A stretch of 64,000 nucleotides of DNA from Solimonas flava DSM 18980 (GTDB lineage: Bacteria; Pseudomonadota; Gammaproteobacteria; Nevskiales; Nevskiaceae). Below are positions 1 to 64,000 of this stretch, piece after piece. Location of the stretch: assembly GCF_000426685.1 (NCBI RefSeq), contig NZ_AUFV01000002.1, positions 434,001-498,000 of the forward strand. The letters are read 5' to 3'. The notes under the pieces are model-generated. The model saw only the letters and a program-made list of their open reading frames with translations, was not told where the DNA came from and did not search any database. A program made the position numbers and the translations under genes. Numbering within the stretch: the stretch's first letter is position 1; each line of letters opens with the position of its first letter.

Positions 1-21
1 TGGTCCGGGTGGGCGCGCGCG

Positions 22-573
22 TCAGCCGCGCACGAAAGCGGCGTAGGCGCGCAGGAAGTCGCCGAGTTGGCGGCGCACGTTTTCGTCGTTCAGTTCGCCG
101 TCGGCGCCGAACGCCTGGTGCGCGCGCGACACCATCAGGCGACCGCCGGCCCAGTGCCGTACGCCGAGCGTGCGCAGCACCGGCAGCCAGCCGTTCTGCG
201 CGAGGATGGTGCCGAAGCCGCCGGGCGAGGCGCCGACCAGGGCTACGGCGCGTCCGCCGAACACGGCGCTGATGTCGCTCGCCGGCCGCGACAGCCAGTC
301 GATCGCATTCTTGAAGACGCCCGGCACGCCGTTGTTGTACTCGGGTGTCGCCAGCAGCAGGGCATCGCTGGTCTGCACGCGCTGCTTGAGCGCCGTGACC
401 GCCGGCGGCGGGCCCTCGCGCTGCTCGAGGTCGCCGTCGTAGAGCGGAATGCCGTGCAGCGTCGCCAGCTCGATCTGTACGTCGTCGCCGGCCAGCTTCT
501 GCGCGGCGCGCAGCAGCGCGGTGTTGTACGACTGCGCGCGCAGGCTGCCGGAGATGCCGAGGATCCTGATCAT
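22..573 (-). CDS. NADPH-dependent FMN reductase family protein
   Basis: A 183-residue flavodoxin-fold oxidoreductase of the NADPH-dependent FMN reductase / ChrR family. Members use NAD(P)H and bound FMN to reduce quinones, chromate or flavins in the cytoplasm. The N-terminus carries the phosphate-binding loop GISGSLRAQSYN (residues 6-17), and the flavin-binding motif PEYNNGVPGVFKNAIDW sits near residues 78-94; both are typical of the family, as is the length. The gene ends 21 bases from the left edge and reads away from the next gene, with about 150 bp between the two starts. The natural substrate cannot be told from the sequence. Confidence 0.9.
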   Translation of the reverse strand: MIRILGISGSLRAQSYNTALLRAAQKLAGDDVQIELATLHGIPLYDGDLEQREGPPPAVTALKQRVQTSDALLLATPEYNNGVPGVFKNAIDWLSRPASDISAVFGGRAVALVGASPGGFGTILAQNGWLPVLRTLGVRHWAGGRLMVSRAHQAFGADGELNDENVRRQLGDFLRAYAAFVRG

Positions 574-721
574 GTCTGCTCCCTGGGGTTCGGCCGCAGT
601 CTACGCGTTGGTCACGGGACGCGGCGCCTGTGCGTTTTGTGCCCGGCGGTTATGCTTGTCGTCTTGTACTTCCGGACTTTTTCTGCGGCTCTGTATCGCC
701 GCGGGCTTCACCTCACCTGCA

Positions 722-1594
722 ATGCCTTCTCGAAATTCCCCCGCCGCCGAGCAGTGGCTCGACGTGCCGGCGCGCCTGCTCGCCGAGAGCGGCACGATCC
801 GCCTGCGCGAACCTCGCGGCAGCAACGTCTCGGACATCGTGCAGCGCCTGCGCGCCGGCGAGTACGACAAGCCTTTCGTCGTCGACGACGGCAAGTGCCG
901 GCGCCTGCATTTCAATCTCGACTTCGTGCAGAGCGAGATGCGCATCGACGATCCGTACGCGCTGAACTTCGCATACACGCGCAAGATGATGTCGTTCCTG
1001 CTCTTCGTGCCGCGCCCGAAGCACGTCGTGCTGGTCGGGCTCGGCGGCGGCTCGCTGAGCAAGTTCTGCTACCGCCAGCTGCCGAAGACGCGCGTCACCA
1101 CGATCGAGATCGACGGCGACGTGCTGGCCTTCTCGCAGCTGTTCGAGCTGCCGGACGACGAGGAGCGCATGCGCATCGTGCACGCCGACGCCGCCGATTA
1201 TTTCGCGACCACCGAGGAACGCGCCGACGTGGTGCTGATCGACGGCTGCGACCGCCAGGGTGTGGCCCCGGCCTTGTGCAGCGAGGCCTTCTATCGCGAC
1301 GTCGCCGCCCGCCTGCGGCCGCGCGGCATGCTGGTGATGAACCTGATCGGCCCGGCGCACATCGCCGAGACCCATCTGCGCCTGGTCGCCGGCGCATTCT
1401 CGGGCCGCATCTGGCTGCACAAGCTGCCGGTCGGCGGCAACCGCCTGCTGTTTGCGCTCAAGGACCCGCGCTACATGCCGGACTGGTCGGCGATCCAGGA
1501 CGCCGCCAAGCAGTTGAAGGAGACGCACGGCCTCGACTTTCCGGCGTTCGCGCGCCAACTGCGCCACGCCCAGCAGTTCCAGTTCGCCCGCTGA
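722..1594 (+). CDS. spermidine synthase-like protein (aminopropyltransferase fold)
   Basis: A 290-residue cytoplasmic protein with the Rossmann methyltransferase fold of polyamine aminopropyltransferases. Visible motifs are the glycine-rich loop VLVGLGGGSLSKF followed by the acidic strand end TTIEIDGDV, then HADAADYFA and DVVLIDGCD. The frame is open well upstream, but the protein-like sequence begins at MPSRNSPAAEQW, so the ATG at 722 is chosen. No polyamine genes lie nearby. Many such stand-alone proteins are annotated spermidine synthase without proof, so the substrate is uncertain. It converges with the SDR gene. Confidence 0.8.
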   Translation: MPSRNSPAAEQWLDVPARLLAESGTIRLREPRGSNVSDIVQRLRAGEYDKPFVVDDGKCRRLHFNLDFVQSEMRIDDPYALNFAYTRKMMSFLLFVPRPKHVVLVGLGGGSLSKFCYRQLPKTRVTTIEIDGDVLAFSQLFELPDDEERMRIVHADAADYFATTEERADVVLIDGCDRQGVAPALCSEAFYRDVAARLRPRGMLVMNLIGPAHIAETHLRLVAGAFSGRIWLHKLPVGGNRLLFALKDPRYMPDWSAIQDAAKQLKETHGLDFPAFARQLRHAQQFQFAR

Positions 1595-1631
1595 GCCGGC
1601 GAGCCGGGCGCGGCCGCGCCGCGCCGTATCC

Positions 1632-2597
1632 TCAGCGCAGCGCGGCGAGCTGTTCGAGCGTCTGTGTCCAGAGCCGCGCGGCGACTGCGGCGTCGCGCGC
1701 ATCGGCGCTCGGCCGCGCCGGCCGGCAGTCGCGGAAGTAGCCGCCGCCGGCGAGGTCGGGCTGCGTCGCGCAATACAGCGACGTCTGCGCGCCTTCGTCC
1801 GGCGTGCGCAGGAAGAACGCCTCGACCGGCGCCAGCGTGCGGCGCAGGGCCTCGACGGTGCGCTGACCGGCGAGACCCTTGGCGGCGATGTTGGTGTAGA
1901 CGGCGCCGGGATGCAGGCAGTAGGCGCCGAGGCCGTCGCCGCCGTAGCGACGCTGCAGTTCGGCGGTGGCATGGACGAGCGCCAGCTTCGAGACGCCGTA
2001 GGCGACCCAGGCGTTGTACGGCTGCAGCGGCGCGAACAGGCCGTCGTTGCGGCCGCGCGCGTGCAGCATCGAGACGACGTTGACGACGCGCGCCTCGCCG
2101 CATGCGGCGGCGGCGCGGCGCAGCGCCGGCAGCAATGCCAGCGTCAGCTGCATCGTGCCGAGATAGTTCGTGCGCCAGTGCAGCTCGTGCCCGTCCTCGC
2201 TCAGCGGCGCGGTCTTCCACGTCGACATCAGGTCGAGATGGATGCCGGCGTTGTTGATGAGCAGGTCGAGGCGGCCGTCGAGCGCGGCCTGGCTGTCGTC
2301 GGCGAAGCGCGCGACCGACGCCGCCTGTGCGAGATCGAGCGGCAGGCCGTGCACGTCGGCCGGGCGGCCGTCGGCGCGCAGTTCGGCGGCGAGCCGCGCG
2401 GCCAGCGCCGCCGCGTCGCCGCGCGTGCTGACGAGCACGCGGGCGCCCCAGCTCGCCAGCGTGCGCGCGGTCGCGTAGCCGAGCGAGCCGGGCGCGGCGC
2501 CGGTGACGATCGCGCGGCGGCCGACCAGATCGACCGGCGTCGCGTAGCGCGGGCGGACGAGCAGGGCGCGCAGGCCCTTGGCGCGCGGCTCCGGCAT
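1632..2597 (-). CDS. SDR family oxidoreductase
   Basis: A 321-residue short-chain dehydrogenase/reductase resembling retinol-dehydrogenase-type SDRs. It has the NNAG motif (LLINNAGIH) and the catalytic YxxxK as YGVSK preceded by the serine strand VVNVVSM. The dinucleotide loop reads TGAAPGSLG, one residue longer than the classical TGxxxGxG. It starts 3 bases after the stop of the VOC gene, so the two are almost certainly co-transcribed and probably act on the same class of substrate (inference). Substrate and cofactor preference are not visible. Confidence 0.88.
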   Translation of the reverse strand: MPEPRAKGLRALLVRPRYATPVDLVGRRAIVTGAAPGSLGYATARTLASWGARVLVSTRGDAAALAARLAAELRADGRPADVHGLPLDLAQAASVARFADDSQAALDGRLDLLINNAGIHLDLMSTWKTAPLSEDGHELHWRTNYLGTMQLTLALLPALRRAAAACGEARVVNVVSMLHARGRNDGLFAPLQPYNAWVAYGVSKLALVHATAELQRRYGGDGLGAYCLHPGAVYTNIAAKGLAGQRTVEALRRTLAPVEAFFLRTPDEGAQTSLYCATQPDLAGGGYFRDCRPARPSADARDAAVAARLWTQTLEQLAALR

Positions 2598-2600
2598 TGT

Positions 2601-3134
2601 TCAGGCGCCGAGGTCGATGTCCTGCAGGATCGGTTCGCGACCGTCCCAGCCGCGCGCGGCGGCAACGCCGGCGGCGAAGCCGTCGCTGACCGCGGGCGTC
2701 GCCTCGATGTATTCGAGCAGCAGGCCGGGTTCGGCCGGCGATTCCAGATAGGCGACGCGCACCGCACCGTTGCCGGCTTCGAACACCGGCTGCAGGCCGC
2801 GGGCGCGCGCCGCCGCGAGATCGGCGTCGAGATCGTCGCTGTGCCAGGCGATGTGGTGCAGGCCGAGGCGCGTTCGACCGTTGGCGTGCTGGTACGGCGA
2901 CGGCGTGCGGCTGCGGACCTGGATCAGCTCGATCTGCAGTTCGCCGCGGTACGACAGGCCGACGTCGATCTTCACGCAGGTGTCCTCGCCGCGATAACGG
3001 CCCTGCATCGCCGCGCCGCGGAACAGCGTCCACGGGCCGACGCCCATGCCGGCGGCCCAGTGCCGGACGCTGGCGTCCAGGTCTTCGACCAGATAAGCGA
3101 TCTGCCGTATCGGCTTTTGCGTCAGCGCGTTCAT
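2601..3134 (-). CDS. VOC family protein (glyoxalase/dioxygenase fold)
   Basis: A 177-residue vicinal-oxygen-chelate protein, first gene of a two-gene operon with the SDR downstream. It opens with PIRQIAYLVEDLDASVRHW, typical of the first beta-alpha-beta module, and a second module is seen at LGLHHIAWHSDDLDA. The histidines in these modules are candidate metal ligands. VOC proteins include glyoxalases, dioxygenases and epimerases, and nothing here picks one. The 3-base gap to the SDR implies translational coupling. Confidence 0.82.
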   Translation of the reverse strand: MNALTQKPIRQIAYLVEDLDASVRHWAAGMGVGPWTLFRGAAMQGRYRGEDTCVKIDVGLSYRGELQIELIQVRSRTPSPYQHANGRTRLGLHHIAWHSDDLDADLAAARARGLQPVFEAGNGAVRVAYLESPAEPGLLLEYIEATPAVSDGFAAGVAAARGWDGREPILQDIDLGA

Positions 3135-3217
3135 GGCCGCCGTCCGGAAAGTGCGCCGGCACTACAGCAAGGGGCGAGTGGCGGCGCTTGCCCCGAACGG
3201 ATGACGCGCGCTGCGGC

Positions 3218-4087
3218 TCAGGCGCCGGCGTAGAACGGGGCCACGCCCGGCGGCTGGCGGCGGAAGCGCTTGTAGCCCCACCAGTACTGCTCGGGGCAGG
3301 TGCGCAGGCACTGTTCGAGACCGCGGTTCATGGCTGCCGTCGCCGCCTCGACGTCGGCGTCGGCAATGCCGTCCGGCGCGGCGATGAAATGCGCGATGAA
3401 GCCGGCGGCGTGCGGCAGGCGCTCGCCGAACATATAGACCACCGGCGAGCCGGATTCGCGGGCGAGCTTGGCGACCAGCGTCGGCGTATGCGCCGGCACG
3501 CCCATGAACGGCGCGAACACGCCGCGTCCGGGCGGCGGATCGTGATCGGGCATGAAATACACGCCCATGCCATCGCCGAGCAGTTCGAGCGACTGCTGGC
3601 GCACGCCGGCCTCGGTCGCGCGCAGATGGCCGCCGAAGCGGGTCCGGCCGCGGATCGACAGGGCGTTGAGCGCGCCGCGCTGCGGCGTGTACAGGCCGCA
3701 GAACGGAAAACGCGCCGACATCGGGATCGCCACCGCCTCGAACGCGCCCTGGTGCAGCGTCAGCAGAATCACGCCCTTGTTCTGCGCGAACGCGGCTTCC
3801 AGCACCTCGATGCCGCGCCATTCCTTGACGGCATCCTTGACCGACTGCGCCGGGCCGAGCCAGACGCGCATCGTTTCGATATAGGTCGTGAACTCATGGC
3901 GCAGCGACGCGCGGGCGATGCGCTCGCGCTCGGCGGCGTCCAGCTCCGGCATGCAGCGTTCAAGATTGCGCAGGGCAATGCGGCGACGGCTGGAGCCGCT
4001 GATCCACGACAGCCAGCCGGCAAAGGCGCCGAGCGCCTGCAGCACGGACAGCGGCAGCTGCCCGAGCAGGATGAGAAGGATGCGCAC
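3218..4087 (-). CDS. lysophospholipid acyltransferase family protein (LpxL/HtrB-like)
   Basis: A 289-residue inner-membrane acyltransferase of the LpxL/HtrB-like superfamily, which moves acyl chains onto lipid A precursors or lysophospholipids. The acyltransferase HX4(D/E) motif appears as HQGAFE after VILLTLHQG, and a downstream MPDHDPPPGRGVFAPF block matches the family's substrate region. An N-terminal hydrophobic segment (RILLILLGQLPLSVLQAL) anchors it. The coding frame extends far upstream without a stop, but the protein begins at this anchor, so a GTG start at 4087 is chosen. Whether it is the true lipid A acyltransferase or an accessory enzyme is unclear. Confidence 0.82.
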   Translation of the reverse strand: MRILLILLGQLPLSVLQALGAFAGWLSWISGSSRRRIALRNLERCMPELDAAERERIARASLRHEFTTYIETMRVWLGPAQSVKDAVKEWRGIEVLEAAFAQNKGVILLTLHQGAFEAVAIPMSARFPFCGLYTPQRGALNALSIRGRTRFGGHLRATEAGVRQQSLELLGDGMGVYFMPDHDPPPGRGVFAPFMGVPAHTPTLVAKLARESGSPVVYMFGERLPHAAGFIAHFIAAPDGIADADVEAATAAMNRGLEQCLRTCPEQYWWGYKRFRRQPPGVAPFYAGA

Positions 4088-4200
4088 GGCTTGTCCTCGG
4101 TGAAGGGAGAGCACAAGCCATGAATCCGGGGACCGAGAGCCTGCGGCGCGCATCATGCCATGCGAGGCTCGTCGCTGCCGGTGCGCGCCGGCCTCGCGTC

Positions 4201-5067
4201 TCAGGACGGTCGCGTGCTGCCGTAGCGTTTTTCGACCCAGGCCGGATGGCGGACGAGAATGCGCGGATCCTTGTAGCGCCACAGATCGCGCAGCATCGTG
4301 CCGAGTTCGTGCAGCTGCAGGAAGAACGGGTTGTGCGAGCGCGGCTGGCGCTCGGTGACGCCGTAGGCGATCGGGCCGGCGTCCTTCTCGGCGCGGAACG
4401 TGCCGAACAGGCGGTCCCAGACGATCAGCACGCCGCCGAAGTTGCGATCGATCTGCAGCGCATTGGAGCCGTGGTGGACGCGGTGATGCGAGGGCGTGTT
4501 GAGCACGGCGCCGAAGCGGTCGAGGAAGCTCGGCGCCTCGGTATGCAGGAAGAACTGGTAGAGCAGGCTCATCTCGATCGCGACGATCGCCCAGGTCTTG
4601 TTGAAGCCGACCAGCGCGATCGCCACGGCGATGATCAGCGTGCCGCCGTTGAAGATGACGAGATAGTTCTGGCGCAGCGCCGTCGAGTAGTTCATGCGCT
4701 GCGAGGAATGGTGCACGGCGTGCGAGGTCCAGAACCAGCGCACCTTGTGCCAGACGAGGTGGGCGACGTAGAACGCGAAGTCGCTGACCACGAACAGCAG
4801 CAGCACGCTCCAGACGCCGTGCACCGGCTGGTACTGCAGGCCGAGCGGGTAGACCAGATCGTAGAAGGCGCTGCCGACCAGGGCGACGATGACACCGTCG
4901 ACCACCTTGTAGGTGAAGCCCATCGTCATGTTCGACAGCGTGTCCTTCAGCTCGTAGGCCTGCGGGCGGCCGTGCCGCCGCCAGTACCAGGCTTCGGCGA
5001 GGATCACGACGACGAAGACCGCGCCGGCCAGGGCGATGAACGACAGCGCGTGCAAGACATCCTGCAT
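4201..5067 (-). CDS. sterol desaturase / fatty acid hydroxylase family protein
   Basis: A 288-residue integral membrane di-iron oxygenase of the fatty acid hydroxylase superfamily. The histidine boxes are visible: HLVWHK, HAVHHSSQ and HHRVHHGSN, with several hydrophobic segments around them (for example near the N-terminus and VIVALVGSAFYDLVY). It lies divergent to an AraC-type regulator, with 125 bp between the starts, which suggests that the regulator controls it (inference). The lipid substrate is unknown; bacterial members act on fatty acids, ether lipids, carotenoids or sterols. Confidence 0.88.
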   Translation of the reverse strand: MQDVLHALSFIALAGAVFVVVILAEAWYWRRHGRPQAYELKDTLSNMTMGFTYKVVDGVIVALVGSAFYDLVYPLGLQYQPVHGVWSVLLLFVVSDFAFYVAHLVWHKVRWFWTSHAVHHSSQRMNYSTALRQNYLVIFNGGTLIIAVAIALVGFNKTWAIVAIEMSLLYQFFLHTEAPSFLDRFGAVLNTPSHHRVHHGSNALQIDRNFGGVLIVWDRLFGTFRAEKDAGPIAYGVTERQPRSHNPFFLQLHELGTMLRDLWRYKDPRILVRHPAWVEKRYGSTRPS

Positions 5068-5192
5068 TGACGACTCCGATGCGCGGCGGACCGCGAGGAC
5101 GATGCCGCGATCTTGGCGCCGGCGCTGCCCGGCCGTATTGACGCTGCGTTTGCGTTTTTGACATTCTCCGCCAAAAGACGGAGGAGAGAATC

Positions 5193-6206
5193 TTGGCCGA
5201 AGGCGGCGTTTACGTCTCGGCGGCGCTTGCTGAGCTTCTGCGGCTGTATCTCGACGAGCGCCGCATCGCCGCGCCCGCCGTGCGCGCCGAGCTCGACGCC
5301 TATGCCGGCGCCCAGCGCATGCCGGTCGAAACCTGGTGGTCGCTGTTGCAGGCGATCGCCGACGCCGACCCGCAGCCGGCGATCGGCCTGCGCATCGGCC
5401 GTCTCGCCAAGCCGCATCACGTCGGCGTGCTCGGCTATCTGGCGATGTCCTGCGCGACGCTCGGCCAGGCGCTGATCCGCTTCCAGCGCTTCCAGCCGCT
5501 GCTGCACAACCTGACGCCGACGCTGGCGACGCGCCGCGGCGAGGATTTCGGCCTGAGCTGGGACCCGGCCTACGGCCGCTCGACGCGGTTGTCCGACGAG
5601 GTGCTGGTGTCGGCGATGCTGACGCTGGCGCGTTCGCTGACCGGTCATGCCGAACTGGTACTGCGCGCCGTCGAGTTTCCGGGGCCGCCGCCGGACGATC
5701 CGGCGGTCCATGCGCAGCTGCTCGGCTGCCCGGTCCAGTTCGGCGCCCGGACGCTGGTCGTGCACCTGCCGGTCGCCGCGCTCGAACTGCCGATCGACAG
5801 CCGCGATCCGCACCTGATGCGCCTGCTCGAACAGCAGGCCGAGGCGCTGCTGCACGTGCTGCCGCAGCCGGATGCGCTGATGTCGGGCTTGCAGCGGGCG
5901 ATCGTCGATGCGCTGCAGGACGGCGAGCCGGCGTTCGAGCAGATCGCCGCGCGGCTCGGGGTGCCGTCGCGCTCGCTGTACCGGCGGCTGCAGGAGCGCG
6001 GCCTCAGCTACAAGGGCGTGCTCAACCACATGCGCCTGCGGCTGGCGCGAACTTATCTGGCCGACCCCACGCTCAGCCTGCCGCAGATCGCGCTGCTGCT
6101 GGGCTATTCCGAGCAGAGCGCGTTCACGCGCGCCTTCAAGGGCTGGTGCGGCGAGACACCGCTGCATTACCGCCGCCAGGCACTCGGGGCCGCCGCGTCG
6201 GTGTGA
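5193..6206 (+). CDS. AraC family transcriptional regulator
   Basis: A 337-residue regulator with an N-terminal arabinose-binding-like sensor domain (roughly residues 20-200, AraC_binding_2 type) and a C-terminal AraC helix-turn-helix pair (about 235-335, including GVPSRSLYRRLQERG and ALLLGYSEQSAFTRAFKGW). The start is a TTG. It is supported by a strong ribosome-binding site GGAGGAGAG four bases upstream, and no ATG lies nearby. The gene is divergent from the hydroxylase, which is its likely target. The effector is unknown, but fatty acids or quorum-like lipids are plausible for this subtype (inference). Confidence 0.9.
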   Translation: MAEGGVYVSAALAELLRLYLDERRIAAPAVRAELDAYAGAQRMPVETWWSLLQAIADADPQPAIGLRIGRLAKPHHVGVLGYLAMSCATLGQALIRFQRFQPLLHNLTPTLATRRGEDFGLSWDPAYGRSTRLSDEVLVSAMLTLARSLTGHAELVLRAVEFPGPPPDDPAVHAQLLGCPVQFGARTLVVHLPVAALELPIDSRDPHLMRLLEQQAEALLHVLPQPDALMSGLQRAIVDALQDGEPAFEQIAARLGVPSRSLYRRLQERGLSYKGVLNHMRLRLARTYLADPTLSLPQIALLLGYSEQSAFTRAFKGWCGETPLHYRRQALGAAASV

Positions 6207-6236
6207 CGCAGGACGCCGCCGGCCGCTGCCCCGGCG

Positions 6237-7016
6237 TCAGCCGCGCAGGAACGCCAGCAGCGCCGCGTCGAAGTCCGCCTGTGCCTCGATGTTCGACAAA
6301 TGTGCCGCCGGCAGCGTGACGAGGCGTGCATCGCCGATCGCCTCGGCGAGCCGGCGTCCGTCGGCGACGGTCGTCGTCAGGTCCTCGCTGCCGGCGATGA
6401 CCAGCGCCGGACCGCGGATCGTTGGCAGGGCGGTGCGGAAATCGGCGTCGCGCACCGCCGCGACGCCGCTGATGTAGCCGGTCGGCGAGGTCGCAAGCAG
6501 CTGCTCGCGCACCGCCTCGACCGCCGCTGTCGCGCGCGCGACGAAGGCCGGCGTGAACCAGCGGGTAATGGCGCCGGCGGCGATTTCGGCCATACCTTTT
6601 TCGCGGACCAGCGCGATGCGCGCATCCCAGACGTCCGGCTGCGCGATGCGCGCGGCGGTGTTGCACAGCACCAGCCGATCGAGCCGTTGCGGGGCATGCA
6701 GGGCCAGCCACTGGCCGATCAAGCCGCCGATCGACAGGCCACAGAAATGTGCGCGCTCGCAGCCGACGGCGTCGAGCAGTCGCAGCACATCGTGGCCGAG
6801 CTCGTCGACCCGGTACTCGCCGGCCGGCACGTCCGAAGCGCCGTGACCGCGCATGTCATAACGAAGCACGCGAAAGTGCGGCGTCAGCGCCGGCATCTGC
6901 GCGTCCCACATCGACAGCGAGGTGCCGAGCGAGTTCGACAGGACGAGGACGGGCGCCTCGGCGCGCCCCTCCAGCCGATAGTGCAGGCGCAGGCCTTCGA
7001 TCGTCAGGGTTGGCAA
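6237..7016 (-). CDS. pcaD: alpha/beta hydrolase, 3-oxoadipate enol-lactonase-like
   Basis: A 259-residue alpha/beta hydrolase that resembles PcaD, the enzyme that opens 3-oxoadipate enol-lactone in the beta-ketoadipate pathway. The oxyanion region LSNSLGTSLSMWD, the nucleophile elbow GLSIGG (Ser95) and a C-terminal catalytic histidine in LPAAHLSNIE are visible. The start is TTG at 7016, preceded by AGAGGAG at good spacing; the sequence from here on matches the family. No other pca genes are nearby, and it follows an ABC permease by 34 bp, so the pathway assignment is tentative and another esterase role is possible. Confidence 0.78.
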   Translation of the reverse strand: MPTLTIEGLRLHYRLEGRAEAPVLVLSNSLGTSLSMWDAQMPALTPHFRVLRYDMRGHGASDVPAGEYRVDELGHDVLRLLDAVGCERAHFCGLSIGGLIGQWLALHAPQRLDRLVLCNTAARIAQPDVWDARIALVREKGMAEIAAGAITRWFTPAFVARATAAVEAVREQLLATSPTGYISGVAAVRDADFRTALPTIRGPALVIAGSEDLTTTVADGRRLAEAIGDARLVTLPAAHLSNIEAQADFDAALLAFLRG

Positions 7017-7050
7017 GTGAGGCTCCTCTTTGTCCTGGGTGGGGAAAGGA

Positions 7051-7854
7051 TCAGCTGACGCTTTCGGCGCTGTAACGGGCGAGCAGGCCGCTGCGCACCG
7101 CGTAGCGATGCACCGCCGCGAAGCACCAGCCGGCGGCGACGATCTGCACCACGGCGAGCGCCAGCCCGACCGCCAGCAGGGCCGGCGAGAAGCCCTGACC
7201 GGCGACGATCGCGCGCATGCCTTCGAACACGTACGACGGCGGCAGCAGATGGCCGATCCACTGCATCCACGCCGGCAGGGTCGCCAGCGGATAGAACACG
7301 CCGGCAAACGGCGACAGCAGCGCCGGGATCGGCCAGACCAGCCATTCCGACGCCGGGCCGAGGCGCAGCACCATCGCGCTCGCGAACACGCCGAGCGCGA
7401 TGCCGAACAGGAACAGCACGAGCAGGAACGGCAGCAGCAGCGCGCCGTAGATGAAGAACGAGAAGCCGAACACGCCGGTTGCCAGCAGCAGCATCACCGC
7501 CAGGCCGATGACACTGGTGGCGACGCTGGTCAGCACCAGGCCGCTGACGTATTCGCCGATCGTCAGCGGCGTCGCGAAGATGTTGAGGAAGTTGCGCGAC
7601 CAGACGTCCTCGAAGAAGGCCGTCGTCACGCCCTGCATGACGCGCGTGAAGAAATCCCAGAGCAGTACCGCACCGAGCAGCGTCGGCACGAAGTTGACGC
7701 CCGGCGTGCCGAGCGAATTCAGGTAACGCGTGATGAAGCCCCACAGCACGATGTCGACGGCGACCCAGGCGAAGGTCGGCAGGATGCGGGTCGGGCTGCT
7801 GCGCAGCAGGTAGTACTGACGCAGCACCACGCCGGCGATGCGGCGGCGGTTCAT
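7051..7854 (-). CDS. ABC-2 type transporter permease
   Basis: A 267-residue membrane protein of the ABC-2 permease family with about six hydrophobic segments (for example VGLAVMLLLATGVFGFSF, LLLPFLLVLFLFGIAL and ALLAVGLALAVVQIVAAGW). Its ATG overlaps the stop codon of the upstream ATPase gene (ATGA at 7851-7854), which shows a coupled ATPase-permease pair. Such exporters move polysaccharides, drugs or lipids; the sequence does not reveal the cargo. A PcaD-like hydrolase follows by 34 bp and may be in the same transcript. Confidence 0.88.
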   Translation of the reverse strand: MNRRRIAGVVLRQYYLLRSSPTRILPTFAWVAVDIVLWGFITRYLNSLGTPGVNFVPTLLGAVLLWDFFTRVMQGVTTAFFEDVWSRNFLNIFATPLTIGEYVSGLVLTSVATSVIGLAVMLLLATGVFGFSFFIYGALLLPFLLVLFLFGIALGVFASAMVLRLGPASEWLVWPIPALLSPFAGVFYPLATLPAWMQWIGHLLPPSYVFEGMRAIVAGQGFSPALLAVGLALAVVQIVAAGWCFAAVHRYAVRSGLLARYSAESVS

Positions 7855-8612
7855 GCGGCGGCCCCGGCCTGCGCCAGCGGCTCGCGCGCCAGCCGGATGA
7901 ACAGTTCCTCGAGCGTGGCGACGCCGTGTTCGGCCGGCAGGCGGCGCGGGTCGCCGGCCAGCAGCACGCGGCCGTGCGAGACGAACAGCACGTGGTCGCA
8001 GACTTCCTCGACTTCGTACATGTTGTGTGAGGTCCACAGGATGCCGCTGTGGCCGTCGGCGGCGATGGCGCGGATCAGGCGGCGGATGTCGTGCGCGCTG
8101 GCCGGGTCGATCGAGGCGGTCGGCTCGTCGAGCAGCAGCAGGCGCGGCTTGTTGAGCATGGCCTTGGCGAGGCAGACCCGGGTCTGCTCGCCGGATGACA
8201 GCACGCCGCAGCGCGTGTCGCGGAAGCGTACGAGGTCGAAGCGCTCGAGCAGGCTTTCGATCCGGGCCTTGAGGTCGGGTACGTCGTAGATCAGCCCGAA
8301 CACGCGCAGGTTCTGCCAGACCGTCAGATTGCCCGGCAGCGGCGCATAGACGGCGGCGAAGTTGGTCCGCGCCAGCGCCTGCGCGCGCTGCCGGGCGACG
8401 TCGTAGCCTTCGATGCGGACGCTGCCGCGGCTCGGCGCGAGCACGCCGAGGATCATGTTGAGGGTCGTGGTCTTGCCGGCCCCGTTCGGGCCGAGCAGGC
8501 CGACGATCTGGCCGGGCGCGACGTCGAACGAGATATCGTCGACGGCCAGCGTCGAGCCGTACTGCTTGCGCAGCGAGCGGACCGCGAGCACGGGCGGCGT
8601 GGAAACAGGCAT
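7851..8612 (-). CDS. ABC transporter ATP-binding protein
   Basis: A 253-residue ATPase that energises the ABC-2 permease encoded next to it. Walker A is GPNGAGKTT, the Q-loop region and a signature-like LSSGEQTR are present, and Walker B/D-loop reads LLLLDEPTASIDP followed by the switch histidine in TSHNMYEVEEV. The signature has E in place of the second G of LSGGQ, as in several ABC-2 exporters. The frame is open upstream, but MPVSTPPVLAVRSLRK is the natural N-terminus. The gene lies in a minus-strand operon with the permease. Confidence 0.92.
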   Translation of the reverse strand: MPVSTPPVLAVRSLRKQYGSTLAVDDISFDVAPGQIVGLLGPNGAGKTTTLNMILGVLAPSRGSVRIEGYDVARQRAQALARTNFAAVYAPLPGNLTVWQNLRVFGLIYDVPDLKARIESLLERFDLVRFRDTRCGVLSSGEQTRVCLAKAMLNKPRLLLLDEPTASIDPASAHDIRRLIRAIAADGHSGILWTSHNMYEVEEVCDHVLFVSHGRVLLAGDPRRLPAEHGVATLEELFIRLAREPLAQAGAAA

Positions 8613-8757
8613 CGGGGGTCGGATCGGAGCGGGGAGCGTCGCATTATGCCGGCGCATGGCATGGCCTCCATATAGGAAAGCCGCGCCGGTTTCCGCATCG
8701 TGTCCGGACCCGGCCGGCCGCGCCAAAACGCCGATCAAAAAAATGCGCGGGGTGGGA

Positions 8758-8787
8758 TTGTTGTCGCGTAATTCGTTCTGCTATAGT
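8758..8787 (+). promoter_or_regulatory. putative sigma-70 promoter for the tRNA-His/tRNA-Lys unit
   Basis: TTGTTG at 8758-8763 and TATAGT at 8782-8787 are separated by 18 bp and lie 45 bp before tRNA-His. The sequence after the -10 is GC-rich (GCGCCCC), as in stringently controlled stable-RNA promoters. This rests on consensus matching only. Confidence 0.5.
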
Positions 8788-8831
8788 TCGCGCCCCTGAG
8801 CGGTCCCCACCCTGCGGGGAACGTTCCCGGT

Positions 8832-8908
8832 GGTGGCCGTAGCTCAGTTGGTAGAGTCCCAGATTGTGATTCTGGTTGTCGCGGGTTCGAGCCCCGTCGG
8901 TCACCCCA
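8832..8908 (+). tRNA. tRNA-His (GTG)
   Basis: This folds as a full cloverleaf. The acceptor stem GTGGCCG pairs with CGGTCAC, with the extra G-1 (8832) opposite C73 that marks tRNA-His, and the encoded CCA is at 8906-8908. The anticodon stem CCAGA/TCTGG frames loop TTGTGAT with anticodon GTG at 8866-8868. Confidence 0.97.
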
Positions 8909-8918
8909 GTTTTATAGC

Positions 8919-8993
8919 GGGCTGTTAGCTCAATGGTAGAGCAGCTGACTCTTAATCAGTAGGTTCGGGGTTCGAGTCCCTGACAGCCCACCA
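8919..8993 (+). tRNA. tRNA-Lys (CTT)
   Basis: The acceptor stem GGGCTGT pairs with ACAGCCC, followed by A73 and an encoded CCA (8991-8993). The anticodon loop CTCTTAA gives CTT at 8951-8953, reading AAG, in keeping with a GC-rich genome. It lies 10 bp after tRNA-His and shares its transcript. Confidence 0.96.
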
Positions 8994-9001
8994 AAACAAT
9001 A

Positions 9002-9026
9002 AAGCCCGGCACCGCCGGGCTTTTTG
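9002..9026 (+). terminator. rho-independent terminator after tRNA-Lys
   Basis: The inverted repeat AGCCCGGC / GCCGGGCT with a short ACC loop is followed by TTTTT. It sits between tRNA-Lys and ppiD, only about 35 bp before the ppiD start. Confidence 0.85.
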
Positions 9027-9060
9027 CTAACAGGCGCCGTTAGCTAAAGAGAGACCAGGC

Positions 9061-10980
9061 ATGCTGCAAAGTATCCGTGATCGCACTTCCGGCCTCGTCG
9101 CCGGTTTCATCGTTGCCATCATCGTCGTGCCGTTCGCGTTCTGGGGCGTTGAGTCCTTCATGACCGGCGGCGGCGATCCGGTGGTCGCCAAGGTCGGCAG
9201 CGAGAAGATCAAGGAATCGCAGTTCCGCCGCGCCTACGAGCAGCGCTACCAGCAGTATCTGCAGCTGATGGGCGACAATTTCCGCGCCGATCAGTTCGAC
9301 CAGAACCGCTTTCGCCAGAGCGTGCTCGACGACATGACGCAGGAAGCGATGCTGCGCCAGTACACCCGCGAGGCCGGCTACCACGCCAACGACGCGCTGC
9401 TGTTCAATGCGATCTCGTCGATTCCGGCCTTCCAGAGCGACGGCAAGTTCAATACCGAGACCTACAAGGCGATGCTGGCGCGCCAGAACCTGACGCCGCA
9501 GCGCTTCGAAGCGCAGCTGCGCGAGTCGCTGGAGATCGACCAGATGCGTGAGGCCGTGGTCGACACGGCGTTCATGCCGGACGTCGAGCGCAAGCAGCTG
9601 CTGCAGCTCGCCGGCCAGCAGCGCCAGCTCAGCTACGCGCTGTTCGACCTCGCCAAGTACGAGGCGCAGATCGTGGTTGCCGACGCCGACGTCCAGAAGC
9701 GTTACGAGGACACCAAGAGCCAGTACACGGCGCCGGAGCGCATCAAGCTGGCGTATGTCGAGCTGTCACCGGAGTCGGTGGCGGCTGCCGCGGCGCCGGG
9801 CGAGGATGTGCTCAAGGTGCTCTACGACGCCGAGAAGGACAGCCGCTTCACGACGCCGGAAGAGCGCAAGGTCCGCCATATCCTGATCAACTTCGGCGCC
9901 GACAAGTCGGCGTCCGAGAAGAAAGCCGAGGATCTCGAAGCGCAGCTCAAGGGCGGCGCCGACTTCACGACGCTGGCCAAGGCGAACTCCGATGACGCCG
10001 GCTCCAAGACCAGCGGCGGCGATCTGGGCTGGCTCAAGCGCGGCCAGATGCCGGAGAGCTTCGAGAAGGCGCTGTGGTCGCTGCAGGCCGGCGAGACGAG
10101 CGCGCCGGTCGAGACCGAGTTCGGCTGGCACCTGATCCACGTCGACGAGATCAAGCCGGCGGCCGTCAAGCCGTTCAATGATCCGACTGTGCAGGCCGAG
10201 CTGACCGAGCTGTATCGCAACCGCGAACAGCAGAAGCATTTCCAGGAGCTCAGCGACAAGCTCGAGCAGCTCGCGTTCGAGAATCCGTCGTCGCTGGATG
10301 CGGTCGCCAAGGAACTGAACCTGCAGGTGCAGACCACCGACTGGTTCACGCGCGCCGGCGGCAGCGGTCTGGCCGCCGAGGATGCGGTCAAGGAAGCGGC
10401 GTTCTCGACCGAAGTGCTGAAGGACGGCGAGAACAGCAAGCCGCTGGCGATCGGCGACAGCAAGCTCGTCGTCGTGCGCAAGGCCGAGTACGAGGCGCCG
10501 CGCGAACGCAGCTTCGACGAGGTCGCCGACCAGGTCCGTACCGCGCTGCGTGCCGAACAGGCCAAGGCCAAGGCGCAGGCCGACGCCAAGGCGCTGCTCG
10601 AGGCGCTGAAGGGTGGGGCGACGCTGGCCGATGCGGTCAAGGCCACGCCGGCGGAGCTCAAGGATGCCGGCAGCCTGCGTCGCGACAACCGCGGCGAAGA
10701 TCCGGCGCTGGTCGAGGCCGCGTTCAAGCTGCCGCATCCGAAGGAAGGCGCGCTCAGCTACGGCGAAGCCGTGCTCGGCAACGGCAGCGTCGCCGTGCTG
10801 GCGCTGAACAAGGTCGAGACGCCGGCGCCGGAGGCGCTGCCGCCGGAAGCGGCGGCGCAGTTCAACCAGCTCGCCGCCGGCCAGGAGTTCAACGCCTATC
10901 GCCGCCGCATCGGCGACGAGATCAAGGTCAAGATCATCAACGCGCCGCAGGCGGAAGCGCCGGTGTCGCCGGAGTCGTAA
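9061..10980 (+). CDS. ppiD: PpiD/SurA-type peptidyl-prolyl isomerase, membrane-anchored periplasmic chaperone
   Basis: A 639-residue inner-membrane-anchored periplasmic folding factor. A single N-terminal membrane segment (about residues 12-32, SGLVAGFIVAIIVVPFAFWG) is followed by a SurA_N-like chaperone region, and a parvulin rotamase domain lies around residues 265-365 (RKVRHILINF ... GGDLGWLKRGQMPESFEKAL ... TEFGWHLIHV). A C-terminal helical domain completes the PpiD layout, and the length agrees with PpiD (about 620-640). In relatives it lies near hupB; here it follows tRNA genes, and hupB is 11 kb away. No promoter is obvious in the 34 bp after the tRNA terminator. Confidence 0.93.
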   Translation: MLQSIRDRTSGLVAGFIVAIIVVPFAFWGVESFMTGGGDPVVAKVGSEKIKESQFRRAYEQRYQQYLQLMGDNFRADQFDQNRFRQSVLDDMTQEAMLRQYTREAGYHANDALLFNAISSIPAFQSDGKFNTETYKAMLARQNLTPQRFEAQLRESLEIDQMREAVVDTAFMPDVERKQLLQLAGQQRQLSYALFDLAKYEAQIVVADADVQKRYEDTKSQYTAPERIKLAYVELSPESVAAAAAPGEDVLKVLYDAEKDSRFTTPEERKVRHILINFGADKSASEKKAEDLEAQLKGGADFTTLAKANSDDAGSKTSGGDLGWLKRGQMPESFEKALWSLQAGETSAPVETEFGWHLIHVDEIKPAAVKPFNDPTVQAELTELYRNREQQKHFQELSDKLEQLAFENPSSLDAVAKELNLQVQTTDWFTRAGGSGLAAEDAVKEAAFSTEVLKDGENSKPLAIGDSKLVVVRKAEYEAPRERSFDEVADQVRTALRAEQAKAKAQADAKALLEALKGGATLADAVKATPAELKDAGSLRRDNRGEDPALVEAAFKLPHPKEGALSYGEAVLGNGSVAVLALNKVETPAPEALPPEAAAQFNQLAAGQEFNAYRRRIGDEIKVKIINAPQAEAPVSPES

Positions 10981-11014
10981 GCGCTATTGCGGGCGGACGC
11001 GTTCCGCGCTGCCC

Positions 11015-11054
11015 GGCCGCCCATGTCGCAGGACATGGGCGGCCTTTTCTTTTT
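11015..11054 (+). terminator. strong rho-independent terminator of ppiD
   Basis: A perfect 13-bp stem (11015-11027 with 11032-11044) closes a GCAG loop and is followed by TTTTCTTTTT. It lies 35 bp after the ppiD stop, between convergent genes. Confidence 0.93.
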
Positions 11055-11114
11055 CGGCGGCGGACTTTTGAAGGGGCGCGAGCCGCGTGGCCGGCGGCCC
11101 GCGCCAGCAGGGGC

Positions 11115-12329
11115 TCAGGCGGGGCTCAGCTCGATGCAGTCGAAGCGCACGTCCGGGTCGACCTCGGCGTCGTAATCGACGTCGCCGCGCGTGAAGCCGA
11201 ACAGCTTGAGGAATTCCTGCTTGTAGCCGGCGTAGTCGGTGAGCTGGAACAGGTTCTCGGTCGTGACCTGCGGCCACAGCGCCTTGCAGGCGCCCTGCAC
11301 GTCCTCGCGCAGTTCCCAGTCGTCGAGGCGGAAGCGCTGTTCGTCGTCGGCCTGCGGGCTGGCGCCGTCGGCGCGATAGAGGAAGTCGCGGAACAGGCGG
11401 TTGAGCTGATCGATCGTGCCTTCGTGCAGGCCTTTCTCTTTCATGATCTTGTAGACCATGGAGATGTAGAGCGGCATCACCGGGATCGCGGCGCTGGCCT
11501 GGGTGACGACCGACTTCAGCACGGCGACGTTGGCGTGGCCGCCGAGGCTCTGCAGCTTCGCGTCGAGGCGGCGCGCGGTGGCGTCGAGGTCGGCCTTGGC
11601 GCGGCCGAGCGCGCCGTGCCAGTAGATCGGCCAGGTGATCTCGGTGCCGATGTAGCTGAAGGCGACGGTCCGCGCGCCCGGCGCGAGCGCGCCGGCGGCG
11701 GCGAGCGCGTCGATCCACAGCGCCCAGTCCTGGCCGCCCATGACGGTGACGGTGTCCTCGATTTCCTGTTCGCTGGCCGGCTCGACCGAGGCCTGGATGA
11801 TGCTGTCCTTGTTGGTGTCGATCGCGGTGGCCGTGTAGGTCTGGCCGATCGGCTTGAGCGCCGAGCGCTTCACTTCGCCGGTCGACGGCAGCTTGCGCAC
11901 CGGCGAGGCGAGCGAATAGACGACGAGGTCGACCGCACCGCCCATCTCGGTCCTGATCAGCTCGATGACCTTGGCGCGCGCCGCGTCCGAGAACGCATCG
12001 CCGTTGATCGAGCGGCTGTACAGGCCCTGCGCCTTGGCGAACTTGTCGAAGGCCGCCGAGTTGTACCAGCCGGCGGTGCCGGCCTTCTTGTCGGTGCCCG
12101 GCTTTTCGAAGAACACGCCGAGCGTGTCGGCGCCGAAACCGAACGCTGCGGTGATGCGCGCGGCCAGGCCATAGCCACTCGAAGCGCCGATGACGAGCAC
12201 CTTCTTCGGTCCGTCGCGGCGCATGCCGCGCGCGCGGGTCGCCTCGATCTGTTCGAGCACGTTGCGCTCGCAGCCGAGCGGATGCGTGGTGGTGCAGATG
12301 AAGCCGCGGACCTTCGGATGGATGATCAA
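11115..12329 (-). CDS. fabV: enoyl-[acyl-carrier-protein] reductase FabV
   Basis: A 404-residue NADH-dependent enoyl-ACP/enoyl-CoA reductase, the last step of fatty acid elongation; FabV enzymes are intrinsically tolerant of triclosan. The dinucleotide loop GASSGYG is at residues 48-54, and the diagnostic catalytic Y-X8-K is Tyr236/Lys245 ([10 protein letters not shown]). The family normally starts MII(K/H)P. Here that position is a TTG codon at 12329 with a GAGG motif eight bases upstream, so TTG is preferred over the ATG 12 codons earlier. No fabI is visible in the window. Confidence 0.95.
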
Positions 12330-12441
12330 CTTGCGTACCTCGTCGCTGGTTGGGGGCAGCGGCATTCTACTGGCTGCAGCGCCGTGTGCGGGTGGTCCTT
12401 GGGGCGAATCCGGCGTCCGCAGCGACCGGCGGCCAGCCAAG

Positions 12442-12465
12442 AAAAAAGGCGCCGTCGCCGGCGCC
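12442..12465 (-). terminator. rho-independent terminator of the TolQR/AgmX operon
   Basis: On the minus strand, GGCGCCG-GCGA-CGGCGCC is followed by TTTTTT. It sits 24 bp beyond the stop of the last operon gene (12489). Confidence 0.88.
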
Positions 12466-12488
12466 TCGATCCCACGGCTTCTGCCGAC

Positions 12489-13466
12489 TCAGGACGGCAG
12501 GAAGTTGATGGGATAGTTGGGGTAGGTGAACGGCGGCACGTTCTTCGGGCCGAAGTTCAGCAGCATCACGCGCTGGATCACCTTGCGCTCGAGGTCGGCG
12601 TCGCCGAAGGTGCTCGACACCAGCTTGCAGTCGGTGACGCTGCCGTCCGGCGCGATCGTCAGGCTGACGACGATCTTGCCGGGGCCGATGCCCGGATTCT
12701 CGCGCATCGCCCGGTTGAAGATCGCGTAGAACGCGCCCTTGTTGCGGTCGAACGTCAGCTGGATCTCTTCGAGCGTGCGACCGGCGAGCAGCTTGTCGCC
12801 GCCCTGGCCGGGTTTGCTGCGGTCGGGGCCGGTGCCGCGCGGGGCTTCGACCGTCGTCGTGCGACGCTGGCCGAGGCCGGCGCCGGACTGCGTGCGGCGC
12901 TCCTCGCCGGTGCCGGTCGCGCCGATGCCGCCGCTGCCGCTGGCCGCGGCCGAGGCGAACGCCGCGCTCGAACCGCCGCTGGCGCCGGTGCCGGCCTGGG
13001 CCGTCACGCGTTCGCTCGACAGCGCGCGCGTCGTGTCGAGGCCGCGCAGCGACTGGTCGCGCAGCTCGGCGAGCTGATCGGCCATCGCCAGCACGCCGGA
13101 CTTCTGCGCGACGGCGCGAGCCTGCGCCTGGCGCTCGGCCTGGGTCGGCTGCGGCGGCGCTTCCGGCTTGTCCTGCTGCGGCTTCTCCGACTTGGCCTGT
13201 TCCTGCGGCGGCTTCTTGCTGTCCTCGGGCGAGGGCTTGGGCTCCTCGACCTGCTCGGCGATCGGCGCGTCCGGCAGGATGCTGACGTAGCGTTGCTCGA
13301 TCGTTTCGCCGCCGCCGCGCTGCAGGCCGGTGAGATGGATCAGCGGGATCAGGATGCCGAGCACGACGAAGATCGCCAGCAGCACGCCGGCGATGCGGCG
13401 GAAGCGGCGGTCGGCTTCGGCGTTGAGATCCCAGCCGTCGAAAGCGGTCACGAAGCTCGCGTTCAC
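12489..13466 (-). CDS. TonB-like protein with AgmX/PglI-type C-terminal domain
   Basis: A 325-residue transducer-like protein, last gene of the nine-gene operon. One membrane segment (about residues 27-46, IAGVLLAIFVVLGILIPLIHL) is followed by a Pro/Lys/Glu-rich periplasm-spanning stretch (70-110), a Ser/Gly-rich linker, and a C-terminal domain (225-325) with the pattern FNRAMRENPGIGPGKIVVSLTIAPDGSV seen in AgmX/PglI domains. It starts at GTG 13466, preceded by GGAGG and overlapping the stop of the upstream exbD (GTGA). In Myxococcus, proteins with this domain link TolQR-type motors to envelope TPR proteins. A role as the periplasmic arm of such a motor is inferred. Confidence 0.85.
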   Translation of the reverse strand: MNASFVTAFDGWDLNAEADRRFRRIAGVLLAIFVVLGILIPLIHLTGLQRGGGETIEQRYVSILPDAPIAEQVEEPKPSPEDSKKPPQEQAKSEKPQQDKPEAPPQPTQAERQAQARAVAQKSGVLAMADQLAELRDQSLRGLDTTRALSSERVTAQAGTGASGGSSAAFASAAASGSGGIGATGTGEERRTQSGAGLGQRRTTTVEAPRGTGPDRSKPGQGGDKLLAGRTLEEIQLTFDRNKGAFYAIFNRAMRENPGIGPGKIVVSLTIAPDGSVTDCKLVSSTFGDADLERKVIQRVMLLNFGPKNVPPFTYPNYPINFLPS

Positions 13467-13969
13467 GGCGCGCCTCCGTTCTTCTTCTCGATCACTGCCA
13501 GCGAGATCTTGGCGAAGCGGGCCTCGGTGCAGGTCGCCATGACCTTCTTGAGAACCTGATACGGAATCGCCTTGTCGGCCATGATGTTGACGTCGCCGCG
13601 CGTCACCGACGCCGCGTCGGCGCCTTCGACGCGCATCAGCGGCGCGCGCAGCAGCTCGGCCTTCAGCGCCGGCAGGAAAGCGGTCGCCGTACCCATGGCC
13701 TCGTCGGTGCCCATCACGCGCACGTTGTCGACGAGGATGTCGTTCTTGCTGACGACGATCACGGGAATCTGCTTCGGCTCTTCCTTGACGACCGACTTCG
13801 GCAGCTGCAGCGACTGCGGGCTCGGCAGCACTTCGACGGCGAGCGCGTTGACCAGCAGGTAGAAGACCAGGATCGCGAAGATGTCGATCAGCGAGACGAC
13901 GTTCATCTCCACTTCGTGGCCGGCGATGCGGAACTTGCGCTGGGCGCGCTTGGCCATGCGCGTTCTCAT
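13463..13969 (-). CDS. ExbD/TolR family protein (second of two)
   Basis: A 168-residue motor protein with a short cytoplasmic N-terminus, one membrane helix (NVVSLIDIFAILVFYLLVNAL, about residues 23-43) and a periplasmic domain. The conserved membrane aspartate that carries protons in ExbD/TolR is present (LIDIFAIL). Start and stop overlap those of its neighbours (ATGA with the upstream exbD, GTGA with the AgmX-like gene), so it is translated in a coupled series. A pair of unlike TolR proteins with one TolQ is the arrangement of the myxobacterial AglRQS motor. Confidence 0.92.
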   Translation of the reverse strand: MRTRMAKRAQRKFRIAGHEVEMNVVSLIDIFAILVFYLLVNALAVEVLPSPQSLQLPKSVVKEEPKQIPVIVVSKNDILVDNVRVMGTDEAMGTATAFLPALKAELLRAPLMRVEGADAASVTRGDVNIMADKAIPYQVLKKVMATCTEARFAKISLAVIEKKNGGAP

Positions 13970-14487
13970 GGCGCACCTCCCGGAGCGTCGCCGAGCGAGA
14001 CGTTCGGGAACATCTCCAGCGGCAGGCCGGCAGCGCGAGCCTCGGCCGGCGCGAAGCGTGCGGCATCCATGATCCGGATCAGATCGTCGTACGGGATGTC
14101 GGCTTCGAGCAGCAGCGTCACGTTCGTTTCGCTGGGCGCGGTCTTCTTGACCTCGACGAGCAGATCGCCGAGCGCCTGCACGTTGTAGCCTTCCGGCGTG
14201 TTGTCGAGATGACGCAGCGCGCCGTTGCGGTCGGAGACGTCGAGGCCGTTCTTGCGCAGCGTGATCGTCAGCTGCAGCGGCAGCTTGTCGGACACGGCCT
14301 GCTGGTCCGGCGACGGCAGATTGAGGTTGATGACGTTGAGCTTGGCGGCGGTGATCGACGAGCTGACGAGCAGGAAGAACACCAGCACCGCGAACACGTC
14401 GATCATCGAGACGATGTTCAGCGACACCGCGCGCGCCCTCATCCTCTGATGGCGTTCGAGGCGCCGCGTTCGGCGGGACATTTTCAT
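13966..14487 (-). CDS. ExbD/TolR family protein (first of two)
   Basis: A 173-residue TolR/ExbD protein with a basic N-terminus (MKMSRRTRRLERHQRMRAR), a single membrane helix with the key aspartate (IVSMIDVFAVLVFFLLVSSS) and a periplasmic domain ending PAEARAAGLPLEMFPN. It differs clearly from the next ExbD, so the pair is not a recent duplication. It lies 46 bp downstream of the TolQ-type channel gene, with an ATGA overlap to the following exbD. It probably combines with the channel and the second ExbD to form one stator (inference). Confidence 0.92.
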   Translation of the reverse strand: MKMSRRTRRLERHQRMRARAVSLNIVSMIDVFAVLVFFLLVSSSITAAKLNVINLNLPSPDQQAVSDKLPLQLTITLRKNGLDVSDRNGALRHLDNTPEGYNVQALGDLLVEVKKTAPSETNVTLLLEADIPYDDLIRIMDAARFAPAEARAAGLPLEMFPNVSLGDAPGGAP

Positions 14488-14533
14488 CCGGAACCCCCGG
14501 TGAGACTGGGCCGTGACAACGGCAGGGGCGGGA

Positions 14534-15163
14534 TTACTTGCGCGCGGCGGCGCTGACGAACTTCGCGCAGGCGGCTTCCAGGCTGTCGACGAGTTCGGTC
14601 GTCTTGGCCTGCAGCCAGGCGTGGACGAGCAGCGTCGGGATCGCGACCAGCAGGCCGAAGGCCGTGCAGTTCATGGCCTCGGAGATGCCGCGCGACAGCA
14701 GGTCGGCCTTTTCCGTCGGGTCGGCGTTGCCGAGCGCCGCGAAGGCGCCGATCAGGCCGATGACGGTGCCGAGCAGGCCGAGCAGCGTCGACATGTTCGA
14801 GAACGTGGCGAGGTAGTGCGTGCGCTTTTCGACCGCCGGCAGCACTTCCATCAGCGCTTCCTCGGTGGCCGTCTCCACTTCGTTGCGGTGCGGATCGACC
14901 TTGGCCTGCGCGGCGCCGGCGGTGAAGATGCGGGCGACGGCCGCGTCGGAGCCCGAGGCGAGCTGTTCGACCGTGGCGAGATCGCCCTTGGCCAGCAGCG
15001 GCACCGCGTCCTGCCAGATCTTGCGGTTCTCGCGCTCGACGCGGCTCAGGAACAGCCAGCGTTCGATCGCGATGGCGACGCTCAGCGCCAGCACGATGGC
15101 GATCGGGTACATCATGAAGCCGCCCTTCTGGAAGAAGTGCAGGATGGTCACAAAGAAATCCAT
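14534..15163 (-). CDS. MotA/TolQ/ExbB proton channel family protein
   Basis: A 209-residue inner-membrane channel subunit. There are three hydrophobic segments: near residues 13-32 (GGFMMYPIAIVLALSVAIAI), around 120-145 (TFSNMSTLLGLLGTVIGLIGAF) and near 165-185 (ISEAMNCTAFGLLVAIPTLLV). The GLLGTVIGLI and AM..TAFGLLVAIP blocks are the family signatures. It couples proton flow to movement of the ExbD proteins. It starts the motor part of the operon, 74 bp after a small exported protein gene. Confidence 0.93.
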   Translation of the reverse strand: MDFFVTILHFFQKGGFMMYPIAIVLALSVAIAIERWLFLSRVERENRKIWQDAVPLLAKGDLATVEQLASGSDAAVARIFTAGAAQAKVDPHRNEVETATEEALMEVLPAVEKRTHYLATFSNMSTLLGLLGTVIGLIGAFAALGNADPTEKADLLSRGISEAMNCTAFGLLVAIPTLLVHAWLQAKTTELVDSLEAACAKFVSAAARK

Positions 15164-15237
15164 GTTGCGTTCCCTCGAATGGTCAGTCGTTACAAATGTC
15201 TCTTGTACAGCCAGTCTTCCCTGATCAGGCTGCGCCG

Positions 15238-15621
15238 CTAGCGTGCCACAGGCGTCACCACGCCCTTCTTCTTCAGTTCCGCCGCGAGCACCTCGTAGTA
15301 CTCGACCTGGCGGTTGAATACGACACGGTCGATCGGCACCGGTTTTTCTTGCAATAGCCGCGCCGGCCGGTCGATGTCCTTCTCGGCCCGCGCATCGCGC
15401 CAGGGCATGATGTAGAGGCCGATCGGCGACTCGCGTTCGCCGAAGATGGTCGTGCCGCCGCCCTCGGCGTGCGGCGTCAGCGTCTCCGGCTTGGCGACGA
15501 CCGGCTTGTCGCCGCCGCCGCCGATCGCCGGCATCTCATCCTGGGCCGATGCGCTTGCGGATGCGGCCAGCAGCGCGAGTCCCAGCAGTGCCGGACCCGG
15601 CCGTACGAACAGGGATTTCAT
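15238..15621 (-). CDS. small exported protein of unknown function
   Basis: A 127-residue protein with a clear signal peptide (hydrophobic core ALLGLALLAASASASA, cleavage likely after AQ near residue 27). The mature part is short and polar, with a Gly-rich patch (GGGGDK) and a C-terminal helix-like segment (VEYYEVLAAELKKKG). No family is recognised. Its ATG overlaps the stop of the TPR lipoprotein gene (ATGA), so it belongs to the motor operon and presumably works in the periplasm with the TPR proteins (inference). Confidence 0.72.
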   Translation of the reverse strand: MKSLFVRPGPALLGLALLAASASASAQDEMPAIGGGGDKPVVAKPETLTPHAEGGGTTIFGERESPIGLYIMPWRDARAEKDIDRPARLLQEKPVPIDRVVFNRQVEYYEVLAAELKKKGVVTPVAR

Positions 15622-16292
15622 GGCGTCTTCTCCACCGGCGCGACCGCGGCGGGAGCCGGGGCCGGGGTCGCGGCCTTGAGCCGGGACTCCAGCTCGGCGA
15701 CCCAGGCCATCACGCGCAGGTCTTCCTTGCCGGTCCGCGACTGGTATTCCTTGTACTGCGCCAGCGCCGCCTGCGGCTGCTTCAGGTACTGGTCGAGCAG
15801 GATCGCGTAGTTGAGGCGGGCGAGGGGATCGCCCGGATCGGCCTGCAGGGCCTTTTCGTAAGCGAGCCTGGCGCGGTCGTAGCTGCCGGCCTCACGGTTG
15901 AGGATGCCGAGCCAGTTGAAGGCGGCGGCATTGGCTGGGTTCAGCGTCGCGGCGCGCGTGAAGGCGTTGATCGCGGCGTCGCGGCGCTTGGACTTCGCGT
16001 AAAGGATGCCGAGGTTGGTCCACGGCCCGGAGAACTGCGGGAAGTCCTTGGTCAGCGCCGTGAGCTCGGTTTCGGCCTGCTGCGCGTCGTTGTTCTTCAT
16101 CAGCTCGAGCGCGGCGTCGAAGCGCTGCTGCGGGTCGCCCTTGTCGGCGACCGGCGCCGACGGCTTGGCGGCCGGTGCGGGCTTGGCGGCCGGACGTTCC
16201 GGCTGCGTCGGCGCGCTGCCGCAGGCGGCCAGCCCGAGCACGGGCACGGCCAGCAGCGCGGCGCGCAGGAGGCGCTTACTTGAGGCTTTCAT
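15618..16292 (-). CDS. TPR-repeat lipoprotein
   Basis: A 224-residue lipoprotein with lipobox LAAC (Cys24) and a Pro/Ala/Lys-rich linker, then tetratricopeptide repeats (about residues 55-190, for example PWTNLGILYAKSKRRDAAINAF and AAFNWLGILNREAGSYDRARLAY). It is a likely outer-membrane-attached partner of the TolQR-type motor. The layout recalls AglT/GltE, a TPR lipoprotein of myxobacterial gliding machines, but this is a resemblance in architecture only. The start overlaps the end of the large TPR gene by 17 bp. Confidence 0.82.
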   Translation of the reverse strand: MKASSKRLLRAALLAVPVLGLAACGSAPTQPERPAAKPAPAAKPSAPVADKGDPQQRFDAALELMKNNDAQQAETELTALTKDFPQFSGPWTNLGILYAKSKRRDAAINAFTRAATLNPANAAAFNWLGILNREAGSYDRARLAYEKALQADPGDPLARLNYAILLDQYLKQPQAALAQYKEYQSRTGKEDLRVMAWVAELESRLKAATPAPAPAAVAPVEKTP

Positions 16293-19182
16293 AACGGTCC
16301 TGGCCCTGCTCGTGCTTGCCGTACTTGGCCGGCGCCAGCGCGGCGAGCTGCTGGGCGCTCTTGGCGATCCACTCGTCGTAGAGGCCCTGGCCGATGCGGC
16401 GCAGGTTGGTCTCGTAAGTCTGGATCGCCTTCTCCTCGAACGGATAGGCCTGTTCTTCGAGCAGCAGGTTGTACTGCTCGATCTCGAGTTCCGATAGCTT
16501 CTTCGGCCGCTCCGAATCGAGCAGCGCGCGGCCGAAGCCCTGATACAGGCGGCCGGTCTCGTAGGTCGCCGCCGTCGTCACGTCGGCGTAGCCATAGCTT
16601 GCCGACTTCTCGAACCAGGCCAGCGCCTGCTCCATCGCCTGCTTGCGGCGCGGCAGACTCTTCTCGACTGGCGCCGACAGCACGATCGCCTGGGTATCGG
16701 CGGCGGCGACGCGACCGAGTTCGAGGCTGGCCTTGGCGGCCAGCGCCTTCGAGCGTTCGGTGGCGCGCGCGCCGGCGCCGTCGCTGACGGCAACCTGCTC
16801 GCGCAGTGCCGCGGACAGCTGCTGCGGATTGCCGGCGGTGCGGGCGTAATCGACGAGCCGGCTGCGGGCTTCGACGTTGCGGTCGAAGGCGGCCGGGAAG
16901 CTCTTCACGTAGAACTCGTAGGCGGCCGCCGCATCGGTCGACTGGGCTTGGTCGTAGAGGCTCGCCGAACGCCAGGCCGCTTCCTCGCGCGTCTCGGTGC
17001 TCTCGCTCGCGCGGCGGGCGATGCGGCCGTAGGCCTGCGCCGCGGCCTGCGGCTTGTGATCCTTCTCGTAGGCGACCGCCAGCTTCTTGTCGACGTCGGC
17101 CTCGAGCGCGTGATTCGGGAACAGGCTGCGGAAGTTCTCGAGCACCACCGCCGCGTGCGACCAGTCCTCGAGCGCGAGCAGCGCGGCGGCGCCGTCGTAC
17201 TCGGCGGTCGCACGGATCTTGGCCTGCGGCGTGACCTGGCCGACGCGCAGGAAGTGCTGCGCCGCGGTGTTCAGGTCGCCGGCGTTGCGCGCGGTTTCGC
17301 CCTGCTTGTAGATCGAGGCGGCGAGCTGCTCGATCACGTCGGCGCGCTGCGGCGCGCCGGCCGGCGTCAGCTTGAGTTCTTCGGCGAACGCGGTCTCGGC
17401 CTGCGCGTAACGGTCCAGCGCGAACTGTGCGTCGCCGGTGACGCTCCAGGCGATACGGCGCTGCTCGGCGGTGACGTTGCCGCCGGCCTTGATGACGCGC
17501 TCGGCGACGGCGATCGCCTGCTCGTAATCCTTCAGCTCGTACAGATCCTCGGCGGTCTGCGTCAGCACCGCGTTGCGCTGCGCGTGCGCCGGGTAGGTGT
17601 CGGCGAGCTTGAGGCTCTCGGCGATCGCCAGCTTCAGTGCTTCCGGACGCTGCGTCGCCGGCACTTCCTTGGCGTATTTCTGATACGCGAGCACTGCGGC
17701 GTAGGCCGCTTCCGGCGCCTTGACGTGCGGACGGTAGCCGTAGGCGGTCTTGCTGTACTCCTGCGCGGCTTCCAGCGTGTGGCCGCCGTCGAGCAGGGCG
17801 TCGCCGAGCAGGAAGTTGATGTCCGGCAGCTTGGCGTCCTGCGGGTACAGCTCGATGATGCGGCGGTACGACTGCGCGGCGGTCAGGAATTCCGCCGGCG
17901 GCGCTGCGGCCGCAGCGTTCGGCGTCCGGGCCTGCGCCTGCTGCGCGGCGGCGAGCTTCTGCTGGGCCATCGCGTGGTAATACTTGGCGATGTCCTCGAG
18001 ATGCGCGCGCAGCGCCGTCATCACCTCCGGCGTCGCCGGCTGGCCCTGCCAGTACGGCGCCGACGGATCGTAGGCTGCCGCGTAGCGCTCCTTTTCCTTG
18101 ATCGTCAGCTCAGTGAAGCCGCCCTGCTCATAGGCGGCGATCACGCGAGTCTGGAAGCCGGGCGCCAGCGGCGAGCCCGGATAGCGCTGGATGAACGCGG
18201 CATTGGCATTGGCCGCGTCGGTATAGCGCGATTTTTCGAGCAGCGCGTCGCCGAGCGCGATGTACAGCAGCGGATAGAAACGCGGGTCGCCGTGGCGCGC
18301 GAGGTAGTCGTTCAGCGCCGGCCCGCCGCCGAGCGTGGTCAGCGACAGCGTGACGACGCGCAGCGCGTCCTTGGCCAGATCGTACTTTTCCTTGGCGACG
18401 CCGTTCAGCGCGGCTTCCGGATCAGTGGTCTCGCCGGCCGGCAGCTCGCGATCGAGGATGTCGAAGAAGGTCGCGATCGCCGGCTCGTACTTCGACTGCT
18501 TGTACAGCGCCCAGCCGTACTTGTACTGCGCCGGCACGAAGAACGGCGTGCCGTCCTTCAGATCCATGACCGTCTTGTATTCGAGCTCGGCTTCGCCGTA
18601 GCGGGTTCGCGCGAACAGCAGCTCGGCGCGGCGGAAATGGGCGTCGCCGGACAGGTTGGAATCGGGCAGGCGCTCGTTGAGGCGCTTGAGCGTGTCGATC
18701 GCCGCGTCGGTCTCGCCGATGTTCTGCTGCGCGCGGGCCAGCTGGTAGTAGATCCGATCGTTCTTCGGGTCCTGCGGATGTGCATACAGCAGCTCGTTGT
18801 AGAGCTTGATCGACTCGCGCAGGTTCTTCTCGGATTCCTGTGTCGTGCCGCTGGCGTCGGCCATCTGCACCTGCAGGTCGGCGAGGCGCCGCGTCGCTTC
18901 GTTGCGCGTGTCGGCATCCGGCTGCAGTTCGAGCAGCTTGCGATAGTTGTCGGCGGCCTTCTGCGCGTCCGGCGCGACGTCCTCGGACTGGATGACCGGC
19001 AGGACGTTTTCGTCCGGGGCCTTCTGCTTGCCGATCGCCTGGCGGATCGGTGGCGCGGAGTCCTTGACGACCTGCGGCGTACAGGCCGACAGCGCCAGCA
19101 CTGCCTGCGCGACGGCGGCGAGCACAAACAGCGGACGGGTCGGGAAACGATGCGGGCGGGCCGCTCTGCGATTGGCGTTCAT
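16276..19182 (-). CDS. large TPR-repeat lipoprotein
   Basis: A 968-residue exported protein with an N-terminal hydrophobic stretch and lipobox LSAC (near residue 34), followed by many degenerate tetratricopeptide repeats over nearly the whole length (for example ADNYRKLLELQPD, RIYYQLARAQQNIGETDAAI and AEDLYELKDYEQAIAVAERV). The ATG at 19182 is chosen; a GTG four codons earlier, overlapping the previous stop, is an alternative. The size and repeat content suggest a scaffold spanning the periplasm or lying on the outer membrane. It is one of three TPR proteins in the motor operon. Confidence 0.83.
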   Translation of the reverse strand: MNANRRAARPHRFPTRPLFVLAAVAQAVLALSACTPQVVKDSAPPIRQAIGKQKAPDENVLPVIQSEDVAPDAQKAADNYRKLLELQPDADTRNEATRRLADLQVQMADASGTTQESEKNLRESIKLYNELLYAHPQDPKNDRIYYQLARAQQNIGETDAAIDTLKRLNERLPDSNLSGDAHFRRAELLFARTRYGEAELEYKTVMDLKDGTPFFVPAQYKYGWALYKQSKYEPAIATFFDILDRELPAGETTDPEAALNGVAKEKYDLAKDALRVVTLSLTTLGGGPALNDYLARHGDPRFYPLLYIALGDALLEKSRYTDAANANAAFIQRYPGSPLAPGFQTRVIAAYEQGGFTELTIKEKERYAAAYDPSAPYWQGQPATPEVMTALRAHLEDIAKYYHAMAQQKLAAAQQAQARTPNAAAAAPPAEFLTAAQSYRRIIELYPQDAKLPDINFLLGDALLDGGHTLEAAQEYSKTAYGYRPHVKAPEAAYAAVLAYQKYAKEVPATQRPEALKLAIAESLKLADTYPAHAQRNAVLTQTAEDLYELKDYEQAIAVAERVIKAGGNVTAEQRRIAWSVTGDAQFALDRYAQAETAFAEELKLTPAGAPQRADVIEQLAASIYKQGETARNAGDLNTAAQHFLRVGQVTPQAKIRATAEYDGAAALLALEDWSHAAVVLENFRSLFPNHALEADVDKKLAVAYEKDHKPQAAAQAYGRIARRASESTETREEAAWRSASLYDQAQSTDAAAAYEFYVKSFPAAFDRNVEARSRLVDYARTAGNPQQLSAALREQVAVSDGAGARATERSKALAAKASLELGRVAAADTQAIVLSAPVEKSLPRRKQAMEQALAWFEKSASYGYADVTTAATYETGRLYQGFGRALLDSERPKKLSELEIEQYNLLLEEQAYPFEEKAIQTYETNLRRIGQGLYDEWIAKSAQQLAALAPAKYGKHEQGQDRYESLK

Positions 19183-19186
19183 CGTG

Positions 19187-21004
19187 TCAGTCACGGCCGA
19201 GCTCGCCCTTCTGCTGGCGATCGTACAGGCGCGCCAGCGCGAAGCGCGCCTCGATCAGATAGCGTTCGATCTGCTTGCGCTGGCCTTCGAGTTCTTGCGT
19301 CGCCATGTCCTGCAGCAGCTGCGCCTGCGCGCCGCCGGCGACGCCGAGCTGTTCGCGCAGATTGCCGACGCGGGCCTTCAGCGCCAGCGTGCGCTCGTAC
19401 GGACCGTTGAAGCGGGCGGGCGGTGCGGCGAGCGCGAGCGGCGGCAGGTGCGGCGCCGCCGGCGCAGTCTTGGCCGCGTAGCGGCCGGGGACGGCGAGAT
19501 GCGTATCGAGTCGCAGCGTCGCCTTGGTGCCGGCATACGGGAGCTCGGTGTCTCGCAGCGCACGGCGTACGAGCTCGTCCGCATTGCCCGGCGCCTTCTC
19601 GGTCGTCAGGTAGCCGCGCTCGATGCCGTCCAGGCGCGAGCGCCAGGTCTCGAGATTGCGCGACATCATGCGCAGGTCGCGGTAGTTCTTCAGCGCCTCC
19701 TGGAAGCGATGCTCGGCGAGCAGGCTTTGCAGGAAGTAGGTTTCCGGCGCATCCGGCAGGTCGCGCAGCTTCCAGTCCCAGCCGGCCTCGGAGTCGAGGT
19801 CGCGGCGCACGATCGTTTCGACCATGCGGCCCTGCTTGATCGAGGCCATCGCGGCGTTCATGCGCTCGCGGCTGGTCTCGAGCACCTCGACCGCCTTCTC
19901 ATAGTACTGCAGCGCCTGCGTGTGCGCGCCGAGCTGGTCGAGCGTGTACGGAATCGCCAGCCAGGCTTCCTGCACGGCGGGGTCCATCGGATCGCGCGAG
20001 ATCAGCTCGACCCATGCGACCAGCGCGCGGCGCAGCGCCGCCTCGGTATCCGGATCGCCGCTGCGCAGGCGGAACGAGCGCATGCCGGCGCGATCGAAGA
20101 CGTCGCGGTCGAGATAGCCGGGGCGGATCAGGACGCCGAGCGTCGAGAACGAGGTGTAGGCCCGCGATTCCGGGGCCTTGTCGTCCGGCGTTTCCGATTT
20201 CTGGATGCGCGAACCCTGCGGGGCCAGTTCGGCCCAGCCGAGGCCGAGCAGCGCCCGGTTCGAGAACGGTCCGTCGACGCGCACGCGGCTCAGCACCGGC
20301 TTGGCGGTGCCGCCCTGCTGCGTCTGCAGGAAGTGCCAGCCGAGCGTGAGATTGGCGCGGTCGCGCAGCGCCAGGTCTTCCTCGTTGCCGGGGCGCAGCG
20401 TGCCGACGCGGTCGAGCACGGTCTGGCCCTGGGCGGTGCGGCCGTCATTGAGCAGCGCGATGCCGAGGTTGTAGCGCGTGAACGGCGACTGCTTGGAGGC
20501 GTTGTCCTCCTTGAGCAGCACGTCGGCGGCTTCACCATAGCGGCCTTCGGCCATCAGCACGCGCGCCAGCAGATCCTGCCAGTCCGGGATCAGTTCCGGC
20601 GCCAGCTTCTCGCGGATGCGGTACAGCGTGGCGCGCGCCTCGGCGTTGTAGCCGCGCTGGAAATCGAACTCGCAGAGCCGCAGCTGGGCGCGGGCGACGT
20701 CCTTGGCGTTGCCGCCGGAGGCGGCGACGCTGCGATAGATCGCCTCGGCGCGATCGCGCATGCCGAAGCCGAGGTAGTTGTCGGCCGTGCGCCACTGGAA
20801 TTCCAGCGGCATCTTCAGCGGGTCGGTCCCGCCGGCGAGCTGGCGCAGTTCGACCAGCGCCGAGAAATGGCGCTTGTCGTTGTCGAGGTAGCGCGACAGC
20901 CGGACCTGCGGATCGTCGGCGCTGCCTTCCTTATAGATTTCCACCGCGGAAGCGGCGAGCGGCAGCAGCGCGGCGAAGGCGGCGAGCGGGAACAGGCGCT
21001 TCAT
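19187..21004 (-). CDS. exported TPR-like protein
   Basis: A 605-residue periplasmic protein with a signal peptide (LFPLAAFAALLPLAASA) and helical TPR-like repeats (GFGMRDRAEAIYRSV, RYNLGIALLNDGRTAQGQ and LEYYEKAVEVLE-type segments). The start is taken at the ATG at 21004 because it overlaps the stop of the preceding gene (ATGA); an upstream in-frame start is less likely. No enzymatic motif is seen. It is the second gene of the motor operon and a probable structural partner of the large TPR lipoprotein. Confidence 0.8.
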   Translation of the reverse strand: MKRLFPLAAFAALLPLAASAVEIYKEGSADDPQVRLSRYLDNDKRHFSALVELRQLAGGTDPLKMPLEFQWRTADNYLGFGMRDRAEAIYRSVAASGGNAKDVARAQLRLCEFDFQRGYNAEARATLYRIREKLAPELIPDWQDLLARVLMAEGRYGEAADVLLKEDNASKQSPFTRYNLGIALLNDGRTAQGQTVLDRVGTLRPGNEEDLALRDRANLTLGWHFLQTQQGGTAKPVLSRVRVDGPFSNRALLGLGWAELAPQGSRIQKSETPDDKAPESRAYTSFSTLGVLIRPGYLDRDVFDRAGMRSFRLRSGDPDTEAALRRALVAWVELISRDPMDPAVQEAWLAIPYTLDQLGAHTQALQYYEKAVEVLETSRERMNAAMASIKQGRMVETIVRRDLDSEAGWDWKLRDLPDAPETYFLQSLLAEHRFQEALKNYRDLRMMSRNLETWRSRLDGIERGYLTTEKAPGNADELVRRALRDTELPYAGTKATLRLDTHLAVPGRYAAKTAPAAPHLPPLALAAPPARFNGPYERTLALKARVGNLREQLGVAGGAQAQLLQDMATQELEGQRKQIERYLIEARFALARLYDRQQKGELGRD

Positions 21005-21567
21005 TGCGCGGCCCTCCACTGCTTCATCGTCAGTCGCGGGCGGCCGCCGAAGCGGCTCTCGCGGCTGATGACGAACTCGACGTCGGTCGCCTGCGCCGAC
21101 TTGTCGATCGTCGTCTCGTAACGGTCGGTGAGCAGCGGGTCGCTCGGCTTGGCGTCCGCGTACTTGCCGGTGAAGCTGATGCGCAGCTTGTGCGGGCCGG
21201 GATCGGCCGACACGCGCATCAGGCGCTGCAGGCTGTTCTTGCCGAGGATCGCGCGCGCGTCGAATTCATCGTAGTGATAGACCTCGGCGGGGCGGTCATC
21301 GAGCGCGACGGTGACGTCCTGCAGCAGCAGGCCGCCGGCCTTGACGCTCAGATAGACGTTGAGCCGGTCATAGGCGGGCAGCAGCGCGTCGACTTCGACG
21401 GACGCGGCCTCGCTGTTGAACTCGAGCACCTCGTCCTTGAGGGCCTGCACGGTTTGGTCGAGCTTGATCGCCTGCTCGCTGAGGTCCGCCGCGGCGGCCG
21501 CAAGGGGCAAGCTGCACGCGAGCACGAGGCTCGCGCCTAGGGCCTTCAGGCCTCGAGTTCTCGGCAT
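21001..21567 (-). CDS. exported protein of unknown function, first gene of the motor operon
   Basis: A 188-residue protein with a signal peptide (ALGASLVLACSLPLAAAA) and then a short helical stretch (residues 30-55, QAIKLDQTVQALKDEVLEF) leading to a beta-rich domain (NVYLSVKAGGLLLQDVTVAL ... PHKLRISFTGKY). No family is recognised. The frame is open 117 codons upstream, but that part is not protein-like and includes the likely promoter, so the ATG at 21567 is chosen. It overlaps the next gene by ATGA. The position at the head of the operon suggests an envelope component. Confidence 0.75.
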   Translation of the reverse strand: MPRTRGLKALGASLVLACSLPLAAAAADLSEQAIKLDQTVQALKDEVLEFNSEAASVEVDALLPAYDRLNVYLSVKAGGLLLQDVTVALDDRPAEVYHYDEFDARAILGKNSLQRLMRVSADPGPHKLRISFTGKYADAKPSDPLLTDRYETTIDKSAQATDVEFVISRESRFGGRPRLTMKQWRAAQ

Positions 21568-21992
21568 CTGGAGGATTGGATCCGAATGGGTCCGTCGGAG
21601 TGTAGCAAAGCCGTACTCGCGATAGGTCGTCCAAACCCGGATCGAGGAATGGAAGAATGCGTACACGCGCACGTTCCTTTGGCGATGGCGGCATGAGCGG
21701 CGCGCGCTCGCGGACAAAAGGCGCGTCGTCTCAATTGACGCCGGCGCGAAGGGGCGGCAGGCATGCCGGATGCTGCAAAAAAGTGTTCGCACGCTAGGCA
21801 GATGCACGTTCTTCGTTGTGTTGACGCTCGAAAACCCGCTTGCTATAAAGCGCCGCAACCCGCAGTGACCTATGCGAACGCGCTTGCATCGGCGTACGTC
21901 GATATATCGTCCAAGCAACGGGCACGCCGCATCATATTTACAGCATCATTACTTCGGCCCACGCCGTCATTCATATTTAGGGGACGTACTCC
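21568..21992. other. 425-bp divergent intergenic region between the motor operon and hupB
   Basis: No coding sequence is convincing here. It holds the hupB promoter on the plus strand. On the minus strand there is a possible extended -10 (TGC TACACT, 21607-21599) about 32 bp before the motor operon start. The stretch is AT-richer than the flanking genes, especially from 21760 on. No further operator or RNA element was recognised. Confidence 0.5.
21821..21849 (+). promoter_or_regulatory. near-consensus sigma-70 promoter of hupB
   Basis: TTGACG (21821-21826) and TATAAA (21844-21849) are spaced exactly 17 bp apart. This predicts a 5' leader of about 135 nt before the hupB ATG, and fits the high expression expected of HU. 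Confidence 0.8.
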
Positions 21993-22265
21993 ATGAACAA
22001 GACTGAACTGATCAACGCGATCGCCGACAAGGCTGACCTGTCGAAGGCCGACGCCGGCCGCGCGGTCGATGCCCTCTTCGAAGTCGTCGGCAAGGCGCTC
22101 AAGAAGAAGGACAAGGTTTCGCTCGTCGGCTTCGGCACCTTCCTCGTCCGCGAGCGCGCCGCGCGTTCGGGCCGCAACCCGAAGACGGGCGCCACCATCA
22201 AGATCAAGGCGAGCAAGACGCCGTCGTTCAAGGCTGGCAAAGCGCTCAAGGACATGGTAAAGTAG
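21993..22265 (+). CDS. hupB: HU family DNA-binding protein
   Basis: A 90-residue nucleoid-associated HU subunit: it bends and compacts DNA as a dimer. The sequence [18 protein letters not shown] at the start and the arm [12 protein letters not shown] with the proline at its tip are diagnostic, and the length is exactly that of HU. A strong promoter precedes it by 144 bp, and tRNA-Val and tRNA-Asp follow. In many gammaproteobacteria hupB sits between lon and ppiD; here those two genes lie 32 kb and 11 kb away. Confidence 0.97.
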
Positions 22266-22310
22266 CGGTCTTTCCACGGTAGATTGCTGATGTAGGGCAA
22301 ACGCCGGTCA

Positions 22311-22386
22311 GGGTGCTTAGCTCAGTCGGTAGAGCGTCGCCCTTACAAGGCGAATGTCGGCGGTTCGAGCCCGTCAGCACCCACCA
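22311..22386 (+). tRNA. tRNA-Val (TAC)
   Basis: The acceptor stem GGGTGCT/AGCACCC, A73 and encoded CCA (22384-22386) are present. The anticodon stem TCGCC/GGCGA holds loop CTTACAA with anticodon TAC at 22344-22346. It starts 45 bp after hupB and is probably read from the hupB promoter. Confidence 0.97.
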
Positions 22387-22398
22387 TGGATTTCAAGT

Positions 22399-22475
22399 GG
22401 AGCGGTAGTTCAGTTGGTTAGAATACCGGCCTGTCACGCCGGGGGTCGCGGGTTCGAGCCCCGTCCGCTCCGCCA
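22399..22475 (+). tRNA. tRNA-Asp (GTC)
   Basis: The acceptor stem GGAGCGG/CCGCTCC, G73 and encoded CCA (22473-22475) are present. The anticodon stem CCGGC/GCCGG holds loop CTGTCAC with GTC at 22433-22435. It lies 12 bp after tRNA-Val. Confidence 0.97.
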
Positions 22476-22485
22476 CGAATCAAGC

Positions 22486-22516
22486 AAAAGGCGCCCTCCG
22501 GGCGCCTTTTGTTTTT
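22486..22516 (+). terminator. rho-independent terminator after hupB-tRNA-Val-tRNA-Asp
   Basis: AAAAGGCGCCC-TCC-GGGCGCCTTTT is followed by GTTTTT, 10 bp after tRNA-Asp. It ends the hupB-tRNA unit. Confidence 0.9.
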
Positions 22517-22605
22517 CCGCCCGCTTTTCTTGCGCGCCGCCGCTCGCCGGCGTTTGCCATGCAATTGAAGTGTGCGCGTGCGCAGACGGCAGGCGCGCGG
22601 CCCGA

Positions 22606-22974
22606 TCATGGTTCGATGGGGACCCGCTCCTTCAGCGCGCGCCAGCCTCCGTCAATCGACCAGACCTGGCGATAGCCCATCTTCTGGATGTTGTCGGCGG
22701 CGAGCGCCGAGCGATAGCCGCCGCCGCAATAGAGGAACAGCGGCGTGTCCTTGTCCGGTACGCGCGCTTCGATATCGCGTTCGATGATGCCCTTGCCGAG
22801 CCATTCGGCACCGCGCACATGCCCGGCCGCGAACTCGCTCTGCTCGCGGACGTCGAGCAGGCGCGCCTGCGGGTGCTGCGCCATCGTTTGCAGCAGCTCG
22901 GCGGCAGGCACTTCGCGAATATGCGGACGCACGCTGTCGACGAGCGCGAGAAAGCCCGGAGAATGATCGGCCAT
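22606..22974 (-). CDS. rhodanese-like domain protein
   Basis: A 122-residue single-domain rhodanese (sulfurtransferase). The active-site loop CGGGYR carries the catalytic cysteine (Cys83) and the expected arginine, and CDC25/rhodanese motifs LLDVREQSEF and GHVRGAEWL precede it. The ATG at 22974 has an AAGAGG ribosome-binding site eight bases upstream; in-frame sequence further upstream is not protein-like. The gene reads toward the tRNA terminator and away from the hydrolase. Its sulfur acceptor is unknown. Confidence 0.92.
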   Translation of the reverse strand: MADHSPGFLALVDSVRPHIREVPAAELLQTMAQHPQARLLDVREQSEFAAGHVRGAEWLGKGIIERDIEARVPDKDTPLFLYCGGGYRSALAADNIQKMGYRQVWSIDGGWRALKERVPIEP

Positions 22975-23156
22975 GGTCGTGCCTCTTGCGTTGAGCCGGT
23001 GAGGGTGAAGCTCTAGATTATGACGGCGGTCACTCCCGCGCCGGAACTGGCACGTCCACCATCGGGAGCTTGTCGGCTGCATCATTCGTCTGCGCGCGCG
23101 ACCGCCGTCGTCCGGCCGATTCTTCGTGCGCGAGCTGCACCTTGGGAGGGGAGAGC

Positions 23157-23945
23157 ATGGGATATCCGGTCGTTCTGGTTCATGGCATGTGGTGTACCGG
23201 CGCGAGCTGGAAGCGCGTCGCCGACATCCTCACCGCGCGCGGCTACGACTGCCACGCGCCGTCGCTGCCGGCGCATGACGATTCGACAGATCAGCCGCTG
23301 CAGGTTCGCCGCAAGAGCCTGCGCGAGTACCTCGATTTCCTGCAACGCTCGATCGAGGCGCAGCACTACGAGCGTGCGCCGATCATCGTCGGCCATTCGA
23401 TGGGCGGCTTGCTCGCGCAGCAGCTCGCGACGCGCGTCGATCCTCTGGCGCTGATACTGCTGACCCCGGCGGCGCCGGCCGGCATCAATGCGCTGACGCC
23501 CGCCGTCGTCGCGGCGTTCGCGCCGTGGCTGTGCAGCGGCCTGTTCTGGCGCAATGCCCACAAGCCGAGCTTCGCGCATGCGCAGCGTTACGCGTTCAAC
23601 GGCGTGCCGGCCGACCGCCATCGCGCCCTTTACGAAAGCCTGGTGCACGAATCCGGTCGTGCTTCGTTCGAGCTCGGCATGTGGCCACTGGATCTTGCGC
23701 GCGCGTCGGCTGTCGAAGCGGTCAAGGTGCGCTGCCCTGTCTACGTCGTAAGCTGCGGAAAAGACCGGCTGACGCCGGCCAGCGTGGTTCGCAAGGTCGC
23801 CCGGCGCTATTCGCAGGTGACGATGCGCCACTACCCGGAGCGCGGGCACTGGGTGATCGACGACGAGGAGACCGACGAAATGATGCATGCCATTTGCGGC
23901 TGGCTGAGGCCTTTCGAACAGCGCAACGCTCGCGCGGCGCGCTGA
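23157..23945 (+). CDS. alpha/beta hydrolase
   Basis: A 262-residue alpha/beta hydrolase with the oxyanion segment LVHGMWCTGASW, the nucleophile elbow GHSMGG (Ser81), a candidate acid in SCGKDRLTP and the catalytic histidine in YPERGHWV. The ATG at 23157 follows a purine-rich GGGAGGGGAG ribosome-binding site. There is no signal peptide, so it is cytoplasmic. It stops just before the DUF3450 gene, but its role in the TonB-type operon is doubtful. The substrate is unknown. Confidence 0.87.
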   Translation: MGYPVVLVHGMWCTGASWKRVADILTARGYDCHAPSLPAHDDSTDQPLQVRRKSLREYLDFLQRSIEAQHYERAPIIVGHSMGGLLAQQLATRVDPLALILLTPAAPAGINALTPAVVAAFAPWLCSGLFWRNAHKPSFAHAQRYAFNGVPADRHRALYESLVHESGRASFELGMWPLDLARASAVEAVKVRCPVYVVSCGKDRLTPASVVRKVARRYSQVTMRHYPERGHWVIDDEETDEMMHAICGWLRPFEQRNARAAR

Positions 23946-23961
23946 CGTGCGCGCATCGGCG

Positions 23962-24729
23962 ATGGATCGCTCGAAGGCCGGCCGGCATGTGCTGGCGCTG
24001 GCCGCATGGCTGGGCTGGGCGCTGCCGGCGGCCGCGCAGTCCGACAGCCTGGGCAAGGCGCTCGATACCGCGCAGCAGGCGCAGCGCTCCGCGGTCGCCT
24101 CGCAGCAGCGCGTCGATCAGCTCGACGACCAGACGCGCGCGCTGCTCGAGCGCTATCGCGCGGCGACTTGGCAGTCCCAGCAGCTGAACGTCTACGCGCA
24201 GCAGCTCAATGAACTGCTCGCGCAGCAGGTGACGGAGATTCAGAGCCTGCGTGCGCAGCTCGCCGATCTCGATCGCGCTGGCGAGGACCTGATGCCGCTG
24301 ATGCTGCGCATGACCGACAGCCTCGCGCAGTTCGTGTCGCTGGACCTGCCGTTCCTCGGCGACGAGCGCCGCGAGCGCCTGGCGAATCTGAAGCGGGCGC
24401 TCGGCGACCCGCAGGTCAATGCCGGCGAGAAATTCCGCCGCATCCTCGAGGCCTATCAGGTCGAGATCGATTACGGCCGCGCGCTCGGCGTCGAGCGCGT
24501 CGAGATCGGACCGGAGACCGTCGACATGCTGCGCGTCGGGCGCGTCGCGCTGTACGCCCTGGCGCCGGATGGCAGCCGCCCGCGCATCTGGAACGCCGCG
24601 TCGAAGCAATGGGACGCCTTGCCGCGCGGTGACGCGGCGGCGATCCGCGAGGGATTGAAGATGGCCCGCGAGCTGACGGCGGCGAACCTGCTGCAGCTGC
24701 CGGTGCCGGCCGCGCGGAGCGCGCCATGA
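23962..24729 (+). CDS. DUF3450 periplasmic coiled-coil protein of the TonB2-type operon
   Basis: A 255-residue exported protein with a signal peptide (HVLALAAWLGWALPAAA) and then a long coiled coil (about residues 30-110, rich in Gln: DTAQQAQRSAVASQQRVDQL). A globular part with EIDYGRALGVERVEIG and TVDMLRVGRVALYAL, characteristic of DUF3450, follows. A GTG five codons earlier (23947) is an alternative start. The gene overlaps the TtpC-like gene by ATGA. In Vibrio-type TonB2 clusters a DUF3450 protein precedes TtpC, as here, which supports a periplasmic accessory role. Confidence 0.88.
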   Translation: MDRSKAGRHVLALAAWLGWALPAAAQSDSLGKALDTAQQAQRSAVASQQRVDQLDDQTRALLERYRAATWQSQQLNVYAQQLNELLAQQVTEIQSLRAQLADLDRAGEDLMPLMLRMTDSLAQFVSLDLPFLGDERRERLANLKRALGDPQVNAGEKFRRILEAYQVEIDYGRALGVERVEIGPETVDMLRVGRVALYALAPDGSRPRIWNAASKQWDALPRGDAAAIREGLKMARELTAANLLQLPVPAARSAP

Positions 24730-26099
24730 AGCGTCTCCAAGCGTTGATGGTGGCGGGCGCGCTGCTGGTCGGCGCCACGCCGGTCTCGGCGGCGGAGCCG
24801 GCGAACGGCCTCGATGCCTTGCTCAAGCAGGTGCAGGACGCCGCCGGCCAGAACGCGCGCCTGAATCAGGAGCGCGAGCAGCGCTTCCTGCGCAACAAGA
24901 ACGAGCAGGCCGCGCTCGTGCAGAAGGCGGAGGCCGAGCTGGCGGCCGCCAAGGCGCGCGCCGACGCGGTGCGCGTGCGCTTCGCCGCCAACCAGAAGGA
25001 AATCGCCGAGCTGAAGACGCAGCTGCAGGCGCGTGCCGGCGATTACGTACAGGTCCAGGGCGCCGTCAAGGAAGCGGCCGGCGCGTTTCGTGCCGTCGCC
25101 GTCGAATCGCCGATCAGCGCGCAGGCGCCGGACCGTCTTGCCACGCTCGACGCGCTCGCCGACCGCGACGGCTATCCGCCGGTCGCCGAGCTCGAGCGCT
25201 TCTGGTACGGCCTGCAGCAGGAACTGGTCGAGGGCGGCCGCGTGGCGCGCTTCACGGCGCCGGTCGTCGATCCGGACGGCCAGCGCGCCGAGCGCGAAGT
25301 CGTGCGCATCGGCAGCTTCGGCGCCTTCGCCGACGGGCGCTATCTGGTCTTCGACGCGCAGGCGAACGTCCTTGCCGAGCTGACGCGCCAGCCGGCGCGG
25401 CACTGGCGCGCGCTGGCGCGCGACTTCGCCGCAACGCGCGACGGTCTTGCGCCGGCGATGATCGATCCGTCGCATGGCAGTCTGCTCGCGCAGGAAGCGC
25501 TGCGGCCGGGACTCGCCGAGCGTATCCATCAGGGCGGTTCGATCGCCTACGTCATCATCGCGATCGGTGCCGCCGGCGCGATGCTCGCGCTCTACCAGCT
25601 CGTCTATCTGCTGCGGGTCGGCGGACAGGTGCGCGCGCAGCTGCGCGACATCGGCCGGCCGCGCACCGACAATCCGCTCGGCCGCGTGCTTGCCGCGTTC
25701 CGCGGCGATCCGGCCCAGGGCATCGGCGACGCCGAGGTCCTGGAACTGCGTCTGTCCGAGGCGATCCTGCGCGAGATTCCCGCGCTCGAGCGCTTCCAGC
25801 CGCTGCTGCGCCTGATCATCGCCGCCGGCCCGCTGCTGGGGCTCGTCGGTACGGTCACCGGCATGATCATCACCTTCCAGGTGATCCAGGAGCAGGGCGC
25901 CGGCGATCCGCGCCTGATGGCCGGCGGCATCTCGCAGGCCATGATCACGACCGTGCTCGGCCTCGGCGTCGCCGTGCCGATGCTGTTCGTCAACGCGATC
26001 CTTTCGGCGCGCTCGCGCGTGCTCGTGCAGATCCTCGACGAGCAGAGCGCCGGCCTGCTCGCACGGCACATCGAGAGCGGAGCGGCCGATGCGCCTTGA
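24726..26099 (+). CDS. ttpC: TtpC-like long MotA/TolQ/ExbB protein
   Basis: A 457-residue protein: signal peptide (residues 1-22), a periplasmic coiled coil (about 30-115, Ala/Glu/Arg-rich), a globular segment, and then a C-terminal ExbB-type channel domain with three hydrophobic helices (SIAYVIIAIGAAGAMLALYQ, then LLGLVGTVTGMIITF and MITTVLGLGVAVPMLFV). This long layout is that of TtpC, the fourth component of Vibrio TonB2 systems. It joins the ExbB, ExbD and TonB that follow. Its start overlaps the DUF3450 stop (ATGA). Confidence 0.88.
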   Translation: MKRLQALMVAGALLVGATPVSAAEPANGLDALLKQVQDAAGQNARLNQEREQRFLRNKNEQAALVQKAEAELAAAKARADAVRVRFAANQKEIAELKTQLQARAGDYVQVQGAVKEAAGAFRAVAVESPISAQAPDRLATLDALADRDGYPPVAELERFWYGLQQELVEGGRVARFTAPVVDPDGQRAEREVVRIGSFGAFADGRYLVFDAQANVLAELTRQPARHWRALARDFAATRDGLAPAMIDPSHGSLLAQEALRPGLAERIHQGGSIAYVIIAIGAAGAMLALYQLVYLLRVGGQVRAQLRDIGRPRTDNPLGRVLAAFRGDPAQGIGDAEVLELRLSEAILREIPALERFQPLLRLIIAAGPLLGLVGTVTGMIITFQVIQEQGAGDPRLMAGGISQAMITTVLGLGVAVPMLFVNAILSARSRVLVQILDEQSAGLLARHIESGAADAP

Positions 26100-26616
26100 G
26101 TGGTTGTTCGCGCCGTTCGGTTCGGTTTCGGCGCTGATCGAGGCCGGCGGCTGGGTGCTGCCGTGGATCTTCGTCACCGCGCTGCTGATGTGGACGCTGA
26201 TCGCCGAGCGCTGGTGGTACTTCCGGCGCATCTATCCGGCGCAACGCGAAGCGCTGCGCGCGCAGTGGCTGGAGCGCGCCGAGCGACGCTCGTGGGGCGC
26301 GCGACAGATTCGCGCGATGCTGCTGTCGCAGGCGCAGGTGGCGATGAGCGCGCCGCTGCCGCTGCTGCGCGTGACGGTGCCGATCGCGCCGCTGCTCGGC
26401 CTGCTCGGCACGGTCACCGGCATGCTCGAAGTCTTCGACGGCATGATGATCAGCGGCTCGGCCGACGCGCGAACCATGGCCTACGGCGTCTCGCACGCGA
26501 TGATCGCGACGCTGGCCGGCCTGGTCGTCAGCGTCAGCGGCATGTATTTCCTGAATCGCTTCCAGACCCGCGTGCAGCGCGAGGCGGAACGCTTCGGTGA
26601 CGAGCTGGTGTTCTGA
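26089..26616 (+). CDS. exbB: ExbB/TolQ family protein
   Basis: A 175-residue proton-channel subunit, short for ExbB, as is usual for ExbB2. It has an N-terminal membrane segment (GGWVLPWIFVTALLMWTLI) and the signature helices APLLGLLGTVTGMLEVF and MIATLAGLVVSVSGMYF. The coding region overlaps the TtpC-like gene by 11 bp, so translation is coupled. It should form the channel with ExbD downstream to energise TonB-dependent outer-membrane transport. Confidence 0.93.
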   Translation: MRLEWLFAPFGSVSALIEAGGWVLPWIFVTALLMWTLIAERWWYFRRIYPAQREALRAQWLERAERRSWGARQIRAMLLSQAQVAMSAPLPLLRVTVPIAPLLGLLGTVTGMLEVFDGMMISGSADARTMAYGVSHAMIATLAGLVVSVSGMYFLNRFQTRVQREAERFGDELVF

Positions 26617-26618
26617 GC

Positions 26619-27029
26619 ATGCGCACGCGCCGCCACACGCACCCGCCCGAGGAAACCGGCATCGATCTCGCGCCGATGCTGGACTTCGTGCTCAACCTGC
26701 TGATCTTCTTCATCATCACCAATACCTTCGTGTCGGAGGCCGGCATTCACATCGAGCGCCCGGTCGCCAGCACGGCGGTGCGCCAGGAGCGCAGCAATGT
26801 GCTGGTCGCGATCGCGCCGAACGGCGAGGTCTGGAGCGACGGCCAGCGCGTCGACATCCGCGCGCTGCGCGCGCATCTGCAGAAGCGGCGTCAGGAGAAT
26901 CCCAACGCGGCGGTGATCGTGCAGGCCGATCGCGACGCGCGCGCCGGCCTCGTCGTCGAAGCGATGGACCAGGCGCGGCTCGCCGGCTTCAAGAACGTGG
27001 CGATTGCCGCCACGCCGGCCGCGAAGTAA
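26619..27029 (+). CDS. exbD: ExbD family protein
   Basis: A 136-residue ExbD with the membrane helix DLAPMLDFVLNLLIFFIITNTF, including the conserved proton-carrying aspartate, and a periplasmic domain with RAGLVVEAMDQARLAGFKNVAIA, typical of the family. It begins 2 bp after the exbB stop. It is distinct from the two ExbD/TolR proteins of the minus-strand operon. Confidence 0.95.
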   Translation: MRTRRHTHPPEETGIDLAPMLDFVLNLLIFFIITNTFVSEAGIHIERPVASTAVRQERSNVLVAIAPNGEVWSDGQRVDIRALRAHLQKRRQENPNAAVIVQADRDARAGLVVEAMDQARLAGFKNVAIAATPAAK

Positions 27030-27041
27030 GGAGCAGCGGCC

Positions 27042-27779
27042 ATGACGGCCCGCGCCGCGATCGCCGAAGCCCGCTGGTCGCGCCTGATCGTGCCGCCGCT
27101 GCTCGGCCTCGTCGCGGCGCTGCTGCTGTTCTGGGCGATGTACCGGCTGATCCAGCCGCCGGCGCATGAGGGCACGGCACTGCGCACGAGCGGTCCGATC
27201 GAGGTCGTGGCGCCGCCGCCGGCGCGCGACGAGCCGCCGGATACCGCGCTGGCCCAGGCGCCGGCGCCGGCGCCGGATGCGCCGCCATCGCTCGCGCGTC
27301 CGGATCTGCCGTCGCTGCCGGCGGCGGCGATGGCCGCCGCGCCGCTCGACGTCGGGCCGATCTCGGTGCCGGTCACGCTCGGCGCCGGCGGCCTGTCGAT
27401 CACCGGCACGACCGGCTTCGCGGGCTTCGCGGGCCGTGGCGGCGGCGGTGGCGGCAATGGCACGGGCGGCGCCGGCTTCGGTAGCGGGCAGGGCTTCAAG
27501 GGCAAGCCGCTGGTGCCCTTGTCGACGGCGCGCCCGCAGATGCCGGACTGGGCCTGCAAGCAGAAGATCCGCGGCTGGGTCGAGGTCGTGTTCACGGTGA
27601 TGCCGAACGGCCGCGTCCGCGACGTACGCCTCGTTGACGCCGATCCGAAGGGCGTGTTCGAGGCGGCGGCGATCGAGAGCATCTCGAACTGGATCTACGA
27701 ATCGAGCGACGTCGCGCGCGAGGTCAAGCAGCGCGTCGACATGCTGCCCGAAGAATGCGCCTACAACTGGAAGCAGTGA
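27042..27779 (+). CDS. TonB family energy transducer
   Basis: A 245-residue TonB-like protein: one N-terminal membrane segment (LIVPPLLGLVAALLLFWAMY), a Pro/Ala-rich spacer (about residues 45-95), a Gly-rich stretch, and a TonB C-terminal domain (WVEVVFTVMPNGRVRDVRLV ... FEAAAIESISNWIY). A good AAGGAG ribosome-binding site precedes it. The last codons overlap the GTG start of the following TPR-DUF1329 gene. It would couple the ExbB/ExbD/TtpC complex to outer-membrane receptors. Confidence 0.9.
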   Translation: MTARAAIAEARWSRLIVPPLLGLVAALLLFWAMYRLIQPPAHEGTALRTSGPIEVVAPPPARDEPPDTALAQAPAPAPDAPPSLARPDLPSLPAAAMAAAPLDVGPISVPVTLGAGGLSITGTTGFAGFAGRGGGGGGNGTGGAGFGSGQGFKGKPLVPLSTARPQMPDWACKQKIRGWVEVVFTVMPNGRVRDVRLVDADPKGVFEAAAIESISNWIYESSDVAREVKQRVDMLPEECAYNWKQ

Positions 27780-30337
27780 GCGTGCGGCGCTTCGCAGCCG
27801 TCGGCCTCGCGCTGGGGTTATGCGCGTCGGCGCCCTCGGCTCATGCCGACCAGTACCGCAGCGAGCAGCGCATCGTCGCGACGCCGGCGACGCCGCAGAA
27901 GACGGAGGATCCGCAAAAGCTGCTGCAGATCACCACCGATCCGTATGCGAAGGCGCTGCTGCTGCGTGATCTGGCGGCGCAGGCCGCGCAGGGGCGCGAC
28001 TACGGCAAGGCGGCGAAGTACCTCGAACAGGCGCTCGCGCAGAACGCGCTGTCCGGGCCGGCCGCCGTGCAGATGCGCAACGATCTCGCGCAGCTCTACC
28101 TGTCGAGCGGCGATATCCGCAAGGTACTGCCGCAGCTCGAGGCGCAGGTGCGCGCCGGGCAGGCGACGCCGCAGGTGCTGGCCGCGCTCGGCGCCGCCTA
28201 CGTCGGCGAGAAGCGCTACCAGGACGCCGTGCCGTTGCTGCAGAAGGCGGGCGCCGGCCAGGCCGGTGCCGACATCGGCTGGCGTCGTGCGCTCGCCGCC
28301 GCGTACATCGGCGTCGGTCGCGAGCGCGAGGCGCTGCCGATGCTCGAACAGCTGCTGCGCGAGGATCCCGGCCAGCGCGAGGACTGGCTGCGCCTGGCCG
28401 CGCTGCAGTTGAAGGCCGGCAACCGGGAGCGCGCCGCGGCGACAATGGATCTCGCCAGCCGCCTCGGTTTCCTGCAGAGCGCCGACGAGCGTCTGCGTCT
28501 GGTGACGCTGACCGCACAGATCGGCGCGCCGTTCGAGGCCGGGTCGCTGCTGCAATCGCTGATCGAGCGCAAGCAGGTTCCCGACAACGACGACACGCGC
28601 CGGCTGCTCGCGCAGTTCTGGCTCGCCGCGCGCGAGAGCAGCCTCGCGCTGCCGACGCTCGAAGCGCTGGTCCGGCGCGCGCCCGATGCGGCGCTGTACC
28701 AGCAGCTCGCGCAGCTGCATCTCGATCGCGACGAGTACGCGCAGGCCGCGCAGGCGCTCGAACAGGCGACACGCCTCGGCAAGGCCGGCGGCAAGACCTG
28801 GCTGGCGCTCGGCTTCGCGCGCTACCAGCAGGCCGACGTCGACGCCGCGCTCGCGGCGTTTCACGAAGCCGAGCGCCTGCCGGACGGACGGGCGGCGGCC
28901 GGCGAGTGGATCCGCTATCTCGAAAGCGGCAAGGCGCGCGAGCAGGCGCTGCAGGCCGCCGCCGAGCGTCGCGCGCGCGACGGCGAGCCGGTCGTGCTGA
29001 GCGAGCGCCTCAGCGGCGGCGGCGTCGCGCTCGGGCAGACGCCGGCGCCGGCGGGCGCGGCCTTGCAGAGCGGGCAGGAGACGCCGATCGGCGCCGACGC
29101 CGGCGGCAATGCCGACGGCACGATCCCGGCCTGGAGCGGCGGTCTGACGCGCGCGCAATGGCCGGCCGCGTTCCACAGCGGCCAGCGTCTGGCCGATCCG
29201 TATCCGGACGACAAGCCGCTGTTCACGATCACCGCGGCCAATCTGGCGCAATACCGCGGACGGCTCAGCGCCGGCCATCTGGCGCTGTTCGCGAAGTATC
29301 CGGACTACCGCATGCCGGTCTACGCGAGCCGTCGCAGCGTCGCCTATCCGCAGGCGATCTACGACGCCAGCCGCGCCAATCTCGGCCGCGCCCGGCTGAC
29401 GGGCTCCGACGAACTCGGCGGCGCGCGGCTCGGCGTACCGTTTCCGCATCCGGCGTCCGGCGTCGAGATCATGTGGAACCACCGCACGCGCTACCGCGGC
29501 GACTCGCTGGTGATGCAATCGACGCAGGCCGTCGTGCGGCCGGGCGGCGCGCCGACGCTGCTCAAGCAGACCGAGCGCGTGCTGTTCCGCTACGGCAATG
29601 TGCAAGCGCCGATCGATCTGGCGAAGGACAACATCCTGCTGTACTACCTGACCTGGTTCGGCAAGACGCGCAATGACGTCGATTTCGTCGCGCTGGTGCA
29701 CGAGTCGGCCAATGCGCTCCGGCAGCCGCGCGGCGTCTGGGTGATTCCGCCGGGCGTGCCGAAGATGTTCCGCGTACCGCCGGTCGGCTACGACCAGCCG
29801 TTCCCCGGCTCGGACGGCCTGATGTTCCTCGACATGGTCGACATGTACAACGGCGCCTTCGACCGCTACGTCTGGAAGCTCGCCGGCAAGCGTGAGCTGT
29901 ACGTGCCGTACAACAGCTACCGCCTGAGCGACGGCCGCTACCCGTACGCGCGCCTGCTGACGCCCCGGTTCCTGAATCCCGAAGGCGCGCGCTACGAGCT
30001 GCACCGCGTCTGGGTCATCGAGGCGACCGAGCGCGGCGGCAAGCGGCACAGCTTCGGTACGCGCGTCTTCTACGTCGACGAGGACAGCTGGAACGTGCTG
30101 CTGGTCGAGAACCAGGATCATGACGGCCGCCTGTGGCGCTTCCAGGAAGGGCATCTGCTGCCGGCCTACGACGTGCAGGCGGCGAACTGCGCGCCGGTCG
30201 TCACCTACGATCTCAAGGACGGGCGCTACTTCGTCAACCGCCTGCTCGGCGAGGATGCGCCGGCGCAGTTCAACGTGCCGATGCGCGATTCGGAGTTCGT
30301 GCCGGACCGCGTGCGCGCCCGCTACGGGCGCTTCTGA
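27776..30337 (+). CDS. TPR protein fused to a DUF1329 domain
   Basis: An 853-residue exported protein that ends the TonB2-type operon. A signal peptide (RRFAAVGLALGLCASAPSAHA) leads to TPR repeats from about residue 45 to 400. From about residue 436 it becomes a DUF1329 domain, recognisable by likeness to the separate DUF1329 protein at 32.5 kb (compare GNADGTIPAWSG with GNKDGSIPAWEP, and FTITAANLAQY with FTITKANMAQY). TonB2 operons usually end with a plain TPR protein, so the fusion is unusual. A GTG start at 27776 overlaps the tonB stop (GTGA). DUF1329 proteins resemble lipoprotein-sorting folds of the LolB/LppX kind; the function here is unknown. Confidence 0.88.
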   Translation: MSVRRFAAVGLALGLCASAPSAHADQYRSEQRIVATPATPQKTEDPQKLLQITTDPYAKALLLRDLAAQAAQGRDYGKAAKYLEQALAQNALSGPAAVQMRNDLAQLYLSSGDIRKVLPQLEAQVRAGQATPQVLAALGAAYVGEKRYQDAVPLLQKAGAGQAGADIGWRRALAAAYIGVGREREALPMLEQLLREDPGQREDWLRLAALQLKAGNRERAAATMDLASRLGFLQSADERLRLVTLTAQIGAPFEAGSLLQSLIERKQVPDNDDTRRLLAQFWLAARESSLALPTLEALVRRAPDAALYQQLAQLHLDRDEYAQAAQALEQATRLGKAGGKTWLALGFARYQQADVDAALAAFHEAERLPDGRAAAGEWIRYLESGKAREQALQAAAERRARDGEPVVLSERLSGGGVALGQTPAPAGAALQSGQETPIGADAGGNADGTIPAWSGGLTRAQWPAAFHSGQRLADPYPDDKPLFTITAANLAQYRGRLSAGHLALFAKYPDYRMPVYASRRSVAYPQAIYDASRANLGRARLTGSDELGGARLGVPFPHPASGVEIMWNHRTRYRGDSLVMQSTQAVVRPGGAPTLLKQTERVLFRYGNVQAPIDLAKDNILLYYLTWFGKTRNDVDFVALVHESANALRQPRGVWVIPPGVPKMFRVPPVGYDQPFPGSDGLMFLDMVDMYNGAFDRYVWKLAGKRELYVPYNSYRLSDGRYPYARLLTPRFLNPEGARYELHRVWVIEATERGGKRHSFGTRVFYVDEDSWNVLLVENQDHDGRLWRFQEGHLLPAYDVQAANCAPVVTYDLKDGRYFVNRLLGEDAPAQFNVPMRDSEFVPDRVRARYGRF

Positions 30338-30389
30338 ACTTTCTTGCGCCGCGCGTGCAACCTTTCCGCGTTTCGCGCGTCCAATCCTT

Positions 30390-30410
30390 CGAACACCGGT
30401 CGGGTGTTCG
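30390..30410. repeat. perfect 8-bp inverted repeat between convergent genes
   Basis: CGAACACC and GGTGTTCG are separated by five bases. There is no T-run on either side, so it is not a standard terminator, but it lies in the 126-bp gap between the convergent TPR-DUF1329 and DUF6918 genes. Confidence 0.5.
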
Positions 30411-30424
30411 TACACTCCCAGATT

Positions 30425-30462
30425 GCCGGGCCGCCGTCAGGTCGCCCGGCGCTTTCTGTTTT
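30425..30462 (+). terminator. possible terminator of the TonB2-type operon
   Basis: GCCGGGC and GCCCGGC form a 7-bp stem around a 12-base loop and are followed by GCTTTCTGTTTT. The loop is long and the T-tract interrupted, so this is moderate evidence only. Confidence 0.4.
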
Positions 30463-30463
30463 C

Positions 30464-30904
30464 CTACAGATAGCCGCGGATCAGCCGGCCGAGCGCCGGC
30501 ACGGCGAGGTCGATCTCCGCTTCGGCGCTGCCGCGCAGCTTGTGGTACGCGCTGCGCAGGGCGCCGTTCTGGCTGGCGGCGAGGCGCGTGTCGGCGACCG
30601 CCAGCAGGGCTGCGCCGGCTTCGGCGGCGTGCCGTTGCAGGAATACGCTGAAGTCCGGCTCACGGCTTTGCTGGAAACGTTCATACAGCGGCTGCAGCGC
30701 GGCGATAAACTGCGGCGCATTGCGACGCAGCGCGCCGCCCAGCAAGTCCGGCTTGGCTGCCTTGAGCAGCGCCAGCCCGGCTTTCAGGCCGAAGCCGCGC
30801 AGGCCGCCGCGGCTGGCGACGTGGGTTTCGACGAAGCGCTCCAGATCGGCGGCGAAGGCGTCTCGCTGGAACGGCGACCACAGGATATCGTTCAGGCTCT
30901 TCAC
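30464..30904 (-). CDS. DUF6918 family protein
   Basis: A 146-residue cytoplasmic protein, mostly helical, resembling the DUF6918 family in pattern (SLNDILWSPFQRDAFAADLERFV, AAKPDLLGGALRRNAPQFIAAL, SAYHKLRGSAEAEIDLAVPALGRLI). The likely start is GTG at 30904, where the family's N-terminus begins; a longer in-frame version exists but is not protein-like. It is divergent to the AarF-like kinase gene with only 21 bp between the starts. Function unknown. Confidence 0.68.
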   Translation of the reverse strand: MKSLNDILWSPFQRDAFAADLERFVETHVASRGGLRGFGLKAGLALLKAAKPDLLGGALRRNAPQFIAALQPLYERFQQSREPDFSVFLQRHAAEAGAALLAVADTRLAASQNGALRSAYHKLRGSAEAEIDLAVPALGRLIRGYL

Positions 30905-30925
30905 GTCGGGTTTACGGATTGGTTC

Positions 30926-32344
30926 ATGGCATCGCGCGACGACAGCGGCAAAGATAGCATCACCTCTCTGAAGACCGGCTCGATCGAGCGCAGCATCGCG
31001 CTGACGCGCCTCGGCGTCGGCGCCGGTGCCAAGCTCGTCGCGCACTCGCTCGCCAACATCTTCCGCGGCGAAATCTCGCGCGACACCGCCAATCGCGATT
31101 TCTACGAACGCCAGGCGCAGATCCTCGCCGACGAACTCGGCAAGCTCAAAGGCAGCGTCATGAAGGCCGGACAGATGCTGTCGCTATACGGCCAGTACTT
31201 CCTGCCCGAGGAAGCGGTGACGGTGCTTTCACAGCTGCAGGACGATACGCCGCCGGTCGCCTGGAACGTCGTCGCCCCGGTGCTCGAGCGCAGCCTCGGC
31301 CGCGCGCGGCTGCGCGAGCTGGACATCGACACGCGGCCGATGGCGGCGGCCTCGCTCGGTCAGGTACATCGCGCGCGCCGCAAGACGGACGGCCTCGAGC
31401 TGTGCGTGAAGATCCAGTATCCCGGCGTCGCCGATGCGATCGAGAGCGACATCCGCACGCTGTCGCGGCTGCTGCTGATGACCCGGCTGACGCCCAAGGG
31501 CCTCGATCTGACGCCGGTCTTCAACGAAGTGCGCGAAATGCTGTTCCGCGAGGTCGACTACGCCGCCGAGGCGCATTTCACGCGCAGCTTCGCGCATCGC
31601 CTGCAGGGCGATCCGCGCTATGTCGTGCCGCAGGTGATCGACGAATTCAGTGCCGCCCAGGTGCTGACGACGAGCTTCGAGCCGAACAGCCATGTGCGCG
31701 ATCCGCGCGTGCAGGGACTGTCGCAGGCGCGCCGCAACCGGCTCGGTTTCGCATTCCTCGATCTGTTCTTCAACGAATTCTTCCGCTGGGGCATGGTGCA
31801 GTCGGACCCGCACTTCGGTAACTACCGTTTCCGCATCGGCGAGACGGCGGAGGAGGATCGGATCGTGCTGCTCGATTTCGGTGCGACGCGGATCTTCGGG
31901 CGCGGCTTCATCGAGAACTACAGCGACATCGTCGAGGGCGCGCTGCGCCGCGATCGCGAGCAGACGCTGCGCGGCGCGACTGCGATCGGCCTGATGAACG
32001 CCAGCATGCCCAAGCCGGCGCTCGATGCATTCGCGGCGATGTGCGAGGCGATCGTCGAACCGTTCGAGGCCGCCGACGATCCGCGTGCCGACCGCAAGTC
32101 GCGCAATGCCGACGGCGCCTATCGCTGGGGCGACAGCGATCTGCCGATGCGCACCGGCAAGATCGCCGCCACCAATGCGCTGTCGGTGCACTTCCGCGTG
32201 CCGCCGCGCGAGATCGTGTTCCTGCACCGCCGCCTCGCCGGCGTGTTCATCATGCTGGCGACCTTGCGTTGCGAACTCGACGCGCGCGAGCTGCTGCTTG
32301 CTGCACTGCACGATGCGCATGCGCTGGCATCGACAGGCGCTTGA
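30926..32344 (+). CDS. AarF/UbiB (ABC1) family protein kinase-like protein
   Basis: A 472-residue atypical kinase of the ABC1/AarF/UbiB family. The diagnostic KxGQ motif is KAGQMLSLYGQY, the Ala-rich nucleotide loop is AAASLGQVHRA, the ATP lysine is in CVKIQYPG, and the catalytic and metal motifs are QSDPHFGNY and VLLDFGATR. UbiB itself supports ubiquinone synthesis, but it carries C-terminal membrane helices that are not clear here, so this is a paralogue rather than UbiB. The ATG at 30926 is chosen because the upstream frame is antisense to the DUF6918 gene. Confidence 0.9.
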   Translation: MASRDDSGKDSITSLKTGSIERSIALTRLGVGAGAKLVAHSLANIFRGEISRDTANRDFYERQAQILADELGKLKGSVMKAGQMLSLYGQYFLPEEAVTVLSQLQDDTPPVAWNVVAPVLERSLGRARLRELDIDTRPMAAASLGQVHRARRKTDGLELCVKIQYPGVADAIESDIRTLSRLLLMTRLTPKGLDLTPVFNEVREMLFREVDYAAEAHFTRSFAHRLQGDPRYVVPQVIDEFSAAQVLTTSFEPNSHVRDPRVQGLSQARRNRLGFAFLDLFFNEFFRWGMVQSDPHFGNYRFRIGETAEEDRIVLLDFGATRIFGRGFIENYSDIVEGALRRDREQTLRGATAIGLMNASMPKPALDAFAAMCEAIVEPFEAADDPRADRKSRNADGAYRWGDSDLPMRTGKIAATNALSVHFRVPPREIVFLHRRLAGVFIMLATLRCELDARELLLAALHDAHALASTGA

Positions 32345-32392
32345 GCGTCGTACGTAGGCCGTACTGACACGAAGACGTGTCCGCCCGTTCAA

Positions 32393-32421
32393 TTGTGGGC
32401 GCGTTCGCGATTGGATAGCAT
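32393..32421 (+). promoter_or_regulatory. possible promoter of the DUF1329 gene
   Basis: TTGTGG (32393-32398) and TAGCAT (32416-32421) are 17 bp apart, about 67 bp before the ATG. The -35 match is weak. Confidence 0.35.
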
Positions 32422-32487
32422 CGTCGTAGTCGTAGTTTGCAGAACGAAGACCGCCGAGAGCGGTTTCCATCCCCAGAGGAGAGCGAT

Positions 32488-33843
32488 ATGAAGAAGCAGT
32501 CCGCACTCTTGACCGGAGCGCTGTGCCTGAGCCTGCTTGCCGGGCAGGCCGCCGCGAAGGTCACGCAGCAGGAGGCCGATGCCCTCGGCAAGGACCTGAC
32601 GCCGATCGGCGCCGAGAAGGCCGGCAACAAGGACGGCAGCATCCCGGCCTGGGAGCCGGAGCCGCAGCGCGGCGCGCTGTCGGGCGAATTCCCGAACAAC
32701 CCGAAGGTCGACGCGGAAAAGCCGCTGTTCACGATCACCAAGGCCAATATGGCCCAGTACGCCGACAAGCTGTCGGAAGGCCACAAGAAGCTGCTGTCGA
32801 CGTACGACACGTACAAGATGATCGTGTACCCGTCGCACCGTCTGGTCGACTGGCCGAAGGAGATCAAGGACGCCACCGTCAAGAACGCGACGACCTGCGA
32901 GATCCAGGGCACCGACGTTCTCAACAACTGCAAGATGGGCTTCCCGTTCCCGGTGCCGAAGACCGGCGCCGAACCGATCTGGAACCACAAGCTGAAGTGG
33001 CGCGGCGAAGCGGTGACCCGCTACAACAACCAGATGATCGTGCAGAACAACGGCGATTATCAGCTGACCAAGATCATCGAGGACGTGCAGTTCCCGTACG
33101 CGTCGATCAAGAACCCGCAGCCGATCATGTCCGGCAACGGTGAATATCTCGAGTACCTGTCGCGCGTCGTCGCGCCGCCGCGTCTGGCCGGCACCTTCAT
33201 CCTGGTGCACGACAAGACCGGCACCGGCGCCGATGGCCGCGCCGCGTGGCTGTACTCGCCGGGCCTGAAGCGCATCCGTCGCGCGCCGACGGTCTGCTGC
33301 GACAATCCGTACGAGGGCACCGACGGTCACCAGTTCTACGACCAGGTCGACATGTTCAACGGCGTGCTCGAACGCTACACGTGGAAGATCGTCGGCAAGA
33401 AGGAGTTCTACATCCCGTACGACTCCAACAAGATCGCCGGCAACAAGGTCAAGTACAAGGACCTCGCGCGTCCGAAGCACCTGAACCAGGATCTGCCGCG
33501 TTACGAGCTGCACCGCGTCTGGGTCGTCGAGGCGAACCTGCGGCCGGGTACCAGCCACACGTTCAAGACGCGTCGCTTCTACATCGACGAGGACAGCTGG
33601 ACCATCGCGATGGTCGACGACTACGACAACCGCGACCAGCTCTACCAGTTCCAGGAAGGCCACATCATCAGTGCGCCGAACCTGCAGGCCGCGACGACGG
33701 TGCCGGAAGTGATCTATCACTTCACCGCCGGCCGTTACTTCATCACGGCGGCCTGGAACGAGGACAAGCCGATCGACGCGACCGTCAACTTCAAGCCGGA
33801 CTACTTCACCGCGGCGTCGGTGCAGAAGATGACGACGAAGTAA
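32488..33843 (+). CDS. DUF1329 family exported protein
   Basis: A 451-residue protein with a signal peptide (SALLTGALCLSLLAGQAAA) followed by a full DUF1329 domain, described by some databases as outer membrane lipoprotein-sorting-like. There is no lipobox. It is a paralogue of the second half of the fusion protein 2 kb upstream. The start follows an AGAGGAGAG ribosome-binding site. Codon use looks highly biased (AAG and CTG rich), suggesting good expression (inference). Members of this family usually accompany a DUF1302 protein, which is not seen here. Function unknown. Confidence 0.92.
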   Translation: MKKQSALLTGALCLSLLAGQAAAKVTQQEADALGKDLTPIGAEKAGNKDGSIPAWEPEPQRGALSGEFPNNPKVDAEKPLFTITKANMAQYADKLSEGHKKLLSTYDTYKMIVYPSHRLVDWPKEIKDATVKNATTCEIQGTDVLNNCKMGFPFPVPKTGAEPIWNHKLKWRGEAVTRYNNQMIVQNNGDYQLTKIIEDVQFPYASIKNPQPIMSGNGEYLEYLSRVVAPPRLAGTFILVHDKTGTGADGRAAWLYSPGLKRIRRAPTVCCDNPYEGTDGHQFYDQVDMFNGVLERYTWKIVGKKEFYIPYDSNKIAGNKVKYKDLARPKHLNQDLPRYELHRVWVVEANLRPGTSHTFKTRRFYIDEDSWTIAMVDDYDNRDQLYQFQEGHIISAPNLQAATTVPEVIYHFTAGRYFITAAWNEDKPIDATVNFKPDYFTAASVQKMTTK

Positions 33844-33865
33844 GACGTCGACACGACGTCGATGG

Positions 33866-33895
33866 GGCCGCCGGAGCGATCCGGCGGCCTTTTTC
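33866..33895 (+). terminator. rho-independent terminator of the DUF1329 gene
   Basis: A 10-bp stem (GGCCGCCGGA / TCCGGCGGCC) with loop GCGA is followed by TTTTTC, 22 bp after the stop codon. Confidence 0.92.
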
Positions 33896-33919
33896 TTGGC
33901 AACCGCTGCGCAGGGACGC

Positions 33920-34411
33920 ATGAAGCACGAACAGAAGCAGACTTTCGACAAGCCGCCGGAAACGGTGATCCGCATGTTCGGCGACCGCCGCTACTTCGAG
34001 CGCAAGTACGAGCTGCTCGGCTTTCGCGACATCGAGGTGCTGGAGCACGAGGCCGCGGGCGACCGTTTCCGCATCCGCGTCCGCTACACGGCCGGCGCCG
34101 ACATCCCGCTGCCGGACTTCGCGCGCAAGTTCGTCTCCGGCGATATCACGATCGTGCAGGAAGACCGTTGGGATCTGGCGAAGAAGACGGGTCGTCTCGA
34201 AGTCGATCTGCGCGGTCTGCCGGTCAAGGTCGGCGCCGACATGGCGCTGGTCGGCCTCGGCAAGGGCGGGGCGGCCAATACGCTGAGCTGGGACGTCCGC
34301 TGCTCGATTCCGCTGGTCGGCGGCAAGCTCGAGAAGCTGCTGCTCGCCGACATCGAGGCCAAGGCCGACGCCGACCTCGCGGCTTCGCGCAAGATCCTCG
34401 CCGACTACTGA
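33920..34411 (+). CDS. DUF2505 family protein
   Basis: A 163-residue protein of the DUF2505 family, with a START/SRPBCC-like pattern: MFGDRRYFERKYELLGFRDIEVL at the front and a long C-terminal helix (KLEKLLLADIEAKADADLAASRKIL) as in polyketide-cyclase-like folds. Such folds bind hydrophobic ligands; no ligand is known here. The gene begins 25 bp after the DUF1329 terminator, without a visible promoter. Confidence 0.82.
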   Translation: MKHEQKQTFDKPPETVIRMFGDRRYFERKYELLGFRDIEVLEHEAAGDRFRIRVRYTAGADIPLPDFARKFVSGDITIVQEDRWDLAKKTGRLEVDLRGLPVKVGADMALVGLGKGGAANTLSWDVRCSIPLVGGKLEKLLLADIEAKADADLAASRKILADY

Positions 34412-34510
34412 GCGACCGCCGGCACGGCGCGCTGAGGGAGTTCCCGCTTGCTGGCGGCAGGGCGACAGAGGCGATAATCGCGCTTCCGCCACGCTTGCCG
34501 GGAACGTCCG

Positions 34511-36271
34511 ATGAAAATGCGTCATGCCGCTGCCGCGGCGCTGCTCCTCGTCTGCGGTCTCGCCCGCGCGGCGGTGCCGGCCTGGGTCGACGAGAGCAAC
34601 CGCAACGCCGAGGTCCTGCTCAAGGTCATCGCCGAGTTCAATCCGGAGAATGCCGGCGAGATCGGCGTCGACGGCTTCGACGAGCAGATCGTCGATCTGC
34701 GGCCGAAACTCTACGAGCGCAGCACGGCGGCGACCCGCAAGGCGGTCGCCGAGCTTGAGGCGATCAAGGCCAAGACCCGCGACGCGGCGGTCCTGCAGGA
34801 TCTCGACATCCTGATCGATTCGGCGCAGTCGACGATCGTCACGGCCAGGCTCGATCACGAGCTGATGCTGCCGTACTACAGCGTGTCGAGCATGACCTTC
34901 AGCGGCATCAAGGCGCTGCTCGATCCGCGCGTGCCGAAGGAGCGCCAGGCCGCCGCGCTGCTGCGCCTGCGCCGTTACGCCGGCTTCGACGGCGCGACGC
35001 CGCTGGTCGAGCTGGCCCGGGTGCGCAGCGAGGAGCGTTTCGCCAGCAAGGGCCTGATCGGCCCGTATCGCGGCGAGGTCGAGCAGGATCTCGCCGACGC
35101 GCCGCGCTACGTCGACGGCATTGGCGAGCTGTTCGCGCAGTCGGGCCTGCACGGTTACGAGGCGCCGCTGGCGGCGCTGCGCCAGCAGCTGTCCGATTAC
35201 AACGCCTGGGTGCAGCAGCAGATCCTGCCGCGCGCGCGCGCCGACCATCGCCTGCCGCCGGCGCTCTATGCCGACAACCTCAAGCAGGTCGGCGTCACCG
35301 ATCTGGCGCCGGACGAGCTGATCCGCCGCGCGCAGCTGGCCTTCGTCGAGATCCAGAACGAGATGCGCACGCTGGCGCCGCTGGTCGCCAAGGAGAAGGG
35401 TTTTGCGTCCACCGACTACCGCGACGTCATCCGCGAGCTGAAGAAGGATCAGGTCAGCGGCGAGGCGATCCTGCCGCTGTATCGCGACACGCTCAAGGCG
35501 ATCGAGGACAGCATCCGCCGCGATCACATCGTCACGCTGCCGCAGCGCGAGGCCAAGATCCGGCTCGCCAGCGAGGCGGAGTCGGCGCAGGTGCCGGCGC
35601 CGTTCATGAGCCCGCCGCGCCTGATCGGCAACACCGGCGAGTACGGCGAGTTCGTGCTGCCGCTGAACGTGCCGGGCAGGGCCGGGCGCGCCGACCTGAA
35701 GACCGATGACTTCACCTACAAGGCCGGCGCCTGGACGCTGACTGCGCACGAGGCGCGCCCGGGGCACGAACTGCAGTTCGCGGCGATGATCGAGAAGGGC
35801 GTGTCGACGGCGCGCGCCGTGTTCGCGTTCAACAGCGTCAATGCCGAAGGCTGGGCGCTCTACGCCGAGGCCGAGATGAAGCCGACCTTCCCGCTCGACG
35901 GCCAGCTGATCGGCCTGCAGCTGCGCCTGATGCGCGCGGCGCGCGCCTTCCTCGACCCGATGGTCAATCTCGGCCGCATCACGCCGGACGAGGTCAACGC
36001 CTTCCTGCAGCGCGAAGTCGTGCTGTCGCCGGGCATGGCGCAATCGGAGACCGACCGCTACGTGTTCCGCTCGCCGGGCCAGGCGACGGCCTACTTCGTC
36101 GGCTATCAGGCGATCATGGGCATTCGCGCCAAGGCCGAGCTGGCGCTCGGCGACCGCTTCGACCGCCAGCGCTTCCACGACTTCATCCTCGGCCAGGGCC
36201 TGCTGCCGCCGAAGCTGCTCGACCAGGCCGTCGTCGAGCAGTTCATCCCGGCCGAGCAGGCGCGCCGCTGA
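34511..36271 (+). CDS. DUF885 family protein (putative metallopeptidase-like)
   Basis: A 586-residue exported protein of family DUF885 with a signal peptide (HAAAAALLLVCGLARAA). The conserved box HEARPGHELQF (near residue 412) resembles a zinc-binding HExxH-like motif, and later blocks FNSVNAEGWALYAEAEM and PGQATAYFVGYQAIMGIR are family hallmarks. The length matches the family (550-620). It is likely to be a periplasmic carboxypeptidase-like enzyme, but the activity is not established for most members. Confidence 0.88.
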   Translation: MKMRHAAAAALLLVCGLARAAVPAWVDESNRNAEVLLKVIAEFNPENAGEIGVDGFDEQIVDLRPKLYERSTAATRKAVAELEAIKAKTRDAAVLQDLDILIDSAQSTIVTARLDHELMLPYYSVSSMTFSGIKALLDPRVPKERQAAALLRLRRYAGFDGATPLVELARVRSEERFASKGLIGPYRGEVEQDLADAPRYVDGIGELFAQSGLHGYEAPLAALRQQLSDYNAWVQQQILPRARADHRLPPALYADNLKQVGVTDLAPDELIRRAQLAFVEIQNEMRTLAPLVAKEKGFASTDYRDVIRELKKDQVSGEAILPLYRDTLKAIEDSIRRDHIVTLPQREAKIRLASEAESAQVPAPFMSPPRLIGNTGEYGEFVLPLNVPGRAGRADLKTDDFTYKAGAWTLTAHEARPGHELQFAAMIEKGVSTARAVFAFNSVNAEGWALYAEAEMKPTFPLDGQLIGLQLRLMRAARAFLDPMVNLGRITPDEVNAFLQREVVLSPGMAQSETDRYVFRSPGQATAYFVGYQAIMGIRAKAELALGDRFDRQRFHDFILGQGLLPPKLLDQAVVEQFIPAEQARR

Positions 36272-36280
36272 GTGCGCGGC

Positions 36281-36312
36281 GGGTCTGCTGACGCCATGGT
36301 GTCAGCAGACCC
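36281..36312. repeat. perfect 12-bp inverted repeat before the VOC gene
   Basis: GGGTCTGCTGAC and GTCAGCAGACCC flank the eight bases GCCATGGT. The repeat begins 9 bp after the DUF885 stop and ends 40 bp before the VOC start. No T-run follows, so it may be an operator or an RNA hairpin rather than a terminator. Confidence 0.7.
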
Positions 36313-36352
36313 GGCCGATACTGCCGCTCCCCCCGATTCCACGGAGCAGCTC

Positions 36353-36718
36353 ATGATTCTCGGCATGCGTACCGCGATCTATCCGGCCGCCGATCTCGCC
36401 GCGGCCAAGGCTTTCTACACGCAGGCGCTCGGCGTCGAGCCGTACTACGACGAGGCCTACTACGTCGGCTACGCGGTCGGCGGTTTCGAGCTCGGGCTGA
36501 TTCCGGACGATCTGCCGTCGACGACCGGCGTGCAGGCGTTCTGGGGCGTCGCCGACGTCGACGCCGCGCTGGAGCGGCTGATCACGCTCGGCGCGCAGCC
36601 GTACGAGCCGGCCAAGGACGTCGGCGGCGGCATCAAGGTCGCCAGCGTGCTCGATCCGTCCGGCAACCGCTTCAGCGTGATCGAGAACCCCGGCTTCGAT
36701 CCGCGTCAGGTGCGCTGA
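36353..36718 (+). CDS. VOC family protein
   Basis: A 121-residue vicinal-oxygen-chelate protein. It shows the pattern AIYPAADLAAAKAFYTQALGVEP, WGVADVDAALERLITLGA and VASVLDPSGNRFSVIENP of small glyoxalase-like proteins. The ATG at 36353 is chosen; an upstream in-frame ATG would place the perfect inverted repeat inside the gene. A WYL-domain regulator gene follows 28 bp downstream in the same direction. Substrate unknown. Confidence 0.85.
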   Translation: MILGMRTAIYPAADLAAAKAFYTQALGVEPYYDEAYYVGYAVGGFELGLIPDDLPSTTGVQAFWGVADVDAALERLITLGAQPYEPAKDVGGGIKVASVLDPSGNRFSVIENPGFDPRQVR

Positions 36719-36746
36719 GCGCGCCGCCGTCACGCGCAGGCACCAC

Positions 36747-37424
36747 ATGCGTCGCGCCGATCGCCTGTTCCGCATCGTCCAGTACCTGCGCGGCCGCCGC
36801 CTGACGACGGCCGCGCAGCTGGCGGCCTGGCTGCAGGTCTCCGAGCGCACGATCTATCGCGACGTGCGCGATCTGGTCACCAGCGGCGTGCCGGTCGAAG
36901 GCGAGGCCGGCGTCGGCTACCGGCTGGCGCCGCATTTCGATCTGCCGCCGCTGATGTTCACGCGCGAGGAGATCGAATCGCTGGCCGGCGGCCTGCGCAT
37001 GCTGCAGGCCTGGGGCAGTCCGGAGCTGAAGCGCGGCGCCGGTTCGGCCTGGGCCAAGCTCGCCGCGGCGCTGCCGGACCCGCAGCGCATCGAGCTGGAG
37101 CGCACGCGGCTGTTCGCGCCGTCGTTCGCGGTGCGCGACGTCGGCATCCTGATCGACACGCTGCGCCATGCGATCGCCGGGCGCCAGGTGCTGCGGCTCG
37201 ACTACCGCGACGTGCAGGGCCGCGCCAGCGAGCGCCAGGTCTGGCCGCTCGGGCTCTACTTCTGGGGCGAGGTCTGGTCGCTCGGCGCCTGGTGCGCGCT
37301 GCGCGGCGATTTCCGCAGCTTCCGCGTCGATCGCATCGTCAGCGCCGCCGCCGACGGCGTGCAGTTTCCGGATCAGGCCGGGCGCCGGCTCGAGGACTAC
37401 GTGCGCTGCGTCGAGGCGGGCTGA
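36747..37424 (+). CDS. YafY-like transcriptional regulator with HTH and WYL domains
   Basis: A 225-residue DeoR/YafY-type regulator. The N-terminal winged helix (residues 3-60) has LTTAAQLAAWLQVSERTIYRDV, and the C-terminal WYL domain (about 130-205) has VLRLDYRDVQGRASERQVWPLGL and FRSFRVDRI. The WYL domain binds small ligands or nucleic acid. It probably regulates its upstream neighbour, the VOC gene, which it follows by 28 bp (inference). It converges on mutS with two bases between the stop codons. Confidence 0.92.
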   Translation: MRRADRLFRIVQYLRGRRLTTAAQLAAWLQVSERTIYRDVRDLVTSGVPVEGEAGVGYRLAPHFDLPPLMFTREEIESLAGGLRMLQAWGSPELKRGAGSAWAKLAAALPDPQRIELERTRLFAPSFAVRDVGILIDTLRHAIAGRQVLRLDYRDVQGRASERQVWPLGLYFWGEVWSLGAWCALRGDFRSFRVDRIVSAAADGVQFPDQAGRRLEDYVRCVEAG

Positions 37425-37426
37425 AT

Positions 37427-40036
<2,610 letters not shown>

Positions 40037-40270
40037 CGTCTTGATGGAAGCTGGCGGGGCGCGCCGCGGATTATCGCATGCGCGGCCGCGCGATCCGGCC
40101 CCGGCGGCGTGCGGAGCGGCGCTGCGTGCCGGCGCCTCCGCGCCGCGAACGTGTTGGCAAATGCGTGCGCGGCGTCGGCGGTGCCTGCCGCATCCGCCGC
40201 GCGCACGAAAAGCGCGGTGCCCGAAACGCCACGTGCCGGCCGCGCGGGCGGGCCGTGACAGAATGCGACG

Positions 40271-41266
40271 ATGTCCTGGCTTTCCCTGCTCCTCGTCGCC
40301 GTGCCGGCGCTGTTGCTGTCGGCCTGGTGGACGCTCGCGCTCTGGTACCGCCTGCCCGGCGGGCGCACGCTGCGCCGCGCCGGTGCCGTCCTGTGGTCCG
40401 GCCTGGTCCTGAGCTTGTTCGTGCTGCTGTGCCGCGGGCAGGTTGCGCTCGCGGCCGCGGCCTTCGCCGCTGCGCAGCTGCTGCTCGCGCTGTGGTGGCA
40501 CGGCATCCGGCCGTCGAACGTGCGTTGCTGGGCCGACGAGGTCGCCGAGCTGTTGCACGGCGAGATCGACGGCGACACGGTGACGCTCGCCCACGTGCGC
40601 AACTTCGGCTGGCGCAGCGTCGTCGACTACGACGCGCGCTGGGAGACGCGGCGCTACGCCTTGAGCGGCCTGCGTTCGGTCGATGTGCTGCTGTCGCACT
40701 GGATGGGGCCGGCGATCGCGCACACGCTGGTCTCGTTCGGCTTCGACGATGGCCGCTATCTCGCGTTCTCGATCGAAATCCGCAAGGAGCGCGGCGAGGC
40801 CTATTCGGCGCTCGGCGGCTTCTTCAAGCAGTTCGAGGCGATCCTGGTCGCGGCCGACGAGCGCGACATCGTGCGCCTGCGCAGCAACGTGCGCGGCGAG
40901 GACGTCTATCTCTACCGCCTGCACATGCCGGCGCCGGCGATGCGCTCGCTGTTCCTCGCCTATCTGGCCGAGGCCGACGCACTGTGCCGCCGGCCGCGCT
41001 GGTATCAAACTGCGACCGGCAACTGCACGACGATCGTCTTCGAGATGGCGCGGCGCATCGTCGGCGGGCTGCCGCTGGACTACCGCCTGCTGCTGTCGGG
41101 TTACCTGCCGGAATACCTGTACCGCGTCGGCGCGCTGACGCCGGGCGTCGACCTGGCGACGCTGCGGCGCGCCGGCCGCATCGCGGAGCGCGCGCGGGCG
41201 GCCGACGCGGCCGCCGATTTCTCGGCGCGCATCCGTCGCGGCGTGCCGGGCATCGATCCCGATTAA
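40271..41266 (+). CDS. DUF4105 family membrane protein
   Basis: A 331-residue protein with two to three N-terminal membrane helices ([45 protein letters not shown]) and a DUF4105 domain (from about residue 125). The domain carries [24 protein letters not shown] and TGNCTTIVF, the latter with the conserved Asn-Cys that suggests a thiol-peptidase-like active site. Start ATG at 40271. Function unknown; the domain is expected to face the periplasm (inference). Confidence 0.86.
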
Positions 41267-41308
41267 GATCCGTGATGCTGCATCCCCCATTTTTCTGCGA
41301 TCCGAACC

Positions 41309-42112
41309 ATGTCCCTGCGCCAGCCCACGCTTTACATCCCGCACGGCGGTGGTCCGTGCTTCTTCATGGACTGGAATCCGCCGGATACCTGGGAGCGCAT
41401 GGCCGCGTTCCTGCGCGGCCTGGCGGCGACGCTGCCGGAGCGGCCGCGCGCCCTGCTGTTGATCTCCGGGCACTGGCTGGCGCCGGCTTTCACCGCGGGC
41501 AGCCATCCGCGGCCGCCGCTGATCTACGACTACTACGGGTTTCCTGAACACACCTATCAGCTGCAGTATCCGGCGGCCGGCGATCCGGCGCTCGCGCAGC
41601 GCGTGCAGGCCTTGCTCGCCGCCGCGTCGCTGCCGGCCGCCGAGGATGCGCAGCGCGGTTACGACCACGGCGTTTTCATCCCGCTCAAGCTGGTATTCCC
41701 GGAGGCCGACGTGCCGGTCGTGCAGCTCTCGCTGCTCGACTCGCTCGATCCGGCCGCGCACCTGGCCGCCGGCCGCGCGCTGGCGCCGCTGCGCGACGAG
41801 GGCGTGCTGATCGTCGGCAGCGGCATGAGCTTCCACAACATGCGCGCCTATGGCGATCCGCGCTTCGGGCCGGTCTCGGACACCTTCGACCTGTGGCTGA
41901 CGGCGGCTGTCGAAGCGTCGCCGGCCGAGCGCGAACTGCGTCTGACGCACTGGGCCGAGGCACCCGCCGCGCGCCTGTCGCATCCGCTGCACGCCGAGGA
42001 GCACCTGCTGCCGCTGATGGTCGCCGCCGGTGCCGCCGGCGACGGCACGGGCCGCCGCGTCTTCAGCGACCGCGTGCTGCAGACGACGATCTCGGGCTAT
42101 CGCTTCGACTGA
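41309..42112 (+). CDS. ygiD: class III extradiol ring-cleavage dioxygenase, YgiD type (4,5-DOPA dioxygenase)
   Basis: A 267-residue LigB-fold dioxygenase related to Ygi[19 protein letters not shown] at the N-terminus supplies the first metal ligand, [25 protein letters not shown] is a hallmark, and [12 protein letters not shown] carries a conserved histidine. The family opens catechols such as DOPA with a divalent metal. The gene stands alone, 42 bp downstream of the DUF4105 gene. A short LysR-like remnant follows it. Confidence 0.92.
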
Positions 42113-42139
42113 GGTTGCCGCGGCGAGTGCGCAGCCTGA

Positions 42140-42211
42140 ATGCGCATGCGCCTGTTCGTCGACTTCCTCGGCAAGCGCCTGCGCCAGATCTGGCAGGACC
42201 TCGCCGCCTGA
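42140..42211 (+). pseudogene. possible remnant of a LysR-type regulator C-terminus
   Basis: A 23-codon reading frame ([20 protein letters not shown]...) lies directly after the YgiD gene in its frame, separated by a stop. The segment (V/M)[12 protein letters not shown] closely recalls the last helix of LysR-type regulators, which often accompany such dioxygenase genes. The rest of the regulator is absent. It could also be a genuine small peptide gene. Recognised by eye from family memory only. Confidence 0.35.
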
Positions 42212-42225
42212 GAAAACGCGCTCCG

Positions 42226-42231
42226 TATAAT
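42226..42231 (+). promoter_or_regulatory. -10 element for DAHP synthase gene
   Basis: A perfect TATAAT lies 19 bp before the chosen ATG; no good -35 is seen at 17 bp. If used, it places the transcription start at about 42238, so an ATG at 42230 cannot be the start codon. Confidence 0.5.
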
Positions 42232-42250
42232 GCGGCCCTTTCCCCTGACG

Positions 42251-43609
42251 ATGGTCTTTTCCGTGAGTCCCGCCCTCGCGCCGAACTGGCGCCCCGATTC
42301 CTGGCAGCAGAAGCCGGCCGCGCAACAGCCGCAGTACCCGGACGCCGAAGCGCTGCAGGAGGTGCTCGCGCAGCTGGCGACGCTGCCGCCGCTGGTCACG
42401 TCCTGGGAGGTCAATGGCCTCAAGCAGCAGATCGCGCGCGCGCAGCGCGGCGAGTTCTTCGTGCTGCAGGGCGGCGACTGCGCGGAGTCGTTCGGCGACT
42501 GCCGTCCGGAGATCATCGCCAACCGCCTCAAGGTCCTGCTGCAGATGTCGCTGGTGCTGGTGCACGGCATGCGCAAGCGCGTGCTGCGCATCGGCCGTTT
42601 CGCCGGCCAGTACGCCAAGCCGCGCTCCGCCGACATGGAGACGAAGAACGGCGTGACGCTGCCGAGCTATCGCGGCGATCTGGTCAACGCGCCGGCGTTC
42701 ACCGCCGAGGCGCGCATCCCCGATCCGCAGCGCCTGCTCGAAGGTCACATGCGTTCGGCGATGACGATCAACTTCGTGCGCGGTCTGATCGACGGCGGTT
42801 TCGCCGACCTGCATCACCCGGAGTACTGGGACCTGAACTGGGTCCAGCATTCGCCGCTCGCGGCCGAATACCAGCAGCGGGTCGATGCGCTCGGCGACTC
42901 GGTGCGGTTCATGGAAACGCTCGCCGGCCGGCCGATCAGCGATTTCTCGCGCGTCGACTTCTACACCTCGCACGAAGCGCTGCTGCTCTGGTACGAGCAG
43001 GCGCAGACGCGCCAGGTGCCGCGTTCGGAAGGCTGGTACAACCTGTCGACGCATTTCCCGTGGATCGGCATGCGCACCGCCGAGATCGGCGGCGCCCACG
43101 TCGAATACTGTCGCGGCCTTCGCAACCCGATGGGCGTCAAGGTCAGTCCGTCGATGAGCGCCGACTGGGTGCTCGAACTGTGCCGCGTGCTGAATCCGGA
43201 CAACGAGCCGGGCCGCCTGACGCTGATCCACCGCATGGGCGCCGACAAGATCGGTGACCACCTGCCGCGGCTGATCGAAGCGGTGCGCGCTGCCGGCCAT
43301 ACCGTGCTGTGGATGTGCGACCCGATGCACGGCAACACGATCTCGACGCCGAACGGCCTGAAGACGCGGCCGTTCGACAAGATCATGTCCGAGGTCGAGC
43401 AATCCTTCGCGATCCACGCCGCCTGCGGCTCGCATCTGGGCGGCGTGCACCTCGAACTGACCGGCGAGGACGTCACCGAGTGCACCGGCGGCGCGCGCAA
43501 TCTCTCGCACCAGGATCTCGAACGCGCTTACAAGTCGCAGGTCGATCCGCGCCTCAACTACGAGCAGGCGCTGGAACTGGCGATCAAGATCGCGCGCGCC
43601 GCGCGCTGA
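42251..43609 (+). CDS. class II 3-deoxy-7-phosphoheptulonate (DAHP) synthase
   Basis: A 452-residue class II (plant-type) DAHP synthase, first enzyme of the shikimate pathway: it condenses phosphoenolpyruvate with erythrose 4-phosphate. Hallmarks are WSPDSW-like [54 protein letters not shown] and [15 protein letters not shown]. The TATAAT at 42226 argues for starting at the ATG at 42251; a GTG at 42263 is also possible. No other aro genes are near. Feedback control cannot be judged. Confidence 0.95.
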
Positions 43610-43758
43610 AACCGGCGTGCCGGCCTAGAACGGCAGCGGCTTGCGTGAACGGCGTCCGCCGACGCCGAGTACGTCACAGTCGACACCGGCGCCGGCTTGT
43701 CGCATCGGGCCGCGCTCTCTAAGCTGTCCGACATCGCTTCGGGGGTTCGGGGGAATCC

Positions 43759-44100
43759 ATGGGCTTTTCATCGCTGCGCCGCGTGGCGGCGTTGTGCTTG
43801 TGCACGCTGCTGGGCGCTTGCGCGTCCGGGTTCACGACCGTGGCGCCGAGCCCGCCTGCGCAGTACACGCGGCTGGGGCCTGCCGAAGGCAGCGCTTGCG
43901 GCAGTCTCGGCATCGTCTCGACCGTCTACTACGTGGTTCCGATGGGTGCCAACAGTCGCGTCGAGCGTGCCTATGCGGCGGCGCTCGCCAGCGTTCCCGG
44001 CGCGACCGGCCTCGTCGACGTGAGCTATCACGAGAACTGGTTCTGGTGGCTGATCGGCACCGCGCGCTGCGTCACCGTGACCGGGGAGGCGATCCGATGA
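43759..44100 (+). CDS. small lipoprotein, first of a tandem related pair
   Basis: A 113-residue lipoprotein with lipobox LGAC (near residue 21) and a short domain: GSACGSLGIVSTVYYVVPMGANSR, then ERAYAAALASVPGATGLVDV, an aromatic WFWWL patch and a terminal RCVTVTGEAI. The same pattern is seen in the next gene (ACGFQLLLLIPININGRAERAY, then WIWGF, YCTALRATAI), so the two are paralogues. They overlap by ATGA. The layout resembles the TRL-like lipoproteins, but that assignment is uncertain. Confidence 0.75.
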   Translation: MGFSSLRRVAALCLCTLLGACASGFTTVAPSPPAQYTRLGPAEGSACGSLGIVSTVYYVVPMGANSRVERAYAAALASVPGATGLVDVSYHENWFWWLIGTARCVTVTGEAIR

Positions 44101-44738
44101 GCAGGCTGGCGAAACTCGTCGTCGTGGTATTCGTCGCGCTGTGCAGCGGCTGCGCGGGCACCGTCGTGCCGCTGGGTTCCCGCGGTCCGGCGCCGGCCGG
44201 GGCGGCGCGCACCATCGAAGCGGAGGCATGCGGCTTTCAGCTGCTGCTGCTCATCCCGATCAATATCAACGGCCGCGCCGAGCGTGCGTATCGCCGGCTC
44301 GAGGCGCAGGCGGCGGGCGATTTCATCACCAATGTCCAGGTGCGCGAGCGCTGGATCTGGGGTTTCACCGGCACCAGCTACTGCACGGCACTTCGCGCCA
44401 CGGCGATTCGCGTCGCTGGTCAGGCATCCGGTGCGGCGGTCATGCCGCCCGCGGCTGCGACGTCGCCGGTGATGCCCGCCGTCGAGCGGGCCGAGCCGGT
44501 GGCGCCGCCGGCCGATATCGCCGTGCCCGCAGCCCCCCTCGCGCCGGCCGGCGCCGGCCTGCCGGTGGCGACGTCCCTGAAGGCGCAGCCGCGCAGCGGC
44601 AGCGAGACGCTGGCGGTGGTGCCGGCGGGAACGGTCGTGTCGCCGAGCGGCGGGGTGCGCAATGGCGAAGGCGAATGGATTTACGTGCAGTACGGCGCCG
44701 AGTCCGGCTGGATGCTGAAGCCGGGCGCCGCGCGCTGA
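44097..44738 (+). CDS. lipoprotein with TRL-like domain and C-terminal SH3-like domain
   Basis: A 213-residue lipoprotein (lipobox LCSGC near residue 19) that shares its first domain with the upstream gene. A Pro/Ala-rich linker (about residues 105-150) then leads to a bacterial SH3-type domain (GLPVATSLKAQPRSGSETLAVVPAGTVV, EWIYVQYGAESGWMLK). SH3b domains often bind peptidoglycan, which suggests envelope attachment (inference). It is translationally coupled to its paralogue through ATGA. It reads toward the ZIP-like gene across a 276-bp gap in which nothing was recognised. Confidence 0.8.
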   Translation: MSRLAKLVVVVFVALCSGCAGTVVPLGSRGPAPAGAARTIEAEACGFQLLLLIPININGRAERAYRRLEAQAAGDFITNVQVRERWIWGFTGTSYCTALRATAIRVAGQASGAAVMPPAAATSPVMPAVERAEPVAPPADIAVPAAPLAPAGAGLPVATSLKAQPRSGSETLAVVPAGTVVSPSGGVRNGEGEWIYVQYGAESGWMLKPGAAR

Positions 44739-45014
44739 GGCGCGCTCACGCTGCCCCGCGCGCGTTGCGCTCGCGCACCTGCTGCGCGATGAGGGGGCTC
44801 AGGCCGTGTCGGGCGGCGGCGAGCGCCGGCCTCTGCGCCCCGTCGTCCGCGCCCGGCACGGCGTCGACGTCGATATCGGTGTCACCGCTCGCGAAGCGTC
44901 CTCTGCGAGCAGCGGGCCCGCGCGCGCAGGCGCGGACGCCGCCATCGCCGCCGAGACGGCGATCGCGCTTCATGCCGGCGCCGGTCGCTTCGGAGGGGCC
45001 TGCGGCCTGGGCCG

Positions 45015-46109
45015 TCAATGCGCGTGATGGTGCCCGCCGCGCGGCCACAGCGTGGAGATCCAGGCGCGTCCGCCGCGGCGCAGCAGCGAGGCCGCGCCGA
45101 GCGCGAGCAGGACCATCAGGGCTGCCGAATGCGCGAGGCCGGGCGTCGGCGCGACGCTGAAGCCCGGCCGCAGCAGCGGCGCGACGAAACTGGCGAGCAG
45201 CAGCAGGGCGATCGCCCAGGCGACGCTGCGGTCGACCAGTTCGACGGCGAACAGATGCAGCGCGCGGCGGACGTTGCCACGCGCGACGGCGAACGCGGCC
45301 AGCAGATACGCGCCGAGCAGCCACGGTGCCGCGCGCAGGGCCAGGTCGCCGACGATCGCGAAGTAGCTGGCCGCCGGCAGCGGCTCGTCCTCCAGCGCCG
45401 TCAGCGCCAGCAGGCCGGCGAGCGCGCAGAGATTGCCGAGGCCCTCATAGCGCGACGGCGGCGGGGCGTGGTGCGGGTGGGCTTCGAGATGCGGGCGGCC
45501 GAACACCACATGCAGGATCGAGCCGGCGACCAGAGCCTGGAACCAGGCCCAGCCGGCGTTGCCGAGCGTGTCGCCGAGCGCCGGGCCCCAGACGTAGCCG
45601 GCGACCGTGCCGGCGCACATGCCGGCGATCGCCGCGAGCGGCGGCCAGCGGCCGAACACCGGATACAGCAGCCACCAGACCATCAGGCCGACCGGCACGC
45701 TATGCACGGCGACCGCGAGCGGCAGCGCGATGCCGGCGTGCGCCTCGCCGCCGGACGATAGCGCGATGCCGTCGCCGAGGCTGTGCACGATCAGGCCGAT
45801 CATCGCCAGCGCCAGGGCCGCGAGATGCGCTTCGCGGCGCGCGCGGCTGATCCAGTGCTCCAGCAGCGTCGGGCCGAGCAGGCCGGCGCCGAGGAAGAGC
45901 ACGCTCCAGGCGCCGCCGGCGCTGAAGGTGCCGGGCACGACTTCGAGCAGCACGAGGCCGAAGATGCTGACGAACAGGAAGCCGTCGAGAAACGTCAGCA
46001 GCGCCGGGCGCGGGCGCGCCCAGACGTAGAGCAGCGGGCCGCAGGCAAGCGCGGCGAGCGTGGCGAGAAGAAGGGCGAGGTGCATGGCGGTGACGTCGTT
46101 CACGGTCAT
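45015..46109 (-). CDS. ZIP-like metal transporter-related membrane protein
   Basis: A 364-residue polytopic protein. Two segments match the metal-binding helices of ZIP transporters: IVHSLGDGIALSSG (His/Asp) and AVHSVPVGLMVWWLLYPVFG in place of the usual HExPxG. Further helices (LGAYLLAAFAVARG, ELVDRSVAWAIALLLLASFV) go beyond the eight of ZIP and recall a permease-like tail. The C-terminus is His-rich (GGHHHAH). The likely substrate is a divalent cation, but direction and metal are unknown. The ATG at 46109 is chosen; another lies 24 bp downstream. Confidence 0.75.
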   Translation of the reverse strand: MTVNDVTAMHLALLLATLAALACGPLLYVWARPRPALLTFLDGFLFVSIFGLVLLEVVPGTFSAGGAWSVLFLGAGLLGPTLLEHWISRARREAHLAALALAMIGLIVHSLGDGIALSSGGEAHAGIALPLAVAVHSVPVGLMVWWLLYPVFGRWPPLAAIAGMCAGTVAGYVWGPALGDTLGNAGWAWFQALVAGSILHVVFGRPHLEAHPHHAPPPSRYEGLGNLCALAGLLALTALEDEPLPAASYFAIVGDLALRAAPWLLGAYLLAAFAVARGNVRRALHLFAVELVDRSVAWAIALLLLASFVAPLLRPGFSVAPTPGLAHSAALMVLLALGAASLLRRGGRAWISTLWPRGGHHHAH

Positions 46110-46178
46110 TATTCCATGTCCGTCAAGCAGTCATCCGCGGGCTGCTAAAGTGCGCGTCGCACCGGAGAGCCGACGACC

Positions 46179-46676
46179 ATGAAAAGAATGCTGCTGCCGG
46201 TGGCGATCGTCGTCGCGCTGGCGATCGCCGCAGGCGGATTCCTGATGAGCCGCAAGACCGACCGTTTCGACTACGAGGCGGCCTTCGAGACCGCGCCGCC
46301 GAGCGGCGCGGCCGGCGGCGTGCGGCTCGACCTCAAGACCTTCGCCGGCCGCACCCGCAACGAGGTGCGCCAGGTGCTCGGCGAGCCGCAGCGCTGCGAG
46401 CCGGCCGAGTTCTCCGAACGCTGCCGCTACGGCGGACTCGGCGTCGAGATCACCTATATCGGCGACAAGGCCGACTGGATCACGGTGCCGATGGGCTACG
46501 ACGCCTATCCGCTGCTGCCGCAGACGCTGGCGACGCTCGGTCTGCCGGTGCGCGATCCGGACGAAGTCAGCGAACACGAAAACATCTGGCACGACCTCGC
46601 CGGCTATCGCGAAGTGCGGCTCGTCGGCGGCGATCAGGGAGCGATCTATGCGCGCATCAAAGTGGCCACGCGCTAG
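46179..46676 (+). CDS. membrane-anchored protein of unknown function
   Basis: A 165-residue protein with one N-terminal hydrophobic helix (LLPVAIVVALAIAAGGFLM) and a periplasmic domain with a paired-cysteine segment (GEPQRCEPAEFSERCRYGG) that could form a disulfide. No family is recognised. It overlaps the alpha-2-macroglobulin gene by 29 bp, so it may be co-expressed with the A2M/PBP1C pair (inference). Confidence 0.68.
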   Translation: MKRMLLPVAIVVALAIAAGGFLMSRKTDRFDYEAAFETAPPSGAAGGVRLDLKTFAGRTRNEVRQVLGEPQRCEPAEFSERCRYGGLGVEITYIGDKADWITVPMGYDAYPLLPQTLATLGLPVRDPDEVSEHENIWHDLAGYREVRLVGGDQGAIYARIKVATR

Positions 46677-49600
46677 GCGCGCGCTCGCGGCGTCCGCCGC
46701 GCTGGCGATGCTGGCCGCCGCTGCGCCGGCTGCGGCCGAGGCGCTGACGCTGCTGCGTATCACGCCGGACGGCCGCGACGTGCCGGCCGAGAACCAGATC
46801 GTGCTGAGCTTCGACCGCGCCGTCGTGCCGCTCGGGCGCATGGAGCGCGACGCCTCCGAAGTGCCGGTCACGGTCACGCCGGACCCCGGCTGCCAGTGGC
46901 GCTGGCTCGATACCGAAAACCTCGCCTGCAATCTCGTCGGCGGCGCGCGCCTGCGCGCAGCCACCGAATACACGGTCAGCGTGCAGGCGCCGGCCGACGG
47001 CGGCTTCGTCGCGCAGGACGGCAGCCGCCTGGCGGCGCCGCGCGTGCAGCGCTTCGTCACCGAACTGCCGCGCGTGCAGTCCGCCAGCGTCGGCGAATGG
47101 CGCGGACCGACGCAGCCGAGCGTGCGCGTGCGCTTCAACCAGCCGGTCACCGCGGCGTCGGTCGAGCGCGTGCTGAGCTTCGACGGCGCCGCGCTGCGCG
47201 CGCTGCCCGAGTACTACGACGACGACACGCCGTTCTGGACGCCGGACGGCGAGGCGCGCCAGCTGTGGCGCGTCGAACCGCGCGCGCCGCTCGCCGACGA
47301 TCACGATGTCGCGCTGCGCATCAGACCGGGTCTGCGCTCGGCCTTCGGGCCGCAGACCGGCAGCGAGTCGCGCAGCGTCGAATCGCTGCGCACCTTCGGC
47401 GCGCCGCGCCTGATAGGTCTGCGCTGCAGCGACGGCGACACGACGCGGCTCGCCGAGCCGGGCCTGCGTTGCGCGCCGCTCGAAGGCGTGTCACTGGTGT
47501 TCAGCACGCCGGTCGCCGTCTCCGAACTGCGCGCCGCGCTGCGGCTGAGCCCGGATCCGCGCGCCGCGTTCCGCGATCCCGACTACGACCCGTGGACCAA
47601 CGCCGGCGACGGCGACGAGAGCGAAAAGGCCGCCGCGCGGCCGGTGAGCGGCGATCATGGCCGCGATTCGACCTACGAACTGCGGCTGCCGTACACGCTG
47701 GCCGCCGACACCGACTACACCTTGACGCTGGCGGCGACGCTGAAGGATCGCTTCGGCCGGGCGTTCGGGCGCGAGGCGCGGCTGGGCCTGCGCACCGGCG
47801 CGCGCACGCCGCGGCTGGTCTTCGAGCACAGCCCGGCAGCGCTCGAGAGCGGCGTCGATTCCGAGGTGCCGGCGGTCGTCACCAATCTCGACCGCCTGGG
47901 GCTGTCGGCGCAGCGCCAGACGGCGACGCAGCACGACGAGGTGCGGCGCGAGGTGCCGGTGAGCGGTCCGCGCAATCTCGCGTTCGCGATGCCGCTCGGC
48001 GTCCGCGAACTGCTCGGCGCCGGCAGCGGCGCGCTGCTTGGCGAGCTGACGAGCGCGCCGCGGACGTCGTCGCGGCCGCTGCCGTTCTTCGCCGAGGTCA
48101 CGCCCTGGCAGGTGCATGCCAAGTACGGCAACGAGAACCTGCTGGTCTGGGTGACGGCACTGGCCGACGGCGCGCGCGTCGCCGACGCCGACGTCGCCGT
48201 CGTCGATGGCTGGAACGGCGCGGTGAAGGCGAGCGGCCGCACCGATCGTGACGGCCTGGCCCTGCTGCCCGGCGGCCGCGAACTCGATCCCGAGCTGCAG
48301 CGCCAGTACGTGTCGACGACGGGCGGCGCGCAGCGCCAGCCGCTGATGTTGCGCGTGGTCCGCGGCAACGACATCGCGCTGCTGCCGCTCGCCAGCGAGT
48401 TCGAGGTCGATACCTGGCGCGCGTCGCGCGAGCAGGTTTCCGAATGGCGGCGTGCCCGGCACGGCCATCTGCGTGCCTGGGGCGCGACCGCGCAGGGCGT
48501 CTACCGCGCCGGCGACACGATCCAGTACAAGCTCTACGTGCGCGACGATGCCGAGCGCGGCCTGAAAGCGGCGCCGGCCGCCGGCTATACGCTGCGCATC
48601 GTCGATCCGACCGGCACCGTCGTGCAGGAGCGCAGCGCGCTGGCGCTGTCGGTGTTCGGGGCGCTGGCCGGCGAGTTCAAGCTGGCGAACAGCGCCGCCG
48701 TCGGCTGGTACCGCTTCGAGCTGCAGCCTGCGTACGCCAAGGACCTGACGCTGGAGCCGATGCGCGTGCTGGTTTCGGACTTCGTGCCGGCGCCGTTCCG
48801 CGTCGCCGCCGAATGGCGCGCGAACCGCGCGGCGCCGGGTGCCGTGGCGACCGCGGCCTTGCGCGCGACGCTGCACGGCGGCGGGCCGTTCGCCGGCGCG
48901 CCGGCGCGACTCAACGCGCGGCTGCAGGCGCGCGGACTCGAATCGCGCGATCCGCTGGCGCGCCGCTACCGTTTCGATACCTGGCAGGACGGCGGCCGCG
49001 ACACCGCGCCGCTGCTCGACGTGCAGGCGGCGCTCGACGCCAAGGGCGAATGGAGCGCCCCCGTGCAGCTCGACGACGGCCCGGTGCTGTACGGCGATCT
49101 GGTGCTGGAGGGCACGGTGCAGGATGACCGCGGCCGTTCGATCGTCGCTCAGGCGCGCATTCCCTATTTCGGACGCGACCGCTACATCGGCGTCCGGCAC
49201 GAAGGATGGGCGCGCGCCGGCCAGTCGACGACGGTGGAAACGCTGGTCGTCGACCGCGACGGGAAGCCGGTGGCCGGCAGCCCGTACTATGTGAAGGTCG
49301 AGCGCAAGATCACCAAGGGCGCGCGCGTGAAAGGTGCCGGCAACGCCTACATCACGCGTTACGTGCATGAATGGCAGCGCGTCGCGACCTGCAAGGGCCG
49401 CGCGTCGGTGCAAGGCAATGCCTGCACCTTCACGCCGGATGCCGGCGGCGAGCTGCGCGCGATCGCGATGACGCAGGACACGCAGCAGCGCCTGCACACG
49501 TCGAGCACCTGGATCTACGCGCAGGGCCGCGATGCCGTGCTCTGGGAAGACCGCCCGGACTTCTCGCTCGACGTGCGCCCCGACCAGGTGGCGTACCGGG

Positions 49601-52341
49601 TCGGCGACACCGCGAAGCTGTTCGTGAAGAACCCGTTCCCGGGCGCGACCGCGCTGGTCACGGTCGAGCGCTATGGCGTCATCACGCAGCGCACCGAGAC
49701 GCTGGCGACGGCGACGCCGGTGATCGAGGTGCCGATCAAGCCGGAGTATCTGCCGGGCGCGTACGTATCGGTCGTCGTCATGTCGCCGCGCGTCAGCGCC
49801 CCGGTCAAGGACGGCGCCGACCTCGGCAAACCGACGTTCCGCATGGGCTACGCGACGCTTGTCGTCGAAGACCCGTACCGCGAGCTGCAGGTGCAGGTGA
49901 CGCCGGCGAAATCGGTGCTGCGGCCGCGCGACAGCGTGCCGGTGGCGCTGCAGGCGACGCCGCGACATGCCAGCGGCGAGCCGGTCGAGTTCGCGGTCGC
50001 CGTGCTCGACGAGGCGGTGTTCGATCTGATCCAGGGCGGCAGCGCCTACTTCGACCCGCTCAAGGGCTTTACCCAGCTCGACCCGCTCGATCTCGCCAAC
50101 TACAGCCTGCTGACGCGCCTGGTCGGGCGCCAGAAGTTCGAGAAGAAGGGCGCCAGCCCCGGCGGCGACGGCGGCGCCGACCTGTCGCTGCGCTCGATCG
50201 AGAAATTCGTCGCGTACTGGAATCCGGCGCTGCCGGCCGACGCCCAGGGCCGCGCCAGCTTCACCTTCACCGCGCCCGACAACCTGACCGGCTGGCGCGT
50301 GCTGGCGATGGCGGTGACGCCGTCGGACCGCATGGGCCTCGGCCAGGGCTCGGTCGCCGTCAACAAGCCGACCGAGCTGCGTCCGGCGCTGCCGAACCAG
50401 CTGACGCGCGGCGATCGCGTCGACGCCGAGTTCACGGTGATGAACCGCGAGCAGAAGGCGCGCACGCTGGCGGTCAGCGTCGAGGCGAGCGGCGCGGCGA
50501 GCGGCCAGGTGTCGCAAGCGCTGACGCTGCAGCCGTTCGAGCGCCGCAACGTCGCCTTGCCGCTGACGGTCGACGGCAGCGGCGCGGTGCACTTCGTTGC
50601 GCGCGCCGGCGAGGGCGAGCAGGGCGACGCGCTGCAGCTCGACGTGCCGGTGCACGAGCGGCCGCTGACCGTGACGGCCGCCGATTTCTCGTCGCTGACC
50701 GCCGACGCGCCGCTGACGATCCCGCTGAAGATCCCGGCCGACGCGCCGCGCGCCGAGCTGCAGCTGAACTTCGCGAGCACGGTGATCGGCAATCTCGACG
50801 GCGCGTTCCGCTACATGGCCGAGTACCCGTACCTGTGCTGGGAACAGCGCCTGAGCAAGGGCGTGATGGCGGCGCACTTCCTCAAGCTGCGCGAGCGCCT
50901 TGCGTCGCCGCCCCAGGAACCTCTTGATTGGCCGGGCGCGGCGACGCAGACGCAGACGATGCTGGCCGACGCCGCGGCCTTCCAGGCGCCGGGCGGCGGC
51001 ATGGCCTTCTTCGTGCCCGACGACGAGCGCGCAAGCCCGTACCTGTCGGCGTACACGGCGCTCGCCTTCGGCTGGCTGCAGCAGCTCGGTTACGAGCCGC
51101 CGCGCGAGGTCTGGGACAAACTCGACGGCTATCTGCAGCGCCTGCTGCGCGAGGACCTCCGCGCCAACGGCTACGACAGCGCCGAGCTGCGTGCGCAGGT
51201 GCGGGCGACCGCGCTCGCCGCGCTCGCGCAGCGCGGCAAGCTGGGTGCCGACGAGCTGCGTCGCTACGAGCCGCAGCTGCCGCGCATGGGCCTGTTCGGC
51301 GAGGCGCTGTACGTGCAGGCGGCGGCGCACACGCGCGGCGCCGACGCGCCGCTGCAGGCGGCGATCTCGCGCATCCTGGCGCGCGGCCAGCAGTCGGCGG
51401 GCACGCTGGCGCTCGACGACCGCAGCGACGCGACGGTCTACGCCTGGCTGCTCGGCTCGCCCTTGCGCTCGAACTGCGCGGCGCTGTCGGCGCTGCTCGC
51501 GCGCGGCGCGGCGAACGACCGCGAGGCCGAGCTGCCGATGAAGCTGACGCGCACGATCACGCAGGCGCGCGGCACGCGCGTGCATTGGGAGGACACGCAG
51601 GAAAACATCTGGTGCACGCGCGCGCTGATCGAATACGCCGACCGCTACGAGGCCACGCCGCTGCAAATGACGGCGAGTGCGACGCTCGGCGATCCGCAGG
51701 CGGGTGGCCTGGCGCTCGGCAGCGTGCAGCTCGCCGCCGGCCGTTCGGCAAGCCTCGTCAAGCCGCTCGACGTGAAGGCCGCGACGACCACGTCGCTGAA
51801 GGTCAGCGGCGAAGGCGAGGGACGCGCCTACGTGACGACGATGCTGCGCTACGCGACGCCGGCACCGACGGCGCCGCTGTCGGCCGGCCTGTCGGTGACG
51901 CGGCGTTACGCGGTGCAGCGCCACGGTCAGTGGCAGCCGCTCGAAGGCGAGGTGCTGAGCGTGAAGCGCGGCGAACTCGTCAAGGCCGAACTCGTCGTCG
52001 ACGTGCCGGCCTGGGCGACGTACCTCGTCGTCGACGATCCGGTGCCGGCCGGTTTCGAGCCGCTGAATCCGGATCTGGCGACGGCCTCGGGCCTCGGCGC
52101 CGAGGCCATGGCCGAGGCCAGCCCCGCCTATCCGTATCCGTTCTATCACCGCGAGCTGCGCTTCGACGCCGTGCGCTTCTACGCCGACGAGGTGACGGAA
52201 GGCCGCTACCAGCTGGCGTGGATCGGCCAGGCCGTGGCGACCGGCGAGTTCGCGGCGACCGAGACGCACGTCGAACGCATGTACGACCCGGACGTGTTCG
52301 CCAACGGCGTGGCGACGCGGTTCCGGATCGAAGCGCCGTGA
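46648..52341 (+). CDS. bacterial alpha-2-macroglobulin (A2M) family protein with CWEQ thioester
   Basis: A 1897-residue exported protein, one of the longer bacterial A2Ms. A signal peptide (residues 1-31) without lipobox is followed by macroglobulin beta domains and the MG2-type segment GATAQGVYRAGDTIQYKLYVRD, then the A2M core (LDEAVFDLIQGG, YWNPALPADAQGR, LTGWRVLAMAVT). The thioester CxEQ motif is CWEQ (Cys1397), inside a helical thioester domain. The C-terminal domain has LVVDDPVPAGFEPLNPDL. Such proteins trap proteases in the periplasm and work with PBP1C, encoded 19 bp downstream. Confidence 0.95.
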   Translation: MRASKWPRARRALAASAALAMLAAAAPAAAEALTLLRITPDGRDVPAENQIVLSFDRAVVPLGRMERDASEVPVTVTPDPGCQWRWLDTENLACNLVGGARLRAATEYTVSVQAPADGGFVAQDGSRLAAPRVQRFVTELPRVQSASVGEWRGPTQPSVRVRFNQPVTAASVERVLSFDGAALRALPEYYDDDTPFWTPDGEARQLWRVEPRAPLADDHDVALRIRPGLRSAFGPQTGSESRSVESLRTFGAPRLIGLRCSDGDTTRLAEPGLRCAPLEGVSLVFSTPVAVSELRAALRLSPDPRAAFRDPDYDPWTNAGDGDESEKAAARPVSGDHGRDSTYELRLPYTLAADTDYTLTLAATLKDRFGRAFGREARLGLRTGARTPRLVFEHSPAALESGVDSEVPAVVTNLDRLGLSAQRQTATQHDEVRREVPVSGPRNLAFAMPLGVRELLGAGSGALLGELTSAPRTSSRPLPFFAEVTPWQVHAKYGNENLLVWVTALADGARVADADVAVVDGWNGAVKASGRTDRDGLALLPGGRELDPELQRQYVSTTGGAQRQPLMLRVVRGNDIALLPLASEFEVDTWRASREQVSEWRRARHGHLRAWGATAQGVYRAGDTIQYKLYVRDDAERGLKAAPAAGYTLRIVDPTGTVVQERSALALSVFGALAGEFKLANSAAVGWYRFELQPAYAKDLTLEPMRVLVSDFVPAPFRVAAEWRANRAAPGAVATAALRATLHGGGPFAGAPARLNARLQARGLESRDPLARRYRFDTWQDGGRDTAPLLDVQAALDAKGEWSAPVQLDDGPVLYGDLVLEGTVQDDRGRSIVAQARIPYFGRDRYIGVRHEGWARAGQSTTVETLVVDRDGKPVAGSPYYVKVERKITKGARVKGAGNAYITRYVHEWQRVATCKGRASVQGNACTFTPDAGGELRAIAMTQDTQQRLHTSSTWIYAQGRDAVLWEDRPDFSLDVRPDQVAYRVGDTAKLFVKNPFPGATALVTVERYGVITQRTETLATATPVIEVPIKPEYLPGAYVSVVVMSPRVSAPVKDGADLGKPTFRMGYATLVVEDPYRELQVQVTPAKSVLRPRDSVPVALQATPRHASGEPVEFAVAVLDEAVFDLIQGGSAYFDPLKGFTQLDPLDLANYSLLTRLVGRQKFEKKGASPGGDGGADLSLRSIEKFVAYWNPALPADAQGRASFTFTAPDNLTGWRVLAMAVTPSDRMGLGQGSVAVNKPTELRPALPNQLTRGDRVDAEFTVMNREQKARTLAVSVEASGAASGQVSQALTLQPFERRNVALPLTVDGSGAVHFVARAGEGEQGDALQLDVPVHERPLTVTAADFSSLTADAPLTIPLKIPADAPRAELQLNFASTVIGNLDGAFRYMAEYPYLCWEQRLSKGVMAAHFLKLRERLASPPQEPLDWPGAATQTQTMLADAAAFQAPGGGMAFFVPDDERASPYLSAYTALAFGWLQQLGYEPPREVWDKLDGYLQRLLREDLRANGYDSAELRAQVRATALAALAQRGKLGADELRRYEPQLPRMGLFGEALYVQAAAHTRGADAPLQAAISRILARGQQSAGTLALDDRSDATVYAWLLGSPLRSNCAALSALLARGAANDREAELPMKLTRTITQARGTRVHWEDTQENIWCTRALIEYADRYEATPLQMTASATLGDPQAGGLALGSVQLAAGRSASLVKPLDVKAATTTSLKVSGEGEGRAYVTTMLRYATPAPTAPLSAGLSVTRRYAVQRHGQWQPLEGEVLSVKRGELVKAELVVDVPAWATYLVVDDPVPAGFEPLNPDLATASGLGAEAMAEASPAYPYPFYHRELRFDAVRFYADEVTEGRYQLAWIGQAVATGEFAATETHVERMYDPDVFANGVATRFRIEAP

Positions 52342-52360
52342 CGCGGCGGGTGCGGCAGAC

Positions 52361-54454
52361 GTGAACGAAGGAGTGCGGCGGCGCGGCGCTCGGTGGCTGG
52401 CGGCGCTCGGTGGCCTGCTGCTCGGCGCGCTGGCGCTGGCGACGCTGTTTGCGCAACGCGCGCTGCCCGACACGCTGCGCCTCGACGCCGAAGCCGCGCG
52501 GCAGGTCGAGCTGCTCGACCGCGACGGCCGGCCGCTGCGTCTGGCCTACGACGGCGGCTGGAACCTGCACGAGCGCGTGCCGCTGGCGGCGGTGCCGGCG
52601 ACGCTGCGCGCGGCGATCGTCGCGGCCGAGGACCGTCGTTTCTGGACGCACGCCGGCATCGACTGGCGCGCGCGCGCCTCGGCGCTGTGGGTCAATCTGC
52701 GCAACGGCCGCGCCGTGCGCGGCGCCAGCACGATCAGCGAGCAGGTCGTGCGCATCCTCCATCCGCGGCCGCGCACCGTCTGGTCGCGCTGGGTTGAGGG
52801 CTTCGAGGCGCTGCGCCTGGAGGCGCGCTTCAGCAAGGCCGAGATTCTCGAGTTCTATCTGAATCAGGTGCCGTACGGCGCCAACCGGCGCGGCGTCGCG
52901 CCGGCCGCCGCGTACTACTTCGACCGCAGCCTCGACACGCTGTCGCCGGACGAGATGCTGGCGCTCGCCGTGCTGGTGCGCGCGCCGACGCGGCTGGCGG
53001 CCGATCCGCCGGCGCTGCGCGCGCGCCTGCGCCGCCTGGCGCAGGCGCTGGCGGCGCAGGGCCGCTGGCGCGCGCCGCTGCCGGAAACGGCGCCGGCGCT
53101 GGCGCGCGCGCGGCCGCCGCTGCAGGCCGCGCACTTCGTGGCCTGGGCCGGCCGCGCCGCGGCGCGGCAGCGGCCCGGTGCCGCGCGCGTGCGCTCGACG
53201 CTCGATGCCGAACTGCAGCAGTCGGCCGAGGCCTTCCTGCGCGAGCGCCTGCGCGATCTGGCGCGCGAGGGCGCCGCGCAGGGCGCGGTGCTGGTCGTCG
53301 ATCTCGACGGCAATCGCGTGCGCGCCTACGCGACGGCCGACCGCCTGCATCCGGACATCGTCGGCATCGATCCGATCCAGACGCCGCGCCAGCCCGGTTC
53401 GACACTGAAACCCCTGTTGTACGCGATGGCGATCGAGCGCGGCTGGCGCGCCGATACGACGATCGACGACGCCGAGCTGCGCGAGCGCATCAACGGCGGC
53501 CTGCACGAGTACCGCAACTACAGCCGCGTGCATTACGGCCGCGTCACGGTCGCCGAAGCGCTCGGCAATTCGCTGAACATCCCGGCGGTGAAGGCCTTGC
53601 AGTTCGTCGGCCAGGCGCCGTTCCTGGCACGGCTGCGCGCGCTCGGCGTCGACAGCCTCGACCAGCATCCGAACGTCTACGGCGACGGCCTCGCGCTCGG
53701 CAACGGCGCGCTGACGCTGTACGAGCTCGTGCAGGCCTACACGGCACTGGCCCGCGACGGCCTCTGGCAGCCGCTGACGGTGCTCGACGACGCCGGGCCG
53801 CGTCCGCCCGCGCGCGCCCTCTACACGCGCGAGGCCGCGCACGCGATCAGCGCCATCCTCGCCGATGCTTCGGCGCGGCTGCTGGAGTTCGGCGAGGGCG
53901 GCGTGCTGCGCTTTCCGGTCGCCACCGCGGTCAAGACCGGCACGTCGAGCGACTACCGCGACGCCTGGACCGTGGCCTACGACGGGCGCTGGCTGGTCGG
54001 CGTGTGGCTCGGCAATCTCTCGGGCCAGCCGACCGAGGGCGTCACCGGCGCGCGCGGTCCGGCGCTGCTGACGCGCTCGCTGCTCGCGCGCCTGCCGAGC
54101 GACGTCGCGCTGCGCGCGCGCCCGGCCGCGCCCGAGCGGCCGGAATCCGGGCAGGCGCCGGCCGCGGCGCCGGAGGCGCCTGCCGAGCCGCTGCTGGCGC
54201 AGCCCTTCGACGGCCTGCTGCTGGCGCGCGATCCGCGCATCCCCGCCGCGCTCCAGGCTTTCCGCTTCGAGCTGGCCTGGCGCGAGCGGCCGCAGCGGGT
54301 GCGCTGGGAGGTCGACGGCGCGGTCGTCGCCGAGACCCGCGAGCCCTACTTCGACTGGCCGCTGGTGGCCGGCGCGCATGCGGTCCGCGCCCTCGCGTTC
54401 GACGCCGGCGGTGCCGAGCGGCCGACCGCCGCGGCCCGCATCACGGTTCGCTGA
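52361..54454 (+). CDS. pbpC: penicillin-binding protein 1C
   Basis: A 697-residue bifunctional peptidoglycan synthase. After a membrane anchor (residues 12-33) comes the glycosyltransferase domain, with AAEDRRFWTHAG (catalytic Glu90) and GASTISEQ. The transpeptidase has STLK (Ser347, in QPGSTLKPLLYA), SLN (in GNSLNIPA) and KTGTS (Lys525, in VKTGTSSDYRDAW). A C-terminal beta domain of the PBP1C type ends it. It starts at GTG 52361. The A2M and pbpC genes form the conserved pair proposed to repair peptidoglycan after protease attack. Confidence 0.95.
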   Translation: MNEGVRRRGARWLAALGGLLLGALALATLFAQRALPDTLRLDAEAARQVELLDRDGRPLRLAYDGGWNLHERVPLAAVPATLRAAIVAAEDRRFWTHAGIDWRARASALWVNLRNGRAVRGASTISEQVVRILHPRPRTVWSRWVEGFEALRLEARFSKAEILEFYLNQVPYGANRRGVAPAAAYYFDRSLDTLSPDEMLALAVLVRAPTRLAADPPALRARLRRLAQALAAQGRWRAPLPETAPALARARPPLQAAHFVAWAGRAAARQRPGAARVRSTLDAELQQSAEAFLRERLRDLAREGAAQGAVLVVDLDGNRVRAYATADRLHPDIVGIDPIQTPRQPGSTLKPLLYAMAIERGWRADTTIDDAELRERINGGLHEYRNYSRVHYGRVTVAEALGNSLNIPAVKALQFVGQAPFLARLRALGVDSLDQHPNVYGDGLALGNGALTLYELVQAYTALARDGLWQPLTVLDDAGPRPPARALYTREAAHAISAILADASARLLEFGEGGVLRFPVATAVKTGTSSDYRDAWTVAYDGRWLVGVWLGNLSGQPTEGVTGARGPALLTRSLLARLPSDVALRARPAAPERPESGQAPAAAPEAPAEPLLAQPFDGLLLARDPRIPAALQAFRFELAWRERPQRVRWEVDGAVVAETREPYFDWPLVAGAHAVRALAFDAGGAERPTAAARITVR

Positions 54455-54531
54455 GGGGCGCTGCGCGGCGCCTGGCGGGGCGTCAAGTGCTTGATTGCAA
54501 AGCGCCTGGCGTGATCTTTCGGGCGCTGCGG

Positions 54532-54559
54532 CTTGATTCTTGCGACATCGGCCGCATCA
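54532..54559 (+). promoter_or_regulatory. possible heat-shock (sigma-32) promoter of lon
   Basis: CTTGAT (54532-54537) and CCGCATCA (54552-54559) are 14 bp apart, close to the sigma-32 pattern CTTGAA-N13-15-CCCCATnT. The predicted start lies near 54566. This fits the heat-shock control of lon in relatives, but the match is imperfect. Confidence 0.42.
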
Positions 54560-54570
54560 CAGTCTTCCGA

Positions 54571-54587
54571 GCCGGCATAATGCCGGC
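54571..54587. repeat. 8-bp palindrome in the lon leader
   Basis: GCCGGCAT-A-ATGCCGGC is a perfect inverted repeat with one central base, 18 bp before the lon start codon. It could be an operator or a small RNA hairpin near the ribosome-binding site (AGGAG at 54597). Confidence 0.5.
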
Positions 54588-54605
54588 AGACAACCAGGAG
54601 ATCTC

Positions 54606-57005
54606 GTGGACAACCAGACCGAACGCACCGCACCTGTCTTGCCGTTGCGCGATGTGGTCGTGTTCCCGCACATGGCGATCCCGCTGTTCGTTGGCCGCGA
54701 GAAGTCGATCAAGGCCCTGTCGGCGGCTATGCAGGACGACAAGCGCATCCTGCTGGTCGCCCAGCGCACGGCCGATACCGATGAACCGGGCGCCGACGAC
54801 CTTTATCGCGTCGGCACGCTGGCCAGCATCCTGCAGATGCTGAAGCTGCCGGACGGCACCGTGAAGGTGCTCGTCGAAGGCGTGCACCGCGCGCGCATCA
54901 GCAACTTCGATCTCAGCGGCGCCTTCGTCACCGCCGAGTGCCAGCAGCTGCCCGACGACAAGCTGGCGACGACCGACGACAAGGAGGTCGACGCGGCGAC
55001 GCGCTCGCTGCTCGCGCAGTTCGAGGCCTACGCCAAACTCAACAAGAAGATTCCCGCCGAGCTGCTGCCGTCGCTGGCCAGCATGGACTCGCCCGGCCGT
55101 CTCGCCGACACCATCGCCGCGCACCTCAACCTCAAGCTCGAAGACAAGCAGGAAGTGCTGGAGATCGACGACGCCAAGGCGCGCCTCGAGCACGTCATGC
55201 GCCAGCTCGAGAGCGAGATCGACGTGCTGCAGATCGAAAAGAAGATCCGCACGCGCGTCAAGCAGCAGATGGAGAAGAACCAGCGCGAGTACTACCTGAA
55301 TGAGCAGATGAAGGCCATTCAGAAGGAACTCGGCGAGAACGAGGAAGGCCCGAGCGAGCAGGAAGAGCTCGCCAACAAGATCGAGAAGTCCGGCATGCAC
55401 AAGGAGGCGAAGGCCAAGGCTGTCGCCGAACTGAACAAGCTGAAGATGATGCCGCCGATGTCGGCGGAAGCCACCGTCGTGCGCAACTACCTCGACGTGC
55501 TGACCTCGGTGCCGTGGAAGAAGCGCACCAAGACGCACATCGACCTCGATCTGGCGCAGCAGAAGCTGGACGAGGACCACTACGGTCTCGAAAAGATCAA
55601 GGAACGCATCGTCGAGTATCTGGCCGTGCAGGCGCGCACCAAGAAGCTGAAGGGGCCGATCCTGTGCCTCGTCGGCCCGCCGGGCGTCGGCAAGACCTCG
55701 CTCGGCCGCTCGATCGCCGAGGCGGTCAACCGCAAGTTCGTGCGCATGTCGCTGGGCGGCGTGCGTGACGAGGCGGAGATCCGCGGCCATCGCCGGACCT
55801 ACATCGGTTCGATGCCGGGCAAGATCATCCAGAACATGCAGAAGGTCGGCGTGAAGAACCCGATGTTCCTGCTCGACGAAATCGACAAGATGGCCATGGA
55901 TTTCCGTGGCGATCCCTCGGCGGCGCTGCTCGAGGTGCTCGATCCGGAGCAGAACAGCACGTTCCAGGATCACTACCTGGAGGTCGAGTACGACCTCTCG
56001 GACGTGATGTTCATCGCCACCGCGAACACCCTGAACATTCCGGGTCCGCTGCTCGACCGCATGGAAGTGATCCGCCTGCCGGGTTACACCGAGGACGAGA
56101 AGGTCGCCATCGCCAAGCAGTATCTGCTGCCGAAGCAGATGAAGAACAACGGCCTGAAGGACGGTGAGCTGAAGGTCGGCGACGACGCGCTGCGCGAGAC
56201 GGTCCGCCTCTACACGCGCGAGGCCGGCGTGCGCAGCCTGGAGCGCCTGATCAGCAAGATCTGCCGCAAGGTGGTCAAGCAGCTGGTGTCGAAGGAAGTC
56301 GCGGCGACGGTCGAGGTGACCAAGGACAACCTCGGCCAGTACCTGGGCGTGCCGCAGTTCCGCTACGGCCGCGCCGAGGAGAAGAACCAGGTCGGCCAGG
56401 TCACCGGTCTGGCGTGGACCGAGGTCGGCGGCGAACTGCTGACGATCGAGGCGGCGCTGTCGCCGGGCAAGGGCAAGCTGACGCAGACCGGTTCGCTCGG
56501 CAACGTCATGCAGGAGTCGATCCAGGCGGCGCTGACCGTGGTGCGCTCGCGCTCGAAGAAGCTCGGCATCGATCCGAAGTTCTACGAGACCAGCGATATC
56601 CACGTGCACGTGCCGGAAGGCGCGACGCCGAAGGACGGCCCGTCGGCCGGTATCGCGATGTGCACGGCGCTGGTCTCGGCGCTGACCGACATCCCGGTGC
56701 GCGCCGACGTGGCGATGACCGGCGAGATCACGCTGCGCGGCGAAGTGCTGCCGATCGGCGGACTCAAGGAGAAGCTGCTGGCGGCGCAGCGTGGCGGCAT
56801 CAAGACAGTCTGCATTCCGCAGGAGAACGTCAAGGATCTCGCCGACATTCCGGAGACGGTCAAGTCGACGCTCAACATCGAGCCGGTCCGCTGGATCGAC
56901 GAGGTGCTGAAGATCGCGCTGGAGCGCGAGCCGGAACCGCGTGCCGAGGCGCAGCCGCCGGCCCCGGCCGACGCGGCCGCCGCCGAAGCGGCCCGCGCGC
57001 ACTGA
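54606..57005 (+). CDS. lon: Lon protease (ATP-dependent endopeptidase La)
   Basis: A 799-residue ATP-dependent protease degrading misfolded and regulatory proteins in the cytoplasm. It shows a Lon N-terminal substrate domain, coiled coil (about residues 190-260), AAA+ module with Walker [10 protein letters not shown] (near 357) and Walker [10 protein letters not shown], and the catalytic Ser in [11 protein letters not shown] (near 679) with the catalytic Lys in [10 protein letters not shown] (near 721). A GTG start with AGGAG is chosen. Relatives have clpX-lon-hupB in a row; here lon stands alone between pbpC and a small exported protein gene. Confidence 0.97.
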
Positions 57006-57017
57006 GTGGGGTCATCG

Positions 57018-57055
57018 ACCCCGGTCCTCCGTCAGCGGAGGGCCGGGGTTTTTCT
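57018..57055 (+). terminator. rho-independent terminator of lon
   Basis: A 14-bp stem (with one G-T pair) closes a TCAG loop (57032-57035) and is followed by a run of Ts. It begins 13 bp after the lon stop. Confidence 0.93.
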
Positions 57056-57094
57056 TTGCGCGCGGCGCGCGCGATGTCGAACGACGGCGACGCG

Positions 57095-57454
57095 CTACGA
57101 GCAGATCCGCCAGTTCTTCGGCTCGTCCCAGACGCGGATCTCGCGAAAGCCGGTGACCGCCGCGCCGCTGGCCTTGTCGGTCGCTTCGTCGATCTCGATC
57201 TGAACGTTGCCGTGCTCGTTGTCGAGCACCGAGCCGCGATAGGCGGTCGCGCCGTCGGCCGAGTCGCGGCAGACCTGCAGGCCGCGCTCATGGCGGATGC
57301 GCGCGATCTCGGCATTGCGATCGGATGTCGTCGCGCCGGCCGCGGCCGGCGCATCGGCGGCGGGCGCGGGGGCCGCCTCCTGCGCGAAGGCGGGGGCGGC
57401 GGCGCTCAGCCAGACGGCGAGCGCGAGCTTCGGGGACAGGCAGGCAGGGCGCAT
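57095..57454 (-). CDS. small exported protein of unknown function
   Basis: A 119-residue protein with a signal peptide (LALAVWLSAAAPAFA) and a Pro/Ala-rich spacer, then a short domain with two cysteines (GLQVCRDSADG and NWRICS at the C-terminus) that may form a disulfide. An upstream in-frame start at 57493 is possible but less likely. No family recognised. It is separated from lon by the terminator. Confidence 0.65.
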   Translation of the reverse strand: MRPACLSPKLALAVWLSAAAPAFAQEAAPAPAADAPAAAGATTSDRNAEIARIRHERGLQVCRDSADGATAYRGSVLDNEHGNVQIEIDEATDKASGAAVTGFREIRVWDEPKNWRICS

Positions 57455-57507
57455 CGGGACTCCGGGCGAAGGGCCTGCCGAATCCTCAAGCAAGAAAAGC
57501 GCCGCCG

Positions 57508-58284
57508 CTAGCTGCGAAAACCGTCTTTCCAGCGCCGCAGGGCCGCGAAGACCGCGCCGTCGTTGGCGAGCGCCTCGCCGGCGTGTAGCTCGGCGGCGCT
57601 GCGCACCGCCGGCACCGCGGCGCGCAGGAACGGGTTGTAGCGTTTCTCGTCGCCGATCGTGCTCGGCAGCGTGGGGCGGCCGGCGGCGCGCTGCGCGCGT
57701 GCTTCGGCGAGCCGCGTCTGCAGCGCCGGATTGTGCGGCTCGACCGCCATCGCGAACGCCAGATTGGCCAGCGTGTACTCGTGCGTGCAGTGCACGGCCG
57801 TGGCGTCCGGCAGCGCCGCGAGGCGCTGCAGCGACTGCTGCATCTGCGCCGGGGTGCCCTCGAACAGACGCCCGCAGCCGGCCGAGAACAGCGTGTCGCC
57901 GCAGAACAGGCGCCGCGCTTCGGCATCGTGATAGGCGATGTGGCCGAGCGTGTGGCCGGGCACGGCGAGCACCTTGTACCGGGAGCCGCCGGCTTCGACC
58001 GTGTCGCCGTCGTCGAGCAGCACGCTGAGCTGCGGAATGCGCGCCGCCTCGGCGCGCGGGCCGTAGACCGGCACATGCCAGCGCGCGCGCAGTTCGGCGA
58101 GTCCGCCGACATGGTCGGCATGGTGGTGCGTGACGAGGATCGCCTCCAGGCGCAGGCCCTCGTCGTCGAGGAAGCGCTGTACGACGGCCGCATCGCCGGG
58201 GTCGACGACGACGGCGCCGCCGTCATGCACCAGCGTCCAGAGATAGTTGTCGGCGAAGGCCGGCAGGGCGTGGATGGAAGTCAC
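57508..58284 (-). CDS. gloB: hydroxyacylglutathione hydrolase (glyoxalase II)
   Basis: A 258-residue metallo-beta-lactamase-fold thioesterase hydrolysing S-lactoylglutathione, the second glyoxalase step. The zinc-binding THHHADHVGG (His53-55, Asp57, His58), VPGHTLGHI, FCGDTLFSAGCGR and HCTHEYTLANL are all present, and YNPFLRAAVP near the end binds glutathione in relatives. The start is GTG at 58284. It faces away from the methyltransferase gene, whose ATG is 43 bp away, so the two share a promoter region. Confidence 0.95.
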   Translation of the reverse strand: MTSIHALPAFADNYLWTLVHDGGAVVVDPGDAAVVQRFLDDEGLRLEAILVTHHHADHVGGLAELRARWHVPVYGPRAEAARIPQLSVLLDDGDTVEAGGSRYKVLAVPGHTLGHIAYHDAEARRLFCGDTLFSAGCGRLFEGTPAQMQQSLQRLAALPDATAVHCTHEYTLANLAFAMAVEPHNPALQTRLAEARAQRAAGRPTLPSTIGDEKRYNPFLRAAVPAVRSAAELHAGEALANDGAVFAALRRWKDGFRS

Positions 58285-58326
58285 GGCGGGCGTATGATGA
58301 AAGGGTCGTTCTCGGAGGGTAGTGCG

Positions 58327-59103
58327 ATGTCGGCACCACGTCATCTGCGCGGTACGCGCCTGTGCGACCGCCGCACGCTGGAGCGCTGGTCGGAATCGGT
58401 GCGCGGCCAGCGCGTGCTGCAGCGGGAGGCGCGCGAGCTGCGCCGGCTGCTGCCGGACATTTTCGGCCGTCACGTCCTGCAGATCGGCAGCTGGGCCGGC
58501 GGCCCGCGTCTGCTCGACGGCGCCGAAACGCTGCATCGCGCCGTGCTCGGCACGGTGATGGACGGCACCGCGGCGGCGATCGCCGATCCCGAGCACCTGC
58601 CGCTGCCGGAGCGTTCGATCGACGCGGTGATCCTGCCGCACACGCTCGAATACTGCGAATCGCCGCACAAGGTGCTGCGCGAGGCCGCGCGCGTGCTGAA
58701 CGATCGCGGTCGCCTGTTCGTGCTGGCCTTCAGCCCCTGGGGCCTGCCGGCCTGGCGCAGCCGCCTGGGCCTGCGCGCGCGCGCGTTTCCGCCGGGCGCC
58801 CGTTTCTACGGCGCCGGCCGCATCGGCGACTGGCTGCAGCTGCTCGACTTCGAGATCGCCGAAGTGCGGCGCTTCGGCACCGGTTTTCCGTGGCTGTCGC
58901 CGCGCTCGAGCGCGCATCCGTGGACGCCGGGCGATCTGCTGGCGCCGTTCGCTGAGTGCTACCTGATCGTCGCCCGCAAGCGCGTGCTGCCGATCAACTT
59001 CATCGGCAAGCCGGCGCGCGCGCAGATCAAGTCGCTGGTCGGTGTCGCCGCACCGGCCGCGCAGCGCAACGGCCTGGAGAACGAGGCCAAGCCGACGCCC
59101 TGA
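58327..59103 (+). CDS. YafS-like class I methyltransferase domain protein
   Basis: A 258-residue SAM-methyltransferase-fold protein. Motif I is degenerate (VLQIGSWAGGP), a later strand reads DAVILPHTLEYCESP, and a post-III block LNDRGRLFVLAFSPWG follows, as in the E. coli YafS family found between gloB and rnhA. The ATG at 58327 is preceded by GGAGGG. The degenerate glycine loop leaves real methyl transfer in doubt. Context (gloB, rnhA, dnaQ) supports orthology with yafS. Confidence 0.82.
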   Translation: MSAPRHLRGTRLCDRRTLERWSESVRGQRVLQREARELRRLLPDIFGRHVLQIGSWAGGPRLLDGAETLHRAVLGTVMDGTAAAIADPEHLPLPERSIDAVILPHTLEYCESPHKVLREAARVLNDRGRLFVLAFSPWGLPAWRSRLGLRARAFPPGARFYGAGRIGDWLQLLDFEIAEVRRFGTGFPWLSPRSSAHPWTPGDLLAPFAECYLIVARKRVLPINFIGKPARAQIKSLVGVAAPAAQRNGLENEAKPTP

Positions 59104-59140
59104 GCGATCGTTCGCCACCCGGCTGTTCTAAAATCGGCGC

Positions 59141-59623
59141 ATGAACGAAGACGCCGCGCCGAAGCGCATCACGATCCATACCGACGGCGCCTGCAAGGGC
59201 AACCCCGGACCCGGCGGCTGGGGCGCCGTCCTGCAGTACGGCGGCCATCGCCGCACGCTCAAGGGCGGCGAGCTCGACACCACCAACAACCGCATGGAGC
59301 TGCGCGCCGCGATCGAGGCGCTGAACGCGCTCAAGCAGCCCTGCGAGGTGATGCTGTTTACGGATTCGGTCTACGTCATGCAGGGTCTGACGCAGTGGAT
59401 GCCGAACTGGAAGGCGCGCGGCTGGCGTACCGCAGACAAGAAGCCGGTCAAGAATCAGGATCTGTGGCAGTCGCTCGATGCCGCCGTGCAGCGCCACCGC
59501 GTCGAGTGGCGCTGGGTCAAGGGCCACAACGGCGATCCCGACAACGAGGAGGCCGACCGGCTTGCCAACGAAGGCGTGCAGCTGGCGCTGGCCGACGCCG
59601 CCGCCCCGCGGGGCATCGCATGA
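59141..59623 (+). CDS. rnhA: ribonuclease HI
   Basis: A 160-residue RNase HI cutting RNA in RNA-DNA hybrids. The metal-binding carboxylates Asp15 ([13 protein letters not shown]), Glu53 (NNRMELRA), Asp75 (FTDSVYV) and Asp139 (DNEEAD), and the catalytic His129 (KGHNGDPDN), are all visible. The stop overlaps the dnaQ start (ATGA), so both are coupled, as in many gammaproteobacteria where the two genes lie side by side. Confidence 0.97.
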
Positions 59624-60342
59624 CGCGCCAGATCATCCTCGATACCGAAACGACCGGTCTCGAAGTCGACCTCGGCCACCGCATCATCGAGCTGGGCTGC
59701 ATCGAACTGCGCAACCGGCGGCCGACGCAGAACAACCTGCACCGCTACTTCAATCCGGGGCGCGAGATCGACGCCGGCGCGATCAAGGTGCACGGCATCA
59801 CCAACGAGCGGGTCGCCCGGGAGCCGACGTTCGCGGCGCTGGCGGCGCAGGTCTGGGAGTATCTCGAAGGCGCCGAGCTGATCATCCACAACGCCTCGTT
59901 CGACGTCGGCTTTCTCAACGCCGAGTTCGCGCGCGCCGGCATCGCGCGCAAGCTCGACGAAGTCTGCGAGATCACCGACACGGTGAGCATGGCGCGGCGC
60001 CTGCACCCGGGCCAGAAGGTCAATCTCGACGCGCTGTGCAAGCGCTACAACGTCGACAACTCGAACCGCGAGTTCCACGGCGCCCTGCTCGACGCGCGCC
60101 TGCTCGCCGATGTTTACCTGGCGATGACCGGCGGTCAGAGCATGCTGGTGCTCGACGACGAGGCCGGCGGCCAGGCGCGCCGCTCGCGCTTCGCCGAACT
60201 GCTCGGCGCCAGCGACGCGTCGCTGCCGGTGCTGCCGGCGAGCGCCGAGGAGCAGGCGGCCCATCAGGCGCGCCTCAAGAAGATCGCCGGCAAGGGCAAA
60301 TGCCTGTGGCGCGGCGACCTGCCGGCCGAACAGACGGCCTGA
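59620..60342 (+). CDS. dnaQ: DNA polymerase III subunit epsilon (proofreading exonuclease)
   Basis: A 240-residue proofreading subunit of the replicative polymerase. The DEDDh exonuclease motifs are Exo I DTETTG (Asp8, Glu10), Exo [10 protein letters not shown] (Asp95) and Exo [18 protein letters not shown] (His153, Asp158). The tail (about residues 175-240) should hold the polymerase-core binding segment. The start at 59620 overlaps the rnhA stop (ATGA). It completes the gloB-yafS-rnhA-dnaQ block. Confidence 0.96.
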
Positions 60343-60409
60343 GCTCGCGCCTGCCTGCGCGCGGCGTGCCGGTCTTGCGCCGCCTCGCGCGGCGGCGCAC
60401 CTTGCGCTG

Positions 60410-61477
60410 ATGGATCGAACCTCCGCTTCTTCCGGGCTTCGGCGTCCCGGCGTCGCGGCCGCACTGGCGGCGGCGGTGCTGTTCGGCGCCGGGGCTCCGG
60501 CCGCCAAGCTGCTGCTCGGCAGCATCAGTCCGTGGTTGCTCGCCAGCCTGCTGTACCTCGGCGCCGGGGTCGGGCTGTCGCTCTTCCGGCTATTGTCCGG
60601 CGCCGCCCGCGTGCGGCTGGCGCCGCGCGAATGGCCCTGGCTGATCGGCGCGATCGCCTTCGGCGGCGGTGCGGCGCCCGTACTGCTGATGTGGGGGCTG
60701 ACGCGCCTGCCGGCTGCCGACACCTCGCTGCTGCTCAACGCCGAAGCGGTGCTGACGGCGCTGCTCGCCTGGTTCGCGTTCGGCGAGGGGTTCGATCGGC
60801 GCATCGCCGCCGGCATGCTGGCCATCGTCGCCGGCGCCGTCGTGCTCGGCTGGCAGGGACCTGCGCATCTGGACCGCGTCGGGCCGGCGCTCGCCGTGCT
60901 CGCGGCCTGCCTGTGCTGGGCGATCGACAACAACCTCACGCGCAAGGTGGCACTCGCCGACGCGAGCTGGCTGGCCTGCGTCAAGGGGTGGGCGGCGGGC
61001 GCCGTCAATCTGGCGATTGCGCGGGCGTTCGGTGCGGCTTGGCCGTCCGCGACCGGCGTCGTCGCGGCGCTCGCGGTCGGCTGGCTGGCCTACGGGACGA
61101 GCCTGGCGCTGTTCATCGTCGGGCTCCGGCATCTCGGCACCGCGCGGACCAGCGCCTACTTCTCAGCGGCGCCGTTCTTCGGCGCGCTGCTGTCGATCGT
61201 GCTGTTGCGCGAACCGCTGGGTGTCCCACTGCTGGTGGCGTCGGCGCTGATGGCGGTCGGCGTCTGGCTGCATCTGACCGAACGGCACGAACACGAACAT
61301 CGCCACGAGCCGATCGAGCACGAGCACGAGCATGTGCACGACGGTGACGAGCATCATCAGCATCCGCACGATTCGCCGGTGGCGCCGGGCACGCGTCACC
61401 GGCATTGGCACCGGCACGCGCCGCTGCAGCACGCACACACCCATCTGCCCGACGTGCATCATCGCCACGGGCATTGA
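60410..61477 (+). CDS. EamA/DMT transporter with a histidine-rich C-terminal tail
   Basis: A 355-residue inner-membrane transporter with about ten hydrophobic helices and two EamA repeats (VAAALAAAVLFGAGAPAAKLLL in the first, VLAACLCWAIDNNLTRKVAL starting the second). The last 65 residues are extraordinary: clusters such as HEHEHRHEP, EHEHEHVHD, HRHWHRH and HHRHGH give about 25 histidines. A cytoplasmic tail of this kind could bind or sense Zn, Ni or Co (inference). The substrate is unknown. Confidence 0.86.
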   Translation: MDRTSASSGLRRPGVAAALAAAVLFGAGAPAAKLLLGSISPWLLASLLYLGAGVGLSLFRLLSGAARVRLAPREWPWLIGAIAFGGGAAPVLLMWGLTRLPAADTSLLLNAEAVLTALLAWFAFGEGFDRRIAAGMLAIVAGAVVLGWQGPAHLDRVGPALAVLAACLCWAIDNNLTRKVALADASWLACVKGWAAGAVNLAIARAFGAAWPSATGVVAALAVGWLAYGTSLALFIVGLRHLGTARTSAYFSAAPFFGALLSIVLLREPLGVPLLVASALMAVGVWLHLTERHEHEHRHEPIEHEHEHVHDGDEHHQHPHDSPVAPGTRHRHWHRHAPLQHAHTHLPDVHHRHGH

Positions 61478-61547
61478 TCCTGCGGATGGTTCGGTGCGTC
61501 TCGTGCCGGCCGGGGCCGCGCTTCACTGGCACCGGCCCCGGGAAAGA

Positions 61548-62477
61548 TCAGCTGCGCCGCGCCAGCGCGGTGACAACGCCGAAATAGGGCGGCCGTGGTT
61601 CGTGCGAGCTGATCCGGCAGCTTTCGACCGTGTAGCCGCAGCCGCCGAGCAACCGGCGCAGCTTGTCCGGGCTGATGCCGAGATTGACGTGATCGTAGGC
61701 CCGCATCGTTTCCTCGTGCGTGTGCTCGGCCAGGGCCGCGACGATCAGCTGGCCGCCCGGCTTGAGCAGGCGCGCCGTTTCCTGCAGCACGGCCTTGGGC
61801 TCGCGCGTGTAGGCGAGGGCGTGCATCAGGAACACGTGGTCGTACCGCGCCGACGGCAGGCCGGAGGCGTGCATGTCGGCCTCGACGAAGCGCACGTTGG
61901 CGATCTTGCAGAGGCGCTTGCGCGCAGCGGCGATGACGGTCGGGCTGACGTCGACGCAGGTGACGCTGTCGGCGCGTTCGGCGACGAGCTCGGCGAGCAC
62001 GCCGTCGCCGCAGGCCAGATCGACGACGTCGCCGAGCGACAGCAGGCCGATCAGCGCGCGCGCCGTCGCTTCCCAGGTGCGGCCCGGCGAGTAGTGCAGC
62101 TCCATGCGGCCGGCGACCGATTCGGCCCAGGTCTGGCCCTGCTTGCGGCGGGCGATCACCTGTTCGGCGCGTTCGCTGTCGACGCGCGCCTGGGCATCGT
62201 CGAGCGTGCCGCGCAGCAGGTTCCAGAACGTCGATGCTTCGCCGTCGTGGCTGAGCGCCGAGTAGTACGCCGCGTTGCCGGCGCGCTTGTCCTGCACCAG
62301 ACCGGCGCGCTTGAGGCGCGCCAGATGCGTCGAGACCCGGCTTTGCGCGAGGTCGGTGACTTCCGTCAGTTCGGCAACCGAGAGCTCGTGGCGTTCGAGC
62401 AGCAACAGCAGGCGCAGACGGCTGACGTCGGACAGCAGGCTGCACAGGGCTGTGCTTTGCTCCAGAGTGAGGCTCAT
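61548..62477 (-). CDS. ArsR family regulator fused to a SAM-dependent methyltransferase domain
   Basis: A 309-residue two-domain protein. Residues 1-90 form an ArsR/SmtB winged helix (LCSLLSDVSRLRLLLLLERHE, LAQSRVSTHLARLKRAGLV). Residues 135-300 are a class I methyltransferase domain with VVDLACGDGVLAELV (motif I), VTCVDVSPTVI and LKPGGQLIVAAL. Fusions like this are linked in other proteobacteria to SAM-cycle genes and thought to sense SAM or SAH (inference). No metal-binding Cys pair is evident, so metal sensing is doubtful. It converges on the His-rich transporter gene. Confidence 0.9.
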   Translation of the reverse strand: MSLTLEQSTALCSLLSDVSRLRLLLLLERHELSVAELTEVTDLAQSRVSTHLARLKRAGLVQDKRAGNAAYYSALSHDGEASTFWNLLRGTLDDAQARVDSERAEQVIARRKQGQTWAESVAGRMELHYSPGRTWEATARALIGLLSLGDVVDLACGDGVLAELVAERADSVTCVDVSPTVIAAARKRLCKIANVRFVEADMHASGLPSARYDHVFLMHALAYTREPKAVLQETARLLKPGGQLIVAALAEHTHEETMRAYDHVNLGISPDKLRRLLGGCGYTVESCRISSHEPRPPYFGVVTALARRS

Positions 62478-62636
62478 CGGCTATTCGGTCATGCGGATGG
62501 ACGGATGGGCAATTGTCGCCTGTGCGGGCAGCGGTGTCAGTACGCGCCGCGCGTGGCGGCCCGCCGCCGTTCCGCGCTCGCGTACCGACCCGAGCATCGG
62601 CCGCCGCGCTGCGTTTGCCGTCCGCAGACGCAAACG

Positions 62637-62663
62637 AAAAAGCCCTCCGTGCGGAGGGCTTTT
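62637..62663 (-). terminator. rho-independent terminator of the histone-like gene
   Basis: AAAAGCCCTCCG and CGGAGGGCTTTT form a long stem. Read on the minus strand it is followed by TTTTTCG, 17 bp after the gene's stop at 62680. Confidence 0.85.
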
Positions 62664-62679
62664 CGCGACCACCAGAGCT

Positions 62680-63336
62680 TCAGCTCGCCGACGGCGGCGT
62701 GCCGCCGGGCGGCGTCGCGGCGGGCGCTTCGCCGGCCGCCGGCTCGGTGCCGTGCTCGGCCGCTTCCTTCTTGCCTTGCGAAGTCGCGAGGAAGGCGCGC
62801 GAGAGCGGCGACGGCGTGATGTTCTGCACCGCCGCGACGACCGGCTCGGCGGCCTCGGCGACTTTCTTCTCGGCCGTGGCGATCGCCTTTTTGGCCTGGG
62901 TCTCGACCTTCTTGGCCGCGGCCTGTGCTTTCTTGACGTCCTTCTTGATGACGGTCTCGACCTTCTTCAGGTCCTTCTTCGCGGTCTTCTGCGCCTGGGC
63001 CGCGGCGGCCTGGACCTGCTTGACGACCTTCTTGGCCTTGGCCTTGGCGCCGGCTTCGGCCTTCTTGACCTTGGCGGTGTTCTTCTTGACCGCGGCCTTG
63101 ACCTGGCTGACGGCCTTCTTCGCCTTGGTCTTCAGCGCGGCCAGCTTGTTCTTGGCGGTCGACTTGACCGGAGCCTTCTTGGCGACAACCTTCTTCGCAA
63201 CTTTCTTGACGGCCTTCGTCGCCTTGGCAGCCTTCTTGGCGACGCCCTTCCTGGCGGCGGCCGTCTTGGCCGCAACCTTCTTCACGGCGGCCTTCTTGGC
63301 AGCCTTGGCCGGGCCCTTCTTCGTGGACTTCTTCAT
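62680..63336 (-). CDS. lysine/alanine-rich histone H1-like protein
   Basis: A 218-residue, highly basic protein made mostly of Lys, Ala and Val in repeats like AKKAAVKK and KKVVKQVQ, as in bacterial H1-like proteins such as AlgP/AlgR3 and chlamydial Hc. A less basic C-terminal tail (from about residue 165) ends in Pro/Ala-rich sequence (PAATPPGGTPPSAS). It is likely to bind DNA or RNA nonspecifically (inference). The start at MKKSTKKGPAK is chosen; an ATG six codons earlier (63354) is also possible. A good promoter lies about 280 bp upstream. Confidence 0.85.
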   Translation of the reverse strand: MKKSTKKGPAKAAKKAAVKKVAAKTAAARKGVAKKAAKATKAVKKVAKKVVAKKAPVKSTAKNKLAALKTKAKKAVSQVKAAVKKNTAKVKKAEAGAKAKAKKVVKQVQAAAAQAQKTAKKDLKKVETVIKKDVKKAQAAAKKVETQAKKAIATAEKKVAEAAEPVVAAVQNITPSPLSRAFLATSQGKKEAAEHGTEPAAGEAPAATPPGGTPPSAS

Positions 63337-63849
63337 AAGCGTGGCAAGCTCCATACGGTTTGCGGCCGAGTCGGCCAGGGATACAGATGCAGCGAGAACG
63401 CAGCAGCACGGCGGGCGGCCAGACCGGCCCGCGGTTCGGTAATGCGGAATACGCGCCGGCGGCGAGTGGCATCCATGCCGGCGCGGGACGAGCAGGGCGG
63501 CCCGGAGCGCAGTACGGAGCTGCCGGCGGCAGTCCGTCGTCTCATCGCGCTGTGTGCAAACTGGCGTTCCGGGTGCGCCACGAACTCCCCTTGACTTTTC
63601 CCCCGAAAAGGTGTGGCCGAGTGTAGGCAAGGCCTAAAACATTGTCAAAAAATAAACACATGCGATGCCGTCGCGAGCGGCATGAAGACGGCTCGTGACG
63701 CCGCCCGGTAGCGGCGTCGAAAGGCGCATCGGGTTTCACGATGCCGGCCGCGCCGCTATGATGGCCGCCCATTCAATTCTGCTGGCGCGGTATTCCAGAT
63801 TTCCATAACTGCGCCGACCCTTTTTCCATCGTTGAGCGAGGTGTTTGTA
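63337..63849. other. intergenic region: long leader of the histone-like gene and fadB upstream region
   Basis: The 63337-63613 part is the apparent 5' leader of the minus-strand H1-like gene, about 260-280 nt. The 63620-63648 promoter drives that gene. From 63649 to 63849 lies the upstream region of fadB, with a possible TTTCAC-17-TATGAT (63734-63762, weak). No other gene, tRNA or clear RNA element is recognised. Confidence 0.6.
63620..63648 (-). promoter_or_regulatory. sigma-70 promoter of the histone-like gene
   Basis: On the minus strand, TTGACA (63648-63643) and TACACT (63625-63620) are 17 bp apart: a perfect -35 and a good -10. Transcription would start near 63613. Confidence 0.75.
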
Positions 63850-64000
63850 ATGTCCAACGCGCCCATTTATCAGGGGCAGTCCATCCAAGTCGAAAAACTG
63901 GACGGCGGTTTCGCCGAACTGCGCTTCGACCGCCAGGGTGACGCCATCAACAAGTTCGACGCGCGCACCGTCAAGGAACTCGGCGAAGCCGGCGAAGCGC
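63850..64000 (+). CDS. fadB: fatty acid oxidation complex subunit alpha FadB (5' part, cut by window edge)
   Basis: The first 50 codons. IYQGQSIQVEKLDGGFAELRF and GDAINKFDARTVKELGEA closely follow the N-terminus of FadB, in particular the Pseudomonas type (VNKF). FadB has enoyl-CoA hydratase and 3-hydroxyacyl-CoA dehydrogenase activities in beta-oxidation. A GAGG element precedes the ATG at 63850. The rest, and the usual partner fadA, lie outside the window. Confidence 0.82.
   Translation, partial: MSNAPIYQGQSIQVEKLDGGFAELRFDRQGDAINKFDARTVKELGEAGEA

Follow-up and report, generated by a model that had tools for sequence, protein, structure and literature searches.

The nine genes g1 to g9 of Solimonas flava DSM 18980, judged by homology, belong to a kind of system that is already known, the “core complex” that Luciano et al. 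(2011) described for the Agl-Glt machinery. We consider it likely that their products make up an independent, proton-powered machine of this type that transmits force across the cell envelope. In its available text, that paper reports a seven-gene-plus-one core complex in Gammaproteobacteria, as the initial annotation of this DNA had expected, treats it, function unknown, as the form from which the Agl-Glt gliding motor of myxobacteria descended, and names Marinobacter, Saccharophagus degradans, and Teredinibacter turnerae among its carriers (PMC3169522). Because the core complex has been described there, the gene recipe is not new; what is new here is the reading of g5 as GltF, the Asp/Asn split between g7 and g8, the exchange of motor cassettes, and a second, motor-less gene set. 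The two descriptions agree in a single cluster with counterparts of AglR, AglQ, AglS, GltD, GltE, GltG, and, by position, GltC, plus an additional gene, while they differ in gene number (seven plus one there, nine here, with g5 probably GltF) and in the ExbD Asp/Asn split, which finds no mention in the available text of that paper.

Translation of the ORFs places all nine genes on the minus strand at 12489-21567 of the window, the whole 64-kb stretch of DNA analyzed (Table 1), where the initial annotation had put them. Six of the eight junctions overlap, by 4 to 19 bp as called, in keeping with its claim that most do; the remaining two are gaps of 74 bp (g5-g6) and 46 bp (g6-g7). The probable start of g2 would make an ATGA junction with g1.

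Table 1. Genes of the operon and their positions in the 64-kb window.
Gene	Position	Strand	Description
g1	21001-21567	-	188-aa exported protein
g2	19187-21019	-	exported TPR protein, GltC/NfsC position; likely start ATG at 21004
g3	16276-19194	-	972-aa TPR lipoprotein, GltD-like
g4	15618-16292	-	TPR lipoprotein, GltE-like
g5	15238-15621	-	small exported protein, motif G-x4-P-x6-P-W; probable distant GltF/CglF homologue
g6	14534-15163	-	TolQ/MotA-type channel, AglR-like
g7	13966-14487	-	first ExbD/TolR subunit, AglQ position; Asp30
g8	13463-13969	-	second ExbD/TolR subunit, AglS position; Asp29
g9	12489-13466	-	TonB-like transducer, one transmembrane helix, AgmX/PglI C-terminal domain, GltG-like

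Family models recover the one MotA/TolQ channel, two ExbD/TolR proteins, and AgmX protein first read from the translations, with g6 scoring 99.5 bits against MotA_ExbB, and g7 and g8 scoring 64.3 and 58.4 bits against ExbD. Thr133, Thr167, and Pro176 are invariant in g6, and its profile reaches the AglR-like TolQ proteins of Myxococcota with 138-179 bits. The g7 and g8 profiles score 79 and 113 bits on the first and second ExbD, respectively, of an AglRQS-type motor (L200), and in three such loci (L200, L203, L206) the g7 profile is best on the first ExbD and the g8 profile on the second. Read from its ATG, the first ExbD of L200 has the length of AglQ (162 aa) and a transmembrane Asp at residue 28.

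The operon shares with Tol-Pal and TonB-ExbBD the motor superfamily and the logic of a TonB-type transducer, and differs from both in having two unlike ExbD proteins and five exported TPR or small proteins. A second Tol-Pal system, stabilizing the outer membrane at division, would account for the matches of g6-g8 to TolQ and TolR models and for a CpoB/YbgF model above cut-off on g3 (NCBIfam tol_pal_ybgF, 96.3 vs 90.1 bits, in five stretches), yet it is extremely unlikely, since g6 lies far under the tolQ equivalog cut-off (69.9 vs 221 bits), as do g7 and g8 under that of tolR (33.4 and 29.6 vs 127.3 bits), and neither a Pal- nor a TolB-like gene occurs within the nine. The genome holds seven MotA_ExbB matches and therefore other candidates for an ordinary TolQ, and the g6 tree sets g6 beside AglR-like rows, splitting 29 rows (21 core and eight AglR-like, the latter selected by score to g6) from 21 others, and so apart from other TolQ/ExbB proteins, with an SH-aLRT of 85, not starred. 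The GltD-position gene of the Myxococcota locus L198 also passes the tol_pal_ybgF cut-off, at 107.9 bits.

The C-terminus of g9 carries the AgmX/PglI domain (NF033768, 44.5 bits vs a cut-off of 40), and the g9 profile scores 66 bits on the GltG of L198. As a TonB-type importer, the operon would instead use g9 to energize TonB-dependent receptors, in line with the TonB_C likeness of the g9 C-terminus (22.4 bits, under the cut-off of 24.6) and with 36 Plug-domain matches in the genome. The AgmX model suits this C-terminus better, being over its cut-off, and an ExbB, a further ExbB, and a TonB have an operon of their own at 24726-27779. Known Ton systems do not, to our knowledge, include conserved TPR lipoproteins or g5, and the presence of these here argues against an importer, which we regard as very unlikely.

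The other five genes encode exported proteins, as the initial annotation held: g1 and g5 match nothing in Pfam or NCBIfam at E≤0.1, g2, g3, and g4 have TPR matches in family searches, and the translations of g3 and g4 show a lipobox-like Cys near the N-terminus. The lipobox pattern recurs in 31 of 40 g3 rows and 32 of 39 g4 rows, several of the misses being badly trimmed starts. On the GltD-position genes of Myxococcota, the g3 profile scores 204 bits in L198 and 295 bits in L209, the identity of the L198 gene resting on position, while GltE and GltG there are named by NCBIfam. The g4 profile reaches the L198 GltE, itself assigned at 740.8 bits, with 123 bits. For g2, the profile weakly matches ORFs upstream of GltD-like genes and other TPR proteins there as well; one of these ORFs scores 207 bits against the GltC family, under its cut-off of 450, and the g2-GltC similarity is weak and TPR-dominated. 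With the GltE, CglF, and GltG identities of the myxobacterial genes confirmed by NCBIfam, the scores on GltD, GltE, GltG, AglR-like proteins, and both ExbDs uphold the Agl-Glt link of the initial annotation, which best matches to Tol-Pal or TonB families and a merely local gene order were to count against.

The full g1-g9 order and strand are kept in 34 of 39 loci and extend well beyond close relatives, including 17 of 20 loci across the class, which were chosen from AgmX matches over the cut-off and not randomly, and 17 of 19 in the host's family. Two of the five incomplete loci end at contig edges (L087, L090), and the others comprise one without g2 in place (L058), one without a detected g1 (L066), and one with g6-g9 alone (L060). 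One Desulfobacterota genome (L303) has the nine-gene order as well. Flanking genes recur solely within the host's family, where they probably encode FabV/FabI-like and PpiD-like proteins; no neighbor recurs across the 20 class loci within their short flanks, and deducing the cargo from gene neighborhood was dropped on that ground.

The initial annotation had proposed g1 and g5 as possible undescribed subunits, which stands for g1, still unrecognized, and is revised for g5, probably a distant GltF/CglF homologue. Of 54 genomes in which AgmX exceeds its cut-off, 52 have g5, vs 1 of 175 in which it does not. Its slot is directly after the GltE-like g4, on the GltG side, and 22 of 24 Myxococcota clusters have CglF flanked by a GltE-like and a GltG-like gene. 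With the full g5 profile, CglF ranks first in 19 of 24 clusters and takes 12 of the top 15 places among 3843 ORFs, vs first place in just 4 of 24 clusters with the mature part of g5; likewise, hhalign of g5 against CglF gives 81% with the signal peptide and 4.8% without it. None of three g5 proteins searched matched the NCBIfam CglF model (cut-off 90 bits), and comparison with PDB sequences gave no match at E≤1. Genome-wide, g5 matched 0 of 117 Myxococcota genomes at E≤0.01; its alignment matched four of the 117 at E 0.017-0.081, none of these matches being on the contigs listed there for the CglF model. It is because this genome-wide search speaks against the identity that we call g5 a probable GltF and go no further. 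GltF is described as TonB-box-like in the available text of a 2022 review citing Faure et al. A TonB box in g5 was rejected for the box type of the own genome, scores being no better than those of shuffles: a matrix built from 22 of 25 TonB-box-like stretches from 30 receptor loci of that genome matched, at p<0.05, 2 of 39 g5, 0 of 27 CglF, and 5 of 38 g1 control sequences.

As for g1, it is matched in 33 of 41 genomes, the own genome counted, and its domain has invariant Leu107, Gly123, and His125 in the family alignment. Weak matches to PDB sequences (best E 0.0071 to a flagellin, with coiled-coil entries next) are the sole basis on which its N-terminal part is perhaps a coiled coil. One faint Myxococcus-type relative, at 21.5 bits, lies beside mglA.

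Within the motor, the transmembrane Asp of g8 is present in 38 of 38 rows, while 27 of 38 g7 rows carry Asn at the site corresponding to AglQ Asp28; in the window, both g7 and g8 have the proton-site Asp. AglQ D28N reportedly stops both proton conductance and movement in Myxococcus. We tentatively propose, at a little short of an even chance, that most core motors occur naturally as rotary motors with one proton site, in which an obligate g7-g8 heterodimer would turn in the g6 ring with the sole titratable Asp on g8 and a fixed Asn on g7, that AglRQS-type motors are 5:1:1, and that Asp/Asp and Asn/Asp forms are exchanged as whole cassettes below a conserved envelope module. A possible though doubtful alternative is that g7 is an accessory protein outside the axle, its Asn therefore being mechanically meaningless, and that a homodimer of the Asp-bearing g8 in the ring makes an ordinary 5:2 motor; it is consistent with the available text of PMC9389320, which states that it is not known whether AglQ and AglS pair with each other or each with itself. 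Against it stand AglQ, the counterpart of g7 by order and Asp28, which is needed for motion, and the g7 transmembrane segment, strongly conserved even in the Asn forms. With six Myxococcota motors as the root, the Asn rows form one clade (support 98, starred), whereas rooting on the Desulfobacterota L303 nests the Asp rows of the host's family among Asn rows; Asp is one candidate for the ancestral g7 state. On the g9 tree, three Asp/Asn changes are needed and just one is forced; therefore, g9 may travel with the motor.

Motor and envelope are separable. Their trees conflict within the host's family (AU p 2.65e-6, for groups named after the trees had been seen), which points to close relatives having swapped the motor as a cassette while keeping a single conserved envelope module above it. 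Luciano et al., by contrast, report in the available text that gltDEG and aglRQS co-evolve (PMC3169522). The own genome also holds a second g1-g5 set without a motor (L097), resembling Nfs, an envelope module that shares the AglRQS motor, and differing from it in that the stretch examined has no GltG/NfsG-like gene. Nfs is a well-studied non-gliding relative that, according to the available text of PMC3858216, carries the Exo polymer on the spore. The operon could be an Nfs-like polysaccharide or matrix machine spreading a surface polymer, which would be a special case of the force machine; the motor-less set fits such interchangeable cargo modules, and the lack of any shared gene beside the 20 class loci weighs against it, leaving this a minority prospect of real but limited weight.

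In the force machine that we favor, the ring in the inner membrane would consist of g6, with g7 and g8 as a heterodimeric axle powered by proton flow, at a presumed 5:1:1 stoichiometry of g6:g7:g8. g9 would convey motion past the peptidoglycan layer to g1-g5, the module of the periplasm and outer membrane, with cyclic pulling or dragging by g9 shifting the outer-membrane part sideways or outwards, the force direction being our conjecture, and this module would take along a surface polymer or lipoprotein as putative cargo. The operon is a pared-down relative of the Agl-Glt system with which Myxococcus glides, and shares with it the motor, the GltG-like transducer, GltD/E, probably GltF, and, by position, GltC, while GltA, GltB, and GltH (outer-membrane barrels), GltI, GltJ, and GltK are not among the nine genes and the N-terminus of the GltD-like g3 resembles that of a lipoprotein. 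Gliding by this machine is unlikely, because the own genome, unlike that of Myxococcus, has no match to the MglA polarity GTPase; across 41 genomes, faint MglA matches occur in four (best E 1.2e-4). The literature consulted describes no core-complex phenotype outside Myxococcota.

The available text of Luciano et al. counts GltF among the genes that arose in the common forebear of Myxococcales and Bdellovibrionales (PMC3169522), and GltF has been published as restricted to these two orders; if g5 is GltF, then GltF is likely an ancestral part instead of a later gliding add-on. The absence of the proton-binding Asp from most g7 rows, with Asp present in every g8 row, makes the stoichiometry of AglRQS directly testable and bears on the stepping of ring-and-axle proton motors. 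In one of the two moving-core proteins, most of the sampled relatives have the very substitution that is disabling in the myxobacterial motor, and this may be informative on the construction of such motors. These simple, probably non-gliding bacteria are where deletions could reveal the basic task of the Agl-Glt machinery.

We refer to the genes of the operon as g1 to g9 in order of transcription. Their nine frames lie, tightly packed, where the initial annotation had placed them, with six of the eight junctions overlapping. Pfam and NCBIfam also agree with its reading of the families: g6 is the single TolQ-type protein (MotA_ExbB), g7 and g8 are the two ExbD/TolR proteins, g2, g3 and g4 match TPR families, and the C-terminal domain of g9 matches AgmX/PglI above the cut-off. 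The two proteins it had left unrecognized, g1 and g5, have no match at E<=0.1 in either collection, and members of the g1 (n = 33) and g5 (n = 34) families, scanned singly, have no Pfam match at E<=0.01. The gene beyond the downstream FabV-type reductase gene, which we take to encode a PpiD-like protein, is a common neighbour only within the family.

Features of the window (positions 434001-498000 of contig 2; genome of 4.46 Mb in 27 contigs) and of fetched Myxococcota loci
Source	Position	Strand	Feature
Window	12489-21567	-	nine-gene operon, g1 to g9
Window	11115-12440	-	FabV-type enoyl reductase gene, directly downstream of g9; neighbour common only within the family
Window	23947-30337	+	second motor operon of a different kind, near the nine-gene operon; DUF3450, two MotA_ExbB, one gene without Pfam match at 1e-5, TonB-like protein, TPR-DUF1329 protein; presumably resembling TonB2/TtpC-type systems
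Window	46648-52341	+	bacterial alpha-2-macroglobulin, 1897 aa; bMG10, A2M and bait-region domains; a 697-aa frame lies downstream
L209 (Myxococcus-type genome)	4037-13596		Glt-like cluster adjoining mglA; faint g1 relative, GltC/D/E-like genes, divergent CglF, GltG-like gene
L258	10243-11037		paired neighbouring CglF-like genes
L259	10011-11466		paired neighbouring CglF-like genes
L252	10029-10610		paired neighbouring CglF-like genes

The proposed kinship with the Agl-Glt gliding motor was upheld by nine-family profiles, which match GltD, GltE and GltG and, within the motor, an AglR-like TolQ as well as both ExbD proteins, first and second. Scanning with an MglA query returned named records, mostly Myxococcota, and loci were taken from Myxococcus sp. 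CA023, “Comamonas sp. KCTC 72670” (Myxococcus-like), Hyalangium versicolor, Sorangium cellulosum So ce26 and Geobacter sp. AOG1, the last of which proved to be a generic TolQ place. By NCBIfam, neighbours in the fetched locus L198 score 740.8 bits for GltE, 145.4 for CglF and 1082.9 for GltG. In the g6 tree, one branch (SH-aLRT support 85, not starred) separates 21 other TolQ/ExbB rows from 29 rows, of which 21 belong to the core and 8 are AglR-like, the latter picked beforehand by score; the trees are quick searches, one of them by FastTree. The record titled Comamonas sp. KCTC 72670 (L099), a 9-Mb genome with an MglA 99% identical and Glt, Nfs-like and Agl-like clusters, is apparently a mislabelled Myxococcus-type genome. 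In the genome of L209, mglA occupies 313.3-313.9 kb and the cluster starts at 314.0 kb, on what we infer to be the same contig.

That relatives occur in some gammaproteobacteria, as the initial annotation held, is in print. Luciano et al. (2011; PMC3169522), from whom the named taxonomic range is taken, describe a core made up of aglR, Q and S, of gltC, D, E and G, and of a further gene; it occurs in several Gammaproteobacteria, in Geobacter, and in a single betaproteobacterium and a single Fibrobacteres member. Their passages on this core assign it no function; a 2013 paper (PMC3858216) suggests it as a possible basal transport machinery. In an even draw of 229 genomes from the class, NF033768 (AgmX) exceeds its cut-off in 54, the S. 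flava genome counted. Twenty loci were fetched from these AgmX-positive genomes (class loci, selected from matches over cut-off) and 19 loci from the window's family; in 34 of the 39, iterated profiles, with those of g1 and g5 rebuilt, recovered the complete set of nine with order and strand conserved. Two exceptions are contig-cut (L087, L090) and three are variants: g2 is not in place in L058, g1 is undetected in L066, and L060 has g6-g9 only. Across the phylum, g5 was found in 10 of 299 genomes, all from the window's class, as well as in 2 of 118 Desulfobacterota genomes, one of them (L303) with a complete nine-gene set.

The two ExbD subunits were compared in 38 rows, comprising the window and all 37 fetched class and family loci with g7 (L087, L090 and L097, a second set in the S. 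flava genome, are without it). The transmembrane Asp of g8 is present in every row, and the equivalent g7 site is Asn in 27 and Asp in 11. All 20 class loci carry Asn; in the family, 7 of 18 rows have Asn and the other 11, including the window, have Asp. Four further motors all have the g8 Asp, with g7 Asn in L302 and Asp in L295, L298 and L303. In six Myxococcota motors the g7-like site is occupied by Asp, and the segments inspected of their g8-like subunits show Asp too. Read from ATG, the first ExbD of the Myxococcus-type locus L200 has 162 aa, the stated length of AglQ, with Asp at residue 28; the corresponding Asp of L201, a second motor type, is likewise residue 28. The AglQ-like subunits of both L200 and L206 have the TAF-x-(N/D)-LM segment that is also seen in Asn-type g7. 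Thus, Asn in place of AglQ Asp28 (D28N), a substitution that inactivates the Myxococcus motor, occurs naturally and is the most frequent form in the loci sampled. PMC9389320 leaves it open if AglQ and AglS assemble as homodimers or as heterodimers. For g7 and g8, we favour an obligate heterodimer, which would have a single proton site, over the rival arrangement of a g8 homodimer with g7 as an accessory.

In the motor tree (g6-g8, 38 rows), one starred branch (99) splits Asp rows from Asn rows. The same labels need five changes on the envelope tree (g2 and g3, 37 labelled rows), at least three of them forced by starred branches, and three on the g9 tree, one of them forced. For groups chosen after the trees were seen, AU tests on 21 rows reject a single Asp clade with the envelope data (p-AU 2.65e-6) and the envelope-supported clade of L082-L085 and L088 with the motor data (p-AU 6.6e-38). 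Given this conflict, the g6-g8 cassette has most likely been exchanged beneath a conserved envelope module; the trees are compatible with a change from Asp to Asn or the reverse. Luciano et al. reported co-evolution of gltDEG and aglRQS (PMC3169522), whereas the window's family displays no such co-evolution.

Position and profile searches suggest that g5 is related to CglF, which is GltF according to PMC4488436; Luciano et al. give gltF (MXAN_4868, 89 aa) as confined to Myxococcales and Bdellovibrionales (PMC3169522). In the window, g5 directly follows the GltE counterpart. The CglF gene sits between GltE-like and GltG-like genes in 22 of 24 Myxococcota clusters, 20 of which were selected by their CglF match, the exceptions being one cluster without a GltE-like match and one ending before GltG; because the clusters are kin, such counts are not independent. 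The g5 profile ranks the CglF frame first in 19 clusters and among the top three in 23, and 12 of its best 15 of 3843 frames are CglF (top E 4.2e-4). Once the signal peptide is removed, CglF tops the ranking in no more than 4 of the 24 clusters (median rank 12.5) and the profile-profile comparison gives a probability of 4.8% instead of 81%; its score of 16.5 nonetheless exceeds that of every one of 60 column-shuffled controls (highest 15.2). Searched genome-wide at E<=0.01, the g5 alignment recovered CglF in 0 of 117 Myxococcota genomes, 106 of which are matched by the CglF model. On these sequence comparisons, g5 is probably a homologue of GltF/CglF. The paired CglF-like genes of three Myxococcota clusters are a small-subunit duplication.

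When the two genome lists were compared by hand, 52 of the 229 class genomes had both g5 and AgmX over cut-off, 2 had AgmX only (G076, G116), 1 had g5 only (G067, with a weaker AgmX match) and 174 had neither. Loci from 21 of these genomes went into the profiles; 31 of the remaining 33 AgmX genomes carry g5. These counts make g5 a near-constant partner of the AgmX protein. The invariant residues of g5 are Gly61, Pro66, Pro73, Trp74 and Arg104 (first-row numbering).

The second g1-g5 set of the S. flava genome (L097), on contig 1, has g1 and g2 within a single frame; its 18-kb stretch holds no TolQ, ExbD or AgmX gene, and none of the genome's seven MotA_ExbB and two AgmX matches lies on contig 1. 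Among 14 second sets of the family, drawn from second-best g1 matches, motor genes are missing from the stretch in 10 and present in 3 (L295, L298 and L301, where g6 alone of the motor genes falls inside the contig); the last set (L294) is contig-cut. All 14 form a single clade (100, starred), and the three remaining motors fall among the family's Asp-type motors (99, starred). The motor-less set recalls Nfs, the Myxococcus spore-coat relative that borrows AglRQS (PMC3858216), but is without an accompanying GltG-like gene.

MglA has no match in the S. flava genome; among 41 genomes, 4 give matches, all of them faint (E 1.2e-4 to 3.0e-4), and known outer-membrane barrels are absent from the operon; gliding by this operon is therefore unlikely. 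No gene beside it indicates a cargo. Its likeliest task would be displacement, driven by the proton-motive force, of an outer-membrane lipoprotein module together with attached surface material.
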